DNA of 64,000 nt from Antrihabitans stalagmiti (GTDB lineage: Bacteria > Actinomycetota > Actinomycetes > Mycobacteriales > Mycobacteriaceae): the NCBI RefSeq assembly GCF_016482825.1, contig NZ_JAEMNV010000003.1, positions 496,001-560,000 on the forward strand, given 5' to 3'. Numbering within the stretch: position 1 is the stretch's first letter; each line of letters starts with the position of its first letter. Under the pieces are notes generated by a model, which searched no databases, had not been told where the DNA came from, and worked only from the letters and a program-made list of their open reading frames with translations. Below, piece after piece: positions 1 to 64,000 of this stretch. Made by a program: the position numbers and the translations under genes.

Positions 1-396
1 AACTGGCCTGATCTGCCGGCGGTTTCACCTGATGCGCCGCGCAATGACGACGGTCCGGTTGCAGCGCTCACCCTCGCCCGAACCAAGGAGTCGGAGTTGG
101 TCCGGTTCAACAGGCTCGGTGGCGATGCGGAGGATCATGTCCCAACAGTTCCAGGGTCGATCTGGGCGACGGCGCTGATCAATCCGCCGTTCTACGCGAC
201 CTTCTCGCTCTGGCGCGACCAATCGGCTCTGACGGAATTTGCCCACCGTCGAGGCGCGCATCGTGTGGCAATCGATGAGGACAAGGCGAAGCCGATGCTC
301 ACCGAGCACGGGTCGCTGCGGTTTCGTCCCTACGCCTGCAGCGGTGCCATCACGGGCCGAAATCCGATACCCGAGTTCGCTATCTGCCCGGAGTAG
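1..396 (+). CDS. C-terminal part of a spheroidene-monooxygenase-like protein (5' end outside window)
   Basis: The frame is open from the first base to the TAG at 394-396, so the gene begins outside the window; 131 residues are visible. The block TFSLWRDQSALTEFAHR followed by a His and a basic/acidic helix resembles the C-terminal half of the small monooxygenase-like ferredoxin-fold family that includes spheroidene monooxygenase CrtA (TFSIWRD...AFAY...H pattern). That family is heme- or oxygen-linked in carotenoid synthesis, but actinobacterial homologues are mostly uncharacterised, so I assign only the fold. It converges on the glycosyltransferase gene. A TTG at 97 could be taken for a start, but coding character continues upstream of it. 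Confidence 0.6.
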   Translation, partial: NWPDLPAVSPDAPRNDDGPVAALTLARTKESELVRFNRLGGDAEDHVPTVPGSIWATALINPPFYATFSLWRDQSALTEFAHRRGAHRVAIDEDKAKPMLTEHGSLRFRPYACSGAITGRNPIPEFAICPE

Positions 397-404
397 CGAA
401 CTCG
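372..404. terminator. Hairpin overlapping a stop codon, between convergent genes
   Basis: The 11-base arms CGAGTTCGCTA (372-382) and TAGCGAACTCG (394-404) are perfect inverted repeats with an 11-nt loop. The right arm starts with the TAG stop of the upstream gene. It lies just before the 3' end of the convergent glycosyltransferase, as expected for a bidirectional terminator, although there is no clear T-run. Confidence 0.55.
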
Positions 405-427
405 AACAACGCCTGTACTGCGAACTG

Positions 428-1693
428 TCAGCCGACGTGTCGATCCCCGCCGAGTTGTGCGTTGATCGCCTCGACGGCGGTCGCAGTGCCGTCTTCGGCT
501 TGTAGTTGCAGCGACACGGCCCGCGCACGATCGCGGTAGCTGGGATCGGAGACCGCGGTACGGATTGCATCGGCGAGCCACTCGGTCGTGAGGTCTTTGC
601 GTTTGATCGTGCTCGCAGCCACGCCGAGGTCGCAGAGGCGTTTGGCCCAGAAAGGTTGATCCATGATGCCAACCACCGGAATCGTCGGCACACCTGCGCG
701 GAGTCCGGCGGCAGTAGTTCCCGCGCCGCAATGATGCACGGCGGCGGCGACGCGTTCGAACAGCCATTCATGCGGGACGTCGTCGACGGTGATCATGTTG
801 TCGCCACCGCCGTGCAACCTCGCCCAACCGGAATGCACCACGGCGCGGACGCCTGCCGCGTCGACTGCGTTTGCAATGAGGTCGCTCAGTTCCTCGCTCT
901 TCCTCGTCGCGGTACTGCCGAAGCCGATGTAGACGGGAGCCTCGCCGGCGTCGAGGAATTTCACCAGGTCGGCGGGTGGCTGCCAGTCCGATGGCAGTGC
1001 TGGCCACCAGTACCCGGTGATCTCGATACCGGGACGCCAGTCCGCTGGACGCGGCACCACATGACGGCTGAATCCATGCAGGATCGGCCATTCGGTGTCG
1101 CGGCGATCGCGGTAGTCGGCCAGTTTCACAGACCGTAGGCCGAGGTCCGTGCGGAGAGCGTTGATCTGCGGCAGGTAGATCTTCTCGCCGAGTCCACCCA
1201 GTTTCCACAGCGTCCGGTTGCCCATTCGCCCCAGTGATCGTGTCCCGAGCGCAGCAGGTGGGAACTCGCCGGTCGCGGCCATCGGTTGCAGACCTAGCGC
1301 CGCGCTCGGAACGTCCATTGCCTCGGCGACGTGGTAGCCGAACAGCGTCGAGACCGGCCCGGCAAGCAACAGCAGGTCGGCGCCTTCGGCCGCTTTCGCG
1401 ATTGCCGGACCCACACCGTCGAGCTGCTCGACCATCTCCCGCATAGCTGCCTTCGACGGCTTCATCCTGTCGCCGTCGATCAGGCCCTGGGCGAAGTCCG
1501 AGGCCCGCGTCGCTTCCTCTGGATCGGTAGGCAGCCAACGGGATTCGAGTCCAGCGGCGGTGACCAGCGGGGCCTGCGCCTCGGTGGTGGCAACCGCCAC
1601 CCGATGGCCCGACTTTTGCAGGCCGACACCGAGTCCCGTAAGTGGGGCAACGTCTCCGCGCGTTCCGTAGGCGACGATTACGATCGTGCTCAT
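428..1693 (-). CDS. GT-B glycosyltransferase (MGT/UGT-type, family 1/28)
   Basis: 421 aa, the usual length for actinobacterial sterol/macrolide-type glycosyltransferases. The N-terminus has the acceptor-domain signature IVIVAYGTRGDVAPLTGLG (residues 4-22). The C-terminal nucleotide-sugar site is VHHCGAGTTAAGLRAGVP near residue 330, followed by PVVGIMDQPFWA. It should transfer an activated sugar to a lipophilic acceptor such as a glycolipid or natural product; acceptor and sugar cannot be read from sequence. Its ATG overlaps the TGA of the upstream TetR gene (ATGA, 1690-1693), so the two are translationally coupled and probably controlled by that repressor's operator. Confidence 0.85.
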   Translation of the reverse strand: MSTIVIVAYGTRGDVAPLTGLGVGLQKSGHRVAVATTEAQAPLVTAAGLESRWLPTDPEEATRASDFAQGLIDGDRMKPSKAAMREMVEQLDGVGPAIAKAAEGADLLLLAGPVSTLFGYHVAEAMDVPSAALGLQPMAATGEFPPAALGTRSLGRMGNRTLWKLGGLGEKIYLPQINALRTDLGLRSVKLADYRDRRDTEWPILHGFSRHVVPRPADWRPGIEITGYWWPALPSDWQPPADLVKFLDAGEAPVYIGFGSTATRKSEELSDLIANAVDAAGVRAVVHSGWARLHGGGDNMITVDDVPHEWLFERVAAAVHHCGAGTTAAGLRAGVPTIPVVGIMDQPFWAKRLCDLGVAASTIKRKDLTTEWLADAIRTAVSDPSYRDRARAVSLQLQAEDGTATAVEAINAQLGGDRHVG

Positions 1694-2334
1694 GTAGTCC
1701 TCCTGGTTGCAAGGTCGAAGATGGTGACCAGTTCCTCGCCGTAGCCGAGGACGTCGTAGTCGAGGTCGCGCGCGAGTTCGGAGACCGCACCGTCGAGGGC
1801 GGCCCGGAGCGCATTTCGCATGAATACCGAAGGCAGTGGCCGAAATTCGCCGGAACGGACCCCTGCGTCGAAGATCGCGAGCGGATCCAGCAGCGCCAGC
1901 TCGCCCTGCGGCGGATCTGCCTGGACCGACTCGGCGGCGACCTGGTCGAAGCGGCGACCATCGGCGCTGCGGTAGCCGCCGACGATCTCGAACATCGCGA
2001 CGCTGCGGAGCCGATGTTCATGCAGGACAGCGACATTGGCTCGGATGTAGGCCGACAGTTTGCCTGCCGCGGTCGACTCGGCCGTCAGGAGTGGCGCCAT
2101 CGTCACCGCTGCGGTCGTCATGACGTCTTCGACGATCGCGGCGATCAGCGCATCCTTCGTCTTGAAATGATACAGCACAACGCTTTTCGCCACGTTGATC
2201 CGCTCGGCGATCTTTGCGATCGAGACCTGCGGGTAGCCGAGTTCGGCGATCAACGCGACGGCGGCGTCGACGATTTGCGCGCGCCGCGCCGCCTCGATAA
2301 ATGTTAGACCGCTTGGATTATTATTCGACCGCAT
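1690..2334 (-). CDS. TetR-family repressor
   Basis: 214 aa. The N-terminal helix-turn-helix occupies about residues 15-60 (VSIAKIAERINVAKSVVLYHF), followed by a variable ligand-binding domain. The start is the ATG at 2332-2334; a longer reading upstream to 2505 is low-complexity and would cross the operator. This ATG lies inside a palindrome (2323-2342), so the protein most likely represses its own transcription and that of the coupled glycosyltransferase. The ligand is unknown. Confidence 0.85.
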   Translation of the reverse strand: MRSNNNPSGLTFIEAARRAQIVDAAVALIAELGYPQVSIAKIAERINVAKSVVLYHFKTKDALIAAIVEDVMTTAAVTMAPLLTAESTAAGKLSAYIRANVAVLHEHRLRSVAMFEIVGGYRSADGRRFDQVAAESVQADPPQGELALLDPLAIFDAGVRSGEFRPLPSVFMRNALRAALDGAVSELARDLDYDVLGYGEELVTIFDLATRRTT

Positions 2335-2346
2335 GGTCGAATCATA
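2319..2346. promoter_or_regulatory. TetR operator overlapping the regulator's start codon
   Basis: ATTCGACC (2323-2330), a 4-nt spacer GCAT and GGTCGAAT (2335-2342) form a perfect 8-bp inverted repeat, and three of the next four flanking pairs also match. The spacer holds the ATG of the TetR gene on the minus strand. An operator this close to the start suggests a leaderless or very short-leader transcript blocked by its own product. Confidence 0.75.
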
Positions 2347-2393
2347 GGACAGGTGGACAGTTTGCGCCAGTGCGATGGTGTTTGTGTATCCGC

Positions 2394-3737
2394 TCAGGTG
2401 CGCCGGGCGAGCGCTGCGGCCACCTCGGCGGCCGCGCGGTTGCCCGATTCGATAGCACCCTCGAAGTAGCCGGCGTGGTGTTCGGCGGTCTCGGTACCCG
2501 CCCAATGGATGTCACCGACCGGCGTTGCGTCCACGGGAAGAAATCCTTCGGTTGTTCCAGGCTCCGGCAGTGCCAAGTAGCCGCCGCCGACGAATTCGTC
2601 TTGATGCCAGGCCTTCTCATGCCAGCTCACCGGTTCCAGCACCTCGGACCCGACGTAGTCGGTGAGCGCCCCGAGCAGGGCCGCCCGACGCTCGGCAGGG
2701 TCGAGACGGTCGAGTGCACGAGCTTCCGGGCCTGCCACCAGAATGCACAGGTGGCCCGGCCCCTCCGGTGGGCTGGTGTCGAACACCGCGCGTCCCGGTG
2801 CGTCGAGCACGAGAAACTCACCGCTGCAACGGTTCCGCCAGAACGGGGTGTTGTAGACCGCGATCGCTTTGTATACCGAACCCATGTAGGTGTTGTGCGC
2901 GAGCGCATCTCGGCGGGCGGACAGCGGAGGGACGAAAGAGATTCGACGCCGCGTCGGCGGCGGAACCGTGATGATGACCTTCGCTGCCCGCACTCGACCT
3001 GCCACCGTGTCCACCGTGATTTCGCCGTTGCTCTGGGTGATCGAGGTGACTCGATGACCTGCCCGCACCCGGTCGCCGAGTTCGGCAGCGAGGCCGTCGA
3101 CGAGAGCGCCGACGCCCTCGGCGAGTAACGCTTCCTGTGCGCCGCCGGTGGTGGCGAGTATCGTGCGCAGTCCGCCCTGCTGGCGGATCATTTTCGTCAT
3201 CGCCAGAATCGTGTACCGATCGGGATCGGCGGTCCAGGAGATGAGTGCGGCAACCTCCAGCAGTCGACGCGGCGTGCGTCCGGGGACCCTACGCAAGGCA
3301 TCGGCGAGTGTGACGGCATTCCACCGGGTCGGTCCGCCTAGGTGGGAGAGTGCCTCGACGCCGACAAGGATCGCGCCGAAGGCCAGCATCGACGGCGACC
3401 AGAGCGGAAGCCGCCGTCGGCCGTCGATCGCGGTAGGCAATCCCTCCGAGTGCATGGTGAATTTCTGCACGCCGAGTTCGGCGGCGAGTGCGGTGACGCG
3501 ATGGTGATCGTGGCCGATCCACTGCCCGCCCAGGTCGACTCGTGACCCCAATGGGGTGGTTTCGCTGAAGGCTCGTCCGCCCAATCGGTCGGCGGCCTCG
3601 AGTATCACCACGTCGATGCCTTGACGCCGCAGTTCGCGGGCTGCGATCAAGCCGGACAGTCCGGCCCCGATCACTGCCACAGTCGTGGCGATATCCGCAT
3701 CGGCCGCCCGGGCCGTCTGTGCTGGTTCCTGCCGCAT
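2394..3737 (-). CDS. Flavin-containing amine oxidase (monoamine/polyamine oxidase family)
   Basis: 447 aa. An N-terminal dinucleotide-binding motif VAVIGAGLSGLIAAREL is followed by an acidic strand end (ILEAADRLGGRA) and the RVDLGGQWIG motif typical of flavin monoamine oxidases. The C-terminus has the FAD-closing motif HWAGTETAEHHAGYFEGA. It should oxidise a primary or secondary amine to an aldehyde with release of H2O2. The start at 3737 has GGAG six bases upstream; an ATG at 3749 is the alternative. It diverges from a TetR gene with two shared operators between them, so it is probably the regulated target. The substrate is not predictable. Confidence 0.85.
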   Translation of the reverse strand: MRQEPAQTARAADADIATTVAVIGAGLSGLIAARELRRQGIDVVILEAADRLGGRAFSETTPLGSRVDLGGQWIGHDHHRVTALAAELGVQKFTMHSEGLPTAIDGRRRLPLWSPSMLAFGAILVGVEALSHLGGPTRWNAVTLADALRRVPGRTPRRLLEVAALISWTADPDRYTILAMTKMIRQQGGLRTILATTGGAQEALLAEGVGALVDGLAAELGDRVRAGHRVTSITQSNGEITVDTVAGRVRAAKVIITVPPPTRRRISFVPPLSARRDALAHNTYMGSVYKAIAVYNTPFWRNRCSGEFLVLDAPGRAVFDTSPPEGPGHLCILVAGPEARALDRLDPAERRAALLGALTDYVGSEVLEPVSWHEKAWHQDEFVGGGYLALPEPGTTEGFLPVDATPVGDIHWAGTETAEHHAGYFEGAIESGNRAAAEVAAALARRT

Positions 3738-3776
3738 CCTCGACTCCATTCCGTGAGCGACTTCGCAAATGTATGT

Positions 3777-3867
3777 CGGACGTCCGTCCAAGATTATTAG
3801 GCCACACGTTGCTTCGGCTCGTAAAGGCCTCGATCCGAGAAATACGCCACTCGGTCGGACGTCCGAC
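3777..3867. promoter_or_regulatory. Two palindromic TetR operators in a divergent promoter region
   Basis: Two sites share the core CGGACGTCCG: one at 3777-3786 and a longer perfect palindrome GTCGGACGTCCGAC at 3854-3867. Their centres are 79 bp apart. They lie between the amine oxidase (leftward) and the TetR gene (rightward), one nearer each gene, so one repressor could control both promoters. Confidence 0.75.
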
Positions 3868-3917
3868 ACGGCACTAGTGTCTGTACTGCCGAAGTCTGGG
3901 GCACCGAGGAGGTCTGC

Positions 3918-4538
3918 ATGGGCTACGTCAAGGCTGTGGAGCGCAGAGAACAAATCGTCGAAGCGGCGATCCGAGTGCTCAGCTCGGTTGGCGTGCCGAA
4001 CACAACGCTGCGCGCGATTGCGGTCGAAGCAGGCGTGCCACTGGGCACGTTGCACTACGTATTTCCGTCCAAGGACGAGATGTTGCGTGCAGTGATCGCC
4101 GCACTGATCGACGAGGTGCTGGTTGCGGTGAAGTCCGGCCTGGAACTCGATCGCGGTCTGGCGCACGCACTCCGGCACGGTGTCTTTCGCTTCTGGGACA
4201 CCCTCGTGGAGGGCGGCGTCGGAGTGCAGGTCATGCAGTACGAGTTGGCGATGTACTCGGTGCGTAGCGAGGGCTCCGGGGGTCTGGCGCAGCTGCAGTT
4301 CGAGCGTTATACCGCGCTGGTCAGCGAATTCTGCGAGCAAGCCGCGAATGCGGCGAACGAGAGCTGCGCTGTCGACTTCGGCACCCTCGGCAGGCTCTCG
4401 CTCGCCGTGCTCGACGGCGTGATCGTGCAGTACGTGACCAATCCCGACTCCGTGCGTGCGCGTCGTGACCTCGAGCGTGCGATCGAGATGGTCGTCAAGT
4501 ATGCCGATCCGCAGCCCGTCGGCGACGGTCGTGCATAG
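3918..4538 (+). CDS. TetR-family regulator
   Basis: 206 aa. The N-terminal HTH runs to about residue 50 (TTLRAIAVEAGVPLGTLHYVF), followed by a helical effector domain. A GAGG-rich sequence (CCGAGGAGGTCTGC) provides a good ribosome site for the ATG at 3918. It is divergent from the amine oxidase and faces two identical-core palindromes, so it likely represses the oxidase and itself. The 'PLGTLHYVFPSKDEM' turn resembles regulators of amine or lipid metabolism, but the ligand is not determined. Confidence 0.85.
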   Translation: MGYVKAVERREQIVEAAIRVLSSVGVPNTTLRAIAVEAGVPLGTLHYVFPSKDEMLRAVIAALIDEVLVAVKSGLELDRGLAHALRHGVFRFWDTLVEGGVGVQVMQYELAMYSVRSEGSGGLAQLQFERYTALVSEFCEQAANAANESCAVDFGTLGRLSLAVLDGVIVQYVTNPDSVRARRDLERAIEMVVKYADPQPVGDGRA

Positions 4539-4552
4539 TCGACTCGACGAGC

Positions 4553-4571
4553 CGCGGAGACGTTATCCGCG
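4553..4571. terminator. Possible weak terminator hairpin
   Basis: CGCGGA (4553-4558) and TCCGCG (4566-4571) form a 6-bp stem with a 7-nt loop between two convergent genes. There is no T-tract and the stem is short, so this is tentative. Confidence 0.3.
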
Positions 4572-4591
4572 TAGAACGCCGCGTCGGCTGC

Positions 4592-5794
4592 TCATCGGGG
4601 TTGCCCACTGCTCGCCATGGACGCTCCGACTGCCGGTGCTCCGGCGGTGTCGGTGACTTCGAATAGGCCGAGCTCGATTGCGGCAGTGTGCAATTCGCTC
4701 AGTCCGAACGCTGCGACCGGGCCGCGCACGCCTGGAGTCAGCGGGTGGTCGGTGGCGTGTGCGGCGCCGTAGCCGAGTAGTCGCCCGGTCATGGTGTAAG
4801 GGTCGGGTCCGGCGAGCGATACCTGCTCGACGATGCGGCCGGCGCCGTCGCGGGCGATCGCGGTAACCAACGAGGTTCCCGACCGGGTTGGGGTTCGGTC
4901 GGCGCCGGGTAGATGTTGCGCGATCGAGTCGAGCAACCGGCGCGTGAGGGCGGTATCGATGACCGGTGACAAGGCGGTCGACACGATCTGGACCGGCAGC
5001 GACCAGCCGTTGAACCAGCCCATACATACATCGACCGACTCCAACTCGGGGAACAGTTCAGGAAGCCCGAAGTGTTCGGAACCGCCGATGGTGATGCCCG
5101 CGCGGGCGATGTCACGAAACCGGAAGCGGTGTAACCGTTGTCCGCTCATTTCGGTCATCAGACTCGACCCGGATCCGTTCGGCCGGTAGGCAAATGCGGG
5201 TTCGGCGATCACGCCGACAAGGGAGGCACGGGTCGCGCCGGTGGTCAGTTCGATGGTGTCTCGCAGCGTGGCGCGTCGGTCGAAGTCGTTGGTTCCGGGG
5301 AGCAGGAAGTATCCGATTTCGACGCGGCGGGCTCTACCGGCGGCGCGCGTGACGGCGAGCGCACCCGCGAGGTTGCCCGGCAGGAAGTCGTAACCGAACG
5401 CCGGCACCAGCGTGGCTCCGGATGTCGTTGCGGCGGTGCGAAGTTCGTCGAAGACCCAGCGAATGAAGGGAGGTTCGCCGGTCGAGTCCAAGTACACCGC
5501 ACCCGCGTCGGCGGCGGCTCGCGCGACCCCGCGCCCCCAGCGCTGGAACGGTCCGACAGTGGACACGACAACGTCGTCGCTACCGATCAATGTAGTGATC
5601 GCCTCGTCGTCGCGGACATCGGCCTGGAGCATTGGCAGTTGGGTGCCGAGCGATTCGGCGACCGCGGCGAGGCGCGTGGTGGAGCGGCCGACCAGTGTCG
5701 GGGTCTGTCCGCGCCCGATGAGGTCGGACACGACCTGGCGGCCGGTGAAACCGGTGGCACCGAGCACAAGGATGCGTCGAGAAGTGGGGGTCAT
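4592..5794 (-). CDS. Saccharopine-dehydrogenase-like NAD(P)-binding protein
   Basis: 400 aa. The N-terminal Rossmann domain has ILVLGATGFTGRQVVSDL at residues 8-25 and STVGPFQRWG near residue 80, the signature of the saccharopine-dehydrogenase-like family that in mycobacteria includes the trans-acting enoyl reductase of phthiocerol synthesis. The substrate pocket is lipid-like in characterised relatives. It is a single gene with no obvious operon partner: it converges with the TetR gene and is 45 bp from a DUF2236 gene on the same strand, which could be co-transcribed upstream. Function beyond an NAD(P)-dependent oxidoreductase is inference. Confidence 0.75.
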   Translation of the reverse strand: MTPTSRRILVLGATGFTGRQVVSDLIGRGQTPTLVGRSTTRLAAVAESLGTQLPMLQADVRDDEAITTLIGSDDVVVSTVGPFQRWGRGVARAAADAGAVYLDSTGEPPFIRWVFDELRTAATTSGATLVPAFGYDFLPGNLAGALAVTRAAGRARRVEIGYFLLPGTNDFDRRATLRDTIELTTGATRASLVGVIAEPAFAYRPNGSGSSLMTEMSGQRLHRFRFRDIARAGITIGGSEHFGLPELFPELESVDVCMGWFNGWSLPVQIVSTALSPVIDTALTRRLLDSIAQHLPGADRTPTRSGTSLVTAIARDGAGRIVEQVSLAGPDPYTMTGRLLGYGAAHATDHPLTPGVRGPVAAFGLSELHTAAIELGLFEVTDTAGAPAVGASMASSGQPR

Positions 5795-5839
5795 CGGAAA
5801 TAGCCTATCGTCGTCGGGAGTGTGCGGTCGGCCTGCGTA

Positions 5840-6853
5840 TCAGTGCCGCTTCGGTTGCGGAAGCCCTTGTGCTCGAGCGTGTTCGACCTGTTTGCGGCGG
5901 TCGGCCAGCGCTGCAGGGGAGTAGTGACGCTTCCAGCTGGTGTTGCCGTAGCGCAGCCGCAGAGTGAGGTAGGTACCGAACAGTTCGCCGGTGAGCGCAC
6001 GCGGCACCGCACGCCAGATCAGGCGATGTACGCCGACACTGACTCGGTCCGCCGGGGTCGGTTCGATGTCGATCAAGTGCCGAAGTCGTGGCTCCATCAC
6101 AATGAACGAACTGGTAAGAAGCACATTGCGGACCGGCCAGTAGATCGTGTTCCACACCGCCTGCGGTATCCACGGTGCGGTGGCCGGCCGCGGCAAATTG
6201 ACCGGCAGATTCGCGATGAATCGACCTGTGCCGGTGTCCAGAGCTTTCGGGATCCACTGTTTCTCCCAGTACTCGAGAAACTCGCCATAGGTGTCGGGCA
6301 GCCCTCGAACGCCGATCAGATCACCGAGTTGCAACGTCCCGATATAGGCGTCGTCGAGGAATTCCTGCGATTGCGGCCCATGCAGAATCTCGTAGGCATC
6401 GATGACCGGCTTCAATATCCCGGCCCAGGTCCAGGCCCACAGCTCCTTGTTCCAGGCGTGATACCGGGTGCCGTCGTCGAGGGTGCCCTCTACGAATCGG
6501 TGCAGTTCGCCGATCGTTTTCGCGATCAGTTCTCGCTCCTCGTCGTCAGCGAAAAGCAGTCCGGCAACCAGATCCATGGTGTCCACCAGCCGATTCACGG
6601 CTGTCCCGAACCGCACGTTGTCCCGAACGGCGACACCGGCCACCGGGTCGTGATCGTCGACGCCCTTGCTGCTGCCTTCGTTGAGCACCACATAGGTCAG
6701 GATCGGCAGCATCGCATAAAACGCCGTCCCGTCACTGAGCACTGTGTGGGCAGCGGACCCGCGCCGCGTGCGATCTCCGTATTGCAGCAGCCGCTCGTTT
6801 GCGCTGGTGAGAGTCTTTTTGGTCGCCGGCTTCATTGCTGACTGAGGATTCAT
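5840..6853 (-). CDS. DUF2236 / MpaB-type oxygenase-family protein
   Basis: 337 aa from the ATG at 6853 (GACGGA just upstream; an ATG at 6835 is possible). The acidic/aromatic block ELHRFVEGTLDDGTRYHAW and the region FLEYWEKQW are typical of DUF2236 proteins, which include fungal MpaB and bacterial latex-clearing-protein relatives with a predicted b-type heme. It presumably acts as a heme oxygenase on an unknown lipid or isoprenoid. It is divergent from a TetR gene with an operator between them and lies 45 bp upstream of the saccharopine-dehydrogenase-like gene, so the two may form one regulated unit. Confidence 0.75.
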   Translation of the reverse strand: MNPQSAMKPATKKTLTSANERLLQYGDRTRRGSAAHTVLSDGTAFYAMLPILTYVVLNEGSSKGVDDHDPVAGVAVRDNVRFGTAVNRLVDTMDLVAGLLFADDEERELIAKTIGELHRFVEGTLDDGTRYHAWNKELWAWTWAGILKPVIDAYEILHGPQSQEFLDDAYIGTLQLGDLIGVRGLPDTYGEFLEYWEKQWIPKALDTGTGRFIANLPVNLPRPATAPWIPQAVWNTIYWPVRNVLLTSSFIVMEPRLRHLIDIEPTPADRVSVGVHRLIWRAVPRALTGELFGTYLTLRLRYGNTSWKRHYSPAALADRRKQVEHARAQGLPQPKRH

Positions 6854-6893
6854 TCCGTCACTGTAGCTGTTGCCTTCGGTTACTCGCAAGGCT

Positions 6894-6909
6894 GACTGAT
6901 CGTTCAGTC
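6894..6909. promoter_or_regulatory. TetR operator (inverted repeat)
   Basis: GACTGA (6894-6899), spacer TCGT and TCAGTC (6904-6909) form a perfect inverted repeat midway between the DUF2236 gene and the rightward TetR gene. The layout suggests that TetR regulates both directions. Confidence 0.65.
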
Positions 6910-6936
6910 CCCGTTTTGCAGCAGTTAGGATTCGGT

Positions 6937-7599
6937 ATGCGCACAACCGAAAAACCGCGTAAGAGCGCCAACGGCGCAGGCAGTACCGACGACGACCTCA
7001 CCCAGCGGCGCCGCAAAGAGATCGCCGACGGCGCATGCGTGGTGTTCGATCAGCGTGGCTACGCGAACACGCGCATCGCCGATATCTCCGACCATCTCGG
7101 CGTCGGGCAGGGCACCATCTACCGGTACTTCACCGGAAAAGAAGATCTGATGGACCACATCGTCGGCCACGCGGTACGTCGAATACTGGCGGCGATGCGC
7201 GAAGATGGCGTCGGCGATTCGCCGGTACGGACGGCTGCACAGTTCGTCGACCAGATCACCGCCGTCGCGCACCGACTACTCGACATGGCCGCTCGCGAAA
7301 GTGTCCTTGTCCGCGTCCTACTTGTCCAAGCGCAGGCCGCCCGGCCCGACGCGATCGACGACCTCACCGACCAACTCGCCGTGACGACAGCCGGATACCT
7401 GGCCAATGGGGTCGAAAGTGGCTATCTGCGAGAGGATTTGGACACCGCGGCGGTAGCCGATGCGATGGTCGGCATCACCATGCCTGCGATGCGTCGAGTT
7501 TTGCGAGACCAACTCGACGACGCCGGTAGGGAAGCGACCGCCCGGACGATCGGCCGGCTCATCGCGTACGGCGCGGTTGAGCCCGAATTCGCCAGCTAG
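6937..7599 (+). CDS. TetR-family regulator
   Basis: 220 aa. After a basic N-terminal extension of about 25 residues (EKPRKSANGAG) comes the HTH (TRIADISDHLGVGQGTIYRYF, broken here by position only: residues about 45-65) and a TetR C-terminal domain. The ATG at 6937 follows the TTAGGA-like region (6924-6929). It probably controls the divergent DUF2236/saccharopine-dehydrogenase-like pair through the palindrome at 6894-6909. The ligand is unknown. Confidence 0.85.
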   Translation: MRTTEKPRKSANGAGSTDDDLTQRRRKEIADGACVVFDQRGYANTRIADISDHLGVGQGTIYRYFTGKEDLMDHIVGHAVRRILAAMREDGVGDSPVRTAAQFVDQITAVAHRLLDMAARESVLVRVLLVQAQAARPDAIDDLTDQLAVTTAGYLANGVESGYLREDLDTAAVADAMVGITMPAMRRVLRDQLDDAGREATARTIGRLIAYGAVEPEFAS

Positions 7600-7804
7600 C
7601 ACTGCGATCCACCTTCGGTGACTGCGCGGCGGTAGCCGAAGCAGACGAGATAGAGCATGACAAGCGCCCTCGTAACACCCTCGTCCTCCAGCGACGTGGT
7701 GTGAGAAGTTGGCCTGTGGCAGTCACGACCGAGGGGGCAAATCCCCTATGCCACGAGAATCCCTGCTGGAGCGGATGTTCCGAAGCTCGTCGCCACACTC
7801 GCTC
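7600..7804. other. Intergenic region with a two-level stem-loop
   Basis: No credible gene between the convergent TetR genes. The segment 7716-7754 folds as an outer stem GTGGCA (7716-7721)/TGCCAC (7749-7754) and an inner stem AGGGG (7732-7736)/CCCCT (7743-7747) with a 6-nt loop. It could be a terminator for either gene or a small structured RNA; I do not recognise a known family. Confidence 0.4.
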
Positions 7805-8428
7805 TCACCGCTTTGCGTAGCGTGCCACCATCGTGAGAGCTGCTTCGTCCACTACTCGGAATGTCTCCGCTTCGGATAGCGACCAGTTGCCGTGAACCAG
7901 GCGAGGCCAGAAGACGACGGTGGCGATCATGCCGAGAAACTGCGCTGCCGCCACGTCCGGATCGGCGATGTCGGCGGTTCCCGCAGCGTTCTCCGCGCCG
8001 AAGTAGCGCATCAGCGCCGCCAGTACTGGCAGCGTGCCGAAATCGAAAGTCCGCTCGCGCAGTTCCGGGAACTTCGGCGACTCGGCGATGACGGCCCGGA
8101 TCAAGTCCGCCATGCGCGGGCGCGTCAGCAACTCTGCGTAGGCGAGGCCGAGGGCAACCAAGCCTGCGCGAAAGTCTCCGGACGGCGGTTCTTCGAGCTC
8201 TCTGTCAGGTGTGTCACCCGCTGCGAGCACCGTTGCTTCGAAAAGTTCCGCCTTGGTCGGAAACTGCTTGAAGAGCGTCGCTTTGGAGACCTCTGCGGTC
8301 GCGGCAACCCGCGCCAGAGATGTTCGGTCGTAACCGAGTTCGAGGAACAGGTCCGTTGCGGCGGCGAGAATGGCTGCACGGTTCGTTGTAGAAACCGACC
8401 GATGATACGCAGAGAGTTCGCGTGACAT
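7805..8428 (-). CDS. TetR-family repressor of the adjacent reductase gene
   Basis: 207 aa. The HTH is at about residues 37-57 (SLARVAATAEVSKATLFKQF), with a C-terminal domain of the AefR-like type (MRYFGAEN...FLGMIATVVFWPRLV). It is divergent from a DHFR-fold reductase gene, and two operators with the core GAGTC-N4-GACTC lie between the starts, one of them on the reductase's -35 box. It therefore likely represses the reductase and itself. No Shine-Dalgarno is visible close to the ATG at 8428, so it may be leaderless. Confidence 0.85.
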   Translation of the reverse strand: MSRELSAYHRSVSTTNRAAILAAATDLFLELGYDRTSLARVAATAEVSKATLFKQFPTKAELFEATVLAAGDTPDRELEEPPSGDFRAGLVALGLAYAELLTRPRMADLIRAVIAESPKFPELRERTFDFGTLPVLAALMRYFGAENAAGTADIADPDVAAAQFLGMIATVVFWPRLVHGNWSLSEAETFRVVDEAALTMVARYAKR

Positions 8429-8444
8429 GCACCCAGTATTGCAT

Positions 8445-8470
8445 AGAGGTGAGTCGCTTGACTCACCTCT
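8445..8470. promoter_or_regulatory. Strong TetR operator with 11-bp arms
   Basis: AGAGGTGAGTC (8445-8455), spacer GCTT and GACTCACCTCT (8460-8470) form a perfect 26-bp inverted repeat. It covers the TTGACT -35 hexamer of the rightward promoter and sits 17 bp upstream of the TetR start. Confidence 0.85.
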
Positions 8471-8486
8471 GACGGCTTGCTAGTTT
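8458..8486 (+). promoter_or_regulatory. Predicted sigma-70-type promoter for the DHFR-fold reductase
   Basis: TTGACT (8458-8463), a 17-bp spacer and TAGTTT (8481-8486) form a promoter. Its -35 is embedded in the operator at 8445-8470, and a second operator lies just downstream of the -10, an arrangement suited to tight repression. Confidence 0.6.
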
Positions 8487-8495
8487 GCAAGTGAT

Positions 8496-8509
8496 GAGTC
8501 ACCCGACTC
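8496..8509. promoter_or_regulatory. Second, shorter TetR operator
   Basis: GAGTC (8496-8500), ACCC and GACTC (8505-8509) repeat the core and spacer length of the stronger site 45 bp away, near the predicted transcription start of the reductase gene. Confidence 0.6.
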
Positions 8510-8531
8510 TCCTCGCGAAAGGGAGTCGACC

Positions 8532-9089
8532 ATGGCCAAGCTGATCTACTCGATGATCACCTCACTCGACGGCTACGCCGAGGCGGCGGAGGGAGATCTC
8601 GGCACGGGCGCCGAGGACGAGGAGGTACACACCTTCATCGGCGACGTCTTCCGTCACGTAGGCACGTTCCTGTACGGCCGGCGGATGTACGAGACGATGG
8701 TGTTCTGGGAAACGGTGCACACGAAACCCGATGTGCCGCCGCACATCCTGCAGTACGCCGACGACTGGAAGGCCGCGGAGAAGGTCGTGTACTCCACGAC
8801 ACTCGAGTCGGTGTCGAGCGCAAAGACCAGGATCGAGCGGACCTTCGACCCGGACGTAGTGCGCAAGCTCAAGGCCGATTCCGATCACGACCTCAGCATC
8901 GACGGCCCGAACCTGGCGGCGCAGGCGATCGCTGCCGGGTTGGTGGACGAGTACCACCTCTTTATGACGACGAGCGTGGTCGGTGGCGGCAAGCGATTCT
9001 TTCCCGACGGCGTTCGCCTCGATCTGGACCTGGTCGAGCAGCGGGCATTCGACAGCGGACTCATCTACGCGCGCTACCAAACTCGCTAG
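8532..9089 (+). CDS. Dihydrofolate-reductase-fold (RibD C-terminal-like) protein
   Basis: 185 aa. It begins AKLIYSMITSLDGYAEAAEGD and contains TFLYGRRMYETMVFW and IDGPNLAAQAIAAGLVDEYHLF, all hallmarks of the RibD_C / YwjB-YyaP family, which share the DHFR fold and NADPH site. Members are commonly TetR-linked in actinobacteria; the substrate is unknown, and this is neither the biosynthetic DHFR nor RibD. The start ATG at 8532 follows GAAAGGGAGTCGACC. The operator arrangement upstream indicates induction by the ligand of the neighbouring TetR. Confidence 0.85.
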   Translation: MAKLIYSMITSLDGYAEAAEGDLGTGAEDEEVHTFIGDVFRHVGTFLYGRRMYETMVFWETVHTKPDVPPHILQYADDWKAAEKVVYSTTLESVSSAKTRIERTFDPDVVRKLKADSDHDLSIDGPNLAAQAIAAGLVDEYHLFMTTSVVGGGKRFFPDGVRLDLDLVEQRAFDSGLIYARYQTR

Positions 9090-9105
9090 CTGCAATGATC
9101 ACGTG

Positions 9106-9996
9106 ATGCGTTGCTTCCGGTTAGTGCCCGTTCTCGTTGCCGCGTCTCTCGCCCTGACGGGGTGTGCGCAGGACTCGCCCCAGGAGCCTGCGCCGGTGAT
9201 CGTGTCCTTCGACGACGGGTGGGGTCAGATCTTCGTCGCCAACGTCGACGGCAGCGGCCTGCGGCAGATCACCCCGACCGTGGCCGACGACATGTCCGAC
9301 GGTCGATACGGAAACTTCGCCGCGGTATCACCGGACGGCAAGCAGTTGGCCTACACCCGCGGCGGCAAATTCATCGACCTAGTGGATCTCGAATCGGGCG
9401 ATGTAAGGACCGTGCACGAAGGTGGCTATCAGCCGACCTTCTCGCCGGACGGGTCCTCCATCGCGTTCACGAGCGGTGACGACATCAGCATCATGAACAT
9501 CGACGGTTCCGACGTGCGGGTCATCGCTCCGGAGGGATCGGGAGCGAGGTTCTCGCCGGACGGGTCGCGGATAATCTGCAACGTGGCCGGGTACCTTGTC
9601 GAGACTCCGGTGGCGGGCGGAGAGTCGAAGGTGGTTCTGCGGGACCAGTTCTGGAACGCGGATCCCGCGTACTCTCCTGACGGTTCCACGCTGGTGTTCT
9701 CTAGCAATCGCGGCGGCAACAATGGCTCCGAGATCTACTCGATGCCGGCCGGCGGCGGAGAGATCACCCGGCTGACCGAGACCTATGCGGTGCATCCGCA
9801 GTTCACCCCAGACGGTTCCCGCATCCTCTATACGAGAGCAACGACGCAGTCGGGTGAGCTGGTTGTCGACATATCGACCTCGAACCGCGCGGAACTCGCT
9901 TCGATGAATCCCGACGGCTCCGATCAGAAACGGTTCACGCCTCGTTCGATTACGGCCCAATATCCGAGCGTCGGAGGGGGTGGTCGCGTCTCATAG
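9106..9996 (+). CDS. Lipoprotein with TolB-like beta-propeller repeats
   Basis: 296 aa. A lipoprotein signal peptide ends in LALTGC at about residues 13-18, so it should be anchored to the outer face of the membrane. The mature part contains at least five WD40-like PD40 blades, recognisable as SPDGKQLAYT, SPDGSSIAFT, SPDGSRIIC, SPDGSTLVFSSNRGG and TPDGSRILYTR. Such proteins act as binding scaffolds; no catalytic motif is visible. The ATG at 9106 is 16 bp after the reductase stop, so the two may be co-transcribed. It ends before a pair of terminator palindromes. Confidence 0.8.
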   Translation: MRCFRLVPVLVAASLALTGCAQDSPQEPAPVIVSFDDGWGQIFVANVDGSGLRQITPTVADDMSDGRYGNFAAVSPDGKQLAYTRGGKFIDLVDLESGDVRTVHEGGYQPTFSPDGSSIAFTSGDDISIMNIDGSDVRVIAPEGSGARFSPDGSRIICNVAGYLVETPVAGGESKVVLRDQFWNADPAYSPDGSTLVFSSNRGGNNGSEIYSMPAGGGEITRLTETYAVHPQFTPDGSRILYTRATTQSGELVVDISTSNRAELASMNPDGSDQKRFTPRSITAQYPSVGGGGRVS

Positions 9997-10038
9997 CTGG
10001 GTAGTTGGAGGCGTTCCGCCTGGCCATCACCCTCAAAA

Positions 10039-10056
10039 ACGTCCCCGCGGGGACGT
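10039..10056. terminator. Perfect 18-bp palindrome, probable leftward terminator
   Basis: The half-site ACGTCCCCG and its exact complement fold with no loop mismatch. On the minus strand it is followed by GTTTTTG, the layout of an intrinsic terminator for leftward transcription coming from the pseudogene block. Confidence 0.65.
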
Positions 10057-10067
10057 CACCTTTCTCG

Positions 10068-10089
10068 AAGCGTCCCCGCGGGGACGCTT
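10068..10089. terminator. Perfect 22-bp palindrome, probable rightward terminator
   Basis: The half-site AAGCGTCCCCG plus its exact complement, ending in CTTTGG on the plus strand, lies 72 bp past the lipoprotein stop. It shares the 16-bp core CGTCCCCGCGGGGACG with the palindrome 11 bp to its left, so the two are also copies of one repeat. Confidence 0.65.
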
Positions 10090-10167
10090 TGGCGATCAGT
10101 GCCTTCGCTTCCGATCGCCGCGTACCAGATGTGGGTGCCGCATTCGTGACGGAATCGAGTTCCCGCC

Positions 10168-10508
10168 TCAGCTGTGTGGAAGTGGTCCGCATCTGACGTC
10201 GAAGCGCTCGCGAATGGTGTCGAGCGTCTGCCGATGGTGTTCGCGGTCAGCGTGGTGTGTGCGCATGAAGTGAAGGGTCGCAAGCATTCTGCGTGGCAGC
10301 GGGTACCAGCGGTCGAGGTCGAGCCCGCATTGTAGGAACACTTTCATGGGGACCGCGTCGAAGATGAGGCTGATGTTGTACTGACCGAGCGCGGCGGCTG
10401 TCCACATGAGCGCTTCTTTGGACTTGCCGGCCAATGCTTCGCCGTCGAGTTCGTAGAGGGGTGTCTCGCGGAGTTTGTCGAGAAACATCAGATGTGTCAT
10501 GAAATAAA
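10168..10508 (-). pseudogene. C-terminal remnant of an FAD-dependent oxidoreductase
   Basis: The last ~110 residues align closely with the end of the intact flavoprotein at 48010-49464: FDLDRWFPLPRRM there is LDLDRWYPLPRRM here, and both end RERFEVRCGPLP or RERFDVRCGPLP. The FAD- and NADP-binding domains (about 370 residues) are missing. Upstream the frame runs straight into the broken start of a LuxR-type ATPase gene, so this is a deletion scar and not a short gene, although an ATG at 10500 is present by chance within the homologous region. Confidence 0.8.
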
Positions 10509-10622
10509 TCCAGAGGGTGGTTTGCCGATGCCGGCCTCACCCTCCACCACCAATCCGGCAGGACCGCGGACTGCGCAGTCAAGGAAGTCGGTGACTGCTC
10601 GGGACTCGACCGCTCGGCTCAT
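10509..10622 (-). pseudogene. N-terminal remnant of a LuxR-family ATPase regulator
   Basis: From the ATG at 10620-10622 (preceded by AGGGAGGA) the translation is MSRAVESRAVTDFLDCAV, then GPAGLVVEGEAGIGK, the Walker A region of large ATP-dependent LuxR (MalT/LAL-type) regulators. After GIGK the reading slips by one base into TTLW, restoring the canonical GIGKTTLW, and then enters the flavoprotein remnant. So about 850 residues of regulator are lost and a one-base frameshift is present. Confidence 0.7.
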
Positions 10623-11030
10623 CGCAGTCCTCCCTGAGCCCATCAGGCGCCGCTCACGCGTCGATTCGAATCGACAGTAGCGCTGGCAGCGAGTGAGAGA
10701 AGCCGATCTTCGAAGACGAGTCAGCGGATGGCTCGACAGCCCGTTCCTGGGCGTTATCGTGACCTCGCTCGCCGATTGCGGACGTCACATGCCTGATCAG
10801 GCATGTGAAGTCGGTAATGCATTGGCGACGTTGGGATTCCGGGTCTGGCTTCCGGCCGGTTCGCGTGTCGGGTAAGTATATTGCCGCCCGGCACCTGCGA
10901 ACTTACGAACGCGACCGCTCAGTCGGGAGGCAGATGGCGTCGATGATCCTTGCACCCGCGCTGCCGGTGCCGGTGATCATCACGCGCCCCTTGTGTTTTG
11001 GATCGGCGCGGTCCCGTCTCCAGGAGGGTG
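10623..11030. other. Intergenic region, 408 bp, with one 24-bp palindrome
   Basis: No open frame here has coding character. The notable element is the palindrome at 10785-10808. The rest shows no repeat, RNA or promoter I can support. Confidence 0.5.
10785..10808. promoter_or_regulatory. Perfect 24-bp palindrome (operator candidate)
   Basis: Half-site TCACATGCCTGA followed immediately by its exact reverse complement. It is 163 bp upstream of the broken LuxR-ATPase start and may be the operator of a regulator lost from this block or encoded elsewhere. Confidence 0.6.
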
Positions 11031-11315
11031 TCAGCCTTGGGCGCACAGCCATTCGGTGCCGTAGTGCGCCGCGTTGCCACCGTCGAGGTGAACCCAGTGG
11101 CCGCCGTCTCCACAGGGGGCGCCCTCGGTCGGCGCTGGCCCGGGCGGCGGGGTGGCGATGACGCCGGGCAGGCCACGGAACACACCGTCGGGTATCGGGA
11201 TCGAAATTCCCGGAACTGGCTGCCACACGTCGGCGTTCGCGGTGGCGGTCGTCAACAGTGGCGCCACAAGGACGGTGCCTACCAACCCGGTCAATATCGC
11301 TACACGCTGCTTCAT
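11031..11315 (-). CDS. Small secreted protein of unknown function
   Basis: 94 aa. A Sec signal peptide (KQRVAILTGLVGTVLVAPLL then TATANA, cleavage about residue 28) is followed by a ~66-residue Pro/Gly-rich mature part ending GGHWVHLDGGNAAHYGTEWLC. Two cysteines (in APCGDGG and EWLC) could form one disulfide. GGAGGACCACAT precedes the ATG. No domain is recognised; similar small exported proteins are common in mycolata. Confidence 0.75.
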   Translation of the reverse strand: MKQRVAILTGLVGTVLVAPLLTTATANADVWQPVPGISIPIPDGVFRGLPGVIATPPPGPAPTEGAPCGDGGHWVHLDGGNAAHYGTEWLCAQG

Positions 11316-11448
11316 ATGTGGTCCTCCTACAAAGACGGCTCGGAACTATCAGGGACACCCGCATATCCGTAGCTGTGGAGTAACTGTTACCAACTACGTC
11401 AGGACAAGGTAATGCCCGGGACTCGGCTACCCGGCTCCATCGAGGCGG

Positions 11449-12112
11449 CTACGCAGTCAAGTCGATGATCAGCTTGCCTGGTTGGCTGTTGGAGAACGAG
11501 TTCACGAAGGCAGCAGGCAGTTGCTCGAATCCGGGCAGTACGGATTGCACGGCCTCCAACTGTCCGGAACTGATGAGTTCGCCAAGGAAGCCTTCAACCT
11601 CTGCGGCACGGTCCATGTAGTCGAGCACGATGAATCCCTGTGTGCGGATACGTTTGGTGAGAAGAAGTCCGAAGTTGCTTGGGCCAGGCGGTCTTTCGGT
11701 CGAGTTGTAGCCGTCGATCAACCCACACAACGCGATGCGTGCGTGGTTGTTCAGCCGTGCGATCGATGTCTCGAACATCGGACCTCCGGAGTTTTCGAAG
11801 AGGCGGTCGATGCCGTGTGGTGTTGCGGCTTCGAGCTGCTCCTTGCAATCGGAAGCCTTGCGATCTACGACGGCGTCGGCACCCAGTCGGGCAACCATCG
11901 AGCAGTTCGCGGCGCCTCCTGCGATTCCGACAACCCGTGAGCCCGCCTGCTTCGCGAGCTGGACAGCCACGCTTCCGACGGCGCCAGAGGCACCCGAGAT
12001 CAACACGGTATGTCCCGGATCCGGCCGAAGAATGTCGCACACTCCGGCCCACGCGGTCAGGCTGTCATGCCAAGGATGCCGAGGTAGTGCTCCAGCGGAA
12101 CGCCGCTGCGCG
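11449..12112 (-). pseudogene. 5'-truncated, frameshifted MDR oxidoreductase (PTGR/quinone-oxidoreductase type)
   Basis: The C-terminal ~197 residues are intact and include the NADP-binding motif ISGASGAVGSVAVQLAK and the end GKLIIDLTA of NADP-dependent medium-chain oxidoreductases (leukotriene B4 dehydrogenase/YncB group). Upstream the homology continues as WAG, LTA and then, after a one-base deletion near 12065, GMT and VPLEHYLGIL, where it stops at about 12,110. The first ~130 residues are gone. The sequence is then joined to a truncated SDR on the other strand. Confidence 0.8.
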
Positions 12113-12125
12113 AACGGCGGGACGA

Positions 12126-12731
12126 TGCACTCCCGTCGTCAGTGACCTGTCGTCGGTGGAAGGGGTGCGCGGCCTGGTCGACTGGCTCGACGAGCACCTG
12201 ACAAGCATCGACATCCTCATAAACAACGCCGGGGCAACGTGGGGCGCGCCACTTGAAGAGTTTCCCCTCACCGGTTGGACGAAGGTGCTCAACACCAACC
12301 TTGTCGCGCCGTTCTACCTGATCACGGGAACGCTTGCGCTGCTTCGTATGGCAGCCCGCCCCGACCGGCCCGCTCGTGTCATCAACATCGGCAGCGTGGA
12401 CGCCTTGGCGACGCCGAGCTGGGAAAACTATTCGTACAGTGCGAGCAAAGCCGGGCTGCACATGGTCACCCGTCATTTGGCCAAGCAACTGGCCTCCGAC
12501 GGCATCACCGTCAACGCGATCGCCCCCGGACCTGTCTTGACGGACATGCTCGGACACGCCGCGGCGGATCCAGAGGTGGAGGCCGGACTCCTCGAGCGCG
12601 TCCCGCTCGGCCGCTACGGACAGTCCGACGATCTGATCGGCACTGTCCGGTTCCTCGCCTCCCGCGCCGGCTCCTATCTGACCGGCACGATCATTCCGCT
12701 CGACGGCGGAATCTCAGGCTGCGCTGGATGA
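12126..12731 (+). pseudogene. 5'-truncated short-chain dehydrogenase
   Basis: The frame encodes about 200 residues from DLSSVEGVRGLVDWL through ILINNAGATWG, the catalytic YSASKAG, and the C-terminus GTIIPLDGGISGCAG. The N-terminal TGxxxGIG cofactor-binding strand (about 60 residues) is missing, so the product cannot bind NAD(P). The break coincides with that of the divergent MDR remnant, which suggests one deletion took both 5' ends and the shared promoter. Confidence 0.8.
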
Positions 12732-12734
12732 GAT

Positions 12735-13122
12735 CGGCGGTGGACTGGCGGCCGCGATGATCATGGGACTCGCAACGCTCGTAGGGTTCGACTCCGCAGC
12801 GAACATGGCCGAGGAAGCGAGGGATCCTTTTCGGAGCGTTCCGCGCGCGATCGTGGTGCCCTATCTCGCGGTACGGAAACGGCTGGGTCGCCAGGAAGAT
12901 GCATTCGATATCGGGCGTATCGAGATGCCGGTGGCCATCGGTGCGCTGTTGTGGTCGGTCCTAGTTGTGTTCATCCTTGTGTCGCCGGCAGAGGCGCGAT
13001 CCGCCGTCTTCATTTCGCTCGGCCTACTCCTCGCCGGCGGCGTGTACTTCGCCTACCTGTTGATCTTCCACCGCGACGTCATGGAGACCGAGTCCGGCGA
13101 CGCGGATGTTTTCAAGCACTAG
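12735..13122 (+). pseudogene. Internally deleted APC-family permease
   Basis: Two permease pieces are fused in frame: one around TM6 (GLATLVGFDSAANMAEEARD, then PFRSVPRAIVVPYLAV) and the C-terminal TMs (MPVAIGALLWSVLVVFILV ... GGVYFAYLLIFHRDV). TMs 1-5 and the section between are absent. An in-frame ATG at 12757 would give 121 aa, too short for transport. Together with the neighbours it marks a decayed operon. Confidence 0.75.
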
Positions 13123-13180
13123 TCGTGACGGCATCGAAACACCAGCGCGACGAATCGCGGCCTTACGCGGCTAGCCATTT

Positions 13181-13609
13181 TCAGGCGACGCCGTACAGAA
13201 CGTAAGTAGCGCCATCCTTCAGTTCGTCAGCACTGAAGGACCGCTGTGCGAAGCCCTCGTCGACGTATGCGTTGTAGCTTCTCTGGTTCGCAGGGATGGC
13301 ATCGAAATATGCGGTGTACGTGCAGGTTCCAGAGCCGTCGAAATTTCGATCGATCGTTTTGGTTTCGAGTATCGATCTGGTGGATCCGGCGCCACCGTCC
13401 CCGAAGAGATTTATTTGGTCGTTGGGAGCAACACGAATCCCTTCGATGGCGCATTCGCCAGATTCTGTAGATGCTTGGTCCGCTTCGCCGGTGACTGTCA
13501 TTGTTGCGGTGAATGTGGATGCCACGTCGGTTTGGGTTGCACAACTCGCCAGGATCAGCGTTCCTACGAAGGCCGCGGCAGCCGCGATCGTTCCAGCCCT
13601 TTGCTTCAT
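13181..13609 (-). CDS. Small lipoprotein of unknown function
   Basis: 142 aa. A lipobox signal peptide ends LILASC at about residues 18-23. The mature domain contains TFTATMTVTGEADQ, an acidic ECAIEGIRVAPNDQ segment and two Cys (ECAI, GTCTY) that may pair, and looks beta-rich. No enzymatic motif and no assigned family. No Shine-Dalgarno precedes the ATG at 13609. It sits just beyond the pseudogene block, and whether it belongs to that block is not clear. Confidence 0.7.
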   Translation of the reverse strand: MKQRAGTIAAAAAFVGTLILASCATQTDVASTFTATMTVTGEADQASTESGECAIEGIRVAPNDQINLFGDGGAGSTRSILETKTIDRNFDGSGTCTYTAYFDAIPANQRSYNAYVDEGFAQRSFSADELKDGATYVLYGVA

Positions 13610-13858
13610 ATACAGCGACGGTATACAGCCTTGTTCTTTGTTGCTGCAGCGGAGGTCCCCATACCCACCCTCGCCGACGAGATCAGCACGCGGTAGTGCG
13701 ATGTACGCAATACACGGTCACTTGTGCCCGATGCTGGGCTGCCCTGTCGGATCGGGAATCGAACCCGCTGCGCTGCCCTCCGCGCACCAAGAAGGCTGGG
13801 TACCGCCCAGCCGCGGTGTGTGCTCGCCTCTCGAACGGTTACCTGCTTCCGCCGCAGC

Positions 13859-14329
13859 CTAATCGACCAGATCGACCTCCCAATTGCGCCGCTGGATCTC
13901 GACATCGAGCTCGCGGAGCTGCCGTGCCAGATCGTCTGCGGTCGAACGCATCTCGGCCACGGGCAGCGCCGAAACGTAGGTCAACTCAGAACGCAGCTGA
14001 CGTGCGTACCCGCCCTGACCGCCGGTGCCGGAGGCGGCATCTGCCGCGGCGGTGACGGTCCGGTGGCGCAGCCTCAGCACATCCCTTCGTGCGAGCGCGT
14101 CCGTCATCGTGCCGTCGTTGACCGTCGCCGCGGCGTTGGTCTTGTTGATTCGACGGATCAGCGACTCCAGCTCATCGAAGACAGCCTGGGAGTCCGCGAG
14201 CAACGCAGCCGCGTTCTCAGCGGGTGTCTCGCCCTCCTGGTACCGCGCGTTGTCAACGATTCGGGTGCGTAGCTGCTCCGCCTTGCGTGCGTTGTCCGCA
14301 CGCAGGGCCAACGCTTCTGCCAGTTTCAC
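13859..14329 (-). CDS. DIP1984-family (septicolysin-like) protein
   Basis: 156 aa from a GTG at 14327-14329 preceded by AAAGGAGGAAAT; a longer reading has no ribosome site. It begins KLAEALALRADNARKAEQLR and has ELESLIRRINKTNA, RRDVLRLRH and a C-terminal coiled-coil ARQLRELDVEIQRRNWEV, the pattern of the DIP1984 family found in actinobacteria and some Gram-negatives. It should form a helical bundle; the role is unknown despite the 'septicolysin' name. It stands alone between intergenic regions. Confidence 0.8.
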   Translation of the reverse strand: MKLAEALALRADNARKAEQLRTRIVDNARYQEGETPAENAAALLADSQAVFDELESLIRRINKTNAAATVNDGTMTDALARRDVLRLRHRTVTAAADAASGTGGQGGYARQLRSELTYVSALPVAEMRSTADDLARQLRELDVEIQRRNWEVDLVD

Positions 14330-14520
14330 ATTTCCTCCTTTGCAGCAGCTACGAGTATTGCGGGGCGGCGATCGATGTGCCATCCAATTTCACGGGGCGG
14401 CTAAAAAGTAGATGGACTGAACCCACGCACGCCGATTGCTTCGACAATCGTTGTGGCGCAATGCCTGGGCAAACGATCCTTATCGGTCGACTCGCGTCGA
14501 TACCGGGGCAACTGCAATTT

Positions 14521-15288
14521 TCACAGGCGGTTTCCGTTGGTGGCGTCGATGACGCAGCCGGTGATTGCTCCTGCCGCGGGGCTGGCGAGAAACGCTATGA
14601 CGGCGGCAATATCGGCGGGGTCGGCGAGCGTGCCGAGTGCGGTGTGCTGAGCCGCGCTCGGGGGTTGATCGATGTCGTGCCGTAGCCACGCGGCATTCAT
14701 GTCGGTATCGAGAACGCCGGGGGCGACCGCGTTGACGGTGATACCCCGGCGGCCAACTTCGACGGCGATGCTGCGGGTGAAGTTTTCGATCGCCGCTTTG
14801 GTCATGGCGTAGCCGACGATGTGCGGGCTGGCGTAGCGGGCGGATCCGGAGGAAACGTTGATGATTCGGCCGCCGTCACGGATGCGCGGCAGGGCGTGTT
14901 GGGTGACGAAGAACGGTGCGCGTTGATTGACTGCGATGAGCCGGTCGAAGTCGGCTGGGGTGAGTGTGTCGATCGTTCCGCGGGCGTTGATGCCTGCGTT
15001 GTTCACGAGCACGTCCAGTTCGGGTGGTAGGCCGAGATCGGCTGTGACACGGTCGAATTCCTGCCACATCTGGGTTGGCCCCTCGGTTTCGGCGAGGTCG
15101 GCGAACACATTGACGGCGCGGCCGGGTCCGCTGCGTAACTCGCGGGTCAGGGTGCGCGCGGCGGCGCTGTCAGCGCGCGAATGCACGATGACGGTCGCGC
15201 CGGCCGCGGTGAATGCTCGCGTGATGGCCGCGCCGATTCCGCGACTCCCACCGGTGACGACGGCGACATAACCGTCGAGTTCGGTCAC
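14521..15288 (-). CDS. Short-chain dehydrogenase/reductase, last gene of the aromatic operon
   Basis: 255 aa, standard SDR length. The cofactor motif TGGSRGIG is at residues 12-19, NNAG near 93, the catalytic Ser in NVSSGSA and YAMTK (Tyr/Lys) near 158-162, and a classical C-terminus. The GTG start overlaps the TGA of the aldolase gene (GTGA, 15285-15288), so it is translated from the ring-cleavage operon. It might oxidise or reduce a side-chain alcohol/ketone of the aromatic substrate before ring cleavage; that is inference from context. Confidence 0.85.
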
Positions 15289-16328
15289 TGGTTCGCGGCC
15301 GCTTGGAGATCGAGCGCCACGTCGGTGATGAGGTCCTCTTGCCCGCCGACGAGTCCGCGTCGTCCGACGGCAAGCAGGATGTCTCGGGTGTCGAGGCCGT
15401 ATTGGTCGGCTGCAGTTTCGGCGTGTCGTAGGAAGCTGGAGTAGACGCCGGCGTAGCCGAGGGTGAGGGTCTCGCGGTCGACCTGGACCGGGCGATCCTG
15501 CAGGGGCCGGACGATGTCGTCGGCGGCGTCCTGAAGGGCGAACAGGTCGCAGTTGTGTTTCCAGCCGTGTAGGTCGGCGACGGCGACGAACGGTTCGATC
15601 GGGCAGTTGCCTGCACCGGCGCCGTGCCCGGCGAGAGACGCGTCGATGCGGGAAGCACCGGCTTCGGCCGCGACGACCGAGTTGGCGACGGCGAGGGAGA
15701 GGTTTTGGTGGGCGTGGATGCCGATTTGAGTGGCTTCGTCGAGGATGTCGCGGTAGGCGATGACACGTTGGCGAACGTCGTTCATTGTCAGTCGGCCGCC
15801 GGAGTCGGTGACGTACACGCACTGCGCGCCATAGCTTTCCATGAGTTTGGCTTGCTTCGCGAGTTCGCCGGGCTCGGCCATATGCGACATCATGAGGAAG
15901 CCGGATACGTCCATGCCGAGTTCGCGTGCGGCGCTGATGTGTTGGGCAGAAACGTCGGCTTCGGTGCAGTGGGTGGCGACGCGGACAGAGGTGACGCCGA
16001 GTGCGTGCGCCCGTTCGAGTTCGGCGACCGTGCCGATCCCAGGGAGTAGCAGCGTGGTCAGTCGTGCTCGGTGGACGACGCCGGCGGCTGCTTCGATCCA
16101 TTCCCAGTCGGTGTTGCTGCCGGGGCCGTAGGTGAGGCTGTGCCCGGCGAGTCCGTCGCCGTGGGAGACCTCGATGGCGTCGACGCCGGCACGGTCGAGG
16201 GCGGCGGCAACAGCTGCGACATTGGCGGGGGTGATGTGGTGTCGGGTGGCGTGCATGCCGTCACGCAGGGTGACGTCTTGGATGTAGAGAGCGACGCCGT
16301 CGTCGGCGGTGCGGGTCGGTGTGGTCAT
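15285..16328 (-). CDS. mhpE: 4-hydroxy-2-oxovalerate aldolase
   Basis: 347 aa, full length for the MhpE/BphI/HsaF family. The N-terminal motif [14 protein letters not shown] holds the catalytic Arg-Asp and the metal-binding Asp, and [16 protein letters not shown] holds the HxH metal ligands of the TIM barrel. It splits 4-hydroxy-2-oxovalerate (or homologue) into pyruvate and an aldehyde, which is channelled into the partner dehydrogenase encoded just upstream (ATGA overlap at 16325-16328). The pair forms a physical complex in characterised systems. Confidence 0.92.
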
Positions 16329-17266
16329 CGTGCCAGCTCCAATGTCGTTTTCTCGGCGAGGGTTTCGGCGACTCGAAGCGCGGCAGAGGTCATGATGTCG
16401 AGGTTGCCTGCATAGGCGGGCAGGTAGTGTGCGGCGCCTTCGACTTCGAGGAACACCGAGACTTTCCAGAGCGGTCCGGGGACGGGGTCGTCGCCGATGA
16501 GGGTGGCGACGTTGCCGTCGACCTGGCTGAACTGGACCTCTTGTTTGAGTCGGTAGCCGGGTACGTACGCCGACACCGTGGCGATCATCTGCTGTATGGA
16601 TTCGCGGATGGCGTCCTGGTCGGGTGCGCTGACGAGGGCGAGCACGGTGTCGCGCATGATCAGTGGCGGATCGGCGGGGTTGAGCACGATGATCGCCTTT
16701 CCGCGGGCCGCGCCGCCCACCTCTTCGATTGCCTTGGCGGTGGTTTCGGTGAATTCGTCGATGTTGGCGCGAGTGCCGGGGCCAGCCGATTTGGACGCGA
16801 TCGACGCGACGATCTCGGCGTAGTGCACTGGTGTGACGCGCGAGATGGCAGCGACGATCGGGATGGTTGCCTGTCCGCCGCAGGTGACCATGTTGATATC
16901 GGGTGCGGCGAGGTGTTGGTCGAGGTTGACAGCTGGGACGACGTAGGGGCCCAGCGCCGCGGGCGTCAGGTCGATCAGGTGTTTACCGAAGGGCCGCAAC
17001 GCTTCTGCGTTCGCTATGTGTGCTTGTGCTGACGTGGAATCGAAGATGATGGCGATGTCTGCGAAGTCGGGGTGGTCGATCAGGCCCTGCACACCGTTGC
17101 TGACGGTGTCGATGCCGAGCCGTCGTGCTCGGGCGAGACCGTCGGAGTTGGGGTCGATGCCGACGAGGACAACGATCTCGAGGTATTCGGCGACGCGTTT
17201 TAGTTTGATGACAAGGTCGGTTCCGATGTTTCCTGAACCGATGACGGCAACTTTGGTTTTGGGCAT
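16325..17266 (-). CDS. mhpF: Acylating acetaldehyde dehydrogenase
   Basis: 313 aa. The NAD-binding motif [13 protein letters not shown] is at residues 6-18 and the catalytic cysteine lies in [14 protein letters not shown] near residue 128. It converts the aldehyde released by the aldolase to acyl-CoA, using NAD and CoA. It directly overlaps the aldolase gene and completes the lower meta-cleavage pathway. It could equally be named BphJ/HsaG; the operon context favours an Mhp-like route. Confidence 0.92.
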
Positions 17267-17284
17267 GGCGGTAGCTTTCTGATG

Positions 17285-18082
17285 TCAGGCGGTGAAGGAG
17301 GCGCGGACGTCGCCGACACCGGTGATGGTCGCGGTGTAGGTGGCACCGCGTAGGACGGGGACCATCGGACCGAGTGCGCCGGAGAGGACGACGTGACCCG
17401 CGCGCAGCGGCGACCCGAAGGTCAGGCTGGTGTTGGCCAACCAGGCCAGGGCGTGCCAGGGGCTGCCGAGACAGTCCGATCCGACACCACGCGAGACGGC
17501 GATCCCGTTTTCGGTCATGGTCATGTCGATGGTGGCCAGGTCGGGTGCGTCGGTTCGGGGGATCGAGTCGCCGAGCACGTAGAGGCCGGAGGAGGCGTTG
17601 TCCGCCACGGTGTCGGCGAGGCTGATGTTCCAGGCTTCGATGCGGCTGTCGACAATCTCGAACGCGGCGACGACTTGGTCGACGTAATCAGGGGCGGTGT
17701 CGGCGGTGATGGGTGCGGTGATGTCGCGCGCGAGGACGAACGCGATCTCGGCTTCGATGCGTGGCTGAAGCAGTCGTGTGTGCTCGACGTGAGAATCGTT
17801 GCTGCAGTCCATGTCTGCGAAAAGCACACCGAGGTCGGGTTGGTCGACGCCGAGTTGTCGTTGCACCGCGGGTGAGGTGAGTCCGATTTTGCGTCCAACG
17901 ATGCGGCGACCGGCGTCGACGGCGGCGGTGACGTTGTGGGTTTGCACCCGGTAGGCGGTGTCTACGTCGTCGGGCTCGATCAGATCGATCACCGGCGGAC
18001 AGGGACGTCGGGTGCTGGCTGCGGTCGCGAGGCGGTCGGCCGCATCGACGACGATTGCGGATTCCACTGTTGGAGTGATCAT
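17285..18082 (-). CDS. mhpD: 2-oxopent-4-enoate (2-keto-4-pentenoate) hydratase
   Basis: 265 aa from the ATG at 18082, which has AAGGA seven bases upstream; an ATG at 18115 overlapping the hydrolase stop is the alternative. Motifs are VGRKIGLTSPAVQRQLGV and the metal-ligand region IEAEIAFVLARDI, then SRIEAWN and DNASSGLYVLG. It adds water to the 2-hydroxydienoate released by the MhpC-type hydrolase, giving 4-hydroxy-2-oxovalerate for MhpE. Confidence 0.9.
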   Translation of the reverse strand: MITPTVESAIVVDAADRLATAASTRRPCPPVIDLIEPDDVDTAYRVQTHNVTAAVDAGRRIVGRKIGLTSPAVQRQLGVDQPDLGVLFADMDCSNDSHVEHTRLLQPRIEAEIAFVLARDITAPITADTAPDYVDQVVAAFEIVDSRIEAWNISLADTVADNASSGLYVLGDSIPRTDAPDLATIDMTMTENGIAVSRGVGSDCLGSPWHALAWLANTSLTFGSPLRAGHVVLSGALGPMVPVLRGATYTATITGVGDVRASFTA

Positions 18083-18111
18083 CTGGTTGTCCTTCACTGT
18101 GGCGGGCGCGG

Positions 18112-18969
18112 TCATTCGGCGAGGAACGACAGCACGACCTTGTTGAAGTGCTCGGCTTGTTCCCACTGTGGCCAGTGCCCGGCGTCGGTGATCAGTTCGA
18201 ATCGACCGCCGGGAATTTTCTCGGCCATGTCCATCCCGGCTCCGGCAGGCCCGGAGGGGTCGTTGCTGGTCCAGATGACCAATGCACCATTGGGGACGGC
18301 CGCGAGTTCGGCGTCGGTGATCCGGTTGCGCAGTCTGATGTCGGGGTCTTGCAGGCACAAGATGTGTCGCATCGAGTCGGCAAACCCGGGCTGGGAGTAG
18401 ATTCCTCGGCGTATTTCGACGAGTTCGTCTGTGACACTGTCGTTGTCGGCCATCAACCATTCCAGTCGGGCGCGGATGCGTTCGCGGCTGGGGTCGTCGG
18501 CGGCGGCTTGGGACAGGCCGCGGATCTTCTCCATGACTTCGGGGGTCGACATCGTGCCGCCCGGGGTGTTGAGCACCAGCTTGCCGACCCGATCGGGATG
18601 TGCGGCAGCGAATTTCACGGCTACCCAACCACCGAGCGACTCACCGTTGAGGTGGGCTTTGTCGATACCGAATGCGTCGAGAAGTCCGAGGAGGTGCTCG
18701 ACGTAGTCGTCGAGTTCCAGATCGTGATCGGCGTGGGTGGTGTAGCCGTGACCGGGGTAGTCGAACGCGACGACGTGGTGCTGGGCGGCGAAGTCGGCGA
18801 AGTTGCGGGTGTAGGCCTCGAGATGGCCGCCGGTGCCTGGCATCAGGACGACAGTGTCGGGTCCAGTTCCGGCTTCGAAGATGCGGGTGTTCCAGCGGCC
18901 GACCTGGACGTGGCGGACGGTGTGGTCGAGTCCGGGAAACGACGTCCACACCGAGGGTGCGCTAGTCAT
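18112..18969 (-). CDS. meta-Cleavage product hydrolase (alpha/beta hydrolase, MhpC/HsaD-like)
   Basis: 285 aa. The nucleophile elbow GESLGG is near residue 117, the acidic residue lies in VIWTSNDPSG and the His in DAGHWPQWEQAEHFNKV, which resembles the C-terminus of E. coli MhpC. It cleaves the C-C bond of the ring-fission product to give a 2-hydroxydienoate and an acid from the side chain. AAAGGAACTCCC precedes the ATG. The oxyanion region is LMPGTGGH, differing from the LHGSGPGA motif of MhpC, so the accepted side chain may differ. Confidence 0.85.
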   Translation of the reverse strand: MTSAPSVWTSFPGLDHTVRHVQVGRWNTRIFEAGTGPDTVVLMPGTGGHLEAYTRNFADFAAQHHVVAFDYPGHGYTTHADHDLELDDYVEHLLGLLDAFGIDKAHLNGESLGGWVAVKFAAAHPDRVGKLVLNTPGGTMSTPEVMEKIRGLSQAAADDPSRERIRARLEWLMADNDSVTDELVEIRRGIYSQPGFADSMRHILCLQDPDIRLRNRITDAELAAVPNGALVIWTSNDPSGPAGAGMDMAEKIPGGRFELITDAGHWPQWEQAEHFNKVVLSFLAE

Positions 18970-19012
18970 GGGAGTTCCTTTCAAAACATATGCGGTGCTG
19001 CGTGATCCGCGG

Positions 19013-19951
19013 TCATTCGGGCAGGGCGGTGGTGACGGCGAAGCCGGCGATCCATTCGGGGATGGGGCGGTAGTAGCTCGACCGGACCCGGTATGCGCCT
19101 TGGGCGGCGAGGGCTGCGTAGGCCGCGATCCAGGTCCGCACTTCGTGCGAGGAGTGCCCGGCCTGTTCGACGAACCAGTCGTTGGTCCACGAATCGATCT
19201 CGTCGAGTTCGCCGGAGGCCAGCACCGTGAGCAGGTTGCGGTCCCAGCCGGGATTGAGGGGTTGGATCGTGGCGACTCCAGCAGCGAAGTCGCGTCCGGC
19301 GTCGATGACTCGTTGCTCACGGGCGGCGCGTTGCTCAGGCGTCGGGTTGCGACCGGAGATCAGTGTTTCGCGGACCGGGGGTGGTGCGGTGTCGAGGCGC
19401 GGTACCGGCGGATCGTGGGACAGCCCGCCGGATCCGACGAGCAGCACCCGGCGATCCAGTGCGGCGGCAGCCTGTCCAACCGCGTTGCCGAGCAGGCGAA
19501 TACGACTCACGGGGCAGAGCGGTTCACCGACCGAGTTGATGAAGATCGGCACGGTCGGCACCGCCGTGATCGAACCTGTCAGCAGTTCCAACGCCTGGGC
19601 GAAACCGTGATCGACGTGCATGCGTTCGGAGAAGGCGGTGTCCACTCCGGCGGCGAGCACGGTTCGCGCGATCCGGTAGGCGGCGTCGCGGTCGACGTCG
19701 AGCGGTCCGGCCTGGGTGCCGTAGTCACCGACCGATTGCGCGGCGGCGCCGATGCAGAACGGTGGCAACAGGTCGTAGAACACCCCGTTGTAATGATCGG
19801 GAGCGAAGATGACGACCAGGTCCGGTGCGAAGTCTGCGATGAATGCACGGGCATCGGCGAAGGCGGCGTCGACCTCGGCGACGATGGATGCGTCCGGGTC
19901 GTTTCGGCCCATCAGCGGTGAATGCGACATGGTGCACAGTGCGACAGGCAT
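19013..19951 (-). CDS. mhpB: Class III extradiol dioxygenase, 2,3-dihydroxyphenylpropionate 1,2-dioxygenase type
   Basis: 312 aa, same length as E. coli MhpB (314). Shared blocks are MSHSPLMG (first Fe-ligand His), FAPDHYNGVFYDLLPPFC, VDHGFAQALELL, LVGSGGLSHDPPVP and the C-terminus YYRPIPEWIAGF. It is an Fe(II) enzyme of the LigB superfamily that opens a 2,3-dihydroxyphenyl ring next to the hydroxyl pair. A GGGAG sits before the ATG at 19951 and the gene is 2 bp after the hydroxylase stop, so the two are tightly coupled. Confidence 0.92.
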   Translation of the reverse strand: MPVALCTMSHSPLMGRNDPDASIVAEVDAAFADARAFIADFAPDLVVIFAPDHYNGVFYDLLPPFCIGAAAQSVGDYGTQAGPLDVDRDAAYRIARTVLAAGVDTAFSERMHVDHGFAQALELLTGSITAVPTVPIFINSVGEPLCPVSRIRLLGNAVGQAAAALDRRVLLVGSGGLSHDPPVPRLDTAPPPVRETLISGRNPTPEQRAAREQRVIDAGRDFAAGVATIQPLNPGWDRNLLTVLASGELDEIDSWTNDWFVEQAGHSSHEVRTWIAAYAALAAQGAYRVRSSYYRPIPEWIAGFAVTTALPE

Positions 19952-19953
19952 TT

Positions 19954-21729
19954 TCAGCTCCCGCCGTGGGTGACCGCGGCGTCGGCGGGTGTCGCGAGCA
20001 CTGCGGCCAGCGCGGTCTGGAGGTGCTCGAATGCGTCGTTGTCGTCCCAGATCGCCGGGCTGTGTCGCCAGGCGATGTAGCCGTCGGGCCGCACCAGCAG
20101 CGCGCCTGCCTCGTGGATTTCGCGGATCCGTTGCCAATTGCGGTATGGGTCGTCGGTGCCTTTCGCGCCGATCACGACGGTGCGCAGGAACGGCAGGTCG
20201 AGTTTGTGGGCGGCGTTGACCCAGGCGGTGCCGGCCAGGCCGGTGACGAGGCTGAACTGTCCCTTGCCGGTGACGTCGAGGGTGGACGTGCGCAGACCGT
20301 TGCTGTCGACCAACCAGGTGTGGGGCAGTTTCGCGCCCGGACGGGTGCTGGCTTGTAGGTAGAGTTCGCGGTCGCGTGCCCATTCTTCCTGTCCTGCAGT
20401 GGGATCGGGAATGATGGCGCAGGATTCGTAGCGTTGGTTCAGTTCGACGCCTTGGGCGTTGAACTCGTAGTTTTTCAGTTCCAGTGCTCGACCGAGGGCG
20501 TCGCGCACCTCGACGCCCTCGGGGCTCGGGTCGCGCAGTCTCTCCAGCCCGGCGGCGATGGGGTCTGCGGCGCCTTCGGTGCGAAAGCATTCGTTGATCG
20601 GGCCGTAGTCCACGCGAGATTGGTTGGCGCGGGCCACGATCTGGCGGCCGACCGGTTGGCGTTCGTGTGAGTAGGACTCGAGCATCGCGTGGTCGGCATA
20701 GCCCTGTAGCACGAAGGCGAGTTTCCAAGCGAGGTTGAATGCGTCCTGTACGGAGGTGTTGGAGCCGAGTCCGCTGCTGGGTGGATGGCGGTGCACGGCG
20801 TCGCCGCCGCAGAACACGCGGCCCTTCGAGTAATGGGAGGCGCAGGCTTGGTTGACCTGCCAGGTCGAGGTGGCTTCGATGTCGATCTCGAGGTCGGGGT
20901 CACCGACCAGAGTGCGGATCTTCGAGGTGATCTCGGCCGGGTCGAAGTTCGGGTCGCCGTCGGCCATGTTGTAGCCCCAGCCGGCGATCCATTTGTTCCA
21001 CGGTCGGATGGCGCGCAGCAGGCCCATGCCGATTTCCCCGAAGCTGCTGCCAGGGGCCATGATCCAGTGCAGGATGCTCGGCCGGTGTTCGACGTATCGG
21101 CTGAGGTCGGCATTGAAGAGGACGTAGGCGGTTGCGGCTCGGCCCATCGTTCCCTCGATTTCGAGGCCGATGTCCTCGGCGATCTGGGATCGTGCTCCGT
21201 CGGCCCCGATCAGGTATTTGGCTCGGATTGTGTAGTCGCGGTTGAACAGGTGATCGCGGACGGTGACGGTGACACCGGTGTCGTCCTGGACGTGGGAGAG
21301 GTATTCGGTGTTGAAGGTGTAGGTCGCGCCCCGGGCGACGGCGTTTTTGAAGATGACCGGTTCGAGGTAGAGCTGTGGGATGTCGAGCAGTCCGCAGGGG
21401 CTGCCCAAGATGTAGTCCCCGACTCGGTCGTCGCCGGTGCCCCAGGTGCGGACCCGGGCGATCTCGTCGCCGGCGAGACTGGTGGTGAACAAGGTATCGC
21501 CCATCAATTCCCATGGGGTGGCGTACTTCTTGGCTTCCTCCTCGATGCCGAGGTCGCGCAGCACTTCCACGGCGCGCTGATTGGTGATGTGCGCGCGGGG
21601 AGTGTTGGCCAGCCAGTTCCATCTGCTGACGAGATGAACCCGAATGCCGTAGGTGGCCAGGGCCAGGGCGGCGGTGGATCCGGTGGGGCCGGTTCCGACG
21701 ACGAGTACGTCGGTGTCGAAGTCGTTCAT
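19954..21729 (-). CDS. FAD-dependent phenol hydroxylase (TfdB-type)
   Basis: 591 aa. The GxGxxG motif VLVVGTGPTGSTAAL is near residue 10, the DG motif LIGADGARSQIAED near 180, and the GD motif FCGGDAVHRHPPSSGLGSNTS near 310; the last is characteristic of 2,4-dichlorophenol 6-monooxygenase (TfdB) relatives, as is ELNQRYESCAIIPD. It should hydroxylate a phenol ortho to its OH using NAD(P)H and O2, producing the catechol for MhpB. In E. coli this step is done by MhpA, a different subgroup. A GTG at 21741 is a possible earlier start. Confidence 0.88.
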   Translation of the reverse strand: MNDFDTDVLVVGTGPTGSTAALALATYGIRVHLVSRWNWLANTPRAHITNQRAVEVLRDLGIEEEAKKYATPWELMGDTLFTTSLAGDEIARVRTWGTGDDRVGDYILGSPCGLLDIPQLYLEPVIFKNAVARGATYTFNTEYLSHVQDDTGVTVTVRDHLFNRDYTIRAKYLIGADGARSQIAEDIGLEIEGTMGRAATAYVLFNADLSRYVEHRPSILHWIMAPGSSFGEIGMGLLRAIRPWNKWIAGWGYNMADGDPNFDPAEITSKIRTLVGDPDLEIDIEATSTWQVNQACASHYSKGRVFCGGDAVHRHPPSSGLGSNTSVQDAFNLAWKLAFVLQGYADHAMLESYSHERQPVGRQIVARANQSRVDYGPINECFRTEGAADPIAAGLERLRDPSPEGVEVRDALGRALELKNYEFNAQGVELNQRYESCAIIPDPTAGQEEWARDRELYLQASTRPGAKLPHTWLVDSNGLRTSTLDVTGKGQFSLVTGLAGTAWVNAAHKLDLPFLRTVVIGAKGTDDPYRNWQRIREIHEAGALLVRPDGYIAWRHSPAIWDDNDAFEHLQTALAAVLATPADAAVTHGGS

Positions 21730-21753
21730 GGGTTGTGTCACTTCGCTTTTCGG

Positions 21754-22860
21754 TTACGGAACGCTGATGAAGTTGGTGAAGCCGCCGTGTCGCGCGGGGA
21801 GGCTGTCGAGGGCTTCGTTGATCTTTTCCAGCGGGAAGGTGTGGTGTTCGAATACCGACAGGTCCAGAACGCCGGAGCCGGCGAGGTCGGCCATGTCTTG
21901 GGCCTCTCCGGTCGAGAACCACAGGCTGCCCAGCAATGAGATCTGCGAGCACATCATCGAGAACATGTCGACTTGGGGGCGCTCCATCATGCCGCCGATG
22001 TCGACTGCGATTCCGCCGCGCCGCAGTGTCGAGATCGCTTCCAGCATCGACTCTGCGGGTGCGCCGGGGCCGAGTGCGTCGATCACGATGTCCACACCTG
22101 TGCCGCCGTTGTGTTCGTGCACCCAGCCGCGCAGATCGCCTGTGAGCGTGGACTTCACGTCGATGCGGTCGGGTGCGATCGCCTTGACGTCGGCGAGCAG
22201 AGCTTCGTCGCGTCCGGTGCCGAAGATGTGGGTGACGCCGAGGCTGAGCGCAATCAGACAGGCCCCGAGGCCCAGTGTTCCGGAGATGCCGTCGATCAGG
22301 ACGGTCGTGCCGGGACCCGCACCCGCTTTGCGGAGCGCGGAGAACGCGGTGCCGAGGTAACCGAATCGGGCACCCTCCTCGAAACTGACCGAGTCGGGCA
22401 GTTTGACCAGATTGCGTTGAGGGGCGGTGAGGTACTCGCCGAGCCCACCGTAGGGGTAGGCGTCGAAGAGTTTCTGGCCGCCGGGGCCGAAGGCGAAGTA
22501 GCCCATGAAGGTGTAGCTGTCGCAGTTCTGGTCGGCTCCTTGTCGGCAGGCTCGGCAGGATCCGCATGACAGTCCGGGGTTGACGTAGACCCGGTCGCCG
22601 ACCTGGACGTCGTTGACCTGGCTGCCGACGTCGGTGACCACGCCGGCGCTGTCGAGTCCGAACACTGCGGGCAGCTTTGGTAGTGGGAGGTAGGGGAACC
22701 ATTCGGCGTAGGTGGCGAGCACGTTCTTCAGGTTCGGGACGACGTTGCAGGCCTTGACCTGTACTACGACGTCGGTGGCGCCCGGGCTCGGGATGGGGAG
22801 GTATTCGAGTCGCATGGGCTCGTCGATGTGGTGTAGACGAGCGGTGAGCATGGACTGCAT
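21754..22860 (-). CDS. Medium-chain dehydrogenase/reductase, structural zinc only
   Basis: 368 aa. The four structural-zinc cysteines are in the block SCGSCRACRQGADQNC (residues about 93-108), and a nucleotide-binding region follows (LIDGISGTLGLGACLIAL). The usual catalytic-zinc GHE motif reads GLDSAG here, so the His ligand is absent. It might therefore be a zinc-independent reductase rather than an alcohol dehydrogenase. GAGGAG precedes the ATG. As part of the operon it probably acts on the side chain of the aromatic substrate. Confidence 0.8.
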   Translation of the reverse strand: MQSMLTARLHHIDEPMRLEYLPIPSPGATDVVVQVKACNVVPNLKNVLATYAEWFPYLPLPKLPAVFGLDSAGVVTDVGSQVNDVQVGDRVYVNPGLSCGSCRACRQGADQNCDSYTFMGYFAFGPGGQKLFDAYPYGGLGEYLTAPQRNLVKLPDSVSFEEGARFGYLGTAFSALRKAGAGPGTTVLIDGISGTLGLGACLIALSLGVTHIFGTGRDEALLADVKAIAPDRIDVKSTLTGDLRGWVHEHNGGTGVDIVIDALGPGAPAESMLEAISTLRRGGIAVDIGGMMERPQVDMFSMMCSQISLLGSLWFSTGEAQDMADLAGSGVLDLSVFEHHTFPLEKINEALDSLPARHGGFTNFISVP

Positions 22861-22903
22861 CGGTGAAACTCCTCGAGTGTGGTTTTCGCGCAAGCGGTTT
22901 GAA

Positions 22904-23518
22904 CTAGGAGGTGACGGAGGTAGCCGTCAGGGCGTTGGTGACGTCGTCGATGGTCGAGATGTCGGCGAGCAGCCCGAGCGATTCGATGCTCGCCTCGTGT
23001 GCGGCGGGAGTGGCCGCGGCGCAGGCGTCGGCGACGATCACGGTGTGGTAGCCGAGGTCGCTGGCGACGCGGGCAGTTCCTTCCACGGAGAAGTTGGTCG
23101 CGACGCCGGCGAAGGCGAGGCTGGTGATTCCCTTGCTGCGCAATGCATCGTCGAGTCCGCTGCCGGCGAATCCGCCGACCCGTTGGTGGTCGATGACGAT
23201 GTCACCGTCGTGCGGTGTGAGGGGCTCGACTATCGCGGTGAGCGGGTTTCCGTCCTTGAGGCAGCCGGACTGTTGCACGATGCCCAGGATCGGGGAGTTG
23301 ACCTGTAGGTCGGAGAAATCCGGCTTCCAGGCGACGCGGGTGTAGACGACGGTGCCGCCGGCAGTTCTGAATGTGTCTGCGAGCCTGGCGATCTTGGCAA
23401 TCACGTCGCGTTCGACGACCTGCTGATAGAAGAAGTCGGCGAAGGCGCCGTCGGGTCCGACGACGTCACCCTGGCAGTGGATGACCAGCAGTGCGGTGGT
23501 GCGGGGATCGAGTTCCAT
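22904..23518 (-). CDS. Isochorismatase-fold hydrolase with the nucleophile Cys replaced
   Basis: 204 aa, normal for the isochorismatase-like cysteine hydrolases. The core LLVIHCQGDVV (residues 10-20) corresponds to the usual LLVIDMQ.DF, and AFAGVATNFSVEGTARVASD corresponds to the usual VATNVCVESTARDA, so the nucleophilic Cys is Ser and the first Asp is His. It may act by a different mechanism or on an ester/amide intermediate. It sits between the LLM enzyme and the MDR gene in the operon. Confidence 0.75.
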   Translation of the reverse strand: MELDPRTTALLVIHCQGDVVGPDGAFADFFYQQVVERDVIAKIARLADTFRTAGGTVVYTRVAWKPDFSDLQVNSPILGIVQQSGCLKDGNPLTAIVEPLTPHDGDIVIDHQRVGGFAGSGLDDALRSKGITSLAFAGVATNFSVEGTARVASDLGYHTVIVADACAAATPAAHEASIESLGLLADISTIDDVTNALTATSVTS

Positions 23519-23550
23519 GACGTATTCCTTTGCGGTGGTATGGGTTCGGG

Positions 23551-24624
23551 TCAGGCGTGAGCGATGATCGAGTGGCCGACGTTGTCGATGTCGCGCTGGG
23601 CGGTGAACGGGTTGGACAGAAACACCTGCAGAATGTCGACGCCGGCCTCACGCATCAGGGCTGCTTTTTCCTGCAGCTGTGCGGGTGAGCCGTAGAGGCA
23701 CCAGTAGTCGACCAGTTCCTTGGTGATGATCGGCCGGTGTTTGGGGTCGAGTCCGCGCAGATACTTCGCCCACACGTCGAGGTAGTGCGGTTGGTTCGGT
23801 GCGGTCGGATCGCCCAGGTACTGCTGCGCGGCGAGGATCGAGGCATCCACGATCGGGTCGCCGAGTTGATCGCGGTGTTCGTTCATCAATCCTGAGTTGG
23901 TGATGCAGGAGGAGATCGGGCCGGACCCGAAACCGTTGGTGACGCCGTCTTCCCAGGTTTCACCGTTCTCGAGCTGGTAGAACCAGGACAACGACACCAG
24001 CTTCACCGAACCCGGTGCCCGGCCGGCCTCGGCGACTGCCTTGTCGAGCTTGCTGCGGATCAGTTTGATCATTTCGGTGTTGGGGCCGAGGCAGTAGACG
24101 ATCGCGTCGGCGTACTTCACGGCCTCGGCCAACCCACGCGGACCGCCGGCGGCGACCCAGATCGGGATGTAGTCCTTGACGTTGAGGAAGCCGCTGTCCT
24201 TGTCGAGGAATTCGACCTCGCGCTCCTGGCCAAGCCATTTGTGCACGACACGGCGTCCGGCCATCAGTTCGCGCGAGACCTCGATCGTGTGCATCAGTTC
24301 GGAGATCTTCGCCGGGCGATTGCCCATCGACCGCAACGCGTTGTTCGCGGTCCCGATGCCCAGAAACGTGCGCCCGGGTGCAAGCGCGTTGAGGGTTGCC
24401 ATCGAGTTCGCGGTCACCGGGCCGATCCGGGTCAGCGGATTCGTGACCATCGTGCCTATGTTGATCGTGCTCGTCTGGGCTGCCGCCAGCGCGAGGTACT
24501 GGTACGGATCGCTGAAGAGCAGCGGTCCCTCACCGACGCCGAAGTGCGTGACGCCCAGGTCTTCGGCCTGCTTGACCATGGGTACCTGGTCGATCTTTGC
24601 GCAGGTCCCGATGCTGAATTCCAT
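23551..24624 (-). CDS. LLM-class flavin-dependent oxidoreductase (luciferase-like), first gene of the operon
   Basis: 357 aa. A TIM-barrel luciferase-like protein: HFGVGEGPLLFSDPYQYLA, TMVTNPLTRIGPVTANSMAT and PGRTFLGIGTANNALRS are typical of F420- or FMNH2-dependent members. CGAGGAGAAACA precedes the ATG. As the promoter-proximal gene of a ten-gene leftward operon it may open the pathway (oxygenation or hydride transfer to the parent compound) before the phenol hydroxylase acts. A flavin reductase is not encoded nearby, which would fit F420 use or a supply from elsewhere. Confidence 0.85.
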   Translation of the reverse strand: MEFSIGTCAKIDQVPMVKQAEDLGVTHFGVGEGPLLFSDPYQYLALAAAQTSTINIGTMVTNPLTRIGPVTANSMATLNALAPGRTFLGIGTANNALRSMGNRPAKISELMHTIEVSRELMAGRRVVHKWLGQEREVEFLDKDSGFLNVKDYIPIWVAAGGPRGLAEAVKYADAIVYCLGPNTEMIKLIRSKLDKAVAEAGRAPGSVKLVSLSWFYQLENGETWEDGVTNGFGSGPISSCITNSGLMNEHRDQLGDPIVDASILAAQQYLGDPTAPNQPHYLDVWAKYLRGLDPKHRPIITKELVDYWCLYGSPAQLQEKAALMREAGVDILQVFLSNPFTAQRDIDNVGHSIIAHA

Positions 24625-24860
24625 TGTTTCTCCTCGTGGATTGCCGCGACGGTGTCGCCGGGCCGACCGGAAGTTCGCTGCCGGCATATCCGCGGAAGGA
24701 GGGCTCAACTTCTAGAGCGGTAGAATGCTAGCGTGCCAGATCACCATAACGCGCGGTGATCCAGACCACAAGTACTAGAATGCTAGTGCTAGAATGCAAG
24801 TTGTAATTTGCCGTGGGAGGGTGGAGAGATGTCTGGTGGACCCGTCGAAGCGATCGTGGG
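24625..24860. promoter_or_regulatory. Divergent control region with clustered CTAG motifs
   Basis: Between the LLM gene and the GntR gene. CTAG occurs five times in about 80 bp (24712, 24728, 24775, 24783, 24789), arranged as three copies of TAGAATGC, two of them extended to TAGAATGCTAG (24721-24731, 24776-24786). An ATCACC (24740-24745)/GGTGAT (24755-24760) inverted repeat lies between them. CTAG is rare in DNA of this composition, so these are likely binding sites for the adjacent GntR regulator. Confidence 0.6.
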
Positions 24861-25592
24861 ATGACGACGGCCAACGCTTGGTCGTCGTCTGCGGGGGGTG
24901 AGCCCGCGGCGGCTCTATCAGTTGCGCGCCTGTCCGGTGCGCGCCTCTCGACTGCCCTCTACGACACCCTCAAGGCACGACTGTTGGAGGGGACGTACGG
25001 CGCTGGGGAGAAGATCGTCGTCGAGACCATCCGCCAGGAGTTCGGGGTCAGTAAGCAGCCGGTGATGGACGCGCTTCGCCGCCTCTCCAGCGACAAACTC
25101 GTGGAGATCATCCCGCAGGTCGGCTGCCAAGTCGCCAGCTACAGCACCCAAGAGGTCGAGGACTTCTTCACTCTCTTCGGCGGCTTCGAAGGCACGATCG
25201 CGGGCGTCGCGGCCTTGCGGCGCACCGATCAGCAACTACTGGAACTCGATCTGATCTCTGCGCGCGTGGATGGTCTGCTCGACTCCGACGATCCAGCCCT
25301 ACGGGCCCACGGCTACCGCATTCACAACCGCGAATTCCACGCTGCGATACACAAGATGGCGCACTCACGGATCATGGCCGAAACGAGTCAGCGCATGTGG
25401 GATCTGTCGGACTTCCTGATCAACACCACCGGAGTTGTGAACCCACTGTCGAGCGCGCTGACGGAACGTCAGCACGACCATCATCGGATCACCGACGCGG
25501 TGCGGGCGCGAGACGAAGACGCCGCTCGCACAGCGATGGAGCAACACATCGTTGGAACCATCTCGGTCATTCGCTCCGAAAGTGCCAGCTGA
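24861..25592 (+). CDS. GntR-family (FadR/FCD subfamily) regulator of the ring-cleavage operon
   Basis: 243 aa. The winged HTH spans about residues 30-95 (TLKARLLEGTYGAGEKI, EFGVSKQPVMDALRRL) and the FCD ligand domain has HNREFHAAIHKMAHSRIM and a C-terminal His-rich ERQHDHHR. It is divergent from the ten-gene catabolic operon and faces the CTAG-rich sites, so it is the likely repressor, induced by a pathway intermediate. The ATG at 24861 has only a weak GTGGG upstream. Confidence 0.85.
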   Translation: MTTANAWSSSAGGEPAAALSVARLSGARLSTALYDTLKARLLEGTYGAGEKIVVETIRQEFGVSKQPVMDALRRLSSDKLVEIIPQVGCQVASYSTQEVEDFFTLFGGFEGTIAGVAALRRTDQQLLELDLISARVDGLLDSDDPALRAHGYRIHNREFHAAIHKMAHSRIMAETSQRMWDLSDFLINTTGVVNPLSSALTERQHDHHRITDAVRARDEDAARTAMEQHIVGTISVIRSESAS

Positions 25593-25615
25593 TCTGTATT
25601 TGCTGCAGTGAGTCA

Positions 25616-26398
25616 TCAACACAGTCGTCGGTGGGCGTGCACGGGAAATCGTGCGCGGACGGCGGCGACCACGGCAGGTAGCAGATCCGCCGTTCGGGTT
25701 TCCGTCGACTCACCGCATTGTTCGAGGACTGATCCCATTGGATCGACGATGACGCTGTGCCCGATCGACGCCGGCGATGTCTGATTGACCGCGACGACGT
25801 AGACGCTGTTCTCGATCGCCCGTGCTGCTGCAAGCGTCAGCCATTGCCCGATCTTGTATGGCCCGGGAACCCAGGACGAGCACACCAGCAACACCTGCGC
25901 TCCGGCCTCCGTCAGCACTCTGGCGAGTTCGGGAAATCGGAGGTCGTAGCAAGTCAGCAATCCGAATCGGACACCATCGATCACGACGGTCACAGAGCGT
26001 GGGACTGGATCGGTCCGAATGTGGGTCGATTCCTTGAATCCCTCACAGTCGAATAGGTGAATCTTGCGATAGCTGTCCAGGATTGCGCCGTCGGAGTCGA
26101 TAGCGAGGAGCGTGTTGAAGGCGCGGTCCGGATCGTCGGATTGCTCGACAATTCCCGCCACCACGGCGATCCTGGACTGTCGCGCGATGCGGGTGAGTTG
26201 CCCGACGATCGCGCCGTCGCGGGGTTGCGCGTGCTCGACGAAACTACGGTCGACCCTTGGCTTTTCGTACGTCGCGTACTCGGGGAAGACAACCAGTTGC
26301 GACCCGGCGTCGGCTGCCTGCGATGCCACCCTCTCGATCGTTGCGAGGTTGCGATCGATATCTGTGCCCGACTCGATCTGGGCGACGGTAATACGCAA
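25616..26398 (-). CDS. Nitrilase-superfamily carbon-nitrogen hydrolase
   Basis: 260 aa. The Glu-Lys-Cys triad is visible: FPEYATYE (Glu), SYRKIHLFDCEGF (Lys) and LLTCYDLRFPELA (Cys). The TTG start at 26398 has AAGGG eight bases upstream; no ATG fits. This clade cleaves small amides, omega-amides or ureido compounds to acid and ammonia. It is the third gene of an amidase-permease-amidase operon, 28 bp after the permease, so the substrate probably enters through that permease. Confidence 0.85.
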   Translation of the reverse strand: MRITVAQIESGTDIDRNLATIERVASQAADAGSQLVVFPEYATYEKPRVDRSFVEHAQPRDGAIVGQLTRIARQSRIAVVAGIVEQSDDPDRAFNTLLAIDSDGAILDSYRKIHLFDCEGFKESTHIRTDPVPRSVTVVIDGVRFGLLTCYDLRFPELARVLTEAGAQVLLVCSSWVPGPYKIGQWLTLAAARAIENSVYVVAVNQTSPASIGHSVIVDPMGSVLEQCGESTETRTADLLPAVVAAVRARFPVHAHRRLC

Positions 26399-26426
26399 TT
26401 CGGCTGCCCTTCAATGCCTTTGGTGG

Positions 26427-27797
26427 TCAGCGAGTAGGTGCCGGTGCGTGGCCGTCGTGCTCGGCCGCGTCGGTCAATGCCAATTCCGGCGGCGGCTTGC
26501 GGAAGCCCGAGGTGATGATCGCGAGCACCACAACGCCGAGGGCAAGCCAGCATGTTCCCAGGACTATCGCGTTCGAATCGAGTTGTGTGAGCAGGTAGGC
26601 GTCGACGACGGCGCCGATCGCCGGAACGATCACAAAGGCAATCGGGTTGAGGTGTCGTCCGGCTCGACGCTGCCGGAGAAAGTGCGCGATCACCGCAATA
26701 TTGACCATCGTGAAGGCGGTGAACGCGCCGAAGTTGATGAAGGATGTCGACGTCGAGACATCGAGGAAGATGGCGATGAGGCCGACCGCGCCGATGACGA
26801 TCAGATTGACGACGGGCGTGTGGAAGGTTCGGTGTAGGACGCCGAAAACTTTCCGCGGGAGTACGGAATCGCGGCCCATCGCGTAGATCAGTCGCGAGGC
26901 GCTGGCCTGCGCTGCAAGTCCGGACGCGAACTGCGCCACGATCAACCCGGCAAGGAACACCGACGCGAACAGATGGCCACCGATCTGCTGCGCGATGTCG
27001 GACGAGATCGAGGCCGAGTCGTCGAACACGCCACCCGGGCGCACGAGTTGAGTCACGTAGGCCACCACGATGAAGATGGCGCCGCCGATCAACACCATCA
27101 GCATGATCGCCCTCGGAACGGTCTTCTCGGGCTCGACGGTCTCCTCGGTGAGCGTGGTGACAGCGTCGAACCCGAGGAACGAGTATGCGGCCAGTGCTGC
27201 GCCTGCGGTGATCGTCCCGATGTCTGCGGCACTGTTGAAGAACGGTGCGCCACTGGCCAGTCCGTCCGCATCGGAGTCGCCGAGCAATGACCCGATCGAC
27301 AGGGCGACGAACAGCACGATCACCAGCAGCTGGAACGCCATCAGGATGTAGTTCGCCTTGTCGGCGACCTTGAGCCCAACCACGTTGAGACCGGTCGTGA
27401 TCAGGATGAACCCGATCACCCAGGCTGCAATCGGAACGCCGGGAAATTCGGCATTGAGGTAGGACGCGCCGATCAGCCAAATCACCATCGGCAAAAAGAG
27501 GTAGTCGAGCAGGATCGCCCATCCCACCAGGAATCCCACGCGTGAATCGATCGAGCGGCGCACATAGGTGTACGCAGACCCGGCGACCGGGTAGGCCACC
27601 GCCATCCGCCCGTAGCTGTAGGCGGTGAACAACATCGCCACCAGCGCAACGGAATACGCACCCGCAGTAGCGCCGCCGCTAGTTTCGGCGACGACTCCGA
27701 ATATGCCAAGGACGATGATCGGTGTGAGGTAGGCGAGCCCGAACAGCACCAGGGACGGAAGCTTGAGCGTGCGGGTCAATGTTGTCGGTGCAGTCAC
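26427..27797 (-). CDS. APC-superfamily amino acid/amide permease
   Basis: 456 aa with about 12 predicted TM segments. The N-terminus is LPSLVLFGLAYLTPIIVLGIFG, followed by YPVAGSAYTYVRRSID and the conserved SFLGFDAVTTLTEETVEPEK at TM6. It imports an amine, amino acid or amide. The GTG start overlaps the TGA of the upstream amidase (GTGA, 27794-27797) and has AGAGGAGTAACCG upstream. It is flanked on both sides by nitrilase-superfamily genes. Confidence 0.88.
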   Translation of the reverse strand: MTAPTTLTRTLKLPSLVLFGLAYLTPIIVLGIFGVVAETSGGATAGAYSVALVAMLFTAYSYGRMAVAYPVAGSAYTYVRRSIDSRVGFLVGWAILLDYLFLPMVIWLIGASYLNAEFPGVPIAAWVIGFILITTGLNVVGLKVADKANYILMAFQLLVIVLFVALSIGSLLGDSDADGLASGAPFFNSAADIGTITAGAALAAYSFLGFDAVTTLTEETVEPEKTVPRAIMLMVLIGGAIFIVVAYVTQLVRPGGVFDDSASISSDIAQQIGGHLFASVFLAGLIVAQFASGLAAQASASRLIYAMGRDSVLPRKVFGVLHRTFHTPVVNLIVIGAVGLIAIFLDVSTSTSFINFGAFTAFTMVNIAVIAHFLRQRRAGRHLNPIAFVIVPAIGAVVDAYLLTQLDSNAIVLGTCWLALGVVVLAIITSGFRKPPPELALTDAAEHDGHAPAPTR

Positions 27798-28684
27798 CGG
27801 TTACTCCTCTGGTCGGATGCAGCGGGGGTCCAGGTCGCCGGGTCGATCCGACCGGCGTAGAGGGGCATATCGATCGGTGCGTCGTTGGCGCCGAACTGCG
27901 ACCACATTCGGTTGTAGCCGGCTGTTCCGTTGGCCCGCACCCTATCGACATGCGTGAGGTCCAGGTCGGCGAATAGTGTTGTCGGGGTGCCATTTTCAGA
28001 CTCCGACAGCACAAAGCCCTCGGGATCCACGATCAGGCTGCGCCCCGCCCCTGGCGGCGCTGCGCAGTTGAGGCTGACCATGAACACCTGGTTGACGATC
28101 GCATTGGCCCGCGCCAGCACGACCTCTTGGGCACGGTCCGGCGTGGTCGTCTTGACGATGTTCACGATCACGTCCGCGCCCATCCACGCCAGATGCCGGC
28201 TCGTCTCCGGGAACCAGGCGTCGTAGCAGATCGACAGCCCGACACGGCCGATGCCGGGCAGCTCTACGGTGACAAAGCTATTTCCGGGGTCGTACGGCTC
28301 GTACGGGCGCCACGGGAAGATCTTTCGATACGACGCCGCCACTTCACCTTCCGGGGACAGGACCACAGCGGTGTTGAACAGCATCCCGCCCGGCGCACTT
28401 TCGCACACGCTTCCAGGGATCAACCACACTCCGAGGTCGCCCGCGAGTTGCCTCAGATTCCGCAGCAACGGGCCGTCGAGGGGCTCAGCGGCGGCGCGAA
28501 GCGCGTCGGCTCGTTGCTGATCCGGCTGCCCGTCGCCGAAGAGGTGCAGCTCGGGGAACACGATCAATCGGGTGTCCGGCTGGTCGGCGCGGATACGTGT
28601 GGCTTCCTCGGCGAACTGGGAGAACGGTTCGCCGATCAGGCGTGGTGGAGCCTGGACGGCGGTGAGGGGAAGGTTTCGAGGCAT
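27794..28684 (-). CDS. Nitrilase-superfamily amidase, first gene of the operon
   Basis: 296 aa. The triad residues are in VFPELHLFG (Glu), SYRKIFPWRPYEPYDPG (Lys) and LSICYDAWFPE (Cys). The extended RKIFPWRPYEPYDPG segment differs from the first nitrilase, so the two amidases differ in substrate. AGGAACGAC precedes the ATG. It is divergent from a GntR regulator and probably releases ammonia from an imported amide; formamide or a longer aliphatic amide is possible (inference). Confidence 0.85.
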   Translation of the reverse strand: MPRNLPLTAVQAPPRLIGEPFSQFAEEATRIRADQPDTRLIVFPELHLFGDGQPDQQRADALRAAAEPLDGPLLRNLRQLAGDLGVWLIPGSVCESAPGGMLFNTAVVLSPEGEVAASYRKIFPWRPYEPYDPGNSFVTVELPGIGRVGLSICYDAWFPETSRHLAWMGADVIVNIVKTTTPDRAQEVVLARANAIVNQVFMVSLNCAAPPGAGRSLIVDPEGFVLSESENGTPTTLFADLDLTHVDRVRANGTAGYNRMWSQFGANDAPIDMPLYAGRIDPATWTPAASDQRSNR

Positions 28685-28724
28685 GTCGTTCCTGCGAGTC
28701 GTGTGTGTGACCGGAACCATATTG

Positions 28725-28737
28725 GATCACAATGATC
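28725..28737. promoter_or_regulatory. GntR operator candidate
   Basis: GATCA (28725-28729), spacer CAA and TGATC (28733-28737) form a perfect inverted repeat between the divergent amidase operon and GntR gene, in an AT-richer stretch that also has TATTATTGG. Confidence 0.5.
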
Positions 28738-28784
28738 TATTATTGGCCAAGGCCTCACGACACGACCGAAGGTACGGTTTGAAC

Positions 28785-29522
28785 ATGACCGCTGGCTCCA
28801 ACGACGAGACGGTGTTGACGTCGACAGCGTTGGCCGGCATCGGCCGGCGCAGTGCAGTGGAGGCGGTCCGAATCCGGATAGGCAGGGCTGTTGCGCTCGG
28901 TCTGCTCAAGCCCGGCGAGCGGCTTCCCGACCAGAACGAGATTGCGTTGGGGCTATCGGTGAGTCCGATCACTGCCCGACGAGCCATGACGAGCCTGGCC
29001 GAAGAAGGGATCGTCGTTCGCCGACGCGGGCGCGACGGTGGCACGTTCGTTGCCGACGAGGTGCCCCGCGCCGTACTGGATCGACTGAAAGCACCGGCGG
29101 ACGAATCCGCCGCCGTTCATACTCTGGTGGATCGCCGAATGTTGTTCGAATGCGCCATAACTCACTATGCGACGCTCAATGCGACACCCGCGGAGCTGAC
29201 CGAACTCGACCAGTTGACCAAGAAGATGGCAGCGGCGCGAGATTGGTCCGACTATCACCGATTCGACCGGCAATTTCATCTGCTTGTCGCCAGGTCCGCA
29301 CACATGGACGGTGCACACCCGGTGTACGAACAGGCACTCGAAGAACTCTACGAACATTTCATCCCGTACGAGATAGCGCTCCTACGCCGTGCGAACGACG
29401 ACCACGTCGCGTTGGTGCGCGCGCTCGAACAAAAGGATCTGATCGCCGCCGTCGACATTGCCCGCGGACACGTCGCCACGCTGCATAACTCCATGTTCAT
29501 GGGGTTGTCAGACGGCAGGTAG
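28785..29522 (+). CDS. GntR-family regulator of the amidase operon
   Basis: 245 aa. The winged HTH is at about residues 25-95 (AVALGLLKPGERLPDQNEIA, VSPITARRAMTSLAEEGIVV, RRGRDGGTFVAD), followed by an FCD-like helical domain with HRFDRQFHLLVARSAH. The ATG at 28785 has GAAGG at 13 nt; a TTG at 28779 is a better-spaced alternative. It is divergent from the nitrilase-permease-nitrilase operon, so it most likely controls that operon. Confidence 0.85.
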   Translation: MTAGSNDETVLTSTALAGIGRRSAVEAVRIRIGRAVALGLLKPGERLPDQNEIALGLSVSPITARRAMTSLAEEGIVVRRRGRDGGTFVADEVPRAVLDRLKAPADESAAVHTLVDRRMLFECAITHYATLNATPAELTELDQLTKKMAAARDWSDYHRFDRQFHLLVARSAHMDGAHPVYEQALEELYEHFIPYEIALLRRANDDHVALVRALEQKDLIAAVDIARGHVATLHNSMFMGLSDGR

Positions 29523-29628
29523 GGCGCATCTCGCCGGTGCCGTATTCGCGGATTCGGGCTGACTACCTGACATCAAGGTGAGGGGCAGTGCTTAGATCGT
29601 TGGACGGACCTCAGTTCCAGGAGTGCCC

Positions 29629-30618
29629 ATGGCCGATCTGTACACGCGGGTGCTCGTCGACGTGTCGTATGCGGCTGGCTCTGCCGGATACTCGGGGTCC
29701 GGCGATGAAGTTCTGACACTCCTCCAGCAGGGCACGCACCACGAGGCTGCCGCACTGCTGGCGTGGGATCGCTTGCAGATGCGACATCGACCGATCGTCA
29801 GTGCGGGCTACCGCGCTGATACTGTCGAACAATTGGGCGACCGGTACGTGGTCTCGGCTGAGAACCGCGCGCTGGAGACGGCGTCCGGTCCGGTGCGGAT
29901 AGATGATCTGCCGCAGTATCGAGAAACTCCCATGTTTCGCGAGGTGCTGGCTCCAGCAGGATTTCAGGACGGGATGACGAGCCGTTTGTATCGCGACGAC
30001 GGATCGTATGCGGGGATGCTTCATGTGTCGGCGGCGGATGTCGGCACGTTCGACCATCGAGCGAGGGATCTCGTCGCTGCGTTGGGCACGGTGATGTCGC
30101 GGCTGATCGTCGTCAAGCGCCCACCCGCGTTGTTACCCCCAGCCCCCGAGGGCGCCCTTGTTGGCGTGGTCGACCACTTCGGAGGGGTCAAGCCAGTCGA
30201 CGGCTTCCACCTTCCCCTTGCGATGGCGGACCACAGCTTTCAGGCAGTTGTTGCCCGCTTCTTGCGGTCGTCGAGCCCGGCTGCGGTCGGTTTGTGGCCG
30301 ACTGGTCGACACTGGGCGTCGGTGATGCTGACGCGTGTGGTCGACCAAGGCTTGCACGCGGCCACACTGGTGCAAGAAACCCAAATTGAGCCGATCCCGT
30401 ACGGGCTGTCGAACAGAGAACTCGACATTTTGGCAGGCATGGCTTCCGGACACACCAACCGGCAGATCGCGGCGTTCCGGTCGATTTCGGTGCGGACAGT
30501 GACGTCGCACGTGGAGAGCATATTGAGGAAGATGGACACTGGCTCCCGGGCGACCGCCGTCGTTGCGGCCGCACGGGAGGGGCTGCTTCGCCTGGACTGC
30601 GCTCAGACGATGATCTGA
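29629..30618 (+). CDS. LuxR-type regulator with an N-terminal GAF-like domain
   Basis: 329 aa. The first ~180 residues resemble a GAF sensor (VSAENRALETASGPVRIDD, YRDDGSYAGMLHVSAADVG) and the C-terminus is a LuxR/NarL HTH (LSNRELDILAGMASGHTN then IAAFRSISVRTVTSHVESIL). AGGAGTGCCC precedes the ATG. Its last 16 bases overlap the 3' end of the convergent dimethylformamidase gene. The position makes it a candidate activator of the formamidase-permease operon, with the AT-rich palindrome at 34922-34939 as a possible site. Confidence 0.85.
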   Translation: MADLYTRVLVDVSYAAGSAGYSGSGDEVLTLLQQGTHHEAAALLAWDRLQMRHRPIVSAGYRADTVEQLGDRYVVSAENRALETASGPVRIDDLPQYRETPMFREVLAPAGFQDGMTSRLYRDDGSYAGMLHVSAADVGTFDHRARDLVAALGTVMSRLIVVKRPPALLPPAPEGALVGVVDHFGGVKPVDGFHLPLAMADHSFQAVVARFLRSSSPAAVGLWPTGRHWASVMLTRVVDQGLHAATLVQETQIEPIPYGLSNRELDILAGMASGHTNRQIAAFRSISVRTVTSHVESILRKMDTGSRATAVVAAAREGLLRLDCAQTMI

Positions 30619-32924
30619 TCCAGAGCATCCTTCATCAAGAATCGCTTCAACACGTTGTGGGTAATCCTCGCGACGTTGTTTTCGTATCCGTTGTGGGACA
30701 GAGCAGCGGTCCATGCGATCGAGCCGACGGAGAAGAAACCGCCGCCGCCGTCGAGTGCGCCGAGAACGATGTCGGACCGAACGTAGGGATGTTCGCTGCC
30801 GCCCAGCCCAGGGAGGTTTTCATAGACCTCCTCGGAGGCGACCAAGTACGCATCGGTGAATCCTCCGGAGGTGGCGAGCAGAAGGGTACCCGGTGGTGAT
30901 CCGAGCGCTGGGTCGTAGCAATCGATTTCGGCTCCGGCAGCGCCGCCGCCCATGATGCCGAAGTCACCGATGACTTCATCGGGTTCGAGTCCGTCGAACA
31001 CGAACGTTGCCCGAGGATCGCGGCTGTCTTCGAGTCGTACGTAGTGGGTGGATCGGTCGAAGCCTTGGGCCGCGAATCCGACGCCGGTGAGCCGCTGCGG
31101 GGCTTTTCCCTTGTTCCGCCACAGACCAGCCATTTCACCTGAGGTGGCGTGTCGTCGTTCACCGTAGGCGGTTTGGTGGGGTCGGGTGCCCGCTGCGGAT
31201 CGGCGAAGCTCCATCAAGTACGGCTGGTCCGGCACGAACGAGGCGGTGGCGAAGAACCCGTTGCCGCCCAGATACATCAGACGTCCACCGCGGGCGGTGT
31301 ATAGGTCGAGTGCATCTATTTCGCGGCGCGTGACGTATTCGGGGTGCGCACCGCTGATGACCACTTTGTAGTCAGCGAGCAGTTCATAGCCGCCCATGTC
31401 GAGCGCTTCGTCTGTGATGACGTCGAACCCACACTCGAGAGTGTCGAGCCAATGGACGATACAGAGGTCTGCGGGGAGGCCCCAGACGCCGTTGCTTTGA
31501 AACCACGCACGGTGTTTGGGTTGCAGGGTGATTATCGGCTTGCGGACGCTACCGAACACGACGCCGCTGCCGTCGTTGTGAATTTCGTAGCAGGATCGGC
31601 CGAATTGGGGGTGATCCTGCAGGTCGAGATCTTCTTGCCCGAGAACCGGGGTGTGGCTGACGATGACCTCTGCGCCGTCGGCTTCGAACGCGATTCGGTC
31701 GTTGGCGTAGGCGAGGTATGTTGCGGTCGAAAGCAGCAGAGCCACATCCTTTTTGCGGCTCCCAGGCCCGATGAGAAAGGGAACGTACTGCTCGGTCTCG
31801 CCGCCGACCAGTCGTGCCGCGTAGACGCCGCTGGGAAGGTCTTCAGGGACCTCGAACGTGAACGCGATGGGCCATTGGGCATCGGTGATGTCGTCGTCGT
31901 GGAAGTGAATCGCATCGAATTCGTCGGGGACGGAACGGAAGTCCTCCGAGAGCCCCGCGTAGAGCGGACCGGTCACAGCTCGCATCGGTGCGTTGAAGCA
32001 GCGGCCGTGCAGTCCATTGTCCGAAAGATCGACGACATCCCAGAGCAGAAGGCCGTCCTCGCGATTGGAGAGGCCGAAGTGCCACCGAGCGAGCAGTTCT
32101 TCGCCGTTTCCCGTCAGCGGGTCGCCTCCGCGGGTGATACTGAGCGCCCCGATCTTTCCGTTGAATGGTGCTGCGGCCAGCCATCTCTCGCCGTCGCGGT
32201 GGGCGAGCGCCCCAATTCGGAACGGATGAGCGCTGCGGGCAAGATTTCGAGCAACCGCAGGTGCCGCCGCGTCATCGACGTCGATTTGCGCTGCCTGGTC
32301 GGAGACCCGATTCATGCAGTTCGCGATGGGGGTTTGCGTCAATTGGACGTCGACCTCGCTGCCCGGAAAGCGCACATCGATGCGGTACCAGTGGTTGGCG
32401 AGGATTGCACTCGAGGTCGACAGCGACCTCGGCTGTCCGTCGTCACCCCACAGAACCGTGGGGATTCCCTCGTCCAGTACCAGCGCGTAGCCTGTCGCGG
32501 TGCCTTCGTCCCAAGTGCCACAGATGGTTTGACGCTGATTCGTCAGGCCGATGGAGTTCTGCGTCACGTGATAGGCGCCGATGCTCTCGTTCCGTTCGGT
32601 CAGCGGGAGCGTTGCGTAGACGTACACGCTGATTGCCATGTCCGTCGGTTCGGCCAACACCGAACCTGGGTCGTCGATTTCCACGAACGATCCGGGCTGA
32701 CAGACGTGGTGTTCCCCGGTGTAGCTTCCGGCGAAGCCGGCGTCGGGCACCTCGTACTCGACGAATCCAGGCCCGGCCGACCCGGTGAAGCCGTGACTCA
32801 ACCGCACCAGAGAAGCGTCGTACATCGGCGGTCCCTCGCTGCTGACGTGGAAGGTCAGCGCTTCACCAGGGCGGGCGTAGAGGCGGTCGGTGTAGCCGAA
32901 TATCTTGCTGGGGTGCGGTTCCAT
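30603..32924 (-). CDS. N,N-dimethylformamidase-like large (beta) subunit
   Basis: 773 aa, close to known large subunits (about 760). It begins with KIFGYTDRLYARPGEALTFHV and has a lectin/sandwich-like region (ESIGAYHVTQNSIGLTNQRQ) at about residues 200-290. The second half holds LLSTATYLAYANDRIAFE, RSCYEIHNDGSG and a glutamine-amidotransferase-like fold (YELLADYKVVISGAHPEYVT, RGGRLMYLGGNGFF). The characterised Paracoccus enzyme has a 2-Tyr-1-carboxylate iron site and splits DMF to formate and dimethylamine. The Tyr/Glu ligands were not aligned here. The physiological amide may be larger than DMF. Confidence 0.9.
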   Translation of the reverse strand: MEPHPSKIFGYTDRLYARPGEALTFHVSSEGPPMYDASLVRLSHGFTGSAGPGFVEYEVPDAGFAGSYTGEHHVCQPGSFVEIDDPGSVLAEPTDMAISVYVYATLPLTERNESIGAYHVTQNSIGLTNQRQTICGTWDEGTATGYALVLDEGIPTVLWGDDGQPRSLSTSSAILANHWYRIDVRFPGSEVDVQLTQTPIANCMNRVSDQAAQIDVDDAAAPAVARNLARSAHPFRIGALAHRDGERWLAAAPFNGKIGALSITRGGDPLTGNGEELLARWHFGLSNREDGLLLWDVVDLSDNGLHGRCFNAPMRAVTGPLYAGLSEDFRSVPDEFDAIHFHDDDITDAQWPIAFTFEVPEDLPSGVYAARLVGGETEQYVPFLIGPGSRKKDVALLLSTATYLAYANDRIAFEADGAEVIVSHTPVLGQEDLDLQDHPQFGRSCYEIHNDGSGVVFGSVRKPIITLQPKHRAWFQSNGVWGLPADLCIVHWLDTLECGFDVITDEALDMGGYELLADYKVVISGAHPEYVTRREIDALDLYTARGGRLMYLGGNGFFATASFVPDQPYLMELRRSAAGTRPHQTAYGERRHATSGEMAGLWRNKGKAPQRLTGVGFAAQGFDRSTHYVRLEDSRDPRATFVFDGLEPDEVIGDFGIMGGGAAGAEIDCYDPALGSPPGTLLLATSGGFTDAYLVASEEVYENLPGLGGSEHPYVRSDIVLGALDGGGGFFSVGSIAWTAALSHNGYENNVARITHNVLKRFLMKDALDQIIV

Positions 32925-32940
32925 GATCCAACCTGCCTGT

Positions 32941-33306
32941 TCAGTCGTTGCTAACGAATTGTGCGTGCCGCCGGCGCAATACAGCGCGCGCAGCTGCGAC
33001 ATAGTCATCGAAGGATTCGCCCTCGATAAGCAGATTTCCTGGTGCACCGATGACGATTCGCCCGATCGCCCATGGCCCGTCGGCGCCACGTGCGAGGAGG
33101 ATGTCCTTACCGGTGATGGGCAGGCTACGAAGGTAGCGAAGCACCCGCGTCGTGCGGTCGGTGTGCGGCCCGAACGGGTTCGTATCTAGTTCCTCGGCAA
33201 CCGTTTCGGTGTATAGAGCTGCTATGCGGTCCCGGATTCGACGGGCGTGGAGGTGCGCCAATTCGCCCGTGCGATCTGATGCGGTGCGTGCCGTAGTCGA
33301 ACTCAT
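32941..33306 (-). CDS. N,N-dimethylformamidase-like small (alpha) subunit
   Basis: 121 aa, matching the ~130-residue alpha subunit. Basic, helical, with RTGELAHLHARRIRDRIAAL and DILLARGADGPWAIGRI. AGGAG precedes the ATG, and the large-subunit gene follows after 16 bp, the same order as in characterised dmfA1-dmfA2 pairs. It contacts the large subunit and is needed for activity in studied cases. One base separates its start from the stop of the permease, so permease, small and large subunit form one operon. Confidence 0.88.
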   Translation of the reverse strand: MSSTTARTASDRTGELAHLHARRIRDRIAALYTETVAEELDTNPFGPHTDRTTRVLRYLRSLPITGKDILLARGADGPWAIGRIVIGAPGNLLIEGESFDDYVAAARAVLRRRHAQFVSND

Positions 33307-33307
33307 C

Positions 33308-34759
33308 TCAGCGCTCCTGGTAGGTGGTGATGGTCGGCGCGACGTGGGATTTACCCGTCGCAGGTGATTCGACGGGGGTGTCGTCGAGGTCGGATTGCGC
33401 CAATGACCGGCCGGTCATACGGAAATACACGGCGATCAGAACTCCGATCGCGAGCCAGGCAAGCCCGACGACCTTGGCGTTGTCGCTGGCACTCCAGAGC
33501 GCGTAGATCAGTACGGCTGCGCCGAGGGTCGGCGAGACCCAGTGCACGAAAATCCGTCGGCTCTGCATTCGCGCTCCGAAGTGCACCAGCACACTGATAT
33601 GAAGCAGGATGTATGCGGTCAGAGCGCCGAACGTGACGAGGCTTGTGAGCAGTGCAGGGTTCTCGACTCCGACGATGCCAACGATGAGCGACAGCCCCGT
33701 GATGAAGATCATTGCGTTCGCGGGTGCTTTGGTCCTCGAATTCACCACTGCCAGGATCTTTGGGAGCTGGCGGTCGCGAGCCATGCTGAACACCAGACGT
33801 GATGACGTTGCGTTCGACGCCATGATGTTGGCGAACAATGCGATGAGTGCCGCAGTAAGAGTGACGACGACCTGGAACCAGTGCGCCATGACCTGACCGG
33901 TGAGGTTGTAGAAGGCGTTGTTGGTGTCATCGCCTTCGGCGAACACGGTACCGGCGGGGACGAAGATCGCGGCGATGTATACCTGAATGACGAAAAGCGC
34001 TGTCACCAACCACAACACGATCATGGTGGCCTTCGATACTGTCTTTCCGCCTCCTTTGGCTTCCTCGTTGAGAGTCGAGATGGCGTCGAAGCCGATGAAG
34101 CTCAGGGCTGCGATGGGGATGGCACCGAAGACGAGCGACCACGAGAACGTTTCGGCGCGAAATAGCGGATCGAGGGAGAAATGGCCCTTGCCTTGCGTAA
34201 CTGCCACCAGTGCCCATCCGACGAACACGGCCAGGACCAGAAGCTGGATGATCAGGAAGATCTTGTTCATCGTTGCGGTAAAGGTGATGCCCCGCAGGTT
34301 GATCGCGGCGGTCATCACAACGAAGACGACGATCCAGATCCATGCCGGCAAGCCGGGGACTAGGGATGTCATTGCCGACGCTGCGAAGACTGACAGCAAA
34401 GCGGGTAGGAGCAAGTAGTCGAGCAGAATCGCCCAGCCCGCCAAGAATCCGACGAACTGATTGATTCCGTACCGGACGTAGGAGTACGCCGAGCCCGCTA
34501 TCGGGAAGCTCAACGCCATCTCCCGGTAGCTCAGCGCGCTGAACACCATGGCGATTGCGGCGACGATGTACACCAAGGCAACCGCGCCCGACGAAAAGTT
34601 ATACACGATGCCAAAGACGGCGATCGGCGCAATGGGGACCATGTAGATGAGTCCGTAGATCACCACATCGGCCAAGCTCATAGACCGCTTCAACTCAGGC
34701 TCGTACCCGAGTCTTTCCAGCTCAACGTTTGCCGAAGTGTTCTCGTCGACCGCGTTCAT
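33308..34759 (-). CDS. APC-superfamily permease of the formamidase operon
   Basis: 483 aa with about 12 TM segments. N-terminal MSLADVVIYGLIYMVPIAPI, FPIAGSAYSYVRYGINQ and TM6 LSFIGFDAISTLNEEAKGG place it in the amino-acid/amine permease group, close to the other permease here but not a recent duplicate. It is the first gene of the permease-dmfA1-dmfA2 operon and probably imports the amide that the enzyme hydrolyses. Confidence 0.88.
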   Translation of the reverse strand: MNAVDENTSANVELERLGYEPELKRSMSLADVVIYGLIYMVPIAPIAVFGIVYNFSSGAVALVYIVAAIAMVFSALSYREMALSFPIAGSAYSYVRYGINQFVGFLAGWAILLDYLLLPALLSVFAASAMTSLVPGLPAWIWIVVFVVMTAAINLRGITFTATMNKIFLIIQLLVLAVFVGWALVAVTQGKGHFSLDPLFRAETFSWSLVFGAIPIAALSFIGFDAISTLNEEAKGGGKTVSKATMIVLWLVTALFVIQVYIAAIFVPAGTVFAEGDDTNNAFYNLTGQVMAHWFQVVVTLTAALIALFANIMASNATSSRLVFSMARDRQLPKILAVVNSRTKAPANAMIFITGLSLIVGIVGVENPALLTSLVTFGALTAYILLHISVLVHFGARMQSRRIFVHWVSPTLGAAVLIYALWSASDNAKVVGLAWLAIGVLIAVYFRMTGRSLAQSDLDDTPVESPATGKSHVAPTITTYQER

Positions 34760-34921
34760 AGGTCGGGCCTTCCGGTGAGTGAGGTGATTTCCACAGCAGG
34801 CGGCTTTCGGAAACCGGCCAGGCGAATAAAGCAGGCAGGACGCCTGGTCCGCGGGCCGGCGGATGTGTCGACTCAGGGTTAGGCGGTGAACTCAAGGTAG
34901 CCAGCGCATGACTTGCCAACA

Positions 34922-34939
34922 ATCGGTACTTTTACCGAT
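34922..34939. promoter_or_regulatory. Operator candidate upstream of the permease-formamidase operon
   Basis: ATCGGTA (34922-34928), CTTT and TACCGAT (34933-34939) form a perfect inverted repeat 163 bp before the permease start, in the 296-bp gap that otherwise holds no gene. Confidence 0.55.
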
Positions 34940-35055
34940 GCGCAGCTCCCGCCGCGACGCGAGCCTCAACGTGGACATCCGAAAGATCAAGTCCCCAGCC
35001 AGGTTGCAGAGTTCCTGGCAGCTTTGGTGGACGTGTGCGCTGTGGTGTCGGTGCG

Positions 35056-35643
35056 TCAGAGGGTGCGAGGTTTCCAGCTCGGCCTTTTCTGTTCGAACGC
35101 GCTGATCAGGCCGTTGTGTTGTTCGGTGATGGCGATGTCGTCGAGTCCGTTGAGTAGTTGCCATCGGGTGTGGTCGTTGATCGTGAAGGTGAAGGCGTGC
35201 GGTCCAGCGGTGATGACGCGTGTAGTCAGGTCGACAGCCACCTCCTCGCACGCATCGTCCTCGACCGCATTCCATAGCTGTTCGACCTCGTCGCCGGTGA
35301 CTTGTGCTGTGAGGAGCCCGTTCTTTCCAGCGTTGCTGCGAAAGATATCGGCGAATCGGGATGAGACGACGACGCGAATCCCGTAGTCCAACAATGCCCA
35401 AACAGCGTGTTCGCGGGAAGATCCAGTGCCGAAATCGGGTCCGACGATCAGGATCTTGCCGTGATCGAAGGGTGTGGTGTTGAGAATGAAAGTGGGATCG
35501 GCACGCCAGGTTGCGAACAGCGCATCGTCGTAACCGGTTCGGGTCACACGCTTCATGAACGCCGATGGACAGATCTGATCGGTGTCGATGTTGCTGCGGC
35601 GCAGAGGTATTGCGATTCCGGAGCAGCGGGTGAAAGCGTCCAC
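35056..35643 (-). CDS. LeuD-like hydro-lyase small subunit
   Basis: 195 aa, typical of the 3-isopropylmalate/aconitase-family small subunit. The signatures are [16 protein letters not shown], the swivel-domain motif [17 protein letters not shown], and [18 protein letters not shown]. Such subunits need a LeuC-type [4Fe-4S] large subunit, which is not in this window. It is the last gene of the operon (GTG start, GAGGAA upstream, 42 bp after the dioxygenase). It probably adds water across a C=C of a ring-fission product and not in leucine synthesis (inference). Confidence 0.85.
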
Positions 35644-35685
35644 AAGGTTCCTCGCAGCAGTTGAGGGGACGCGCCTGCCGGCGGG

Positions 35686-36549
35686 TCAGATAGTGGGCTC
35701 CAGGACGAAGTCGTAGTGCGCGACGAGGAACGGTTCGTCGGTGACCTTGCCGTCGGGGCTGAGACCGGGGTCGTGCTCGACGAACGGGACGATCAGCGCA
35801 TCCTTGACGCCGAAGACGACGTCGGTGTCGAGGTAGTCGGCGCCCTGCTGGAACAGGTGAGTGATCAGTTTGCGGTAATCGGGTTCCTCGAACAGGAAAT
35901 GTACGTGCGCGGGACGGTATTCGCTGATCTCGGTCTTCGTGATCAGGTCACCGACCGGCCCGTCCATCGGAATGGTGTACCCGAGCGGTGCGATGGTGCG
36001 CACGCAATAGGTTCCGTCCTGTCTGGCTTGATATTTCGCGCGAAGTCGGGCTTCGTCGATCTCGGGCATTTGCGCTTCGTAGGTGCCGTCGGCGTCGGCC
36101 TGCCACACGTCGAGGACGGCACCAGGGATCGGGGTGCCTGCGGTATCGGTGACCGTGCCGGTGATGAACAACGGAGTGCCGGGGATCCCGTCGGACATGT
36201 CGTGGCCGAACGGAGCCGGCGGTGACCCGTCGATGTGGAACGGCCCGAGAACCGTTGCGGGGGTGGCTTCCTCGGCGAAGCGGTTGTTGAGCTGCACGAC
36301 GAGCATGCTGAGGCCGACGACATCGGAGGCGAGGATGAATTCCTGGCGTTTGTCGGTACTGATCTGACCGGTGGCGGTGAGCCATTCGATCGCGGTCATC
36401 CACTCCTCGGCGGTCAGTTCGACTTCACGGGCGTAGTCGTGAATGTGCCGCACGAGGGCGGTCATAAGCTGGGCCAGTCGTGGCGATTGTGCTGTGGCCC
36501 AACGTGTGACGGCGAGGTCGGTGATGTTGTCCTCGGTGACGAATGCCAT
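35686..36549 (-). CDS. Intradiol ring-cleavage dioxygenase (hydroxyquinol/catechol 1,2-dioxygenase type)
   Basis: 287 aa. An N-terminal dioxygenase helical domain (VRHIHDYAREVELTAEEW) is followed by the catalytic domain. The Fe(III) ligands appear as Tyr in ADADGTYEAQ, Tyr in APLGYTIPMDGPVG, and the His pair in EYRPAHVHFLFE, the standard Tyr-Tyr-His-His set. It opens a catechol or trihydroxybenzene between the hydroxyls to a muconate. AGGAG precedes the ATG. The position between a citryl-CoA-lyase-like and a LeuD-like gene is unusual for an intradiol enzyme. Confidence 0.92.
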   Translation of the reverse strand: MAFVTEDNITDLAVTRWATAQSPRLAQLMTALVRHIHDYAREVELTAEEWMTAIEWLTATGQISTDKRQEFILASDVVGLSMLVVQLNNRFAEEATPATVLGPFHIDGSPPAPFGHDMSDGIPGTPLFITGTVTDTAGTPIPGAVLDVWQADADGTYEAQMPEIDEARLRAKYQARQDGTYCVRTIAPLGYTIPMDGPVGDLITKTEISEYRPAHVHFLFEEPDYRKLITHLFQQGADYLDTDVVFGVKDALIVPFVEHDPGLSPDGKVTDEPFLVAHYDFVLEPTI

Positions 36550-36559
36550 GGAGAACTCC

Positions 36560-37378
36560 TTAGCTGGAATACGGGTAGGGCTCGGGATCGACTGATTCGT
36601 TGTGCAGGTCCACGGACAGAAAGATGTCGTTGCCGACCGGTCGGTGCAGTTCCTCGGCGAGTTGCCCGATCAGGCCGGCGGTGCGGGCGAGCAGCGCGAA
36701 TCCACGCAGCAGTTGTAGCGGCAGTCCCAGATCGGCCAACGCCGCGCCGCACACCCCGGCACCGTTGAGCGGCAACGTCTTTCCCAGCACCTGCGGATGC
36801 ACGCGTCCGATGGCGGCGAACAGTGCCAGATGTGGTCCGAAGAGGCCTTCCTCGGTGGCGATCTGCATCAGCCGAGGTGTGCGTGGGTCACCCTGTTTGT
36901 GCACGTGGTGGCCCAGTCCGGGGACGAACGCGTTCTCGGCTCGGCGGTTCTGCACGACCTCCAACGCGACCTTGTCCCAGTCGGAGTGAGCGGTCGGCAG
37001 CTCGCCCTCGATCCCGGCGAGCACGGTGTGCAGAAATTTGCCGGTGTCCTCGGTGACGCCGAGGAAACGGGAGCCGCCGCCGAGTAACCCGGCGGCCAAC
37101 GCGCCCTGGATCGAGTCCGGTGCCGAGAGGTAGGTGAGCCGAGTGACGATCGCGGTGGGGGTGAACCCGTGATCGGCGAGGGCAGCGAGTACTGCCTCGA
37201 ACACCCGCACCTCACCGGTGGTCGGTCGCCGTTGCGTCGCAAGCCAGAACGCGAGCTCACCGAACCCGACCTTGCCCATCACATCGTCGGCGAGATCCTG
37301 GCCGAGCAGAGTGATGGTGTGCAGGCTGGATGCGCCAAGCGCGGTGGGGTAAGTGGGCTGATCTTGTCGGCTGTTCAT
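36560..37378 (-). CDS. Citryl-CoA-lyase-like short citrate-synthase-family protein
   Basis: 272 aa, far shorter than citrate synthase (about 430) but the size of the C-terminal lyase module. The motif FVPGLGHHVHKQGDPRTPRL corresponds to the catalytic GFGHxVYK-DPR region, and LNGAGVCGAALADLGLP completes the CoA-binding fold. It should cleave a 3-hydroxy-3-carboxyacyl-CoA to acetyl-CoA and a 2-oxo acid. Its ATG overlaps the TGA of the CoA-transferase (ATGA, 37375-37378), so the two act in succession: CoA attachment, then cleavage. Confidence 0.85.
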   Translation of the reverse strand: MNSRQDQPTYPTALGASSLHTITLLGQDLADDVMGKVGFGELAFWLATQRRPTTGEVRVFEAVLAALADHGFTPTAIVTRLTYLSAPDSIQGALAAGLLGGGSRFLGVTEDTGKFLHTVLAGIEGELPTAHSDWDKVALEVVQNRRAENAFVPGLGHHVHKQGDPRTPRLMQIATEEGLFGPHLALFAAIGRVHPQVLGKTLPLNGAGVCGAALADLGLPLQLLRGFALLARTAGLIGQLAEELHRPVGNDIFLSVDLHNESVDPEPYPYSS

Positions 37379-38571
37379 GACGGGTTCGTCTCCGATGCAA
37401 CGGTATTCGCCGCGAGCCAGGCGCGGACCTCGTCGTTGTGCTCACCCAGAGCAGGCGGCGCCAGGTCGTAGCGGGCGGGGATGGTGGAGAAGGTGATCGG
37501 GTTGCGCACCCCTGCGGCGCTGGCTCCGGCGGGGCCGACCTGCACGATCGGATCGAGGCCGAGCTTTTCGGCGTACTGCACGCCCTGGGCAATGGTGTTG
37601 ATCGGCCCGTTCGGGACACCGACTTCGTTGAGTTTGTCGAACCAGTAGGTCGCGGATTCGGTCTTCAGCCGTTCGACGAGCAGTGGACGCAGTTCTTCGC
37701 GCTTCGCGGTGCGGTCGGCGTTGCGCGCGAATCGGTCGTCGTCGGCGAGTTCCGGAAGACCCAGCACGGCAACGAGTTTGCGGAACTGAGCGTCGTTGCC
37801 TGCGGCGATGATCAGGTCGTTGTCTGCGGTGGGGAGCGGCTCGTAGGGGAACAGGCTCGGATGCGCGTTGCCCATCCGGTTCGGTGTGACGCCGCCCGCG
37901 ACGTAGGCGGAGGTTTGGTTGACCAGACCGCTCATCGCGGAGGCGAGCAGGCTGGTTTCGATGTGCTGGCCTTCGCCGGTCTGGGCACGGTGCCGCAGGG
38001 CAGCGAGGATCCCGATCGTGGAGTGCAGACCGGCCATCACGTCGAAGACGCTGATCCCGGCCCGGTAGGCGGGTCCGTCGGGGTCGCCGGTGAGGCTCAT
38101 CAAGCCCGACATGGCCTGCACGATCAGGTCGTAGCCGGGGATCGAGGCGCCTTCGGCGGTGCCGAAACCGCTGATCGAGCAGTAGATGACGGCCTCGTTG
38201 CGGTCTTTGACCGAGTCGTAGTCCAGGCCGAACCGGGTGAGCCCGCCGGGTTTGAAGTTCTCCACCACGATGTCGGCGTTCGCGGCGAGTGCCTGTGCGA
38301 CGGTGAGGTCGTCGTCGTTCTTGAAGTCGAGGACGATCGACCTCTTGTTGCGGTTGATCGCGGCGTAGTAGGTGGACACGCCGTCCTCGCGCACCGGCGG
38401 CACCCAGGACCGGGTGTCGTCGCCGCCGGGGCTTTCGACCTTGATCACCTCGGCGCCCATGTCCGCGAGCAGCATCGTGGCGTACGGGCCGGCCAGCACG
38501 CGGGAGAAGTCGGCGATGACGATTCCGTCCAGGGGGCGGGTGGGGGTGTCATCGGATTCGGGGGGAGCCAC
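37375..38571 (-). CDS. Class III (CaiB/BaiF) CoA-transferase
   Basis: 398 aa from a GTG at 38571 with AAAGGACCCCCA upstream. Family blocks: LDGIVIADFSRVLAGPYATM, ADMGAEVIKVESPGGDDTR, NRNKRSIVLDFK and PGYDLIVQAMSGLMSLTGDP. It moves CoA between a donor thioester and a carboxylate. Because its product would feed the adjacent citryl-CoA-lyase-like enzyme, the acceptor is likely a tertiary-hydroxy di- or tricarboxylate formed from the ring (inference). Confidence 0.9.
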   Translation of the reverse strand: MAPPESDDTPTRPLDGIVIADFSRVLAGPYATMLLADMGAEVIKVESPGGDDTRSWVPPVREDGVSTYYAAINRNKRSIVLDFKNDDDLTVAQALAANADIVVENFKPGGLTRFGLDYDSVKDRNEAVIYCSISGFGTAEGASIPGYDLIVQAMSGLMSLTGDPDGPAYRAGISVFDVMAGLHSTIGILAALRHRAQTGEGQHIETSLLASAMSGLVNQTSAYVAGGVTPNRMGNAHPSLFPYEPLPTADNDLIIAAGNDAQFRKLVAVLGLPELADDDRFARNADRTAKREELRPLLVERLKTESATYWFDKLNEVGVPNGPINTIAQGVQYAEKLGLDPIVQVGPAGASAAGVRNPITFSTIPARYDLAPPALGEHNDEVRAWLAANTVASETNPS

Positions 38572-38618
38572 TGGGGGTCCTTTCGGGTCGGACGCGGGAA
38601 CGATTGCGCGGGTGCGGG

Positions 38619-39986
38619 TCAGCCGTCGACGAGGTCGAAGCTGAACAGTCGGTCGCGCGACGCTTCGGCGCGGCGGCGGATGTCGTCGATGTCGATGCCC
38701 ACAAGGCGGCCGCGGTGCTTGCGGACTTGTCCGGCGACGAGGACGGTGTCTATATTTCCGGGGTGCCCGGCGCCGACGATGCTGGCTGCGATGTCGTTGG
38801 CGGGCAACAGGTTTGCGTCGTCGAGCCGGAGAACTATGAGGTCGGCGTCCTTGCCGACGGTGATGGAGCCGGTCTTGTCGTCCAAGCCGGATGCGCGTGC
38901 TCCTTCGATGGTGGCCATCGCGAGCAGGTCGGCGGGGGTGAACGCCGGTAGCGATTCGTAGGTGTCGGGCGCGATGCTGATGCCGACGTTCTGGGCGAGC
39001 AGCGCGGCGCGCATGACGTTGAACATGTCGCCGGCGACGGAGGCTTCCGTGTCGATGCTGAGGCTTGGCCGGATACCTGCCGCGAGCAGGCGTCCGGTGG
39101 CGGGTGCGCCGAGGCCGGGCAGGACCGCTTCCACTGCGGCGGAGACCGAGGCGTGGCCGCCGGTGTCGGCGAGCATTTTCAGTTCGTCGTCGTCGCTGGT
39201 GCAGCAGTGAATGAACAGCAGATCTTCGCCGAGCAGTCCGGCGTCGCCGAGGGATCCGATGCCGTGGAACTGCGGACCCCATGGACCGTTGCCGACGTGC
39301 ATGCTGGAACGGATTGCCAGTTCACGGGCGAGGGCGAGGTCTTGGGTGGTGACCTCGAGGGTGGACAGTTCTGGTCCGCGCAGCATCGCCTGCAGTGTGA
39401 CCAGGGCGTCGTCGTCGGCGAGGACCTCGGCGCGGACGCGGCGGATGTCTTCGGGATGGGTGGCTTCCCCGCGCAGCATCCATTTGTTGGAGTCGATCGA
39501 GGGCCAGCCGAACGCGAACACGCCACGGATACCAGAGTCGCGCAGCGCGGCGATCGCGGCGTCGGTGTGTTCGGGACTGTTCTGGATGTGGGATTCGTCG
39601 CGGAGGGTGGTGATGCCGGCATCGAGCGCGCCGAGGGCGCCGGTGAGGTTGCCGATGTAGACGTCGTCGGGGGAGAACTGCGGTCCCCAGGTGAGCTGGA
39701 TGTGTTGGCGATATTTGGGGAAGTCCCAGCCCGTTCCGACTTGGCGGATCGCGCCCTGCCAGGTGTGGCGGTGAGTGTCTACGAATCCGGGCAGCACGGC
39801 CCGGTTGGTGCCGTCGATGACAGTGGCGCCGGTCGGGTCCAGCGCGGGTCCGACGGCGAGGATGCGTCCGTCGTCGATGAGGACGTCGCCGAACAGGTCG
39901 CCGAGTCGGTCGTCTTGGGTCAACAGGTGCGCGCCACGAATCAGGATGCGGCCCTGAGGAATATCGGTGCGGAGGGCGGTGGCCAT
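38619..39986 (-). CDS. Amidohydrolase-superfamily deaminase/dechlorinase-type enzyme
   Basis: 455 aa, cyclic-amidohydrolase (ATZ/TRZ, guanine-deaminase-like) group. The metal-binding HxH is in GFVDTHRHTWQGAIRQ, later His in SSMHVGNGPWGP and FIHCCTSDDDE, and the Asp region is SLSIDTEASVAGDMF. It should hydrolyse an amino or other substituent on a nitrogen-containing ring. AAGGA is eight bases before the ATG. Its 5' end overlaps the hydrolase gene by 46 bp. In an aromatic pathway it would remove a ring nitrogen or open a heterocycle (inference). Confidence 0.85.
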   Translation of the reverse strand: MATALRTDIPQGRILIRGAHLLTQDDRLGDLFGDVLIDDGRILAVGPALDPTGATVIDGTNRAVLPGFVDTHRHTWQGAIRQVGTGWDFPKYRQHIQLTWGPQFSPDDVYIGNLTGALGALDAGITTLRDESHIQNSPEHTDAAIAALRDSGIRGVFAFGWPSIDSNKWMLRGEATHPEDIRRVRAEVLADDDALVTLQAMLRGPELSTLEVTTQDLALARELAIRSSMHVGNGPWGPQFHGIGSLGDAGLLGEDLLFIHCCTSDDDELKMLADTGGHASVSAAVEAVLPGLGAPATGRLLAAGIRPSLSIDTEASVAGDMFNVMRAALLAQNVGISIAPDTYESLPAFTPADLLAMATIEGARASGLDDKTGSITVGKDADLIVLRLDDANLLPANDIAASIVGAGHPGNIDTVLVAGQVRKHRGRLVGIDIDDIRRRAEASRDRLFSFDLVDG

Positions 39987-41110
39987 CGCGGGTGTCCTTC
40001 GGTGAGTCGGTCGGCGAACCAGTCGGCGATGCGGGTGTGTTTGTCGTGGGAGTGGTTGTAGATGCAGTGATCGCCGTCAGGAAATTCGCTCCACGTCTTG
40101 TCGGTCGAGGCTGCGCGTTCGAACAGGGCACGTGCGTTCTCGATCAGAAAAATCTGGTCAGGTGTGCCGTGCATGACGTGCAGCGGGCAATGCAGCGACG
40201 CAAGCGTGTCGTCGGTCAACACGAAGCTGTCCATCACCGTTTTGGCGTGGATCGGGTCGTCGATCCCGAGGAGTGCCTGCACCTTGGTGATGAAGCGGCG
40301 GTAGCGGTTCAGAATCTCCGCCGGGCGTACGGTGCCGCCGTTGACGCAGCAGGCGTCGATCCGGTCGTCCGTGGCGGCGGTCAGCGCGGCGAGGAAGCCG
40401 CCCATGCTGTTGCCCCAGATCCCGACCCGATCGGCAAGCCGATCGTCGGCGTAGAGGTGATCGACCATTGCCGAAAACGCTTTCGGCACATCGGGTGTCA
40501 GGTGCAGACCGTGCAGGATCCGGGTTTCGCCTTGGCCGGGCCCGTCCACGAGAAAGGCCGCGACACCGCGATCGAGCAGATAGGTGGCGCCGACGTGGTA
40601 CTCCTCGCGCCACCCGTCGAAACCGCCCATCACGATCACCACCGGGGGCGCGGTGACCCCGGGTGGGCGCAACAACCACCCACACAGGTGCCCACCCTGA
40701 TACGGGATTTCGACGTGCTCGACCGCGGGGTCGGTGAGATCGCCTGCCGCCCCGTAGAACTCGATTAGCTTGTGGTACATCGACTTCTTGCGGGGATCGG
40801 AGTCCGGCAGCGGTACCTGTCCGACCCGAAAGCAGGCACTCGCCCGTAGATAGTCGCTGTGGGCGGTGACGCGGTGTCCGGCCCTCAGAGCGGCGTGGGC
40901 GGTGTCGGCGATGCGTGTACCGATACGTGCTGCGGCGACGGCCCACGGCACACCGGAGTCAGCCAGGGCGTAGAGCTCCACGACCTCGGCGTAGTCCATG
41001 CCGTTGCCGATCAACCGCTGCATCGGCATCGCGCGTTTGTGCGCGGCGACTTCGGCTTGCCACGGTGGTGGCGTCTCGGTGTCTGGTGTGGTTTGCGTCG
41101 TCTGTGTCAT
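39941..41110 (-). CDS. Alpha/beta hydrolase, 2,6-dihydroxypseudooxynicotine-hydrolase-like
   Basis: 389 aa with the long N-terminal helical region of the DHPON-hydrolase family (YLRASACFRVGQVPLPD, RKKSMYHKLIEFY) before the alpha/beta fold. The nucleophile elbow is IWGNSMGGFLAA, and a C-terminal His lies in PDGDHCIYNHSHD. The characterised relative from nicotine degradation cleaves a C-C bond between a ketone and a hydroxylated pyridine ring. Here it is 3 bp after an FAD monooxygenase gene and could release a hydroxylated ring from an acyl side chain. Confidence 0.85.
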   Translation of the reverse strand: MTQTTQTTPDTETPPPWQAEVAAHKRAMPMQRLIGNGMDYAEVVELYALADSGVPWAVAAARIGTRIADTAHAALRAGHRVTAHSDYLRASACFRVGQVPLPDSDPRKKSMYHKLIEFYGAAGDLTDPAVEHVEIPYQGGHLCGWLLRPPGVTAPPVVIVMGGFDGWREEYHVGATYLLDRGVAAFLVDGPGQGETRILHGLHLTPDVPKAFSAMVDHLYADDRLADRVGIWGNSMGGFLAALTAATDDRIDACCVNGGTVRPAEILNRYRRFITKVQALLGIDDPIHAKTVMDSFVLTDDTLASLHCPLHVMHGTPDQIFLIENARALFERAASTDKTWSEFPDGDHCIYNHSHDKHTRIADWFADRLTEGHPRWPPPSAPIFLRAAS

Positions 41111-41113
41111 CGG

Positions 41114-42706
41114 TCAGACTTCGGCGAACTCGTCGGGTTGTGGCACGCGGGCCGGTGTCGGGAAGCGTCCGGCCAACCCTGCGGCGAATGAATCGAGCAG
41201 GTCGCCTGCGTCGGCGGCGTTGCTGACGCTGCCGAAGAGCCAGAAGTCCGGTCGGATGAGGACGGTCGAGCGACCCAATGAGCCCAGCCACGCCGCGTAG
41301 GTGCCGTCGACATCTGCGATCGGGGCACCGGAGCCGGGTGCGCCGACGTGTGCGGTCACGATTCCGATGCGGTTGATCAGATCGCGTTGCTGGTCGGTCA
41401 AGGCGGCGAACGCGTCCGGGTCGGTGGTGAGCAGGACCCAGCCGGTGCCGACGAGGTCGTCGAACAATCCGGTTTTTCCGTCGACCGCCACGTTGCCTTG
41501 GTGGGCGATGGCTCCTGCGGTCGGATCGTCGGGTCGCGCGAAGGCGGTCGGGCCGGGAATTTCGGGCATCGGCGGAATCAGCGACGGGTCTGTCAGTGCG
41601 GCCTTCATGCCCTGGTCGCGCATCGCGGCGATTCCGGGATCGGTTATCACGCAGGGCAATCCGATTTCGCGAGACAAATGCATCCAGGCGACGAAGTTCG
41701 GTTTGCGGTCGGCGGTGTAGCTGTCGAGGATCTGTGACGAGGCTTGGCCGCGAAGCACCAGATTCAGTCGCCAGGCGAGCGCGGAGGCATCGCGGATGCC
41801 GTTACACATCCCTTCACCGGCGAAGGGCCACAACACGTGTGCAGCGTCGCCGGCCAGGAAAACTCGGCCGTCTTGCCAGTGCTCGGCGACGACTTCGCGA
41901 AAGCGATACACCGGGCGCCGCAGGATCTCGACGTCGTCGGGGCCGACCCAGGGGGAAAGCAGTTCCCAGACGCGTTCCTCAGTGAAGTCCTCGGGCGTCT
42001 CGCCGGGCAGCAGCGTCCATTCCCAGCGGTGGTGGGTGGCACCGAGCTGGAACAGGCAGCCGGGACGAGCGGGGTCGGCGAACTGACCGTTGTCGAACTC
42101 GAAATTCAACTTGTGCTTCTCTTTGGTGTCGACCACGAGTTGCTCGTAGTCGCAGTTCCCGACCCAGGTCTGGATGCCGAGTTGTTCTCGGACCGAACTG
42201 TTCGCACCGTCTGCAGCAATGAGGTACTTCGCACGGACCTGGGTGCGTTCCCGGCTCTGCCGGTTCTCGAGGGTGACGGTGACGCCCTCGTCGTCCTGCT
42301 CGAAATCGACTGCGCGGGTGGCCATCGTGACGTCGACGTTGCCCGTCGCGCTTACAGCGCCGTTCATCGCAAGCTCGAGGTAGTTCTGGTAGAAGATCCA
42401 GTGTCCGCGATGGCCGTGCGGGCCGATCTGACTCCAGTCCAGGCGCAGCAGCAGATCCCCGCCGAAGGCTTTGGTGCGCATGTCGTACATGTCCCACGGC
42501 ACCGCATCGGTCTTGAACTCCTCGTCGACGCCGATCTTCTGCAGCGTGCGCACGATCTCGTCGTCCATGTGTCCGGCACGCGAGAGCCCATAGAGCGTCG
42601 CGTGGGATTCGAAGGCGGCGACCGAGTGGCCGGCTTGGCCGAGTTGAGCGCACACCATCTGGCCCACAGGCCCGAAACCGATGACGACAACGTCGTAGGT
42701 TTTCAT
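41114..42706 (-). CDS. FAD-dependent aromatic hydroxylase (MhpA-like), first gene of the operon
   Basis: 530 aa. The FAD motif VVVIGFGPVGQMVCAQLG is at the N-terminus, LIAADGANSSVREQLG near residue 165 and VFLAGDAAHVLWPFAGEGMC near 290. Like MhpA it has a ~150-residue C-terminal thioredoxin-like extension. AAAGGAACC precedes the ATG at 42706. It hydroxylates a phenolic or hydroxy-pyridine ring using NAD(P)H. It is the first gene of the seven-gene operon and diverges from the IclR regulator. Confidence 0.88.
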   Translation of the reverse strand: MKTYDVVVIGFGPVGQMVCAQLGQAGHSVAAFESHATLYGLSRAGHMDDEIVRTLQKIGVDEEFKTDAVPWDMYDMRTKAFGGDLLLRLDWSQIGPHGHRGHWIFYQNYLELAMNGAVSATGNVDVTMATRAVDFEQDDEGVTVTLENRQSRERTQVRAKYLIAADGANSSVREQLGIQTWVGNCDYEQLVVDTKEKHKLNFEFDNGQFADPARPGCLFQLGATHHRWEWTLLPGETPEDFTEERVWELLSPWVGPDDVEILRRPVYRFREVVAEHWQDGRVFLAGDAAHVLWPFAGEGMCNGIRDASALAWRLNLVLRGQASSQILDSYTADRKPNFVAWMHLSREIGLPCVITDPGIAAMRDQGMKAALTDPSLIPPMPEIPGPTAFARPDDPTAGAIAHQGNVAVDGKTGLFDDLVGTGWVLLTTDPDAFAALTDQQRDLINRIGIVTAHVGAPGSGAPIADVDGTYAAWLGSLGRSTVLIRPDFWLFGSVSNAADAGDLLDSFAAGLAGRFPTPARVPQPDEFAEV

Positions 42707-42764
42707 CGCTGAGTGGTTCCTTTCGAGGATCTTCACCTTCCGGGCCGAATACCGCGGGGTGATT

Positions 42765-42826
42765 GCCGTATTCACGGCAAAAGTGCTGTTCGAGAAGGTA
42801 TTGTCCGTCTGGCGGACGCTTGTCCG
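42765..42826. promoter_or_regulatory. IclR-type operator: three half-sites plus a small palindrome
   Basis: GTCCG (42803-42807), CGGAC (42813-42817) and GTCCG (42822-42826) are spaced about one helical turn apart as an inverted pair plus a direct copy, the layout known for PcaU/PobR operators. GCCGT (42765-42769)/ACGGC (42774-42778) lies nearer the hydroxylase start. Confidence 0.6.
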
Positions 42827-42986
42827 TTGCTGTAGTCTAAGAATGCCTCGATCGCTTAGAAGTGTCAAGCGTCATAGTGGAGAAATTGGTGGTGCCGCAT
42901 TTCTTGGCGCGAGCGAGTGATGAGAGATCATCGAGTCAGGTGGTGTCGGCCACCGGCAGCGCGTACCCGCACACAAAGGAGAATTC

Positions 42987-43808
42987 GTGGCCGAGCGAGG
43001 GCAGGGGCCGGACTTCATCGAGGCGCTGGCGCGAGGCCTGCACGTATTGCGCAGCTTCTCTGTCGATCGCCCGGCGATGTCGCTCAGCGACGTCGCCAAG
43101 GAGACCGATTTGGCGCGTCCGACCGCGCGCCGGATTCTGCTGACGCTCGAAGAGCTCGGCTACGTCCGCGCCGGCCATGCCGGCTACACGCTCACGCCGC
43201 GAGTTCTCGAACTCGGCATGGCCTACGTCGGCGCACTGAACCTCTGGGACATGGCCCGCCCACACATGGAACAGTTGGTCGCCCACACCGGCGAATCGTC
43301 CTCGATGGCCCAACTCGACGGCTCCGATATCGTCTACGTCGCGCGCGTCGCCGTACCGAAACTGATCGCCCTTCGGGTCGACATCGGGACCAGGTTCCCC
43401 GCCCTCGTGACATCTCAGGGCAAGGTGCTGCTCGCGGCATTGAACGCGGAAAAGGTACTCGAAGTATTGGCCGAACCCAGCCGTTCCGGACTGCCCGTCG
43501 CCACCTTCGCGCCGAATCAGATCGATGACATCCTCGCCGAAACGCGAACGCGCGGATGGGCATTGGCGGATCAAGATCTCGCGCCCGGAATCCGGTCCAT
43601 CGCGGTTCCCGTCCGTGACGGCCGAGGCGTGGTCCGCGCGGCTATGAACGTCACCGTCCACGCAGCCGAAACGTCGGTCGAAACCCTCACTCAGGAATAT
43701 CTACCGCTACTGCTCGACGCGGCCGCTGCCGCGAGCGCCGACTGGGCGGCATGGCAATCGCGGCCCATCGAACCCGCTCCGCGGACCGCGAGGCGAGAGG
43801 TCGGCTGA
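42987..43808 (+). CDS. IclR-family regulator of the seven-gene operon
   Basis: 273 aa. The winged HTH is at about residues 10-70 (FIEALARGLHVLRSFSVDRP, SLSDVAKETDLARPTARRIL) and the effector domain contains VRDGRGVVRAAMNVTVHA. It belongs to the PcaR/PobR-like branch that governs aromatic catabolism. The GTG start at 42987 has AAAGGAGAATTC upstream. It is divergent from the operon and faces the three-half-site operator, so it likely activates the operon on sensing the substrate. Confidence 0.88.
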   Translation: MAERGQGPDFIEALARGLHVLRSFSVDRPAMSLSDVAKETDLARPTARRILLTLEELGYVRAGHAGYTLTPRVLELGMAYVGALNLWDMARPHMEQLVAHTGESSSMAQLDGSDIVYVARVAVPKLIALRVDIGTRFPALVTSQGKVLLAALNAEKVLEVLAEPSRSGLPVATFAPNQIDDILAETRTRGWALADQDLAPGIRSIAVPVRDGRGVVRAAMNVTVHAAETSVETLTQEYLPLLLDAAAAASADWAAWQSRPIEPAPRTARREVG

Positions 43809-43850
43809 CCAGGCGCCCTTGCCGCGACGTTCCGCACCGGCGTCACCGTC

Positions 43851-45332
43851 TTAGCCGAGGCGACGGAAGCTCGGCCAGATCGCGGCCCAGGGACCGCGCG
43901 GGTCCCGGGTTATCCAGACCGGCGTGCCTTGCTCGTCGTTGTCGACCCCGACGCCGTTGTCGATCGTCGCGGCCGCGCTGACGTCAGCGAACACCGTCCG
44001 CAGAAAGTCCTCGTCGAACCCGATCACCACGAACGGCCCCGAGGTGTCGGGCGGCGGACCCCAGTCGAAGTAGGCGTTGTGGCCGCTGTAGGCCTTGGAC
44101 AGTCCCCGCTCCGGGCCGTACCGGTCGATGGCTCCGGCCTGGCCGTAGTTCTCGGTGACCACCACCGTCCGGGTCTGTTCGGCCCGTGACACACCCGCGA
44201 ATACGCCGGCCACGGTATCGGCGAAGGCAGGCCAGCCCACGGTCTCCCCGGCGTCGTAGTTGACGTCGACGACCGGGGTGTCGGCCAGCACCCGAACGGG
44301 CAGCACCGGCAGCATCAACACCGCGTTGAACAGCAGTGACAGACCCAACCCACCGGACACCCAGGCCCGGGCATCGGACCGGCGCCGGAGCCAGTCGACG
44401 ACGAGCGGGGCGCCGGCCGCCAGCAGCACCGGAAACAGGCCGGCCAAGTAGTAGGGCTTGCCCCCGGTGACCAGAAATACCACTGCCAGCACGACGTAGG
44501 CCACGGCGAAGCAGCGAACCGGACGCAGCTCGACCGCGCGCCACATCCGGACCAGCCCCGGTACCCACATCGCCACCAACACCGGGCTGATCAGTACCAG
44601 CTGCATCGGGAGAAACAGCCACCACGGCTGGGACGAGCCTGAGCTACCGTCTGCGATCGCTCGGGCCAGGCTGAGCTGCGGCCAGCCGTTGCTGGCTTGC
44701 CAGGCGAGGTTCGGTAGCCAGACCAGCGCCGCGATGCCTGCGCCCGCCCACAACCAGCCGGACCGCAGGACCGACCGTGGCCCGACCGCCAGCAGTCCGA
44801 GCAGCAGGGCTGCGATCAGCGCGGCGATAAGCGTTTTGTTGTGCAAGGCGATGCCGGTCACCAGCCCGACGAGCAGCCAACCACGCGGGTCGGCACCCTG
44901 GAGCTGACGCACCACCAGGAAGCTGATCAGGGTCCAGAACAGCAGGTCGAAGGTGGCTGTGCTCAGCATGTGACCGACGATCAGCAGGAATGCCGAGACT
45001 GCCATCGCGGATCCCGCCAACAACTGAGCGGACCGGTCACCGCCGAGTCGGCGGGCGATCAGTCCGGTGAGCAGCACCACCGCGCCGGCGGCCAGGGCGG
45101 ACGGAAACCGCCAGGCGACCAGTGCGTCGCCGAACAGCGTGCTGACCACCCGGGCGACCAGCGGAGTGAAGGCCGGCTGATCCACGTAGCCCCAAGCCAG
45201 GTGCTGCCCAGCGGTGACGAAGTACAGCTCGTCGCGGTGCGGTCCGTACCGGCCGCTGAAGATCAGCACGAAGGCGGCGAGACCGCTGCTCAGCAGAGCC
45301 AGCGGCCGCCAGGCCACCCGAGAAAGGTCCAC
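43851..45332 (-). CDS. GT39-type (ArnT/PMT-like) integral membrane glycosyltransferase
   Basis: About 493 aa from a GTG at 45332 (start uncertain). The first loop has RYGPHRDELYFVTAGQHLAWGYVDQP, the Asp-containing catalytic loop of polyprenyl-phosphate-sugar transferases. About ten TM segments follow and a C-terminal periplasmic domain with VVVTENYGQAGAIDRYG. It would transfer a sugar from a lipid carrier to a wall or membrane acceptor. Two bases after an unrelated gene's end would not suggest an operon; here it converges with the IclR gene. Confidence 0.85.
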   Translation of the reverse strand: MDLSRVAWRPLALLSSGLAAFVLIFSGRYGPHRDELYFVTAGQHLAWGYVDQPAFTPLVARVVSTLFGDALVAWRFPSALAAGAVVLLTGLIARRLGGDRSAQLLAGSAMAVSAFLLIVGHMLSTATFDLLFWTLISFLVVRQLQGADPRGWLLVGLVTGIALHNKTLIAALIAALLLGLLAVGPRSVLRSGWLWAGAGIAALVWLPNLAWQASNGWPQLSLARAIADGSSGSSQPWWLFLPMQLVLISPVLVAMWVPGLVRMWRAVELRPVRCFAVAYVVLAVVFLVTGGKPYYLAGLFPVLLAAGAPLVVDWLRRRSDARAWVSGGLGLSLLFNAVLMLPVLPVRVLADTPVVDVNYDAGETVGWPAFADTVAGVFAGVSRAEQTRTVVVTENYGQAGAIDRYGPERGLSKAYSGHNAYFDWGPPPDTSGPFVVIGFDEDFLRTVFADVSAAATIDNGVGVDNDEQGTPVWITRDPRGPWAAIWPSFRRLG

Positions 45333-45385
45333 GCAGACATTCTGCGGGCCCGTGCACGGGGTCGGTCGAGCAACGGGGATTGACG

Positions 45386-46078
45386 CTATTTCCGGCGATC
45401 CGCGCCACGTCGGCCAAGTGGCGTTCGGTCGTGGCGCGCCGGCACGGTCGCAGTCAGCGCCTCCACCCCCGCTCCCGTCAGTTGCCCAAGCCCAGCAGGC
45501 CGACCGGTGAGCACTAGCAAGAGTGCGCTGATGGGGCCGGTGAGCTCTGGCCCGTCGCCGGCACTCCACTCCGTGTCGGTGGCGGTGAAGCGATACCCGC
45601 CGAGCGGCAGGCTGTCGAATACCTTCGCCTTACCTGTGCCGCGGCACGCCCACACGCGCGAAGCGGCGACAGCCGCTGCAGCAGTTGGCATCTCGAGCTG
45701 GCGGCCGAGCGGAATCGCGATGTCCTGTCCGTGGACGAGGTTGTCGATCAGGGTCTCCTGAAACGTCACTCCGACGTTGTGTCGCCGATGCCCGACGGTC
45801 GCCCGGATCTGCGCGATCAACACCTCCGTCGGCAATGCGGCTCGGCGTCGCGACGATTCTCGGATGATGCGATTCACGCCTCCGGGGTGCCGGAAGGCGG
45901 TCGCGATCGCAGCCCCCAATGTCAGCTCTTGCAGCGTCAGGTGTGCGGCCACGTCGCGGACGGTCCAGCCCTCGCACAACGACGCTCGACGCCATTCGTC
46001 CTCGGACAGCTGTTCCAGCAGGTCGGCTGTGCGGGTCCGCGTCACGTCTATCGCAGCCCATACGTCGTTCTCGATCAT
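45386..46078 (-). CDS. Mycothiol-dependent (maleylpyruvate-isomerase/DinB-type) enzyme
   Basis: 230 aa from the ATG at 46078 with GGAG seven bases upstream; an ATG at 46099 overlapping the upstream TGA is the alternative. CEGWTVRDVAAHLT is the N-terminal DinB-type motif of mycothiol maleylpyruvate isomerases, and NLVHGQDIAIPLGRQ is a second metal-binding block. It likely uses mycothiol as cofactor for isomerisation or conjugation. Its partner upstream is an Rv2466c-like protein, so both belong to thiol metabolism. Confidence 0.8.
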   Translation of the reverse strand: MIENDVWAAIDVTRTRTADLLEQLSEDEWRRASLCEGWTVRDVAAHLTLQELTLGAAIATAFRHPGGVNRIIRESSRRRAALPTEVLIAQIRATVGHRRHNVGVTFQETLIDNLVHGQDIAIPLGRQLEMPTAAAAVAASRVWACRGTGKAKVFDSLPLGGYRFTATDTEWSAGDGPELTGPISALLLVLTGRPAGLGQLTGAGVEALTATVPARHDRTPLGRRGADRRK

Positions 46079-46095
46079 TGGCTTCTCCAACTCGT

Positions 46096-46722
46096 TCATT
46101 CGAATACCGGGGGACTGACCCGCGTTCGTTTGAGTTCGAAAAAATTCGGAAAGCCGGCCAATAGCCGCGCGCCGTCGAATACGCGTAGTGCGTCGACTCC
46201 GCGGGGGATCGAATTGAGCACCGGCCCAAAGAACGCTGCGCCCTCGATGCTGATCACCGGAGTCCCGACCTCACGGCCGACAGAACCAACCGCCGCGTCG
46301 TGGCTTCGGCGTAGAAAGCTGTCGTACTCCGACGAGTTCGCGGCGCTTGCAAGCGATTTCGGCAGACCTGTGTGGCGTAGGGCGGATTCGACTGCTGCCT
46401 CGAGTTCTGCTGGATCGGGATATCGCCAGTAGTCGAATATCGCATCCCCGAACGCAGTATAGAAATCGCCTAGTACCTTCTCGCCGAAATGGACCGCGAC
46501 GGCGCTCGCAACCCGTGATGGCCCGGCTGTTCGCTCGACATTGGCTGAGTACCAGGGGTCGACGACGCGGTCCTGGTTCAAGAACTTCAGACTCATCACA
46601 TGGAAGTGCAACTGGATGGTCCGTTGCGCGTCGACTTCGAGCAGCCACCTCGACGCAATCCAGGCGTAAGGGCAGACGGGATCGAAGTGGAAGTCCACAG
46701 CAATAGATTCGTCGTTCGTCAT
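46096..46722 (-). CDS. DsbA-family protein, Rv2466c-like (mycothiol nitroreductase family) with altered active site
   Basis: 208 aa. It matches M. tuberculosis Rv2466c over its length: FDPVCPYAWIASRW, LHFHVMSLKFLNQ, AFFGPVLNSIPRG, PNFFELKRTR. In Rv2466c the active site is CPWC; here it is CPYA, so only the first Cys remains and a single-thiol or mycothiol-linked mechanism is expected. It is divergent from a MarR gene with an exact operator between them and overlaps the DinB-type gene downstream. Confidence 0.85.
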   Translation of the reverse strand: MTNDESIAVDFHFDPVCPYAWIASRWLLEVDAQRTIQLHFHVMSLKFLNQDRVVDPWYSANVERTAGPSRVASAVAVHFGEKVLGDFYTAFGDAIFDYWRYPDPAELEAAVESALRHTGLPKSLASAANSSEYDSFLRRSHDAAVGSVGREVGTPVISIEGAAFFGPVLNSIPRGVDALRVFDGARLLAGFPNFFELKRTRVSPPVFE

Positions 46723-46747
46723 CGTGCACCAGCCCGAGTCACGGAAG

Positions 46748-46766
46748 TAGTACCATGCTGGTACTA
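46748..46766. promoter_or_regulatory. MarR operator
   Basis: TAGTACCA (46748-46755), TGC and TGGTACTA (46759-46766) form a perfect 8-bp inverted repeat with a 3-bp spacer in the 57-bp gap between the divergent DsbA-like and MarR genes, so one dimer could block both promoters. Confidence 0.8.
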
Positions 46767-46779
46767 GTTTAGTTCGGGT

Positions 46780-47235
46780 ATGGGACTATCGCAAGGGGTG
46801 TATGTGACCGAGGAGCTTCATATCGGCGTCCTGATGTTCATCGCGCACCGTGCGGCGGAGAAAAGAATCCTCGAGGCGCTGCACCGTGCCGGATTCACCG
46901 AGATCACCATGGCCCAGGCCCGTCTAGGCGCACGAATAGGCCCGAACGGAACACGACTGAACGAGCTCGCCGAGCAGGCACAGGTCGCCAAACAGACTGC
47001 GACATTTCTCGTCGATCAGCTCGAGAAAGCCGGTTACGCCGAGCGGGTCCCCGACCCCACCGATGGACGAGCACGGCTCGTCCAGATAACCGAATTCGGC
47101 AAAGACCTCCTGCCGATCGCACGCGCAGAAGAGGCTCGAATCGACGCTGACTGGACCGCACACATCGGCGTTCGCCGAATGAAACAGCTGCGAGAAGCAC
47201 TCACAATGCTGCGCGAGATCACCGATCCCTACTGA
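46780..47235 (+). CDS. MarR-family repressor
   Basis: 151 aa. The winged HTH runs about residues 40-105: LNELAEQAQVAKQTATFLVD, QLEKAGYAERVPDPTDGRAR. MarR repressors of this type sense phenolics, thiol-reactive or oxidant compounds. It probably controls the mycothiol-related pair and itself through the operator at 46748-46766. The ATG at 46780 would give an almost leaderless transcript; the GTG at 46804, which has AAGGGG upstream, is an alternative start. Confidence 0.85.
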   Translation: MGLSQGVYVTEELHIGVLMFIAHRAAEKRILEALHRAGFTEITMAQARLGARIGPNGTRLNELAEQAQVAKQTATFLVDQLEKAGYAERVPDPTDGRARLVQITEFGKDLLPIARAEEARIDADWTAHIGVRRMKQLREALTMLREITDPY

Positions 47236-47513
47236 CGAGTGGATCGTCGGGTGCCAAATTGTCCTGATCGGAATTGAGCAGAAACGAAAGCTACCGCGCG
47301 CCAGCGGTGCGGAATGAGCGCATAACTTCGGCGAACGTCGCCCACCAACCGAAGTCCGATGGCAGTCGACAGTCGATCCTGCGAAGGTTTTCGTGTGACG
47401 ACGAGATCATCGCGGCCATCCCCGTGTTCGGTGGGATGCACGGCTCGTGGAACCCCAGTCTGGGCAAAGCAATTCCGACCATGGCTGGCATGGCAGAAGG
47501 TAGGTTTCTTGCA

Positions 47514-47987
47514 ATGACGTTAACGACTCTGATGCGAATTTTCGCGGTGTCGCAGGCCGTGATGTTGTCTGCCTGGTTCGGCATAATGATGTATTCCATC
47601 ATCTTTGTGCAGCGTTTCCAGCTCCGGTCGGCCGAGCCGGACGCTGTCGAGGACATCTTTCAGCAGATAGCCCACGGTGCACGAAAGATGGCCCTTCAGA
47701 CGATCGCCGTAATTGCCGTCACCGGCACAGGGCTCGCTGTGACCAGGGCATTGATCACCCCTGGGCCCAGTGCCGAGTGGATCGTTCTGATGTGCGTGAA
47801 GCTTGTGCTGTTTCTCGTCGCGTGCGCCACATTCGTCTACCAGTCATGGTGGGTGTGGCCGAAACGGATATTCGCACCGCCGGACGAGATGCCAAGGGTG
47901 CGAATCGAATTCCTGGCCGCAGCCATCGTCATCGCCGTCTCGCTCGGCTCGATGATCGCGGTCGACGTCCTTGCAGCGTCAGTGTGA
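47514..47987 (+). CDS. Small integral membrane protein (four TM segments, CopD/DUF4149-like)
   Basis: 157 aa from the ATG at 47514; the upstream part of the frame is basic and non-membrane-like, so it is excluded. Four hydrophobic segments are visible: LMRIFAVSQAVMLSAWFGIM, LQTIAVIAVTGTGLAVTRAL, WIVLMCVKLVLFLVACATFV and LAAAIVIAVSLGSMIAVDVL. It resembles heme/copper-linked four-TM families but no ligand motif is decisive. The flavoprotein gene follows after 22 bp, so the two are probably co-transcribed. Confidence 0.65.
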   Translation: MTLTTLMRIFAVSQAVMLSAWFGIMMYSIIFVQRFQLRSAEPDAVEDIFQQIAHGARKMALQTIAVIAVTGTGLAVTRALITPGPSAEWIVLMCVKLVLFLVACATFVYQSWWVWPKRIFAPPDEMPRVRIEFLAAAIVIAVSLGSMIAVDVLAASV

Positions 47988-48009
47988 AGCCCACAAATTC
48001 GGAGGTCGA

Positions 48010-49464
48010 ATGTCGGTCGATGTAGTGCGCTGCGACGTCGCCATTGTTGGTGCGGGCCTCGCGGGAATCAATGCGTTGTTCGTCGCCAGTCGCTACCTGT
48101 CCCGCGACCAGACTGTCGTCTTGATCGACCGCAGGAAACGTTCCGGGGGCATGTGGCTCGACACGTACCCCTATGTGCGTTTGCACCAGCCGCATCGTCT
48201 GTTCACGGCAGGCAACATCAAATGGACTCTCGGCGAGGACCGCCCACATCTGGCAAACCGGAACGAAGTGCTCGGTCACTTCGAGCACTGTCTCGATGTG
48301 ATCAAGCGCCGCGTACGCGTCGAGGAGTTCTTCGGGTGGACGGTGGATTCCTACGACGAGACCGATCAGATCGCACGGATAACGTGCAGATCCGACGACG
48401 CGCGACAGATGGTGATCGAGGCGGACAGGCTGATCAACGCCGACGGTTACGGAGTCGTACCGAATAGCCCACTGGCACTTTCGAGCTCTCGTGTCCGCTC
48501 CGTATCGCCGGACGACTGGGATATGCGCGGAGATGCGATGCGCTCGAGCGACGCGCCGATCTGGGTCGTCGGCGGCGGAAAAACCGGCATGGACACGGTC
48601 GACGCGCTGATCCAGGAATACCCCGGACGGAAGGTGAACCTCGTCGCCGGTTCAGGTACGTGGTTCCTGAATCGCGACCGTTGTTTTCCCACGGGAGCGC
48701 AACGATGGACGAGTGGCAGGCTCGCGACGAGTATCACCGAGGAAGTCGCCATGCGCTTCGACGGGACCAACGAGTCCGAAGTCGGCGATTGGTGGCGGAC
48801 GCATTGGGGCACGTGGTCGACACCTGCGCCCGGCAGCTTCAACGGTGCCTCCATGTCCGAAGGTGAGAGTCACCGGATTGCCGCCGGACTGAGCGAGGTG
48901 GCGATGGACCACGTCGCAGATGTCCTCGATCGCGACGGCGCCACCGAAATCCTGTTCCGCAGCGGGGCCACCAGAACGATCGAACCGGGCAGCTGGATAG
49001 TGAACTGCACGGGTTATCTCTTCCGCGACAGGCCGTACGAGCCGTATGCCTCCCGCAGCGGCAGGGTGATCTCGATACAGCCGCGGTCCGCGACCTTCCC
49101 GCTCTCCTCGTGGATGGGCTTCCTCACCACTCACCTGCTGTTCGCGGACAAGATACGAGATGCCCACCTGTACGAGCTCGATCTGGTCGACCTCAGGCAG
49201 AAGTCAAAGGCAGCACTCTGGCCTGCGATGATGTCGCTCGGCCAGCACAATATGAGCCTGGTGATCGACAACGTGCCGACGAAGGCGTTGCTTGACCTCG
49301 GGTTCGACCTCGATCGGTGGTTCCCGTTGCCGCGGCGGATGGTTCAGACGGCACGGTTCATGATCGGACACCGCAGAAAGCGTGAGCACCATCGCCGCAC
49401 GCTCGACACGCTGCGTGAAAGATTCGAGGTTCGGTGCGGCCCGCTACCTGGACACACCAGCTGA
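48010..49464 (+). CDS. FAD/NAD(P)-dependent oxidoreductase (flavoprotein monooxygenase-like)
   Basis: 484 aa from the ATG at 48010 with GGAGG upstream. The first Rossmann motif VAIVGAGLAGINALFVAS is at residues 10-27 and a second, IWVVGGGKTGMDTVDAL, near 180, as in flavin-containing monooxygenases and L-ornithine N-hydroxylase relatives; WLDTYPYVRLHQPHRLF is also typical. The substrate is not predictable. The C-terminal ~110 residues are repeated as a pseudogene remnant at 10168-10508. It follows a membrane-protein gene at 22 bp. Confidence 0.85.
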   Translation: MSVDVVRCDVAIVGAGLAGINALFVASRYLSRDQTVVLIDRRKRSGGMWLDTYPYVRLHQPHRLFTAGNIKWTLGEDRPHLANRNEVLGHFEHCLDVIKRRVRVEEFFGWTVDSYDETDQIARITCRSDDARQMVIEADRLINADGYGVVPNSPLALSSSRVRSVSPDDWDMRGDAMRSSDAPIWVVGGGKTGMDTVDALIQEYPGRKVNLVAGSGTWFLNRDRCFPTGAQRWTSGRLATSITEEVAMRFDGTNESEVGDWWRTHWGTWSTPAPGSFNGASMSEGESHRIAAGLSEVAMDHVADVLDRDGATEILFRSGATRTIEPGSWIVNCTGYLFRDRPYEPYASRSGRVISIQPRSATFPLSSWMGFLTTHLLFADKIRDAHLYELDLVDLRQKSKAALWPAMMSLGQHNMSLVIDNVPTKALLDLGFDLDRWFPLPRRMVQTARFMIGHRRKREHHRRTLDTLRERFEVRCGPLPGHTS

Positions 49465-49497
49465 GCTATGGCGTCGTGCGCATGACCTGCGGGTGGA

Positions 49498-49571
49498 TGG
49501 AGCCGATGACGGGAATCGAACCCGCGTGTGCAGCTTGGGAAGCTGCCGTTCTGCCATTGAACTACATCGGC
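49498..49571 (-). tRNA. tRNA-Gly (anticodon CCC)
   Basis: Read on the minus strand, the acceptor arms GCCGATG and CATCGGC pair, the anticodon stem-loop is GCAGC-TTCCCAA-GCTGC (anticodon CCC, T33 present), and the T arm is GCGGGTTCGATTCCCG. The 3' end TCCA is encoded. It lies just upstream of dcd, which also flanks a tRNA-Gly in related genomes. Confidence 0.95.
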
Positions 49572-49657
49572 GTGCGGAGCAAGCCCCGCGAGCGCCCACT
49601 TTAGCAGCGTCGATGGGTACTGCTCGGGCGGTGTGGTGAACCGGATAGCCTCATGTC

Positions 49658-50236
49658 GTGCTGCTCTCAGATCGCGATATCAGGGCCGAGATTTCTGCCG
49701 GTCGACTCGGGCTCGACCCGTTCAGGGACGACCTCGTTCAGCCGTCGAGTGTGGACGTGCGGTTGGACGGCATGTTCCGGGTTTTCAACAACACGCGCTA
49801 TACCCATATCGATCCGGCGCAGCGGCAGGACGAACTCACAACGCTCGTCGAACCTGCCGAGGGTGAGCCGTTCGTGTTGCATCCGGGTGAGTTCGTGCTC
49901 GGGTCGACGTTGGAGCTGTGCACGTTCCCCGACGACCTCGCCGGTCGGCTGGAAGGTAAGTCGAGCCTCGGCCGGCTCGGTCTCCTGACGCACTCCACGG
50001 CAGGCTTCATCGACCCGGGCTTCAGCGGACACATCACGTTGGAGTTGTCGAACGTAGCTAACCTGCCGATAACGCTGTGGCCAGGTATGAAGATCGGCCA
50101 GCTGTGCTTGATCCGGCTATCGAGTCCGGCGGAGAATCCGTACGGAAGTGCGACCGTTGGTTCCAAGTATCAGGGTCAACGTGGTCCGACGCCGTCCAAG
50201 GCGTACCTCAACTTCGAAACCGGTGCTGGCAGGTAG
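49658..50236 (+). CDS. dcd: dCTP deaminase (dUMP-forming, bifunctional type)
   Basis: 192 aa. The motifs [32 protein letters not shown] (catalytic Glu) and [12 protein letters not shown] are those of actinobacterial dCTP deaminases, which convert dCTP to dUMP and prevent dUTP build-up; the M. tuberculosis enzyme has both activities. The GTG start at 49658 lacks a clear Shine-Dalgarno and may be leaderless. It precedes the UDP-sugar gene group. Confidence 0.93.
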
Positions 50237-50412
50237 CTGTCCAGAATGCGGGCCCGGCAGTCTGTAACGGCGTCAGAAACAAACTAGAAGTATGTAAATT
50301 CGCTGTTTGACCTACCGTAAGTGCGTACAACCACCTAGTATTCAAACCCTGACGTCCGCGGGGGGGTCGGCTGAATCCAAACATTGGACTCCCTGAGGTG
50401 GGTGCGTCGGTT
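50237..50412. promoter_or_regulatory. AT-richer intergenic region before the polysaccharide gene
   Basis: This 176-bp gap between dcd and the glycosylphosphotransferase is notably lower in GC than its surroundings, with TAAATTC and TTTGACC-type elements, and probably carries the promoter. No operator symmetry was found. Confidence 0.35.
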
Positions 50413-51924
50413 ATGAGTTTTCTAGGTCGAGGTGATCAAGCCGTCGATGTGGCTGCTCGAACGCAGTCGTTTCCCAATTCCGACCGCGAACGCTGGCAGG
50501 GCGAGTACGCCCGGCGTCTGCGGATCACGGACACGATGATTGTTTGCGGCGCGGTAGCTGTGGCGCAGGTCGTGCGCTTCGGCGGCATCGGCGACGAGGG
50601 CACTTTGGCCTGGGTTCGAAATACCGAGATCGGCTACGCCTCGGTCTCCGTCGCCATCGCGGCGGTCTGGCTCGCTTTCCTGTCGGTCTCCAACACCCGC
50701 TCGCCGCGAGTCATCGGCAGCGGTCCCGAGGAATACCGTCGCATTGCGTCGTCGACGCTCAAGCTGTTCGGCCTCATCGCGATCGTCTCGCTTGTCATGC
50801 GTGTTGACCTCGCCCGCGGTTACCTCGCCATCGCACTGCCCGCGGGCTTGATCGGCTTGATGCTCAGCCGACGCGGTTGGCGGCGATATGCAGTGGCCCA
50901 GCGACGTGCCGGGAACTACCTCACTTCCGTTCTCGTCGTCGGCGGTCGCGATGCGGCAAAGGCGATGACAGCATCCTTCGCCCGTGACACCACGTCGGGC
51001 TACCGAGTCGTCGGTGTCTGCACTCCGTCTCGACGCTTCGGCGACAAGCCGACCTTCGAGGTCGAGGGCCTCGAGATACCGGTCATCGACGACGCGATGT
51101 CCGTAGTCGAGGCAGTCAAACTGACCGGGGCCGACACGGTTGCAGTGGCCGCCACCGAGCGGCTCGGCGCAGACCGCATCCGGGACATGGTCTGGGAGTT
51201 GGAACCGCTCGGTGTCGACCTTGTTGTCACAGCGGGTGTCGTCGACGTAGCCGGCCAGCGCATCGAAATCCGACCTGTTGCCAATATGCCGCTCGTGCAT
51301 GTCGAGAAGCCACAGTTCGACCGCGCCAAGTCGTTCGGCAAGACCGCGTTCGACTTCTGTTTCGCGCTCTGCGCGCTGATTGCCATCGCACCTGTCATGC
51401 TCGCGGCCGCGCTGGCCGTGAAAGTGACGAGCCGTGGCCCTGTGTTCTACAAGTCGGAGCGGATGGGGATCGACGGCAAGCCGTTCGAGATGATCAAGTT
51501 CCGCAGCATGTTCGTCGACGCTGACAAGCACCTCGACGCGCTGGTCGCCATGAACGAGGGCGCGGGGCTGCTGTTCAAGATGCGCGACGATCCGCGTGTC
51601 ACCAAGGTAGGCAAGGTCCTGCGTCGGTTCAGTCTCGATGAGTTGCCGCAGTTCATCAACGTCCTCAAGGGCGAGATGAGCGTCGTCGGCCCGCGCCCCC
51701 CGCTACGTCGTGAAGTAGAGGAGTACGACGGCAACGTTCGCCGCAGGCTCCTCGTTCGCCCCGGGGTCACCGGTTTGTGGCAGGTCAGCGGCCGATCGGA
51801 TCTGTCGTGGGACGAGAGCGTTCGCCTCGACGTCTCCTACGTCGAGAACTGGTCGATGATGCAGGACCTGCTCATCATCAAGAAGACCCTCAGCGCGGTG
51901 GCGCGATCAGACGGAGCGTACTGA
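50413..51924 (+). CDS. Polyprenyl-phosphate glycosylphosphotransferase (exopolysaccharide initiation)
   Basis: 503 aa. N-terminal TM segments and a central nucleotide-binding-like domain (VLVVGGRDAAKAMTASFAR) precede the C-terminal sugar-transferase domain: GPVFYKSERMGIDGKPFEMI, KFRSMFVDADKHL, FSLDELPQFINVLKGEMSVV, GPRPPLRREVEEY, RPGVTGLWQVSGRS. It transfers a sugar-1-phosphate to undecaprenyl phosphate, starting surface polysaccharide assembly. With the downstream UDP-glucose dehydrogenase it suggests a uronic-acid-containing polymer. A GTG at 50398 is another possible start. Confidence 0.9.
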   Translation: MSFLGRGDQAVDVAARTQSFPNSDRERWQGEYARRLRITDTMIVCGAVAVAQVVRFGGIGDEGTLAWVRNTEIGYASVSVAIAAVWLAFLSVSNTRSPRVIGSGPEEYRRIASSTLKLFGLIAIVSLVMRVDLARGYLAIALPAGLIGLMLSRRGWRRYAVAQRRAGNYLTSVLVVGGRDAAKAMTASFARDTTSGYRVVGVCTPSRRFGDKPTFEVEGLEIPVIDDAMSVVEAVKLTGADTVAVAATERLGADRIRDMVWELEPLGVDLVVTAGVVDVAGQRIEIRPVANMPLVHVEKPQFDRAKSFGKTAFDFCFALCALIAIAPVMLAAALAVKVTSRGPVFYKSERMGIDGKPFEMIKFRSMFVDADKHLDALVAMNEGAGLLFKMRDDPRVTKVGKVLRRFSLDELPQFINVLKGEMSVVGPRPPLRREVEEYDGNVRRRLLVRPGVTGLWQVSGRSDLSWDESVRLDVSYVENWSMMQDLLIIKKTLSAVARSDGAY

Positions 51925-51942
51925 AAAGTTCGCTACGCGGAG

Positions 51943-51989
51943 ATCCTGGAGGACGACGCCCGATAAGTCGGGGGGTGGTCCTTCAGGAT
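51943..51989. terminator. Bidirectional terminator hairpin
   Basis: ATCCTGGAGGAC (51943-51954) pairs with GTCCTTCAGGAT (51978-51989) with one mismatch, and CCCGA/TCGGG form an inner stem. It lies between the convergent glycosylphosphotransferase and YdcF genes and is followed by TCTTCGTTT. Confidence 0.7.
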
Positions 51990-52004
51990 TCTTCGTTTGG
52001 ACCC

Positions 52005-52574
52005 TCAGCAGTTCTCGAACAGTGCGCGCGCGTAGCCGAACGATTGGTAGACGTAGTTCCAAGCCCAGTCGATCTTCCCTAACGCCGGGCGACTCGGCAC
52101 CATAAGCAACTCGCCGTCGAAACATTTGCCGATGATGTACCGCGATCGAGAAATGTGCGGCGTGAACGTCACGACGATGACGCGCGTCCAGCCCTGCTCA
52201 GCAGCAAGTCGCCGAATTTCGCGACCCTCGCCTCGCGTCGTGGCCGGATCGGGCTCGAAGCAGCTGACTTTGAAGGTGTACTCGCCGTAGCAGAGCCGCT
52301 GCATTCGTCTGGAAGAGCCGTACGGATTGGAAAACACAACCTGCGGTGCGTAGCCCTGCGATGCCAGGCGGATTGCGAGCTCCTCGCGCCCATCGTGCGC
52401 CCCGCCGAGCACCACGATCGCGTCGGCGCGTTCGGGTTCGTCGACGATCGGGTCGACGTATACGGGCCACAGGGCGACCACGAAACCCGTGACCCCGAGA
52501 ACGGCGACCAACAGCGCAACGCCGAGGCGTCGGCGCAGGCGTCGAGTCGAGGTCGGAATCGTCATGCCCGGCAT
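52005..52574 (-). CDS. YdcF/DUF218-family membrane-anchored protein
   Basis: 189 aa from the ATG at 52574 (an ATG at 52565 is possible). One N-terminal TM segment LGVALLVAVLGVTGFVVALW (about residues 14-33) anchors an extracytoplasmic domain with ADAIVVLGGAHDGREELAIR and VIVVTFTPHISRSRYII, the family pattern. Members handle envelope polysaccharide or vancomycin-resistance-type functions in a few species, but no activity is assigned here. Confidence 0.8.
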   Translation of the reverse strand: MPGMTIPTSTRRLRRRLGVALLVAVLGVTGFVVALWPVYVDPIVDEPERADAIVVLGGAHDGREELAIRLASQGYAPQVVFSNPYGSSRRMQRLCYGEYTFKVSCFEPDPATTRGEGREIRRLAAEQGWTRVIVVTFTPHISRSRYIIGKCFDGELLMVPSRPALGKIDWAWNYVYQSFGYARALFENC

Positions 52575-52700
52575 CGTATTGGCGTCTCCTGAGTGAATCC
52601 TGAAACAACTCGGGCAGCTACGCGCCTTGTACACCTCCTGTTGACCCGACACTTCCCTCGTCGATGCAGTCCGCTAACCGGCGCCGATTACCAATCGGGT

Positions 52701-54017
52701 ATGCGATGCACAGTGTTCGGAACCGGATATCTGGGTGCGACCCACGCCGCGTGTATGGCCGAACTCGGCCACGACGTTCTCGGTGTGGATATCGACCCCG
52801 GCAAGGTGGCCAAACTGTCGGCGGGCGAGGTGCCGTTCTACGAACCAGGGCTCTCCGATGTCCTGAAAAGGAATCTCGACGCAGGCCGGCTGCGGTTCAC
52901 GACGTCCTACGACGAGGCGGCAACGTTCGCGGATCTGCACTTCCTCGGCGTCGGTACGCCGCAGAAGAAGGGCGAATACGGCGCTGACCTGCGTCATGTG
53001 CATTCGGTTGTCGACACGCTCGTGCCATTGCTCGATCGTCCGTCGGTGATCGTCGGAAAGTCGACGGTTCCCGTCGGCACAGCCGCGGAGTTGGGCAACC
53101 GTGCTGCCACACTCGCCCGGACAGATGTAGAGGTCGTCTGGAACCCAGAATTTCTTCGTGAAGGTTTCGCTGTCGAGGACACGCTGCGGCCGGACCGCCT
53201 CGTAGTCGGGATCGATCCGAACCGTCCTGGGCGGGCGGAGGCGCTGCTGCGCGAGTTGTACGCGGACCTCATCGACAACGAGGTGCCGTTCCTGCTGACC
53301 GACCTTGCGACGGCCGAACTGGTCAAGGTCTCCGCGAATGCCTTCCTTGCGACGAAGATCTCATTTATCAACGCAGTGTCCGAGGTGTGCGAGGCCACCG
53401 GCGCCGACGTGACGCAGTTGGCCGACGCACTCGGCTACGACGCGAGGATCGGGCGCAGGTTCCTCAATGCGGGCCTCGGTTTCGGAGGTGGTTGCCTGCC
53501 GAAGGACATCAGGGCGTTTATGGCGCGGGCGGGTGAACTTGGCGCCGACCACGCGCTGACGTTCCTGCGGGAAGTCGACAACATCAATATGCGCAGGCGG
53601 ACCAAGATGGTCGAGTTGGCGACGTCAGCGGTCGGTGGATCGCTGCTCGGTGCGAACGTCGCGGTTCTCGGGGCAGCGTTCAAGCCGGATTCCGACGACG
53701 TACGAGACTCTCCTGCACTCAACGTTGCGGGCATGATCCAACTGCACGGCGCGGTCGTCAGCGTTTTCGATCCGAAGGCGCTGGAAAATTCTCGACGTGT
53801 TTTCCCGACCCTCAACTATGCGACGTCGGTGGAAGAAGCGTGTGATCGAGCCGACGTCGTCCTCGTGTTGACGGAATGGGCCGAATTCGTCGCACTCCGC
53901 CCGGAAGACCTCGAGCCGGTCGTCAGGGGAAAATCGATCATCGACGGACGTAATTGCCTTCGTCCCGACGTGTGGCGATCGGCGGGTTGGACCTACCGCG
54001 GCCTGGGTCGGCCCTGA
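52701..54017 (+). CDS. udgA: UDP-glucose 6-dehydrogenase
   Basis: 438 aa. The NAD motif VFGTGYLGATHAACMAELGH is at the N-terminus, the catalytic block VVWNPEFLREGFA near residue 150, and the nucleophilic Cys in GLGFGGGCLPKDIRAFM near 260. It oxidises UDP-glucose to UDP-glucuronate, an exopolysaccharide precursor. The ATG at 52701 is chosen because the upstream extension is not family-like. In M. tuberculosis dcd and udgA are neighbours; here two genes separate them. Confidence 0.92.
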   Translation: MRCTVFGTGYLGATHAACMAELGHDVLGVDIDPGKVAKLSAGEVPFYEPGLSDVLKRNLDAGRLRFTTSYDEAATFADLHFLGVGTPQKKGEYGADLRHVHSVVDTLVPLLDRPSVIVGKSTVPVGTAAELGNRAATLARTDVEVVWNPEFLREGFAVEDTLRPDRLVVGIDPNRPGRAEALLRELYADLIDNEVPFLLTDLATAELVKVSANAFLATKISFINAVSEVCEATGADVTQLADALGYDARIGRRFLNAGLGFGGGCLPKDIRAFMARAGELGADHALTFLREVDNINMRRRTKMVELATSAVGGSLLGANVAVLGAAFKPDSDDVRDSPALNVAGMIQLHGAVVSVFDPKALENSRRVFPTLNYATSVEEACDRADVVLVLTEWAEFVALRPEDLEPVVRGKSIIDGRNCLRPDVWRSAGWTYRGLGRP

Positions 54018-54202
54018 AATTAGCGCTTGGTAAGTACCCTGCCTCCGTCTACACTTCGCGAAACGCTTGCTCGATCCGTGAGCGAGACCATAGCGAGATC
54101 GCAACGTTATCTAGCTAGCTGACTCCGGCTAGGATGATCAATGGATTGGTCGGCAATCGGGGGCTCGACCGTCAGGCGTTCGCGGACCAGAAAAGGCGAT
54201 TG

Positions 54203-55519
54203 ATGAGCTCGGTTCTAGGGGTATCGGTGGGGGCGGGTGCCATTCGTATGGCACGACCCTTTTCCGACCCCTCGGTCGGGAAAGGGCGCTACGACGGCTT
54301 TGCTTTGCAAGCCGTGGATGTCGGTCGTTTGCGTGCCGAAGAACTGACTGCAGAGTCCATCGGCGTTGCGCTCGAATCAGGTGGTCCGATCGACGCAACC
54401 GGCATTGCTTACCGCAGCGAGCAGCAGGCCAAAGGCTTGCGCGCTGCTATGGCGACGCAGCGGCTCGGCAACTATCAGCTGGTGCCCGAAATCGCGGCGT
54501 CACTGGAGTTTCTTCGTTCGACCGGCGACATTCAAGGTTTCTCGACCGTCGCGGTGTACGACCTCGGTAGTTCGGGATTGTCGATCACGATCGTCGACAC
54601 CGATCGCGGGGACGTTCGGTACGCGGAACGAACAAGCGAAATCAGCGGCGACTACTTCGATTCGCTGATTCGCGAGCAGCAGATCGCATCGGGTCGTACG
54701 GATGCGCCGCAGTCGCCCGTCGAGTTCGCTGCCCTCGATGTCCTGTGCAAGGACGCGAAGGAGCAGCTCTCCGAAAGCACCGCGGTTGCAATCCCGTCCA
54801 ACGGTGGCCTCGTCCTGCTGACGCGTGACAATTTCGAAGCTCTCGTCACGCTCGCTGTCGAATCGTCGGCCCGCATGACGCGCGATGTCATCATGCGGTC
54901 GGATCGGCACGTGCAGGCGATCGTCGTCATTGGCGGCGGTGCTCGAATTCCACTGGTTCGTGAGGTTCTGCACCGCTGGTTGCATGTGCCCGTCATCGTG
55001 CCCGAGTCGCCGGAATCCGTATCGGCACGCGGCGCAGCGTTGTTGGCACGGCCGGTAGCCGATCGACGCGACGATCTTCCCACTGCGCCGGTGTGGCTGA
55101 CTGCGCCAGCGAAGCCGGGTCGCAAGCGGGAAATCAGTGGCGCAGGTCTAGCCGCAAGCTCGTTGGCAGTAATTGCAGCCATCGGCCTCGCACTCGGCTA
55201 CGGCAGTCAGATGCTCGAACCAGGATCCAACGACGGCGGTCCGACAACGACGTTACCGACGACGCCTCCTCGCACCACCACACTCGAGCCGTCCAACGCG
55301 GTCGCGCCGATCGCTACGACCCTTCCGCCGACGACCACGACGACCGTCGAAGCACCACCGGTGTTCCAGCAGGAGGAAGGCCCACCGCCGCCACCTCCGC
55401 CGCCGCCACCGCCGTCGATCGAGATTCCGGGGTTGCCGCCGATCCTGATTCCGACGTTGCCGCCGCCACCGCCGTTCCAGATGCCGCAGATACCGCCGCT
55501 GCCGTTCCCGATTCCTTAG
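54203..55519 (+). CDS. Hsp70-like membrane protein with a proline-rich C-terminus
   Basis: 438 aa from the ATG at 54203 (AAAAGG upstream); 54134 is another. The first ~300 residues are an actin/Hsp70-like fold: SVLGVSVGAGAIRMARP, VYDLGSSGLSITIVDTDRGD, AIVVIGGGARIPLVREVL. One TM segment follows (AGLAASSLAVIAAIGLALGY), then a Thr/Pro-rich linker and a tail of Pro runs (PPPPPPPPPPP). It may act as a membrane-tethered chaperone or wall-associated scaffold. The final region is low complexity. Confidence 0.8.
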   Translation: MSSVLGVSVGAGAIRMARPFSDPSVGKGRYDGFALQAVDVGRLRAEELTAESIGVALESGGPIDATGIAYRSEQQAKGLRAAMATQRLGNYQLVPEIAASLEFLRSTGDIQGFSTVAVYDLGSSGLSITIVDTDRGDVRYAERTSEISGDYFDSLIREQQIASGRTDAPQSPVEFAALDVLCKDAKEQLSESTAVAIPSNGGLVLLTRDNFEALVTLAVESSARMTRDVIMRSDRHVQAIVVIGGGARIPLVREVLHRWLHVPVIVPESPESVSARGAALLARPVADRRDDLPTAPVWLTAPAKPGRKREISGAGLAASSLAVIAAIGLALGYGSQMLEPGSNDGGPTTTLPTTPPRTTTLEPSNAVAPIATTLPPTTTTTVEAPPVFQQEEGPPPPPPPPPPPSIEIPGLPPILIPTLPPPPPFQMPQIPPLPFPIP

Positions 55520-55530
55520 GCCGCTCCGCG

Positions 55531-55578
55531 GCTCGTGAGTCCTTTCGGTGGTCGGGCCCTCCGAAAAGACTCACGAGC
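55531..55578. terminator. Strong bidirectional terminator hairpin
   Basis: GCTCGTGAGTCCTTTCGG (55531-55548) pairs with CCGAAAAGACTCACGAGC (55561-55578) along 18 bases with a single mismatch. It sits between the convergent Hsp70-like and YibE/F genes. Confidence 0.85.
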
Positions 55579-55589
55579 GGCGTAGCCGC

Positions 55590-56939
55590 CTACTTCGAAT
55601 GTCGACCTGATCCCGGCTTGGACTTCGGGATTGTCGTCTTTGGAATCGATGCTGTTCCAGCCATCGCCGGACCCGTCCTTCTGGCCAGTGGCCGCGCCAG
55701 CAGCACAGCGATGCCCGTCGTAAGCGGGACCGACAACGACAACGCGACGCCACCGACCGCCGAGCGGGCGATTTCGATCGCAACGGCATCACCGGTGAGC
55801 ACGTCCTGGATCGAGCGACCGGCGACGCTGAACAACAGCAGCAGCGGCAACGCACCGCCGGCGTAGGCGAGAACGAGTGTGTAGACGGTGCTGGCGATGT
55901 GATCGCGGCCGACCCGCATCGCCGAGGTGAAGATGTCCCGACGCGACGCACCCTCGTCGAGCGCAGCCAACTCGAAAACAGCGGACGCCTGCGTGATCGT
56001 CACGTCGTTGAGCACACCGAGCGACCCGATGATGAAGCCCGCGAGCAGAAGTCCCGTGATGCTGACGTGTTGCAGATACACCTGAACGTTGGTGTTCTGC
56101 TCCTCGGACAGTCCGGTCAACTGAGTGACCTCGATGGCGAGATAGGAGAGCACCGCCGCAAGGACCATCGACGCCAACGTTCCGAGCAACGCGGAACTGG
56201 TCCGCAGATTGAGCCCGTGCGCCAAGTAGAGGACCGCGTAGAGAATCAGCGCTCCCGCGACGAGAGCGACGGGTATGGCGGGTTTGCCGTCCAGCAACGC
56301 AGGCAGCAGGAAGATCACGAGTACGGCGAACGCGAATATCAGTCCGACGACGGCCCGTAAGCCACGCCAACGCGCGACCGCAACGACGACGATCACGAAG
56401 ACCAGCGCGATGATGGTCAGCGGGAAACCTCGTGCAAAGTCGTTGAAGCCGTACATCACCGAGCCCGACAGTGGGTCGATGCTTCGGACGAGCCGGATCT
56501 TGTCGCCGACGCTGAGGTCGGGCTGTCCGGGTCCGAGGACGAACGCGTCCATGCGGTTCGGGTCGCCCTGAACCTCGAGGAGTGTGTTGGTGCCGGAGTT
56601 CGGTCCGGAGTCGATGCTGACGACCGTGAGCTGACATTTCAGCGGCGAGTCCGCAGCGGGGGCCGGATCGCCCGCGAAGACCTGGCCCATCGAGGCGCTG
56701 CCGCACGGACCGATCTTCTGTTCTGTGACGGTGCCGGCCTCGGTTTCGAACGCGGTGCCGCCTGCGGTCTGGAAGGGGAGCGGTATGTCGACGTTCTGCT
56801 TGCTCGGCCATAGGACGACGGCGCCGACTACGACGGCGACTCCGATGGCGACGAGCAGGCCGATGACGATCTTCCTGGCGGTGTCGCCGATCGCCAGCGG
56901 ACCGCTGTCGTGACTGTGGCCGTGGCCGTGTCCGCTCAT
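55590..56939 (-). CDS. YibE/F-family multi-TM membrane protein
   Basis: 449 aa. The N-terminus MSGHGHGHSHDSG is His-rich and may bind metal; a first TM segment (IVIGLLVAIGVAVVVGAVVL) is followed by an extracytoplasmic domain, then a hydrophobic block with at least seven TM segments (for example FPLTIIALVFVIVVVAVARW, ITGLLLAGFIIGSLGVLNDV) and the YibE/F signature GVLNDVTITQASAVFELAALD. Function is unassigned; a transporter-like or membrane scaffold role is possible. The C-terminus is Lys-rich. Confidence 0.85.
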   Translation of the reverse strand: MSGHGHGHSHDSGPLAIGDTARKIVIGLLVAIGVAVVVGAVVLWPSKQNVDIPLPFQTAGGTAFETEAGTVTEQKIGPCGSASMGQVFAGDPAPAADSPLKCQLTVVSIDSGPNSGTNTLLEVQGDPNRMDAFVLGPGQPDLSVGDKIRLVRSIDPLSGSVMYGFNDFARGFPLTIIALVFVIVVVAVARWRGLRAVVGLIFAFAVLVIFLLPALLDGKPAIPVALVAGALILYAVLYLAHGLNLRTSSALLGTLASMVLAAVLSYLAIEVTQLTGLSEEQNTNVQVYLQHVSITGLLLAGFIIGSLGVLNDVTITQASAVFELAALDEGASRRDIFTSAMRVGRDHIASTVYTLVLAYAGGALPLLLLFSVAGRSIQDVLTGDAVAIEIARSAVGGVALSLSVPLTTGIAVLLARPLARRTGPAMAGTASIPKTTIPKSKPGSGRHSK

Positions 56940-57254
56940 CGACGGAACTCGGCTCGTATGTCTGCATGCACCGTGCAAGCGTAGTGAACGAAAACCACCG
57001 CCAGGCTGAGCCGTGGCGGTGGTGTCGTAAACGAAAGTTTAGGGGGTGGCGGAGAGCAGGGGGGGATGTCCCCGCCACCCGGTCCGGGCGGCCCAGGGGG
57101 GGTGGGCGGCCAGAACCGGCACCCATGGTGCCGTGCTCCAATGTACAGGATCGACGACCGGTTTTGCTGCGTGGGTTTGATTACGCGGCGAGTCCGAGCG
57201 CGTTTCCGGGTTTCTGTCTCGCAAACAGCTCGTCCAGTCCGTTTCGGACGCCGT
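56940..57254. other. Intergenic region with a perfect hairpin and a G-rich stretch
   Basis: No gene. ACCACCGCCA (56994-57003)/TGGCGGTGGT (57014-57023) form a perfect 10-bp stem, followed on the minus strand by TTTTCG, so it may terminate the leftward aspC transcript. The stretch 57041-57108 holds several runs of five to seven G on the plus strand and a nested inverted repeat GGGTGGCGG (57044-57052)/CCGCCACCC (57072-57080). Confidence 0.5.
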
Positions 57255-58508
57255 TCACTGCGAGTAACTCGCCAAAAAGTTGCCGAAACGCTCGATGGCC
57301 ACAGCGAGGTCGCGAGCCCACGGCAGCGTCACGATTCGCAAGTGGTCGTGGGCAGGCCAGTTAAATCCGGTGCCCTGGACCACCAGGATCTTTTCCTGCA
57401 GCAGCAGATCCTGCACGAGCTTCTCGTCGTTGTGGATCTCGTGCACCTCGGGGTCCAACCGCGGGAAGGCATACAGCGCGCCCTTCGGCTTCACACATGA
57501 CACACCAGGAATCGAGTTGAGTTTCTCCCACGCGACATCACGCTGCTCCAGCAGCCGACCGCCGGGCAGGATCAGGTCTTCGATGCTCTGGTGGCCGCCG
57601 AGGGCAACCTGGATCGCATGTTGGGCAGGCACATTCGGGCACAGCCGCGACGACGCCAACAGGTCGATGCCCTCGAGGAAACCGGCCGCATGCTCCTTGG
57701 GTCCGGTGATGGCGAGCCAACCAGATCGGTAGCCGGCGACGCGGTATGCCTTCGACAACCCGTTGTAGGTGAGGCACAGCAGATCCGGCGCGAGTGTCGC
57801 GAGCGAGATGTGCTTGGAATCGTCGTAGAGAATCTTGTCGTAGATCTCGTCGGCCAGCAGCAGCAGCTGGTGCCGGCGAGCGATGTCGACGAGCTGAGTG
57901 AGCACCTCGGCCGAGTAGACCGCACCGGTCGGGTTGTTCGGGTTGATCACAAGCAACGCTTTGGTTTTCGGGGTGATCTTCGATTCGAGATCGGCGATGT
58001 CGGGCTGCCAGCCGTTGGTCTCGTCACAGAGGTAGTGAACGGGTGTGCCGCCGGCGAGGCTCGTCATCGCGGTCCACAGCGGATAGTCGGGCGCCGGAAT
58101 CAGAATCTCGTCGCCGTTGTCCAGCAATGCCTGCATGGTGATCGTGATCAGTTCCGAGACGCCGTTGCCGAGATAGACGGAGTCGACGTCGATTTCTGGG
58201 AAACCGGGGACCAGCTCGTAGCGAGTGACGATGGAACGACGAGCCGAGAGAATGCCCTTCGACTCCGAGTAGCCCTGCGCGTAGGGGAGCGCGGCGATGA
58301 TGTCGCGCATGATCACGTCGGGCGCATCGAAACCGAACGGTGCCGGGTTGCCGATGTTGAGTTTGAGGATGCGGTGCCCTTCCGCCTCCAAACGTGCTGC
58401 GTGAGCGTGCACAGGACCACGAATCTCGTACACGACGTTCTGCAGCTTGGTCGACTGCTCGAGAACTCGCGGTGGATGATGATGATGGTGATGGCTAGGT
58501 GTGCTCAC
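57255..58508 (-). CDS. aspC: Aspartate/alanine aminotransferase (AspC-type, class I PLP enzyme)
   Basis: 417 aa. The block NIGNPAPFGFDAPDVIMRDI and the PLP lysine in CLTYNGLSKAYRVAGYRSGW (Lys in SKAYR) match M. tuberculosis AspC (Rv0337c) closely. It transfers the amino group between aspartate or alanine and 2-oxoglutarate. The N-terminus carries a run of six His (SHHHHHHPP) ahead of the conserved KLQNVVYEIRGP. No Shine-Dalgarno stands out at the ATG. Confidence 0.93.
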   Translation of the reverse strand: MSTPSHHHHHHPPRVLEQSTKLQNVVYEIRGPVHAHAARLEAEGHRILKLNIGNPAPFGFDAPDVIMRDIIAALPYAQGYSESKGILSARRSIVTRYELVPGFPEIDVDSVYLGNGVSELITITMQALLDNGDEILIPAPDYPLWTAMTSLAGGTPVHYLCDETNGWQPDIADLESKITPKTKALLVINPNNPTGAVYSAEVLTQLVDIARRHQLLLLADEIYDKILYDDSKHISLATLAPDLLCLTYNGLSKAYRVAGYRSGWLAITGPKEHAAGFLEGIDLLASSRLCPNVPAQHAIQVALGGHQSIEDLILPGGRLLEQRDVAWEKLNSIPGVSCVKPKGALYAFPRLDPEVHEIHNDEKLVQDLLLQEKILVVQGTGFNWPAHDHLRIVTLPWARDLAVAIERFGNFLASYSQ

Positions 58509-58650
58509 GCGACCTATCGTGCCATTGGTTGTCCACTTGTTTTAGTTCGATAGGGCTACAAAAGGACTATCGTCCTGTATCGGTCGGCCCAATTCACCTC
58601 AGCCCGGGTACGGAGAACCTGCGCCCGAGCCCCGTTCTGGCAGGTGCACC

Positions 58651-60057
58651 GTGAGTACTACCGAGTCCACTCGCATTCCCCGTCCCGCGCCCGTCGACAT
58701 GGTGCACCACGCACATCTCAGCGGCATCTTCGCCCCGCAGCGCGAGGAAGTTGACGTGCGTGGCCTCGACGTCATCGGCGAGATCCCGAAGGATCTGCAC
58801 GGCGCCTACCTCCGCAACGGACCGAATCCGCGCTTCGATCCGATCGGTTCATACATCTATCCGCTCGATGGTGACGGCATGATCCATCGCGTCGAGTTGG
58901 TCGACGGCACAGCGCGCTACACCAATCGGTTCGTCCGGACCAGGCAGATGATCCAGGAGGAGAAAGCGGGCCACGCCATCTGGGCGGGTGTGACCGACCT
59001 ATATCGACCCGGTCCCGACGAGGCAGGCGAGTTGGCGTGGACCTCGAAGGATCTGCCGGATATCAACGTCGTCCGCCACGGTGGCAGGCTCCTCGCGATG
59101 GCCGAGACGGATCAACCGTACCGACTCGATCCGACGACGCTGGCCACCCTCGGCCGCGAAAGTTGTGACGGGGCAATGGCAGTCGGTAGTACGGCGCATC
59201 CGAAGGTCGATCCGGACACCGGCGAAATGGTGTTGTTCAACTACATGTTCGATGCCCCCTACCTGACCTGGTCGGTCGTCGGGCCCGATGGCACGGCGTT
59301 GCGGTCGCCGACACCGGTCGACGGCGTCGACAAGTCCCTGATGATTCACGACATGACGCTCACCAAGCGTTACATCGTGCTTCTGTTGTGCCCCTTGGTG
59401 TTCGACATCGCAGCGGCGATGACCGGTGGTTCGGTGCTCGATTGGCGACCACAGCTCGGCACGCGGATCGCACTCATCCCACGTGACGGCGGCGCGGTGC
59501 GATGGGCAAGCGACGACGCATTCTGGGTGTGGCACTTCGCAAACGGGTTCGACCTACCCGATGGGAAGGTCTGCATCGACTACGCACAGTGGTCCTATCC
59601 CAGCGGCTTCGCCGATACCGGCACCCCCTGCGACGGCGGTTTGGTCCGTGCGGTGATCGATCCCGAAACCGGCCACGTGACGCGGACCGTCGTGTCCGAT
59701 CGCGATGTCGAGTTTCCGCGGGTCGACGACCGCCTCCTCACCGAGGACCACGGCACCATCGCAACCCTCGGCAAGACCGGCGTCCGCGACGGCGCGATGA
59801 ATGCCGTTTACTTCTTCGACATGACGAGAAGCGCGGAGACACAGTGGAGTCCGGGAGACGCCATTGCCATCGGCGAACCGATCTTCATGCCTGGTGCCGA
59901 AGCAAACTACTGGGGCACTATCGGCACCGATAAGACGGACCTGTCGTCCTGGTTCTACATCTTGCCCGCATCGGATCCGAGTTCGGGCCCGCTCGCGAAG
60001 GTGCGCTTGCCTATTCGCGTCCCGTCCGGTCTGCACGGCGCGTGGCTACCCGCATGA
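58651..60057 (+). CDS. Carotenoid-cleavage dioxygenase (carotenoid oxygenase family)
   Basis: 468 aa from a GTG at 58651. The four Fe-ligand His are visible: STAHPKVDPDTGEM, MIHDMTLTKRY, VWHFANGFDL and the C-terminal PSGLHGAWLPA. The N-terminus has DLHGAYLRNGPNPRFDPIG. It cleaves a double bond of a carotenoid, apocarotenoid or stilbene-like substrate using O2. Its TGA overlaps the next ATG (ATGA, 60054-60057), so it is coupled to the lipoprotein gene. Confidence 0.92.
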   Translation: MSTTESTRIPRPAPVDMVHHAHLSGIFAPQREEVDVRGLDVIGEIPKDLHGAYLRNGPNPRFDPIGSYIYPLDGDGMIHRVELVDGTARYTNRFVRTRQMIQEEKAGHAIWAGVTDLYRPGPDEAGELAWTSKDLPDINVVRHGGRLLAMAETDQPYRLDPTTLATLGRESCDGAMAVGSTAHPKVDPDTGEMVLFNYMFDAPYLTWSVVGPDGTALRSPTPVDGVDKSLMIHDMTLTKRYIVLLLCPLVFDIAAAMTGGSVLDWRPQLGTRIALIPRDGGAVRWASDDAFWVWHFANGFDLPDGKVCIDYAQWSYPSGFADTGTPCDGGLVRAVIDPETGHVTRTVVSDRDVEFPRVDDRLLTEDHGTIATLGKTGVRDGAMNAVYFFDMTRSAETQWSPGDAIAIGEPIFMPGAEANYWGTIGTDKTDLSSWFYILPASDPSSGPLAKVRLPIRVPSGLHGAWLPA

Positions 60058-60533
60058 TCCGTTGGTTGCCCGCGATCGGCGCGGTCGCTGTGTTGCTGCT
60101 GACCGGTTGCGGGAACTCGGACTCCGGCGATTCCGAACCATCTGTCGACGCGGACGTCGCTGCGATAACCGAGGCGTTGAACGCGTGGCCGGAGGCTTTC
60201 AATGCTAGGGATGTGGCCGCCGTCTGTGATCTGTTCGCTCCGGATGTAAGCGTCATCTATCCCGACAGCGCCGACCGCGACTACGACGCGTTCTGCACAC
60301 AGATGCAAGGTGTCCTCGGGAATCAGGAGCGGGTCTTCACCTACGGACCGCCGGACATCCGCGAAGTACTTGTCGACGGAGACCTTGCGACGGTGCAGTT
60401 GATCTGGACCCTCACCGTGCGCGACACCGCAGGGGCAGTGCTCGAGACGGTCGAAGAAAACGGTTTGGACGTATTCCGACGCCAGGATGACGGTCGCTGG
60501 AAAATTCACGTTTCGCACGCGTATCCGCTCTGA
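60054..60533 (+). CDS. Lipoprotein with an NTF2-like (SnoaL/DUF4440) domain
   Basis: 159 aa. A lipobox ends LLLTGC at about residue 19, then an NTF2-like domain: ALNAWPEAFNARDVAAVCDL, FAPDVSVIYPDS, DGRWKIHVSHAY. The fold can bind or hydrate small hydrophobic molecules, but a catalytic role is not evident. It is translationally coupled to the carotenoid oxygenase and may handle its product at the membrane (inference). Confidence 0.8.
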   Translation: MIRWLPAIGAVAVLLLTGCGNSDSGDSEPSVDADVAAITEALNAWPEAFNARDVAAVCDLFAPDVSVIYPDSADRDYDAFCTQMQGVLGNQERVFTYGPPDIREVLVDGDLATVQLIWTLTVRDTAGAVLETVEENGLDVFRRQDDGRWKIHVSHAYPL

Positions 60534-60565
60534 ATCATCGTCGAGTTCGCGCCTAGGCTGTGCGG

Positions 60566-62524
60566 ATGGTTCGCACAGTCCCGTACGGCTCTTGGCCCTC
60601 ACCCATCACCGCTGCCGACGTCGCGGCAGGCGGTCATCCTGTCGAATCGGGGCGCTTCGTCGGGGACGGCGTGTACTGGTCGGAAATGCGCCCGGCCGAG
60701 GGCGGACGGTCAGCGATACGCACCGGACCAGCCGAGGACCCCACCGACGTCTTGCCCGCGCCGTGGAACGCACGGACCCGGGTCCACGAGTACGGCGGTG
60801 GCGCGTGGACGGTGGCAGCGGACGGAACCGTCGTGTTCGTCGAGTTCAGCGATCAAAGGGTGTACGCGCTGGGTGGTCCGTTCGGGTCGTCCAGATCGCC
60901 GCGGCCGCTGACACCGCGACCCGACGTGGCGAGCGGGATCCGCTACGGCGACTTGCACGTACACGGAAACAAGGTGTGGTGTGTCCGCGAAACACACGGC
61001 AAGCGCATCGTGCGCGACATCTGTGTTGTTCCACTCGACGGTTCGGGTCGCGCCGATCCGAGCAGAATAACGGCGGTGGTGGGTGGATCCGACTTCATCG
61101 CCTTCCCGCGGTTGTCGCCGAACGGATCGCGGATTGCGTGGATCGCCTGGGATCATCCGCAAATGCCATGGGATGGAACAGAATTACGCTGCGGAACGCT
61201 CGACGCGGACGGTCGTTGCACCGATTGGCGCACCGTCGCGGGAGGGGTCGAGGAGTCGATCCTGCAGCCGGAATGGGTGTCGGACGACGAACTGTTCTTC
61301 CTCAGTGACCGTTCCGGATTCTGGAATCTTCATCGCAGCAACGCTTTCGAGGGCTCGGCGACCGCAGTGGCGACCGTGGAGCGCGACACCGGTGGCCCCC
61401 TCTGGCGGCTCGGCGCTCATTGGTACAGCCTTCTCGACAACGGAAAGTGTTTGACAGTAGATACTTTCGGCACCGATACGCTGTCCGTCCGAGACGTCGA
61501 CACAGGGGAGTCCGACACCTTCGACCTCGGTGACATCTCGGTACTGGAACTGGTCGACACGGTCGGCGACAAGGCGCTCCTGCGTTGCGGCGGAGCGCGA
61601 ACACCGACCGGGTTACGCATTCTGGACCTCACCTCTCGCGAGCTGAGCGACGTCCGCATGTCGGCAGAGCAGCTCCCCGATACGGCGTATCTTCCAGCAG
61701 CCCAGCAGATTACGTTCAACGGACCGAATCGTGACGTCCATACGGTCGTCTATCCGCCGACCAACCCCGACTTCGCGGGACCCGATGGCGAGTTGCCGCC
61801 GTACGTCGCGTTCGTGCACGGCGGCCCGACCGCTCACGTCGTCCCGGCGATCAACCTCGTGTACGCGTACTTCACCAGCCGCGGCATCGGAATTGTCGAC
61901 GTGAACTACGGCGGCTCGACGGGTTACGGTCGCGAGTACCGCAATCGGCTGCGCGGGCAATGGGGTGTCGTCGATGTCGAGGACACGATCGCCGCGGTCC
62001 GCGGTCTTGTCGACGCGGGTCTCGCAGATCCTGCTCGGTTGGCGATCGAGGGCGGGTCGGCAGGTGGCTGGACGGTGTTGTCGGCGCTGACGGGCAGCGA
62101 TGTTTTCGCCTGTGGTGCTTCGTATTACGGTGTCGCAGAGTTGGAGCGGTTCGCCGCCGAGACCCACGACTTCGAGTCTCGTTACCTCGACGGACTGATC
62201 GGCCCGTTGCCGCAAGCCGTCGAGCTCTACCGCACCCGCGCGCCCGTCAACAACGTCCACAAGCTGAGTTGCCCGGTGCTGTTACTGCAGGGGCTGTCCG
62301 ACCCGATCGTTCCGCCATCGCAGGCCGAACGCTTTCGTGATGCGATGGTGCGCAAAGGCATTCCGCACGCCTATCTCGCCTACCCTGGCGAAGCCCACGG
62401 CCTGCGAAAGTTGGCCAACCAGATCAGTTCCCGTGAAGCGGAGTTGTCGTTCTACGGCCAGGTCCTCGGTTTCGAGACGCCCGGTATCCCGCCGCTGAAG
62501 CTGTGGGTGCCACCGGAGGTCTAG
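60566..62524 (+). CDS. S9-family peptidase (prolyl oligopeptidase/acylaminoacyl peptidase-like)
   Basis: 652 aa. A beta-propeller-like N-terminal half (HEYGGGAWTV, SPNGSRIAWIAWDHPQMPWD) is followed by the alpha/beta-hydrolase domain with the nucleophile in IEGGSAGGWTVL, Asp in LLQGLSDPIVPP and His in PGEAHGLRKLA. It hydrolyses small peptides or N-acyl amino acids in the cytosol (no signal peptide). A GTG at 60560 is six bases upstream and possible. Confidence 0.88.
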   Translation: MVRTVPYGSWPSPITAADVAAGGHPVESGRFVGDGVYWSEMRPAEGGRSAIRTGPAEDPTDVLPAPWNARTRVHEYGGGAWTVAADGTVVFVEFSDQRVYALGGPFGSSRSPRPLTPRPDVASGIRYGDLHVHGNKVWCVRETHGKRIVRDICVVPLDGSGRADPSRITAVVGGSDFIAFPRLSPNGSRIAWIAWDHPQMPWDGTELRCGTLDADGRCTDWRTVAGGVEESILQPEWVSDDELFFLSDRSGFWNLHRSNAFEGSATAVATVERDTGGPLWRLGAHWYSLLDNGKCLTVDTFGTDTLSVRDVDTGESDTFDLGDISVLELVDTVGDKALLRCGGARTPTGLRILDLTSRELSDVRMSAEQLPDTAYLPAAQQITFNGPNRDVHTVVYPPTNPDFAGPDGELPPYVAFVHGGPTAHVVPAINLVYAYFTSRGIGIVDVNYGGSTGYGREYRNRLRGQWGVVDVEDTIAAVRGLVDAGLADPARLAIEGGSAGGWTVLSALTGSDVFACGASYYGVAELERFAAETHDFESRYLDGLIGPLPQAVELYRTRAPVNNVHKLSCPVLLLQGLSDPIVPPSQAERFRDAMVRKGIPHAYLAYPGEAHGLRKLANQISSREAELSFYGQVLGFETPGIPPLKLWVPPEV

Positions 62525-62529
62525 ACAGC

Positions 62530-62571
62530 TGTGCGCGGTTGAAGGGTTCATAGACCCCTCAACCGCGCACA
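62530..62571. terminator. Bidirectional terminator hairpin
   Basis: TGTGCGCGGTTGA (62530-62542) and TCAACCGCGCACA (62559-62571) are perfect 13-base arms around a loop that itself contains GGG/CCC. It lies between the convergent S9 peptidase and Fe-S protein genes. Confidence 0.85.
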
Positions 62572-62578
62572 ATCTGCA

Positions 62579-64000
62579 TCAGCTCTTGCGGCCGGGTGCC
62601 TTTGCGCCCGGACGGAATCCGAGGCCACCCGGCTTTGCTGCCGGAGGTGGCGCAGAGTTGCCGTTGGAGGGCTTTGCGGTCTCGGTGGCTGCAACCTCGG
62701 CTTCGGTAGCCGTCTCCGGCTCGGTCGCTGTGCCTTCGTTCGGAGCCGAGGCTTCGACCGCGGCTGGTTCCGGCTCGGCCGCAACGGGTTCGGGCGCCGC
62801 CGGTGCCTTCTCCTCGGCGACAGCCTCAGGTTCGGGCGCAGGTGTGGCGGCCGGTGCGCCAGCTCTGGCGCCCGGCTTCTTGAAGCCCGACTTGACGGCG
62901 AGACCCTTCGGCTTGACGGTCGGCATCGACTCGGCCGCGGGTGCTGCGGCTTCAGTCGGTGCTGCTTCGGTCGACGCTGCTTCGGCCGGGGCCGATTCGG
63001 CTACTGCTGCAGCGGGTTCGGGCTGTGCGGCTGGTGCCGCCGGTGCCTCGGCAGCGGGAGCCGGTGCAGCAGCTTTCGCGCCCGGCTTCTTGAAACCGGA
63101 CTTGACCGCCAGACCCTTCGGCTTGACCGTCGGCATCGACTCGGCTGCAGGCGCTTCCGCTGCTGCCGTTGGGGCGTCGGCGGGTGCAGCGCTTGCCTCA
63201 GGCTCGGGTGCAGCAGGAGTAGCAGCCGGAGCCTTCGCACCGGGTGCCTTGGCTGCGCCCTTCATCTGCAGACCCTTGCCGGGAGCCTTTGCGCCAGTGG
63301 CGAGTCCGAGACCCTTGGGCTTTGGAGCTTCGGCCGCGGCCTCGGCTTCGGCTGGTGCCTCCGGTGCCGCTGCCGCGGGCTTGCCCGGCGCCTTCGCTCC
63401 CGGCGCCTTCGCTCCCGGTGCTTTCGCGCCCGGCGCCTTGGCGAGCCCCTTCATCGCGAGGCCCTTCGGCTTCGGCGCCTCGGTGCTGTCGCTGTCGGCC
63501 GGTTCCGCTGCTGCGGCAGGCTTGCCGGGTGCCTTTGCTCCCGGTGCTTTCGCGCCTGGTGCTTTGGCGAGCCCCTTCATCGCGAGGCCCTTGGCCGGTG
63601 CCGAGGTGATCGGGGTCGGCGCGGGGATCGCCTCCTCGACCTCTTCGACGCGTTCGGCTTCCTTGACCGCGGCTGTCGCCTCTGCGGCTTTCGGTCCACC
63701 GGCTGCGGCGACTTTCTCCCGTGGCACGACCTTGATGTTCTCGCCGAGTTCGGCAGCGTCGAGTCGCTTGATCGAGCCGAGCATCAGCTGCGCCACGTCG
63801 ACGACCTCGACGCCGACACCCTTGCCCTCTTCCTGCCTGGCCGTGACGCCGTCCGTCAACATCACGCGGCAGAACGGGCAACCCGTTGCAATCTTGGACG
63901 GTGCGGTGCTGAGGGCTTCGTCGACGCGGTCGACGTTGATCCGCTTACCGATCTTCTCTTCCATCCACATGCGAGCACCGCCTGCGCCACAGCACATCGA
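62579..64000 (-). CDS. C-terminal part of an Fe-S (CCG-domain) reductase with an Ala/Pro/Lys repeat tail (start outside window)
   Basis: 473 visible residues; the frame is open to the window edge. The first residues show MCCGAGGARMWMEEKIGKR, the cysteine-rich CCG domain that binds [4Fe-4S] clusters or electron-transfer partners, and GCPFCRVMLTDG. This is the Rv0338c-type iron-sulfur reductase. The remaining ~370 residues are low-complexity: blocks of KPKGLAMKGLAKAPGAKAPG and KPKGLAVKSGFKKPGA alternate with EAPAAxP stretches. The tail is probably disordered and its role is unknown. Confidence 0.88.
   Translation of the reverse strand, partial: SMCCGAGGARMWMEEKIGKRINVDRVDEALSTAPSKIATGCPFCRVMLTDGVTARQEEGKGVGVEVVDVAQLMLGSIKRLDAAELGENIKVVPREKVAAAGGPKAAEATAAVKEAERVEEVEEAIPAPTPITSAPAKGLAMKGLAKAPGAKAPGAKAPGKPAAAAEPADSDSTEAPKPKGLAMKGLAKAPGAKAPGAKAPGAKAPGKPAAAAPEAPAEAEAAAEAPKPKGLGLATGAKAPGKGLQMKGAAKAPGAKAPAATPAAPEPEASAAPADAPTAAAEAPAAESMPTVKPKGLAVKSGFKKPGAKAAAPAPAAEAPAAPAAQPEPAAAVAESAPAEAASTEAAPTEAAAPAAESMPTVKPKGLAVKSGFKKPGARAGAPAATPAPEPEAVAEEKAPAAPEPVAAEPEPAAVEASAPNEGTATEPETATEAEVAATETAKPSNGNSAPPPAAKPGGLGFRPGAKAPGRKS

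Follow-up and report, generated by a model that had tools for sequence, protein, structure and literature searches.

How the product of ring fission is metabolised is the question raised by a seven-gene operon of a soil-type bacterium, located on the minus strand from 42706 to 35056 of the window (the whole 64,000-nucleotide stretch of DNA analysed), in which an intradiol dioxygenase is encoded with a CoA-transferase, a citryl-CoA lyase-like protein (CCL) and a lone LeuD subunit. The preliminary description listed seven genes of these families transcribed in one direction, separated by gaps of 3–47 bp or overlapping; all are present and the family assignments hold in profile scans, while the coordinates give, from fad to leuD, 3 bp, a 46 bp overlap, 47 bp, a 4 bp overlap, 10 bp and 42 bp. 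CaiB coordinates are those of a GTG start, the longer ORF representing an upstream extension. The features are:

iclR, 42987..43808, plus strand: divergent IclR-family regulator, kept in core and extended clusters
palindromic operator candidate, 42802..42818, plus strand: TGTCCG-N5-CGGACA with 1 mismatch, between iclR and fad
fad, 41114..42706, minus strand: FAD-dependent aromatic hydroxylase, MhpA-like, NF004829 over cut-off
hyd, 39941..41110, minus strand: alpha/beta C-C hydrolase, best solved match DHPON hydrolase 2jbw (6.6e-29)
amh, 38619..39986, minus strand: AtzA/TrzN-type amidohydrolase, PRK08204 over cut-off
cai, 37375..38571, minus strand: CaiB/BaiF family III CoA-transferase, GTG start
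ccl, 36560..37378, minus strand: 'citryl-CoA lyase', PRK06224.1-5 over cut-off, citrate synthase fold, NGAG for NVDG, core-cluster type
ido, 35686..36549, minus strand: intradiol dioxygenase, hydroxyquinol 1,2-dioxygenase-like, with N- and C-domains, F108 to L
leuD, 35056..35643, minus strand: isopropylmalate isomerase small subunit, over cut-off, no adjoining leuC, Met30 in the substrate recognition region
permease, 33308..34759, minus strand: APC-family amino acid/amine permease, 296 bp after leuD on the same strand, operon membership unsure

Neither a muconate cycloisomerase nor a maleylacetate reductase was detected among the ten proteins scanned at this locus, in agreement with the preliminary description, and no aldolase was recognised among the scanned operon proteins. 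The permease has no counterpart in the mapped sister operons.

A conserved-order search recovered the extended operon, IclR with fad-hyd-amh-CaiB-CCL-dioxygenase, in nine actinobacterial organisms belonging to several genera, seven of which also carry leuD; Williamsia muralis BULT 1.1 and Rhodococcus spp. are among the named strains. Recurrence of the seven-gene order in other genera, which the preliminary description had made a point to check, indicates that the order is not due to chance. A smaller core cluster lacking fad, hyd and leuD is commoner than the extended operon. Among 40 fetched places, a ring-cleavage dioxygenase is present at 29 of the 30 Actinomycetota CaiB-CCL loci, 22 with LigB and LigA and seven with the intradiol enzyme, one locus being cut by a contig end. 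Free separation of the lyase and LeuD genes from the dioxygenase, named beforehand as evidence against a joint pathway, is not borne out for CCL and is contradicted only in part for LeuD, which is linked in the seven extended operons. A counter-example is Rhodococcus rhodochrous BX2, in which CaiB-CCL is found with no ido or LigB match and with a glyoxalase-superfamily protein nearby, and the CCL family also occurs in many clusters without any dioxygenase. One genome (L231) encodes Amh together with IclR, a FAD hydroxylase and an ido at 45%, and neither CaiB nor CCL is matched there. When neighbouring genes were clustered to detect further conserved partners, mostly antisense shadow ORFs were returned, and beyond the core, fad and hyd no partner was recognised as kept in more than five loci. 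No description of the gene set was recognised in a search of a PMC collection covering a minority of subscription journals, which is weak evidence of novelty.

The ring that is opened is narrowed by the dioxygenase, as the intradiol enzyme is exchanged for an unrelated LigAB-type extradiol enzyme with its partners unchanged, trees of the partner proteins indicating at least 6–7 changes. The leuD operons of the window, Williamsia and Rhodococcus MAG PMG_259 encode the intradiol enzyme and those of three other Rhodococcus strains and Pseudolysinimonas encode LigAB. On the assumption that both dioxygenase classes form the same product, which is only feasible with three adjacent hydroxyls, the swap points to a vicinal-triol ring, and the repeated replacement constitutes a natural experiment that narrows the substrate ahead of chemistry. 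LigB of the sister clusters is of the PF02900 and PRK13364 type and the LigB-type enzyme of a sister operon matches LigB 1b4u (3.2e-19) and gallate dioxygenase 3wku. Homology of the small partner to LigA is weak, with no LigA match in PDB and PF07746 matched by 5/5 aligned members at an E-value limit of 0.5 (best 0.00022, the one member inspected being below the gathering score). Gallate/protocatechuate 4,5-cleavage (LigAB, GalA, LigI, LigJ) likewise combines a LigB-type enzyme, vicinal triols and amidohydrolase-superfamily steps after fission, but in the operon fission is followed by a CoA-transferase and a citrate-synthase-fold protein. Gallate itself fits LigAB and would provide a tricarboxylic alkene for LeuCD, but has no need for fad, hyd or amh and is kept as a distant alternative. 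The usual gallate hydratase/aldolase route has no CoA step.

The closest parallel on the intradiol side is the hydroxyquinol/maleylacetate (resorcinol-type) pathway, which shares the FAD hydroxylase and hydroxyquinol-type dioxygenase; in contrast to that pathway, the operon has amh-CaiB-CCL-(LeuD) in place of maleylacetate reductase, the dioxygenase carries F108L, and LigAB substitutes elsewhere. The ido product is 43% identical to 1tmx and keeps 14 of 15 checked positions of the hydroxyquinol type, judged against the Fe-ligand and substrate-pocket residues of 1tmx. F108L is found in 10/10 cluster intradiol enzymes and F108 is kept in the two canonical hydroxyquinol dioxygenases of the window genome. 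Hydroxyquinol itself was rejected as substrate because of the LigAB swap. A reductase-free hydroxyquinol route, in which CaiB would activate maleylacetate, CCL would release acetyl-CoA and maleate, and LeuC-LeuD would convert maleate to malate, agrees with the largely intact pocket, the altered LeuD recognition loop and the three operon genomes that have no homolog of maleylacetate reductase. It is nevertheless improbable, as LigAB replacement would be left unexplained, LigAB acting on hydroxyquinol would yield an aldehyde, and the window genome already possesses two canonical hydroxyquinol dioxygenase/Fe-ADH clusters.

Maleylacetate reductase could be encoded elsewhere in the genome. Near-full-length homologs are absent in three of the seven operon genomes searched, G146 yielding none at 1e-15 and Williamsia and Pseudolysinimonas only partial 33% matches. 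The window genome carries three near-full-length homologs on other stretches, one being the query itself, and supply in trans is possible there. Both of its canonical hydroxyquinol dioxygenases adjoin Fe-ADH genes, the product of one matching maleylacetate reductase 3w5s and the other being 62% identical to that one, and a parallel fad-hyd-reductase-dioxygenase cluster is present in the same genome. These homologs would be compatible with ordinary 3-oxoadipate-type catabolism, with CaiB, CCL and LeuD encoded nearby only by coincidence and LeuD serving as a surplus subunit for leucine biosynthesis. Recurrence of the gene set in nine organisms, the three genomes in which the reductase homolog was not found, an operator candidate common to the loci (23 of 35 having it with no more than 2 mismatches), the fixed change in the LeuD recognition loop and the observation that two other spare leuDs, the ones checked, each adjoin their own leuC render this explanation very improbable. 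A CoA-dependent, reductase-free lower pathway following vicinal-triol fission is the probable alternative.

CoA dependence directs attention to CaiB and CCL. CaiB gives a full-length PF02515 match (1.9e-114), its nearest curated models being dicarboxylate CoA-transferases, all below their cut-offs. CCL, with 6hxp as best profile match (1.2e-43), shares the fold and the His/DPR motif of citryl-CoA lyase and ATP-citrate lyase (ACLY), but its clade differs in having alanine for the NVDG aspartate (NGAG in the window) and in being linked to CaiB or, at two loci, to an AMP-ligase in its place, an exchange which supports a CoA-ester substrate. Of 54 CCL rows, among which some loci are counted twice, 52 lack the aspartate. 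The corresponding residue is catalytic in citrate synthase. In ACLY it is essential, the D1026A variant failing to release acetyl-CoA, and the authors argue for an allosteric role (PMC10115795). Loss of the aspartate thus weakens any acetyl-CoA-releasing mechanism for CCL. Thus, the module of LeuD, CoA-transferase and lyase advanced in the preliminary description is real, but citryl-type cleavage cannot be assumed for a CCL lacking the residue essential in ACLY, and hydration to a tertiary hydroxy acid is hypothetical. In addition, a core-type CCL has replaced the operon's own CCL in the window, yet leuD is absent from all 29 core CaiB-CCL-dioxygenase loci, suggesting that the CCL step does not seem to need an operon-encoded hydratase.

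What LeuD contributes is therefore less direct. The GSSRE motif is present and no LeuC adjoins. Searching the window genome for leuC yielded a single above-cut-off match, on contig C2, besides weak aconitase matches on C1; the window's contig had none. One leuC accompanies two leuDs in four of the six operon-leuD genomes searched; G395 and G396 encode an additional 471-aa LeuC-like protein, below cut-off, which could be the LeuD partner. The only fully diagnostic LeuD residue is position 30, the second of the substrate-recognition region, which is Met in 7/7 operon LeuDs and Leu in 37/37 others. Monophyly of the operon LeuDs including Pseudolysinimonas is compatible with the data but not established by them (AU p 0.46). 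The LeuD-LeuC pairing that we infer recalls Arabidopsis isopropylmalate isomerase, in which one large subunit has several alternative small subunits and specificity comes from a five-residue recognition region (PMC7308503), but is placed here in a bacterial catabolic operon.

Such a pairing could act in the main line of the pathway. Housekeeping LeuC and operon LeuD would hydrate a substituted fission product to a tertiary hydroxy acid, which CaiB would thioesterify and CCL would split into acetyl-CoA and a 2-oxo acid, the C-C hydrolase Hyd then being able to cleave the acylpyruvate product. LeuD follows the dioxygenase in 7/9 extended operons. Main-line hydration is also favoured by Burkholderia glumae, in which the intradiol dioxygenase, CCL, FAD hydroxylase, CaiB, LeuC and LeuD are united in one operon in another order, and by C. 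metallidurans, Caballeronia SBC1 and C. necator pBB2, in which CCL, CaiB, LeuC and LeuD are linked; an aconitase gene lies close by at one core locus (L055). LeuCD-type enzymes normally require a vicinal dicarboxylate alkene, which would arise only from a carboxylated ring, and this, together with the lack of leuD at the 29 core loci despite interchangeable CCLs and the missing CCL aspartate, makes the scheme doubtful.

We tentatively prefer CoA-dependent catabolism of a phloroglucinol/1,2,3,5-tetrahydroxybenzene-type ring to acetyl-CoA and an oxo-acid, a specific version that may well be wrong: gene content, dioxygenase swaps and co-inheritance are seen in the sequences, its substrate, intermediates and order of steps being inferred. 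An acyl side chain would be removed by C-C hydrolysis (Hyd), and ring hydroxylation by Fad would give a 1,2,3,5-tetrahydroxybenzene-type compound that is both pyrogallol-like and hydroxyquinol-like. The dioxygenase would open this between two hydroxylated carbons to a 2,4-dioxoadipate-type diacid, with Amh, as a guess, hydrolysing a lactone or other substituent en route. CaiB would place CoA on the diacid and the CCL-family protein, without the citryl-CoA lyase aspartate, would convert the ester to acetyl-CoA and an oxo-acid, oxaloacetate if unsubstituted. LeuD lacks an obvious place in this simple 2,4-dioxoadipate scheme; with housekeeping LeuC it may form a hydratase/isomerase of second specificity for a maleate-type intermediate or by-product. 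If correct, the pathway would bypass maleylacetate reductase and the 3-oxoadipate pathway, would provide a function for an annotated 'citryl-CoA lyase' family lacking the expected aspartate, and would reveal a bacterial lone LeuD that gives biosynthetic LeuC a second substrate specificity. The fullest form of the proposal is rather unlikely to hold throughout: an undescribed aerobic lower pathway of the phloroglucinol class in Actinomycetota and Proteobacteria, with interchangeable dioxygenase classes, a new type of retro-Claisen reaction in which an Asp-less citrate-synthase-fold enzyme forms acetyl-CoA and oxaloacetate, and re-aiming of the cell's only LeuC by a catabolic LeuD through plant-like small-subunit swapping.

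Fad copies are 81–85% identical in the Williamsia and Rhodococcus operons and 60–62% in the other three, the corresponding values for Hyd being 71–81% and 60–64%. Paralogs are present in the window genome, of Fad (36%) in a maleylacetate reductase cluster and of Hyd (42%) in cluster C43. By sequence, Hyd is a distant relative of DHPON (2,6-dihydroxypseudooxynicotine) hydrolase adjoining a FAD hydroxylase, as in the nicotine lower pathway, but Fad is nearest to PnpA, HbpA and MhpA types and no tested evidence links the operon to pyridines; nicotine/DHPON-type pyridine catabolism was rejected on this basis and as intradiol/extradiol equivalence fails for 2,3,6-trihydroxypyridine. Amh conserves the HxH, H, H and D residues of the amidohydrolase motif, and core clusters carry a relative ∼35% identical. 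Among six contexts of more distant Amh relatives, two have an adjoining FAD hydroxylase. At 1e-90, Amh is matched in 22 of the 397 genomes searched within the order, the best, apart from the window itself, at 60%. At the distal end of the operon, a terminator scan after leuD returned one site, compared to a shuffle mean of 0.6.

The preliminary description had proposed a seven-gene operon in the window, and all seven genes are indeed present on the minus strand, in the families listed here and tightly spaced (from fad to leuD, in order, 3, -46, 47, -4, 10 and 42 bp).

Genes of the operon and its regulator
42706-41114, minus: fad, FAD hydroxylase (FAD_binding_3 / NF004829)
41110-39941, minus: hyd, alpha/beta C-C hydrolase (best solved match DHPON hydrolase 2jbw)
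39986-38619, minus: amh, amidohydrolase (Amidohydro_1 / PRK08204; best solved match atrazine chlorohydrolase 4v1x)
38571-37375, minus: cai, CaiB CoA-transferase (CoA_transf_3)
37378-36560, minus: ccl, 'citryl-CoA lyase'-like protein, CCL (Citrate_synt / PRK06224.1-5; profile best match citryl-CoA lyase 6hxp)
36549-35686, minus: ido, intradiol dioxygenase (Dioxygenase_N and _C; best solved matches PnpC 3n9t and hydroxyquinol dioxygenase 1tmx)
35643-35056, minus: leuD (Aconitase_C / LeuD; best solved match LeuD 3h5h of M. tuberculosis)
42987-43808, divergent from the operon: iclR regulator

Two further minus-strand groups were seen in the window. At 30603-34759, an APC permease, then a small ORF, then a large protein with an N,N-dimethylformamidase beta-subunit-like C-terminal domain are encoded on the operon strand, with no match in the sister operons mapped. 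The group at 14521-24708 is a Mhp-like meta-cleavage set with SDR, acetaldehyde dehydrogenase, 2-keto-4-pentenoate hydratase, MhpB-type extradiol dioxygenase, an unassigned 600-aa ORF, an isochorismatase-family protein and a luciferase-like (LLM) oxidoreductase.

Judged from gene content, the operon looks like a hydroxyquinol pathway cluster in which a CoA module takes the place of the reductase. Two other intradiol dioxygenases of the window genome, at 75% and 69% identity to 1tmx, retain F108 and each adjoins an Fe-ADH. Of the two, the contig C43 Fe-ADH has a match to maleylacetate reductase 3w5s (1e-72) and shares 62% identity with its counterpart on contig C40. The C43 cluster (L210) also holds paralogs of fad (36%) and hyd (42%), giving two parallel sets, fad-hyd-reductase-hydroxyquinol dioxygenase versus fad-hyd-amh-CaiB-CCL-ido-LeuD. 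In seven operon genomes searched, near-full-length reductase homologs numbered three in the window genome (query counted) and one each in G395, G396 and G398, with none in G146, Williamsia or Pseudolysinimonas.

The extended version of the cluster, which includes the FAD hydroxylase, was found in nine organisms, four with an intradiol and five with a LigB plus LigA (LigAB) extradiol enzyme.

Extended operons and their dioxygenases
Window: intradiol
Rhodococcus sp. NBC_00297, plasmid: LigAB
Williamsia muralis BULT 1.1: intradiol
Rhodococcus 06-462-5 and 14-1411-2a (nearly identical sequence): LigAB
Rhodococcus MAG PMG_259, two contigs (L080, L121): intradiol
Pseudolysinimonas yzui: LigAB
Phytoactinopolyspora endophytica: LigAB, without leuD
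G146 (L063): intradiol, without leuD

The gene order recurs. leuD, which trails the operon in 7/9, is missing from two, Phytoactinopolyspora and G146, in both of which the dioxygenase gene is placed between amh and cai. No match to leuC was obtained inside the extended operons. In Pseudolysinimonas, cai-ccl-ligBA-leuD is divergent from fad-hyd, and hyd is separated from amh by an ABC transporter (Peripla_BP_4, ATPase, BPD_transp_2; L084, 6224-9998). Within one set of 11 loci, six are of the extended type (71-90% identity) and the other five (36-43%) represent the amidohydrolase alone. The extended operon is uncommon and scattered in distribution, as a close amh is restricted to the window genome among 397 genomes of the same order, the next best being 60%. 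At one locus of that order (L231), an amh relative (49%) lies beside FAD hydroxylase and IclR genes, with an ido relative (45%) ∼4 kb away and no match to CaiB or CCL. At a locus of the same family (L233), a hyd relative (65%) has several FAD hydroxylases and an amidohydrolase as neighbours, and neither CaiB nor CCL is matched; this gene content is read as a different pathway using the same C-C hydrolase.

A smaller core cluster, lacking fad, hyd and leuD, is more common. A class-wide CCL search (394 genomes, threshold 1e-20) gave matches at 53 places in 51 genomes, window included, and the neighbourhoods of 40 of the 53 were examined. CaiB (≥62% identity) adjoins CCL in 30 of these, and 29 of the 30 contain a ring-cleavage dioxygenase, LigB-type extradiol with a LigA-like small protein in 22 and intradiol in 7; in the exception, L048, the sequence stops 205 bases past ccl. 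The proposed tie between lyase and dioxygenase genes therefore largely stands, but a Rhodococcus rhodochrous BX2 plasmid, outside the 40-place sample, carries CaiB-CCL and matches neither ido nor LigB. Both an IclR regulator (57-70%) and an amidohydrolase accompany 28 of the 29, the latter being amhB, a relative of amh (∼35%), except in L060 and L063, which hold amh itself; neither is visible on the short contig of L073. L055 has an aconitase gene nearby as well. Among the ten remaining places, L074 is a fragmentary contig on which ccl is accompanied by a partial match to the intradiol enzyme. Neither ido nor LigB partners CCL in L064-L072 (the LigB match of L068 is of 26% only); CCL of L072 lies near LeuC-LeuD.

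Of 109 records with a CCL match, 22 proteobacterial plasmid records were examined, and in six of these the cluster includes a dioxygenase. The arrangements are CCL-CaiB-LigB-LigA in Sinorhizobium B11, Neorhizobium and Aminobacter MSH1, CaiB-ido-CCL in Variovorax, ido-CCL-fad-CaiB-LeuC-LeuD in B. glumae, and ido (32%) with CaiB, LeuC and LeuD in C. metallidurans CH34; the LigB match of Niveispirillum is weak (30%). LeuC and LeuD occur together in 4/22, B. glumae, C. metallidurans, Caballeronia SBC1 and C. necator pBB2, the last two clusters having no dioxygenase match. In many other records CCL accompanies acyl-CoA dehydrogenases, MaoC or AMP-ligases, company which makes it look like a general CoA-ester enzyme recruited into this pathway. 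On Aminobacter sp. MSH1 pUSP2 (L155), a MetE-like methyltransferase-domain protein and a CocE-type hydrolase precede the cluster, which hints at a methylated substrate there.

Exchange of the dioxygenase bears on the identity of the ring. Its type changed at least 6 times on a CaiB+CCL+IclR tree (34 loci, 32 labelled), with 6, 7, 6 and 7 changes on CaiB+IclR, IclR, CaiB and CCL trees, respectively, all being quick trees with some weak forks from which near-duplicate loci had been removed beforehand. Rhodococcus NBC_00297 has LigAB where the window has ido, despite partners sharing 80-89% identity (fad 84%, hyd 81%, amh 89%, cai 86%, IclR 80%). Intradiol and extradiol enzymes yield the same acid only if the cut bond joins two hydroxylated carbons for both, so a common acid would imply a ring with three vicinal hydroxyls. 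The LigB-type enzyme of sister clusters matches LigB and gallate dioxygenase, and of 15 positions described in the 1tmx literature as iron ligands or pocket residues of hydroxyquinol dioxygenase, ido retains 14; F108 is Leu in 10/10 cluster intradiol enzymes. 1,2,3,5-Tetrahydroxybenzene, which phloroglucinol yields on hydroxylation, combines the pyrogallol and hydroxyquinol patterns in one ring, and we infer that a ring of this type would be opened by the dioxygenases.

The citryl-type cleavage of the preliminary description cannot be taken for granted. The aspartate of the NVDG motif in 6hxp and ATP-citrate lyase (ACLY) alpha-subunits is replaced in the window CCL, which has NGAG, and is absent from 52 of 54 CCL rows, in which some loci are counted twice (NGAG 45, NATG 4, NVTG 2, NTAG 1); the other two, NIDG, are only 31-32% identical. 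GH...DPR is retained in 53/54. ACLY D1026 is described as essential in PMC10115795, D1026A trapping citryl-CoA with no acetyl-CoA made; its role is debated, an allosteric one being argued there. As this aspartate, essential in ACLY, is missing, 'citryl-CoA lyase' is unsupported as a functional name. The window CCL clusters with 12 core-cluster CCLs (100/100), apart from those of other Mycobacteriales leuD operons (AU p 2.8e-6, for a group defined post hoc, after identities were known). It thus appears to have been replaced in place, suggesting that core and extended clusters probably share the CCL reaction. An AMP-ligase rather than CaiB adjoins CCL in L064 and L065, in keeping with a CoA-ester substrate.

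Over profile cut-offs, one leuC and two leuDs were counted in G000 (the window genome), G394, G395 and G396, among six operon-leuD genomes (NBC_00297 left out). Pseudolysinimonas has two of each; its extra leuC (L119, contig C8) is away from the operon near a distant CaiB, with no leuD match within 13 kb around, and its product may pair with the LeuD of the operon. MAG PMG_259 has no leuC over the cut-off, and G395, G396 and G146 encode an additional LeuC-like protein (461-471 aa) far under it. The two genomes without operon leuD have one leuC and one leuD each over the cut-offs, and in two others extra leuDs adjoin their own leuC. The sole position separating the 7 operon LeuDs from 37 others (7 housekeeping, 30 panel) is 30, Met versus Leu, which by our mapping to YLKRV is the second of the five residues that make up the substrate recognition region. 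The corresponding Arabidopsis regions are FLTLV (SSU1), AACTF (SSU2) and YGTLI (SSU3), as given in PMC7308503. Of the CCL-linked LeuDs compared, the B. glumae and Caballeronia SBC1 proteins also have Met, and the C. metallidurans, C. necator and L072 proteins have Leu, like the solved bacterial LeuDs shown; two spare LeuDs have Cys (L152) and Leu (L153). With the near-duplicate 14-1411-2a row omitted, five operon LeuDs form one clade (100/98) beside Mycobacteriales housekeeping LeuDs (88/90), Pseudolysinimonas being placed separately and weakly. The GSSRE motif is intact.

We favour a route in which a phloroglucinol-class ring would be converted to tetrahydroxybenzene, this to a 2,4-dioxoadipate-type acid and then its CoA ester, which would yield acetyl-CoA and oxaloacetate, based on the carbon count (6 = 2 + 4) and known products of the CCL fold. 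A maleylacetate reductase would be of no use if the ring-fission product lacks an isolated C=C. By comparison with LigI, amh may be a pyrone-opening enzyme. The earlier scheme instead had LeuD-type hydration to a tertiary hydroxy acid, thioesterification and cleavage to acetyl-CoA and a 2-oxo acid. LeuD is its strong point and the weak point of the dioxoadipate route; each could hold in part, should the ring substituent vary between sister clusters.

A candidate operator, TGTCCG-N5-CGGACA, is present with ≤2 mismatches in the 300 nt preceding iclR at 23 of 35 loci (exact at 6 and with ≤1 mismatch at 16; the other 12 loci have 3 to 5), compared with 0.6 loci on average and at most 3 in 100 mononucleotide shuffles, the motif having been picked from the loci on which it was scored. 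Across the whole window, sites with ≤2 mismatches are not commoner than in shuffles. The window copy lies at 42802-42818, and the putative element is common to intradiol and LigAB, core and extended loci, which suggests a common inducer.
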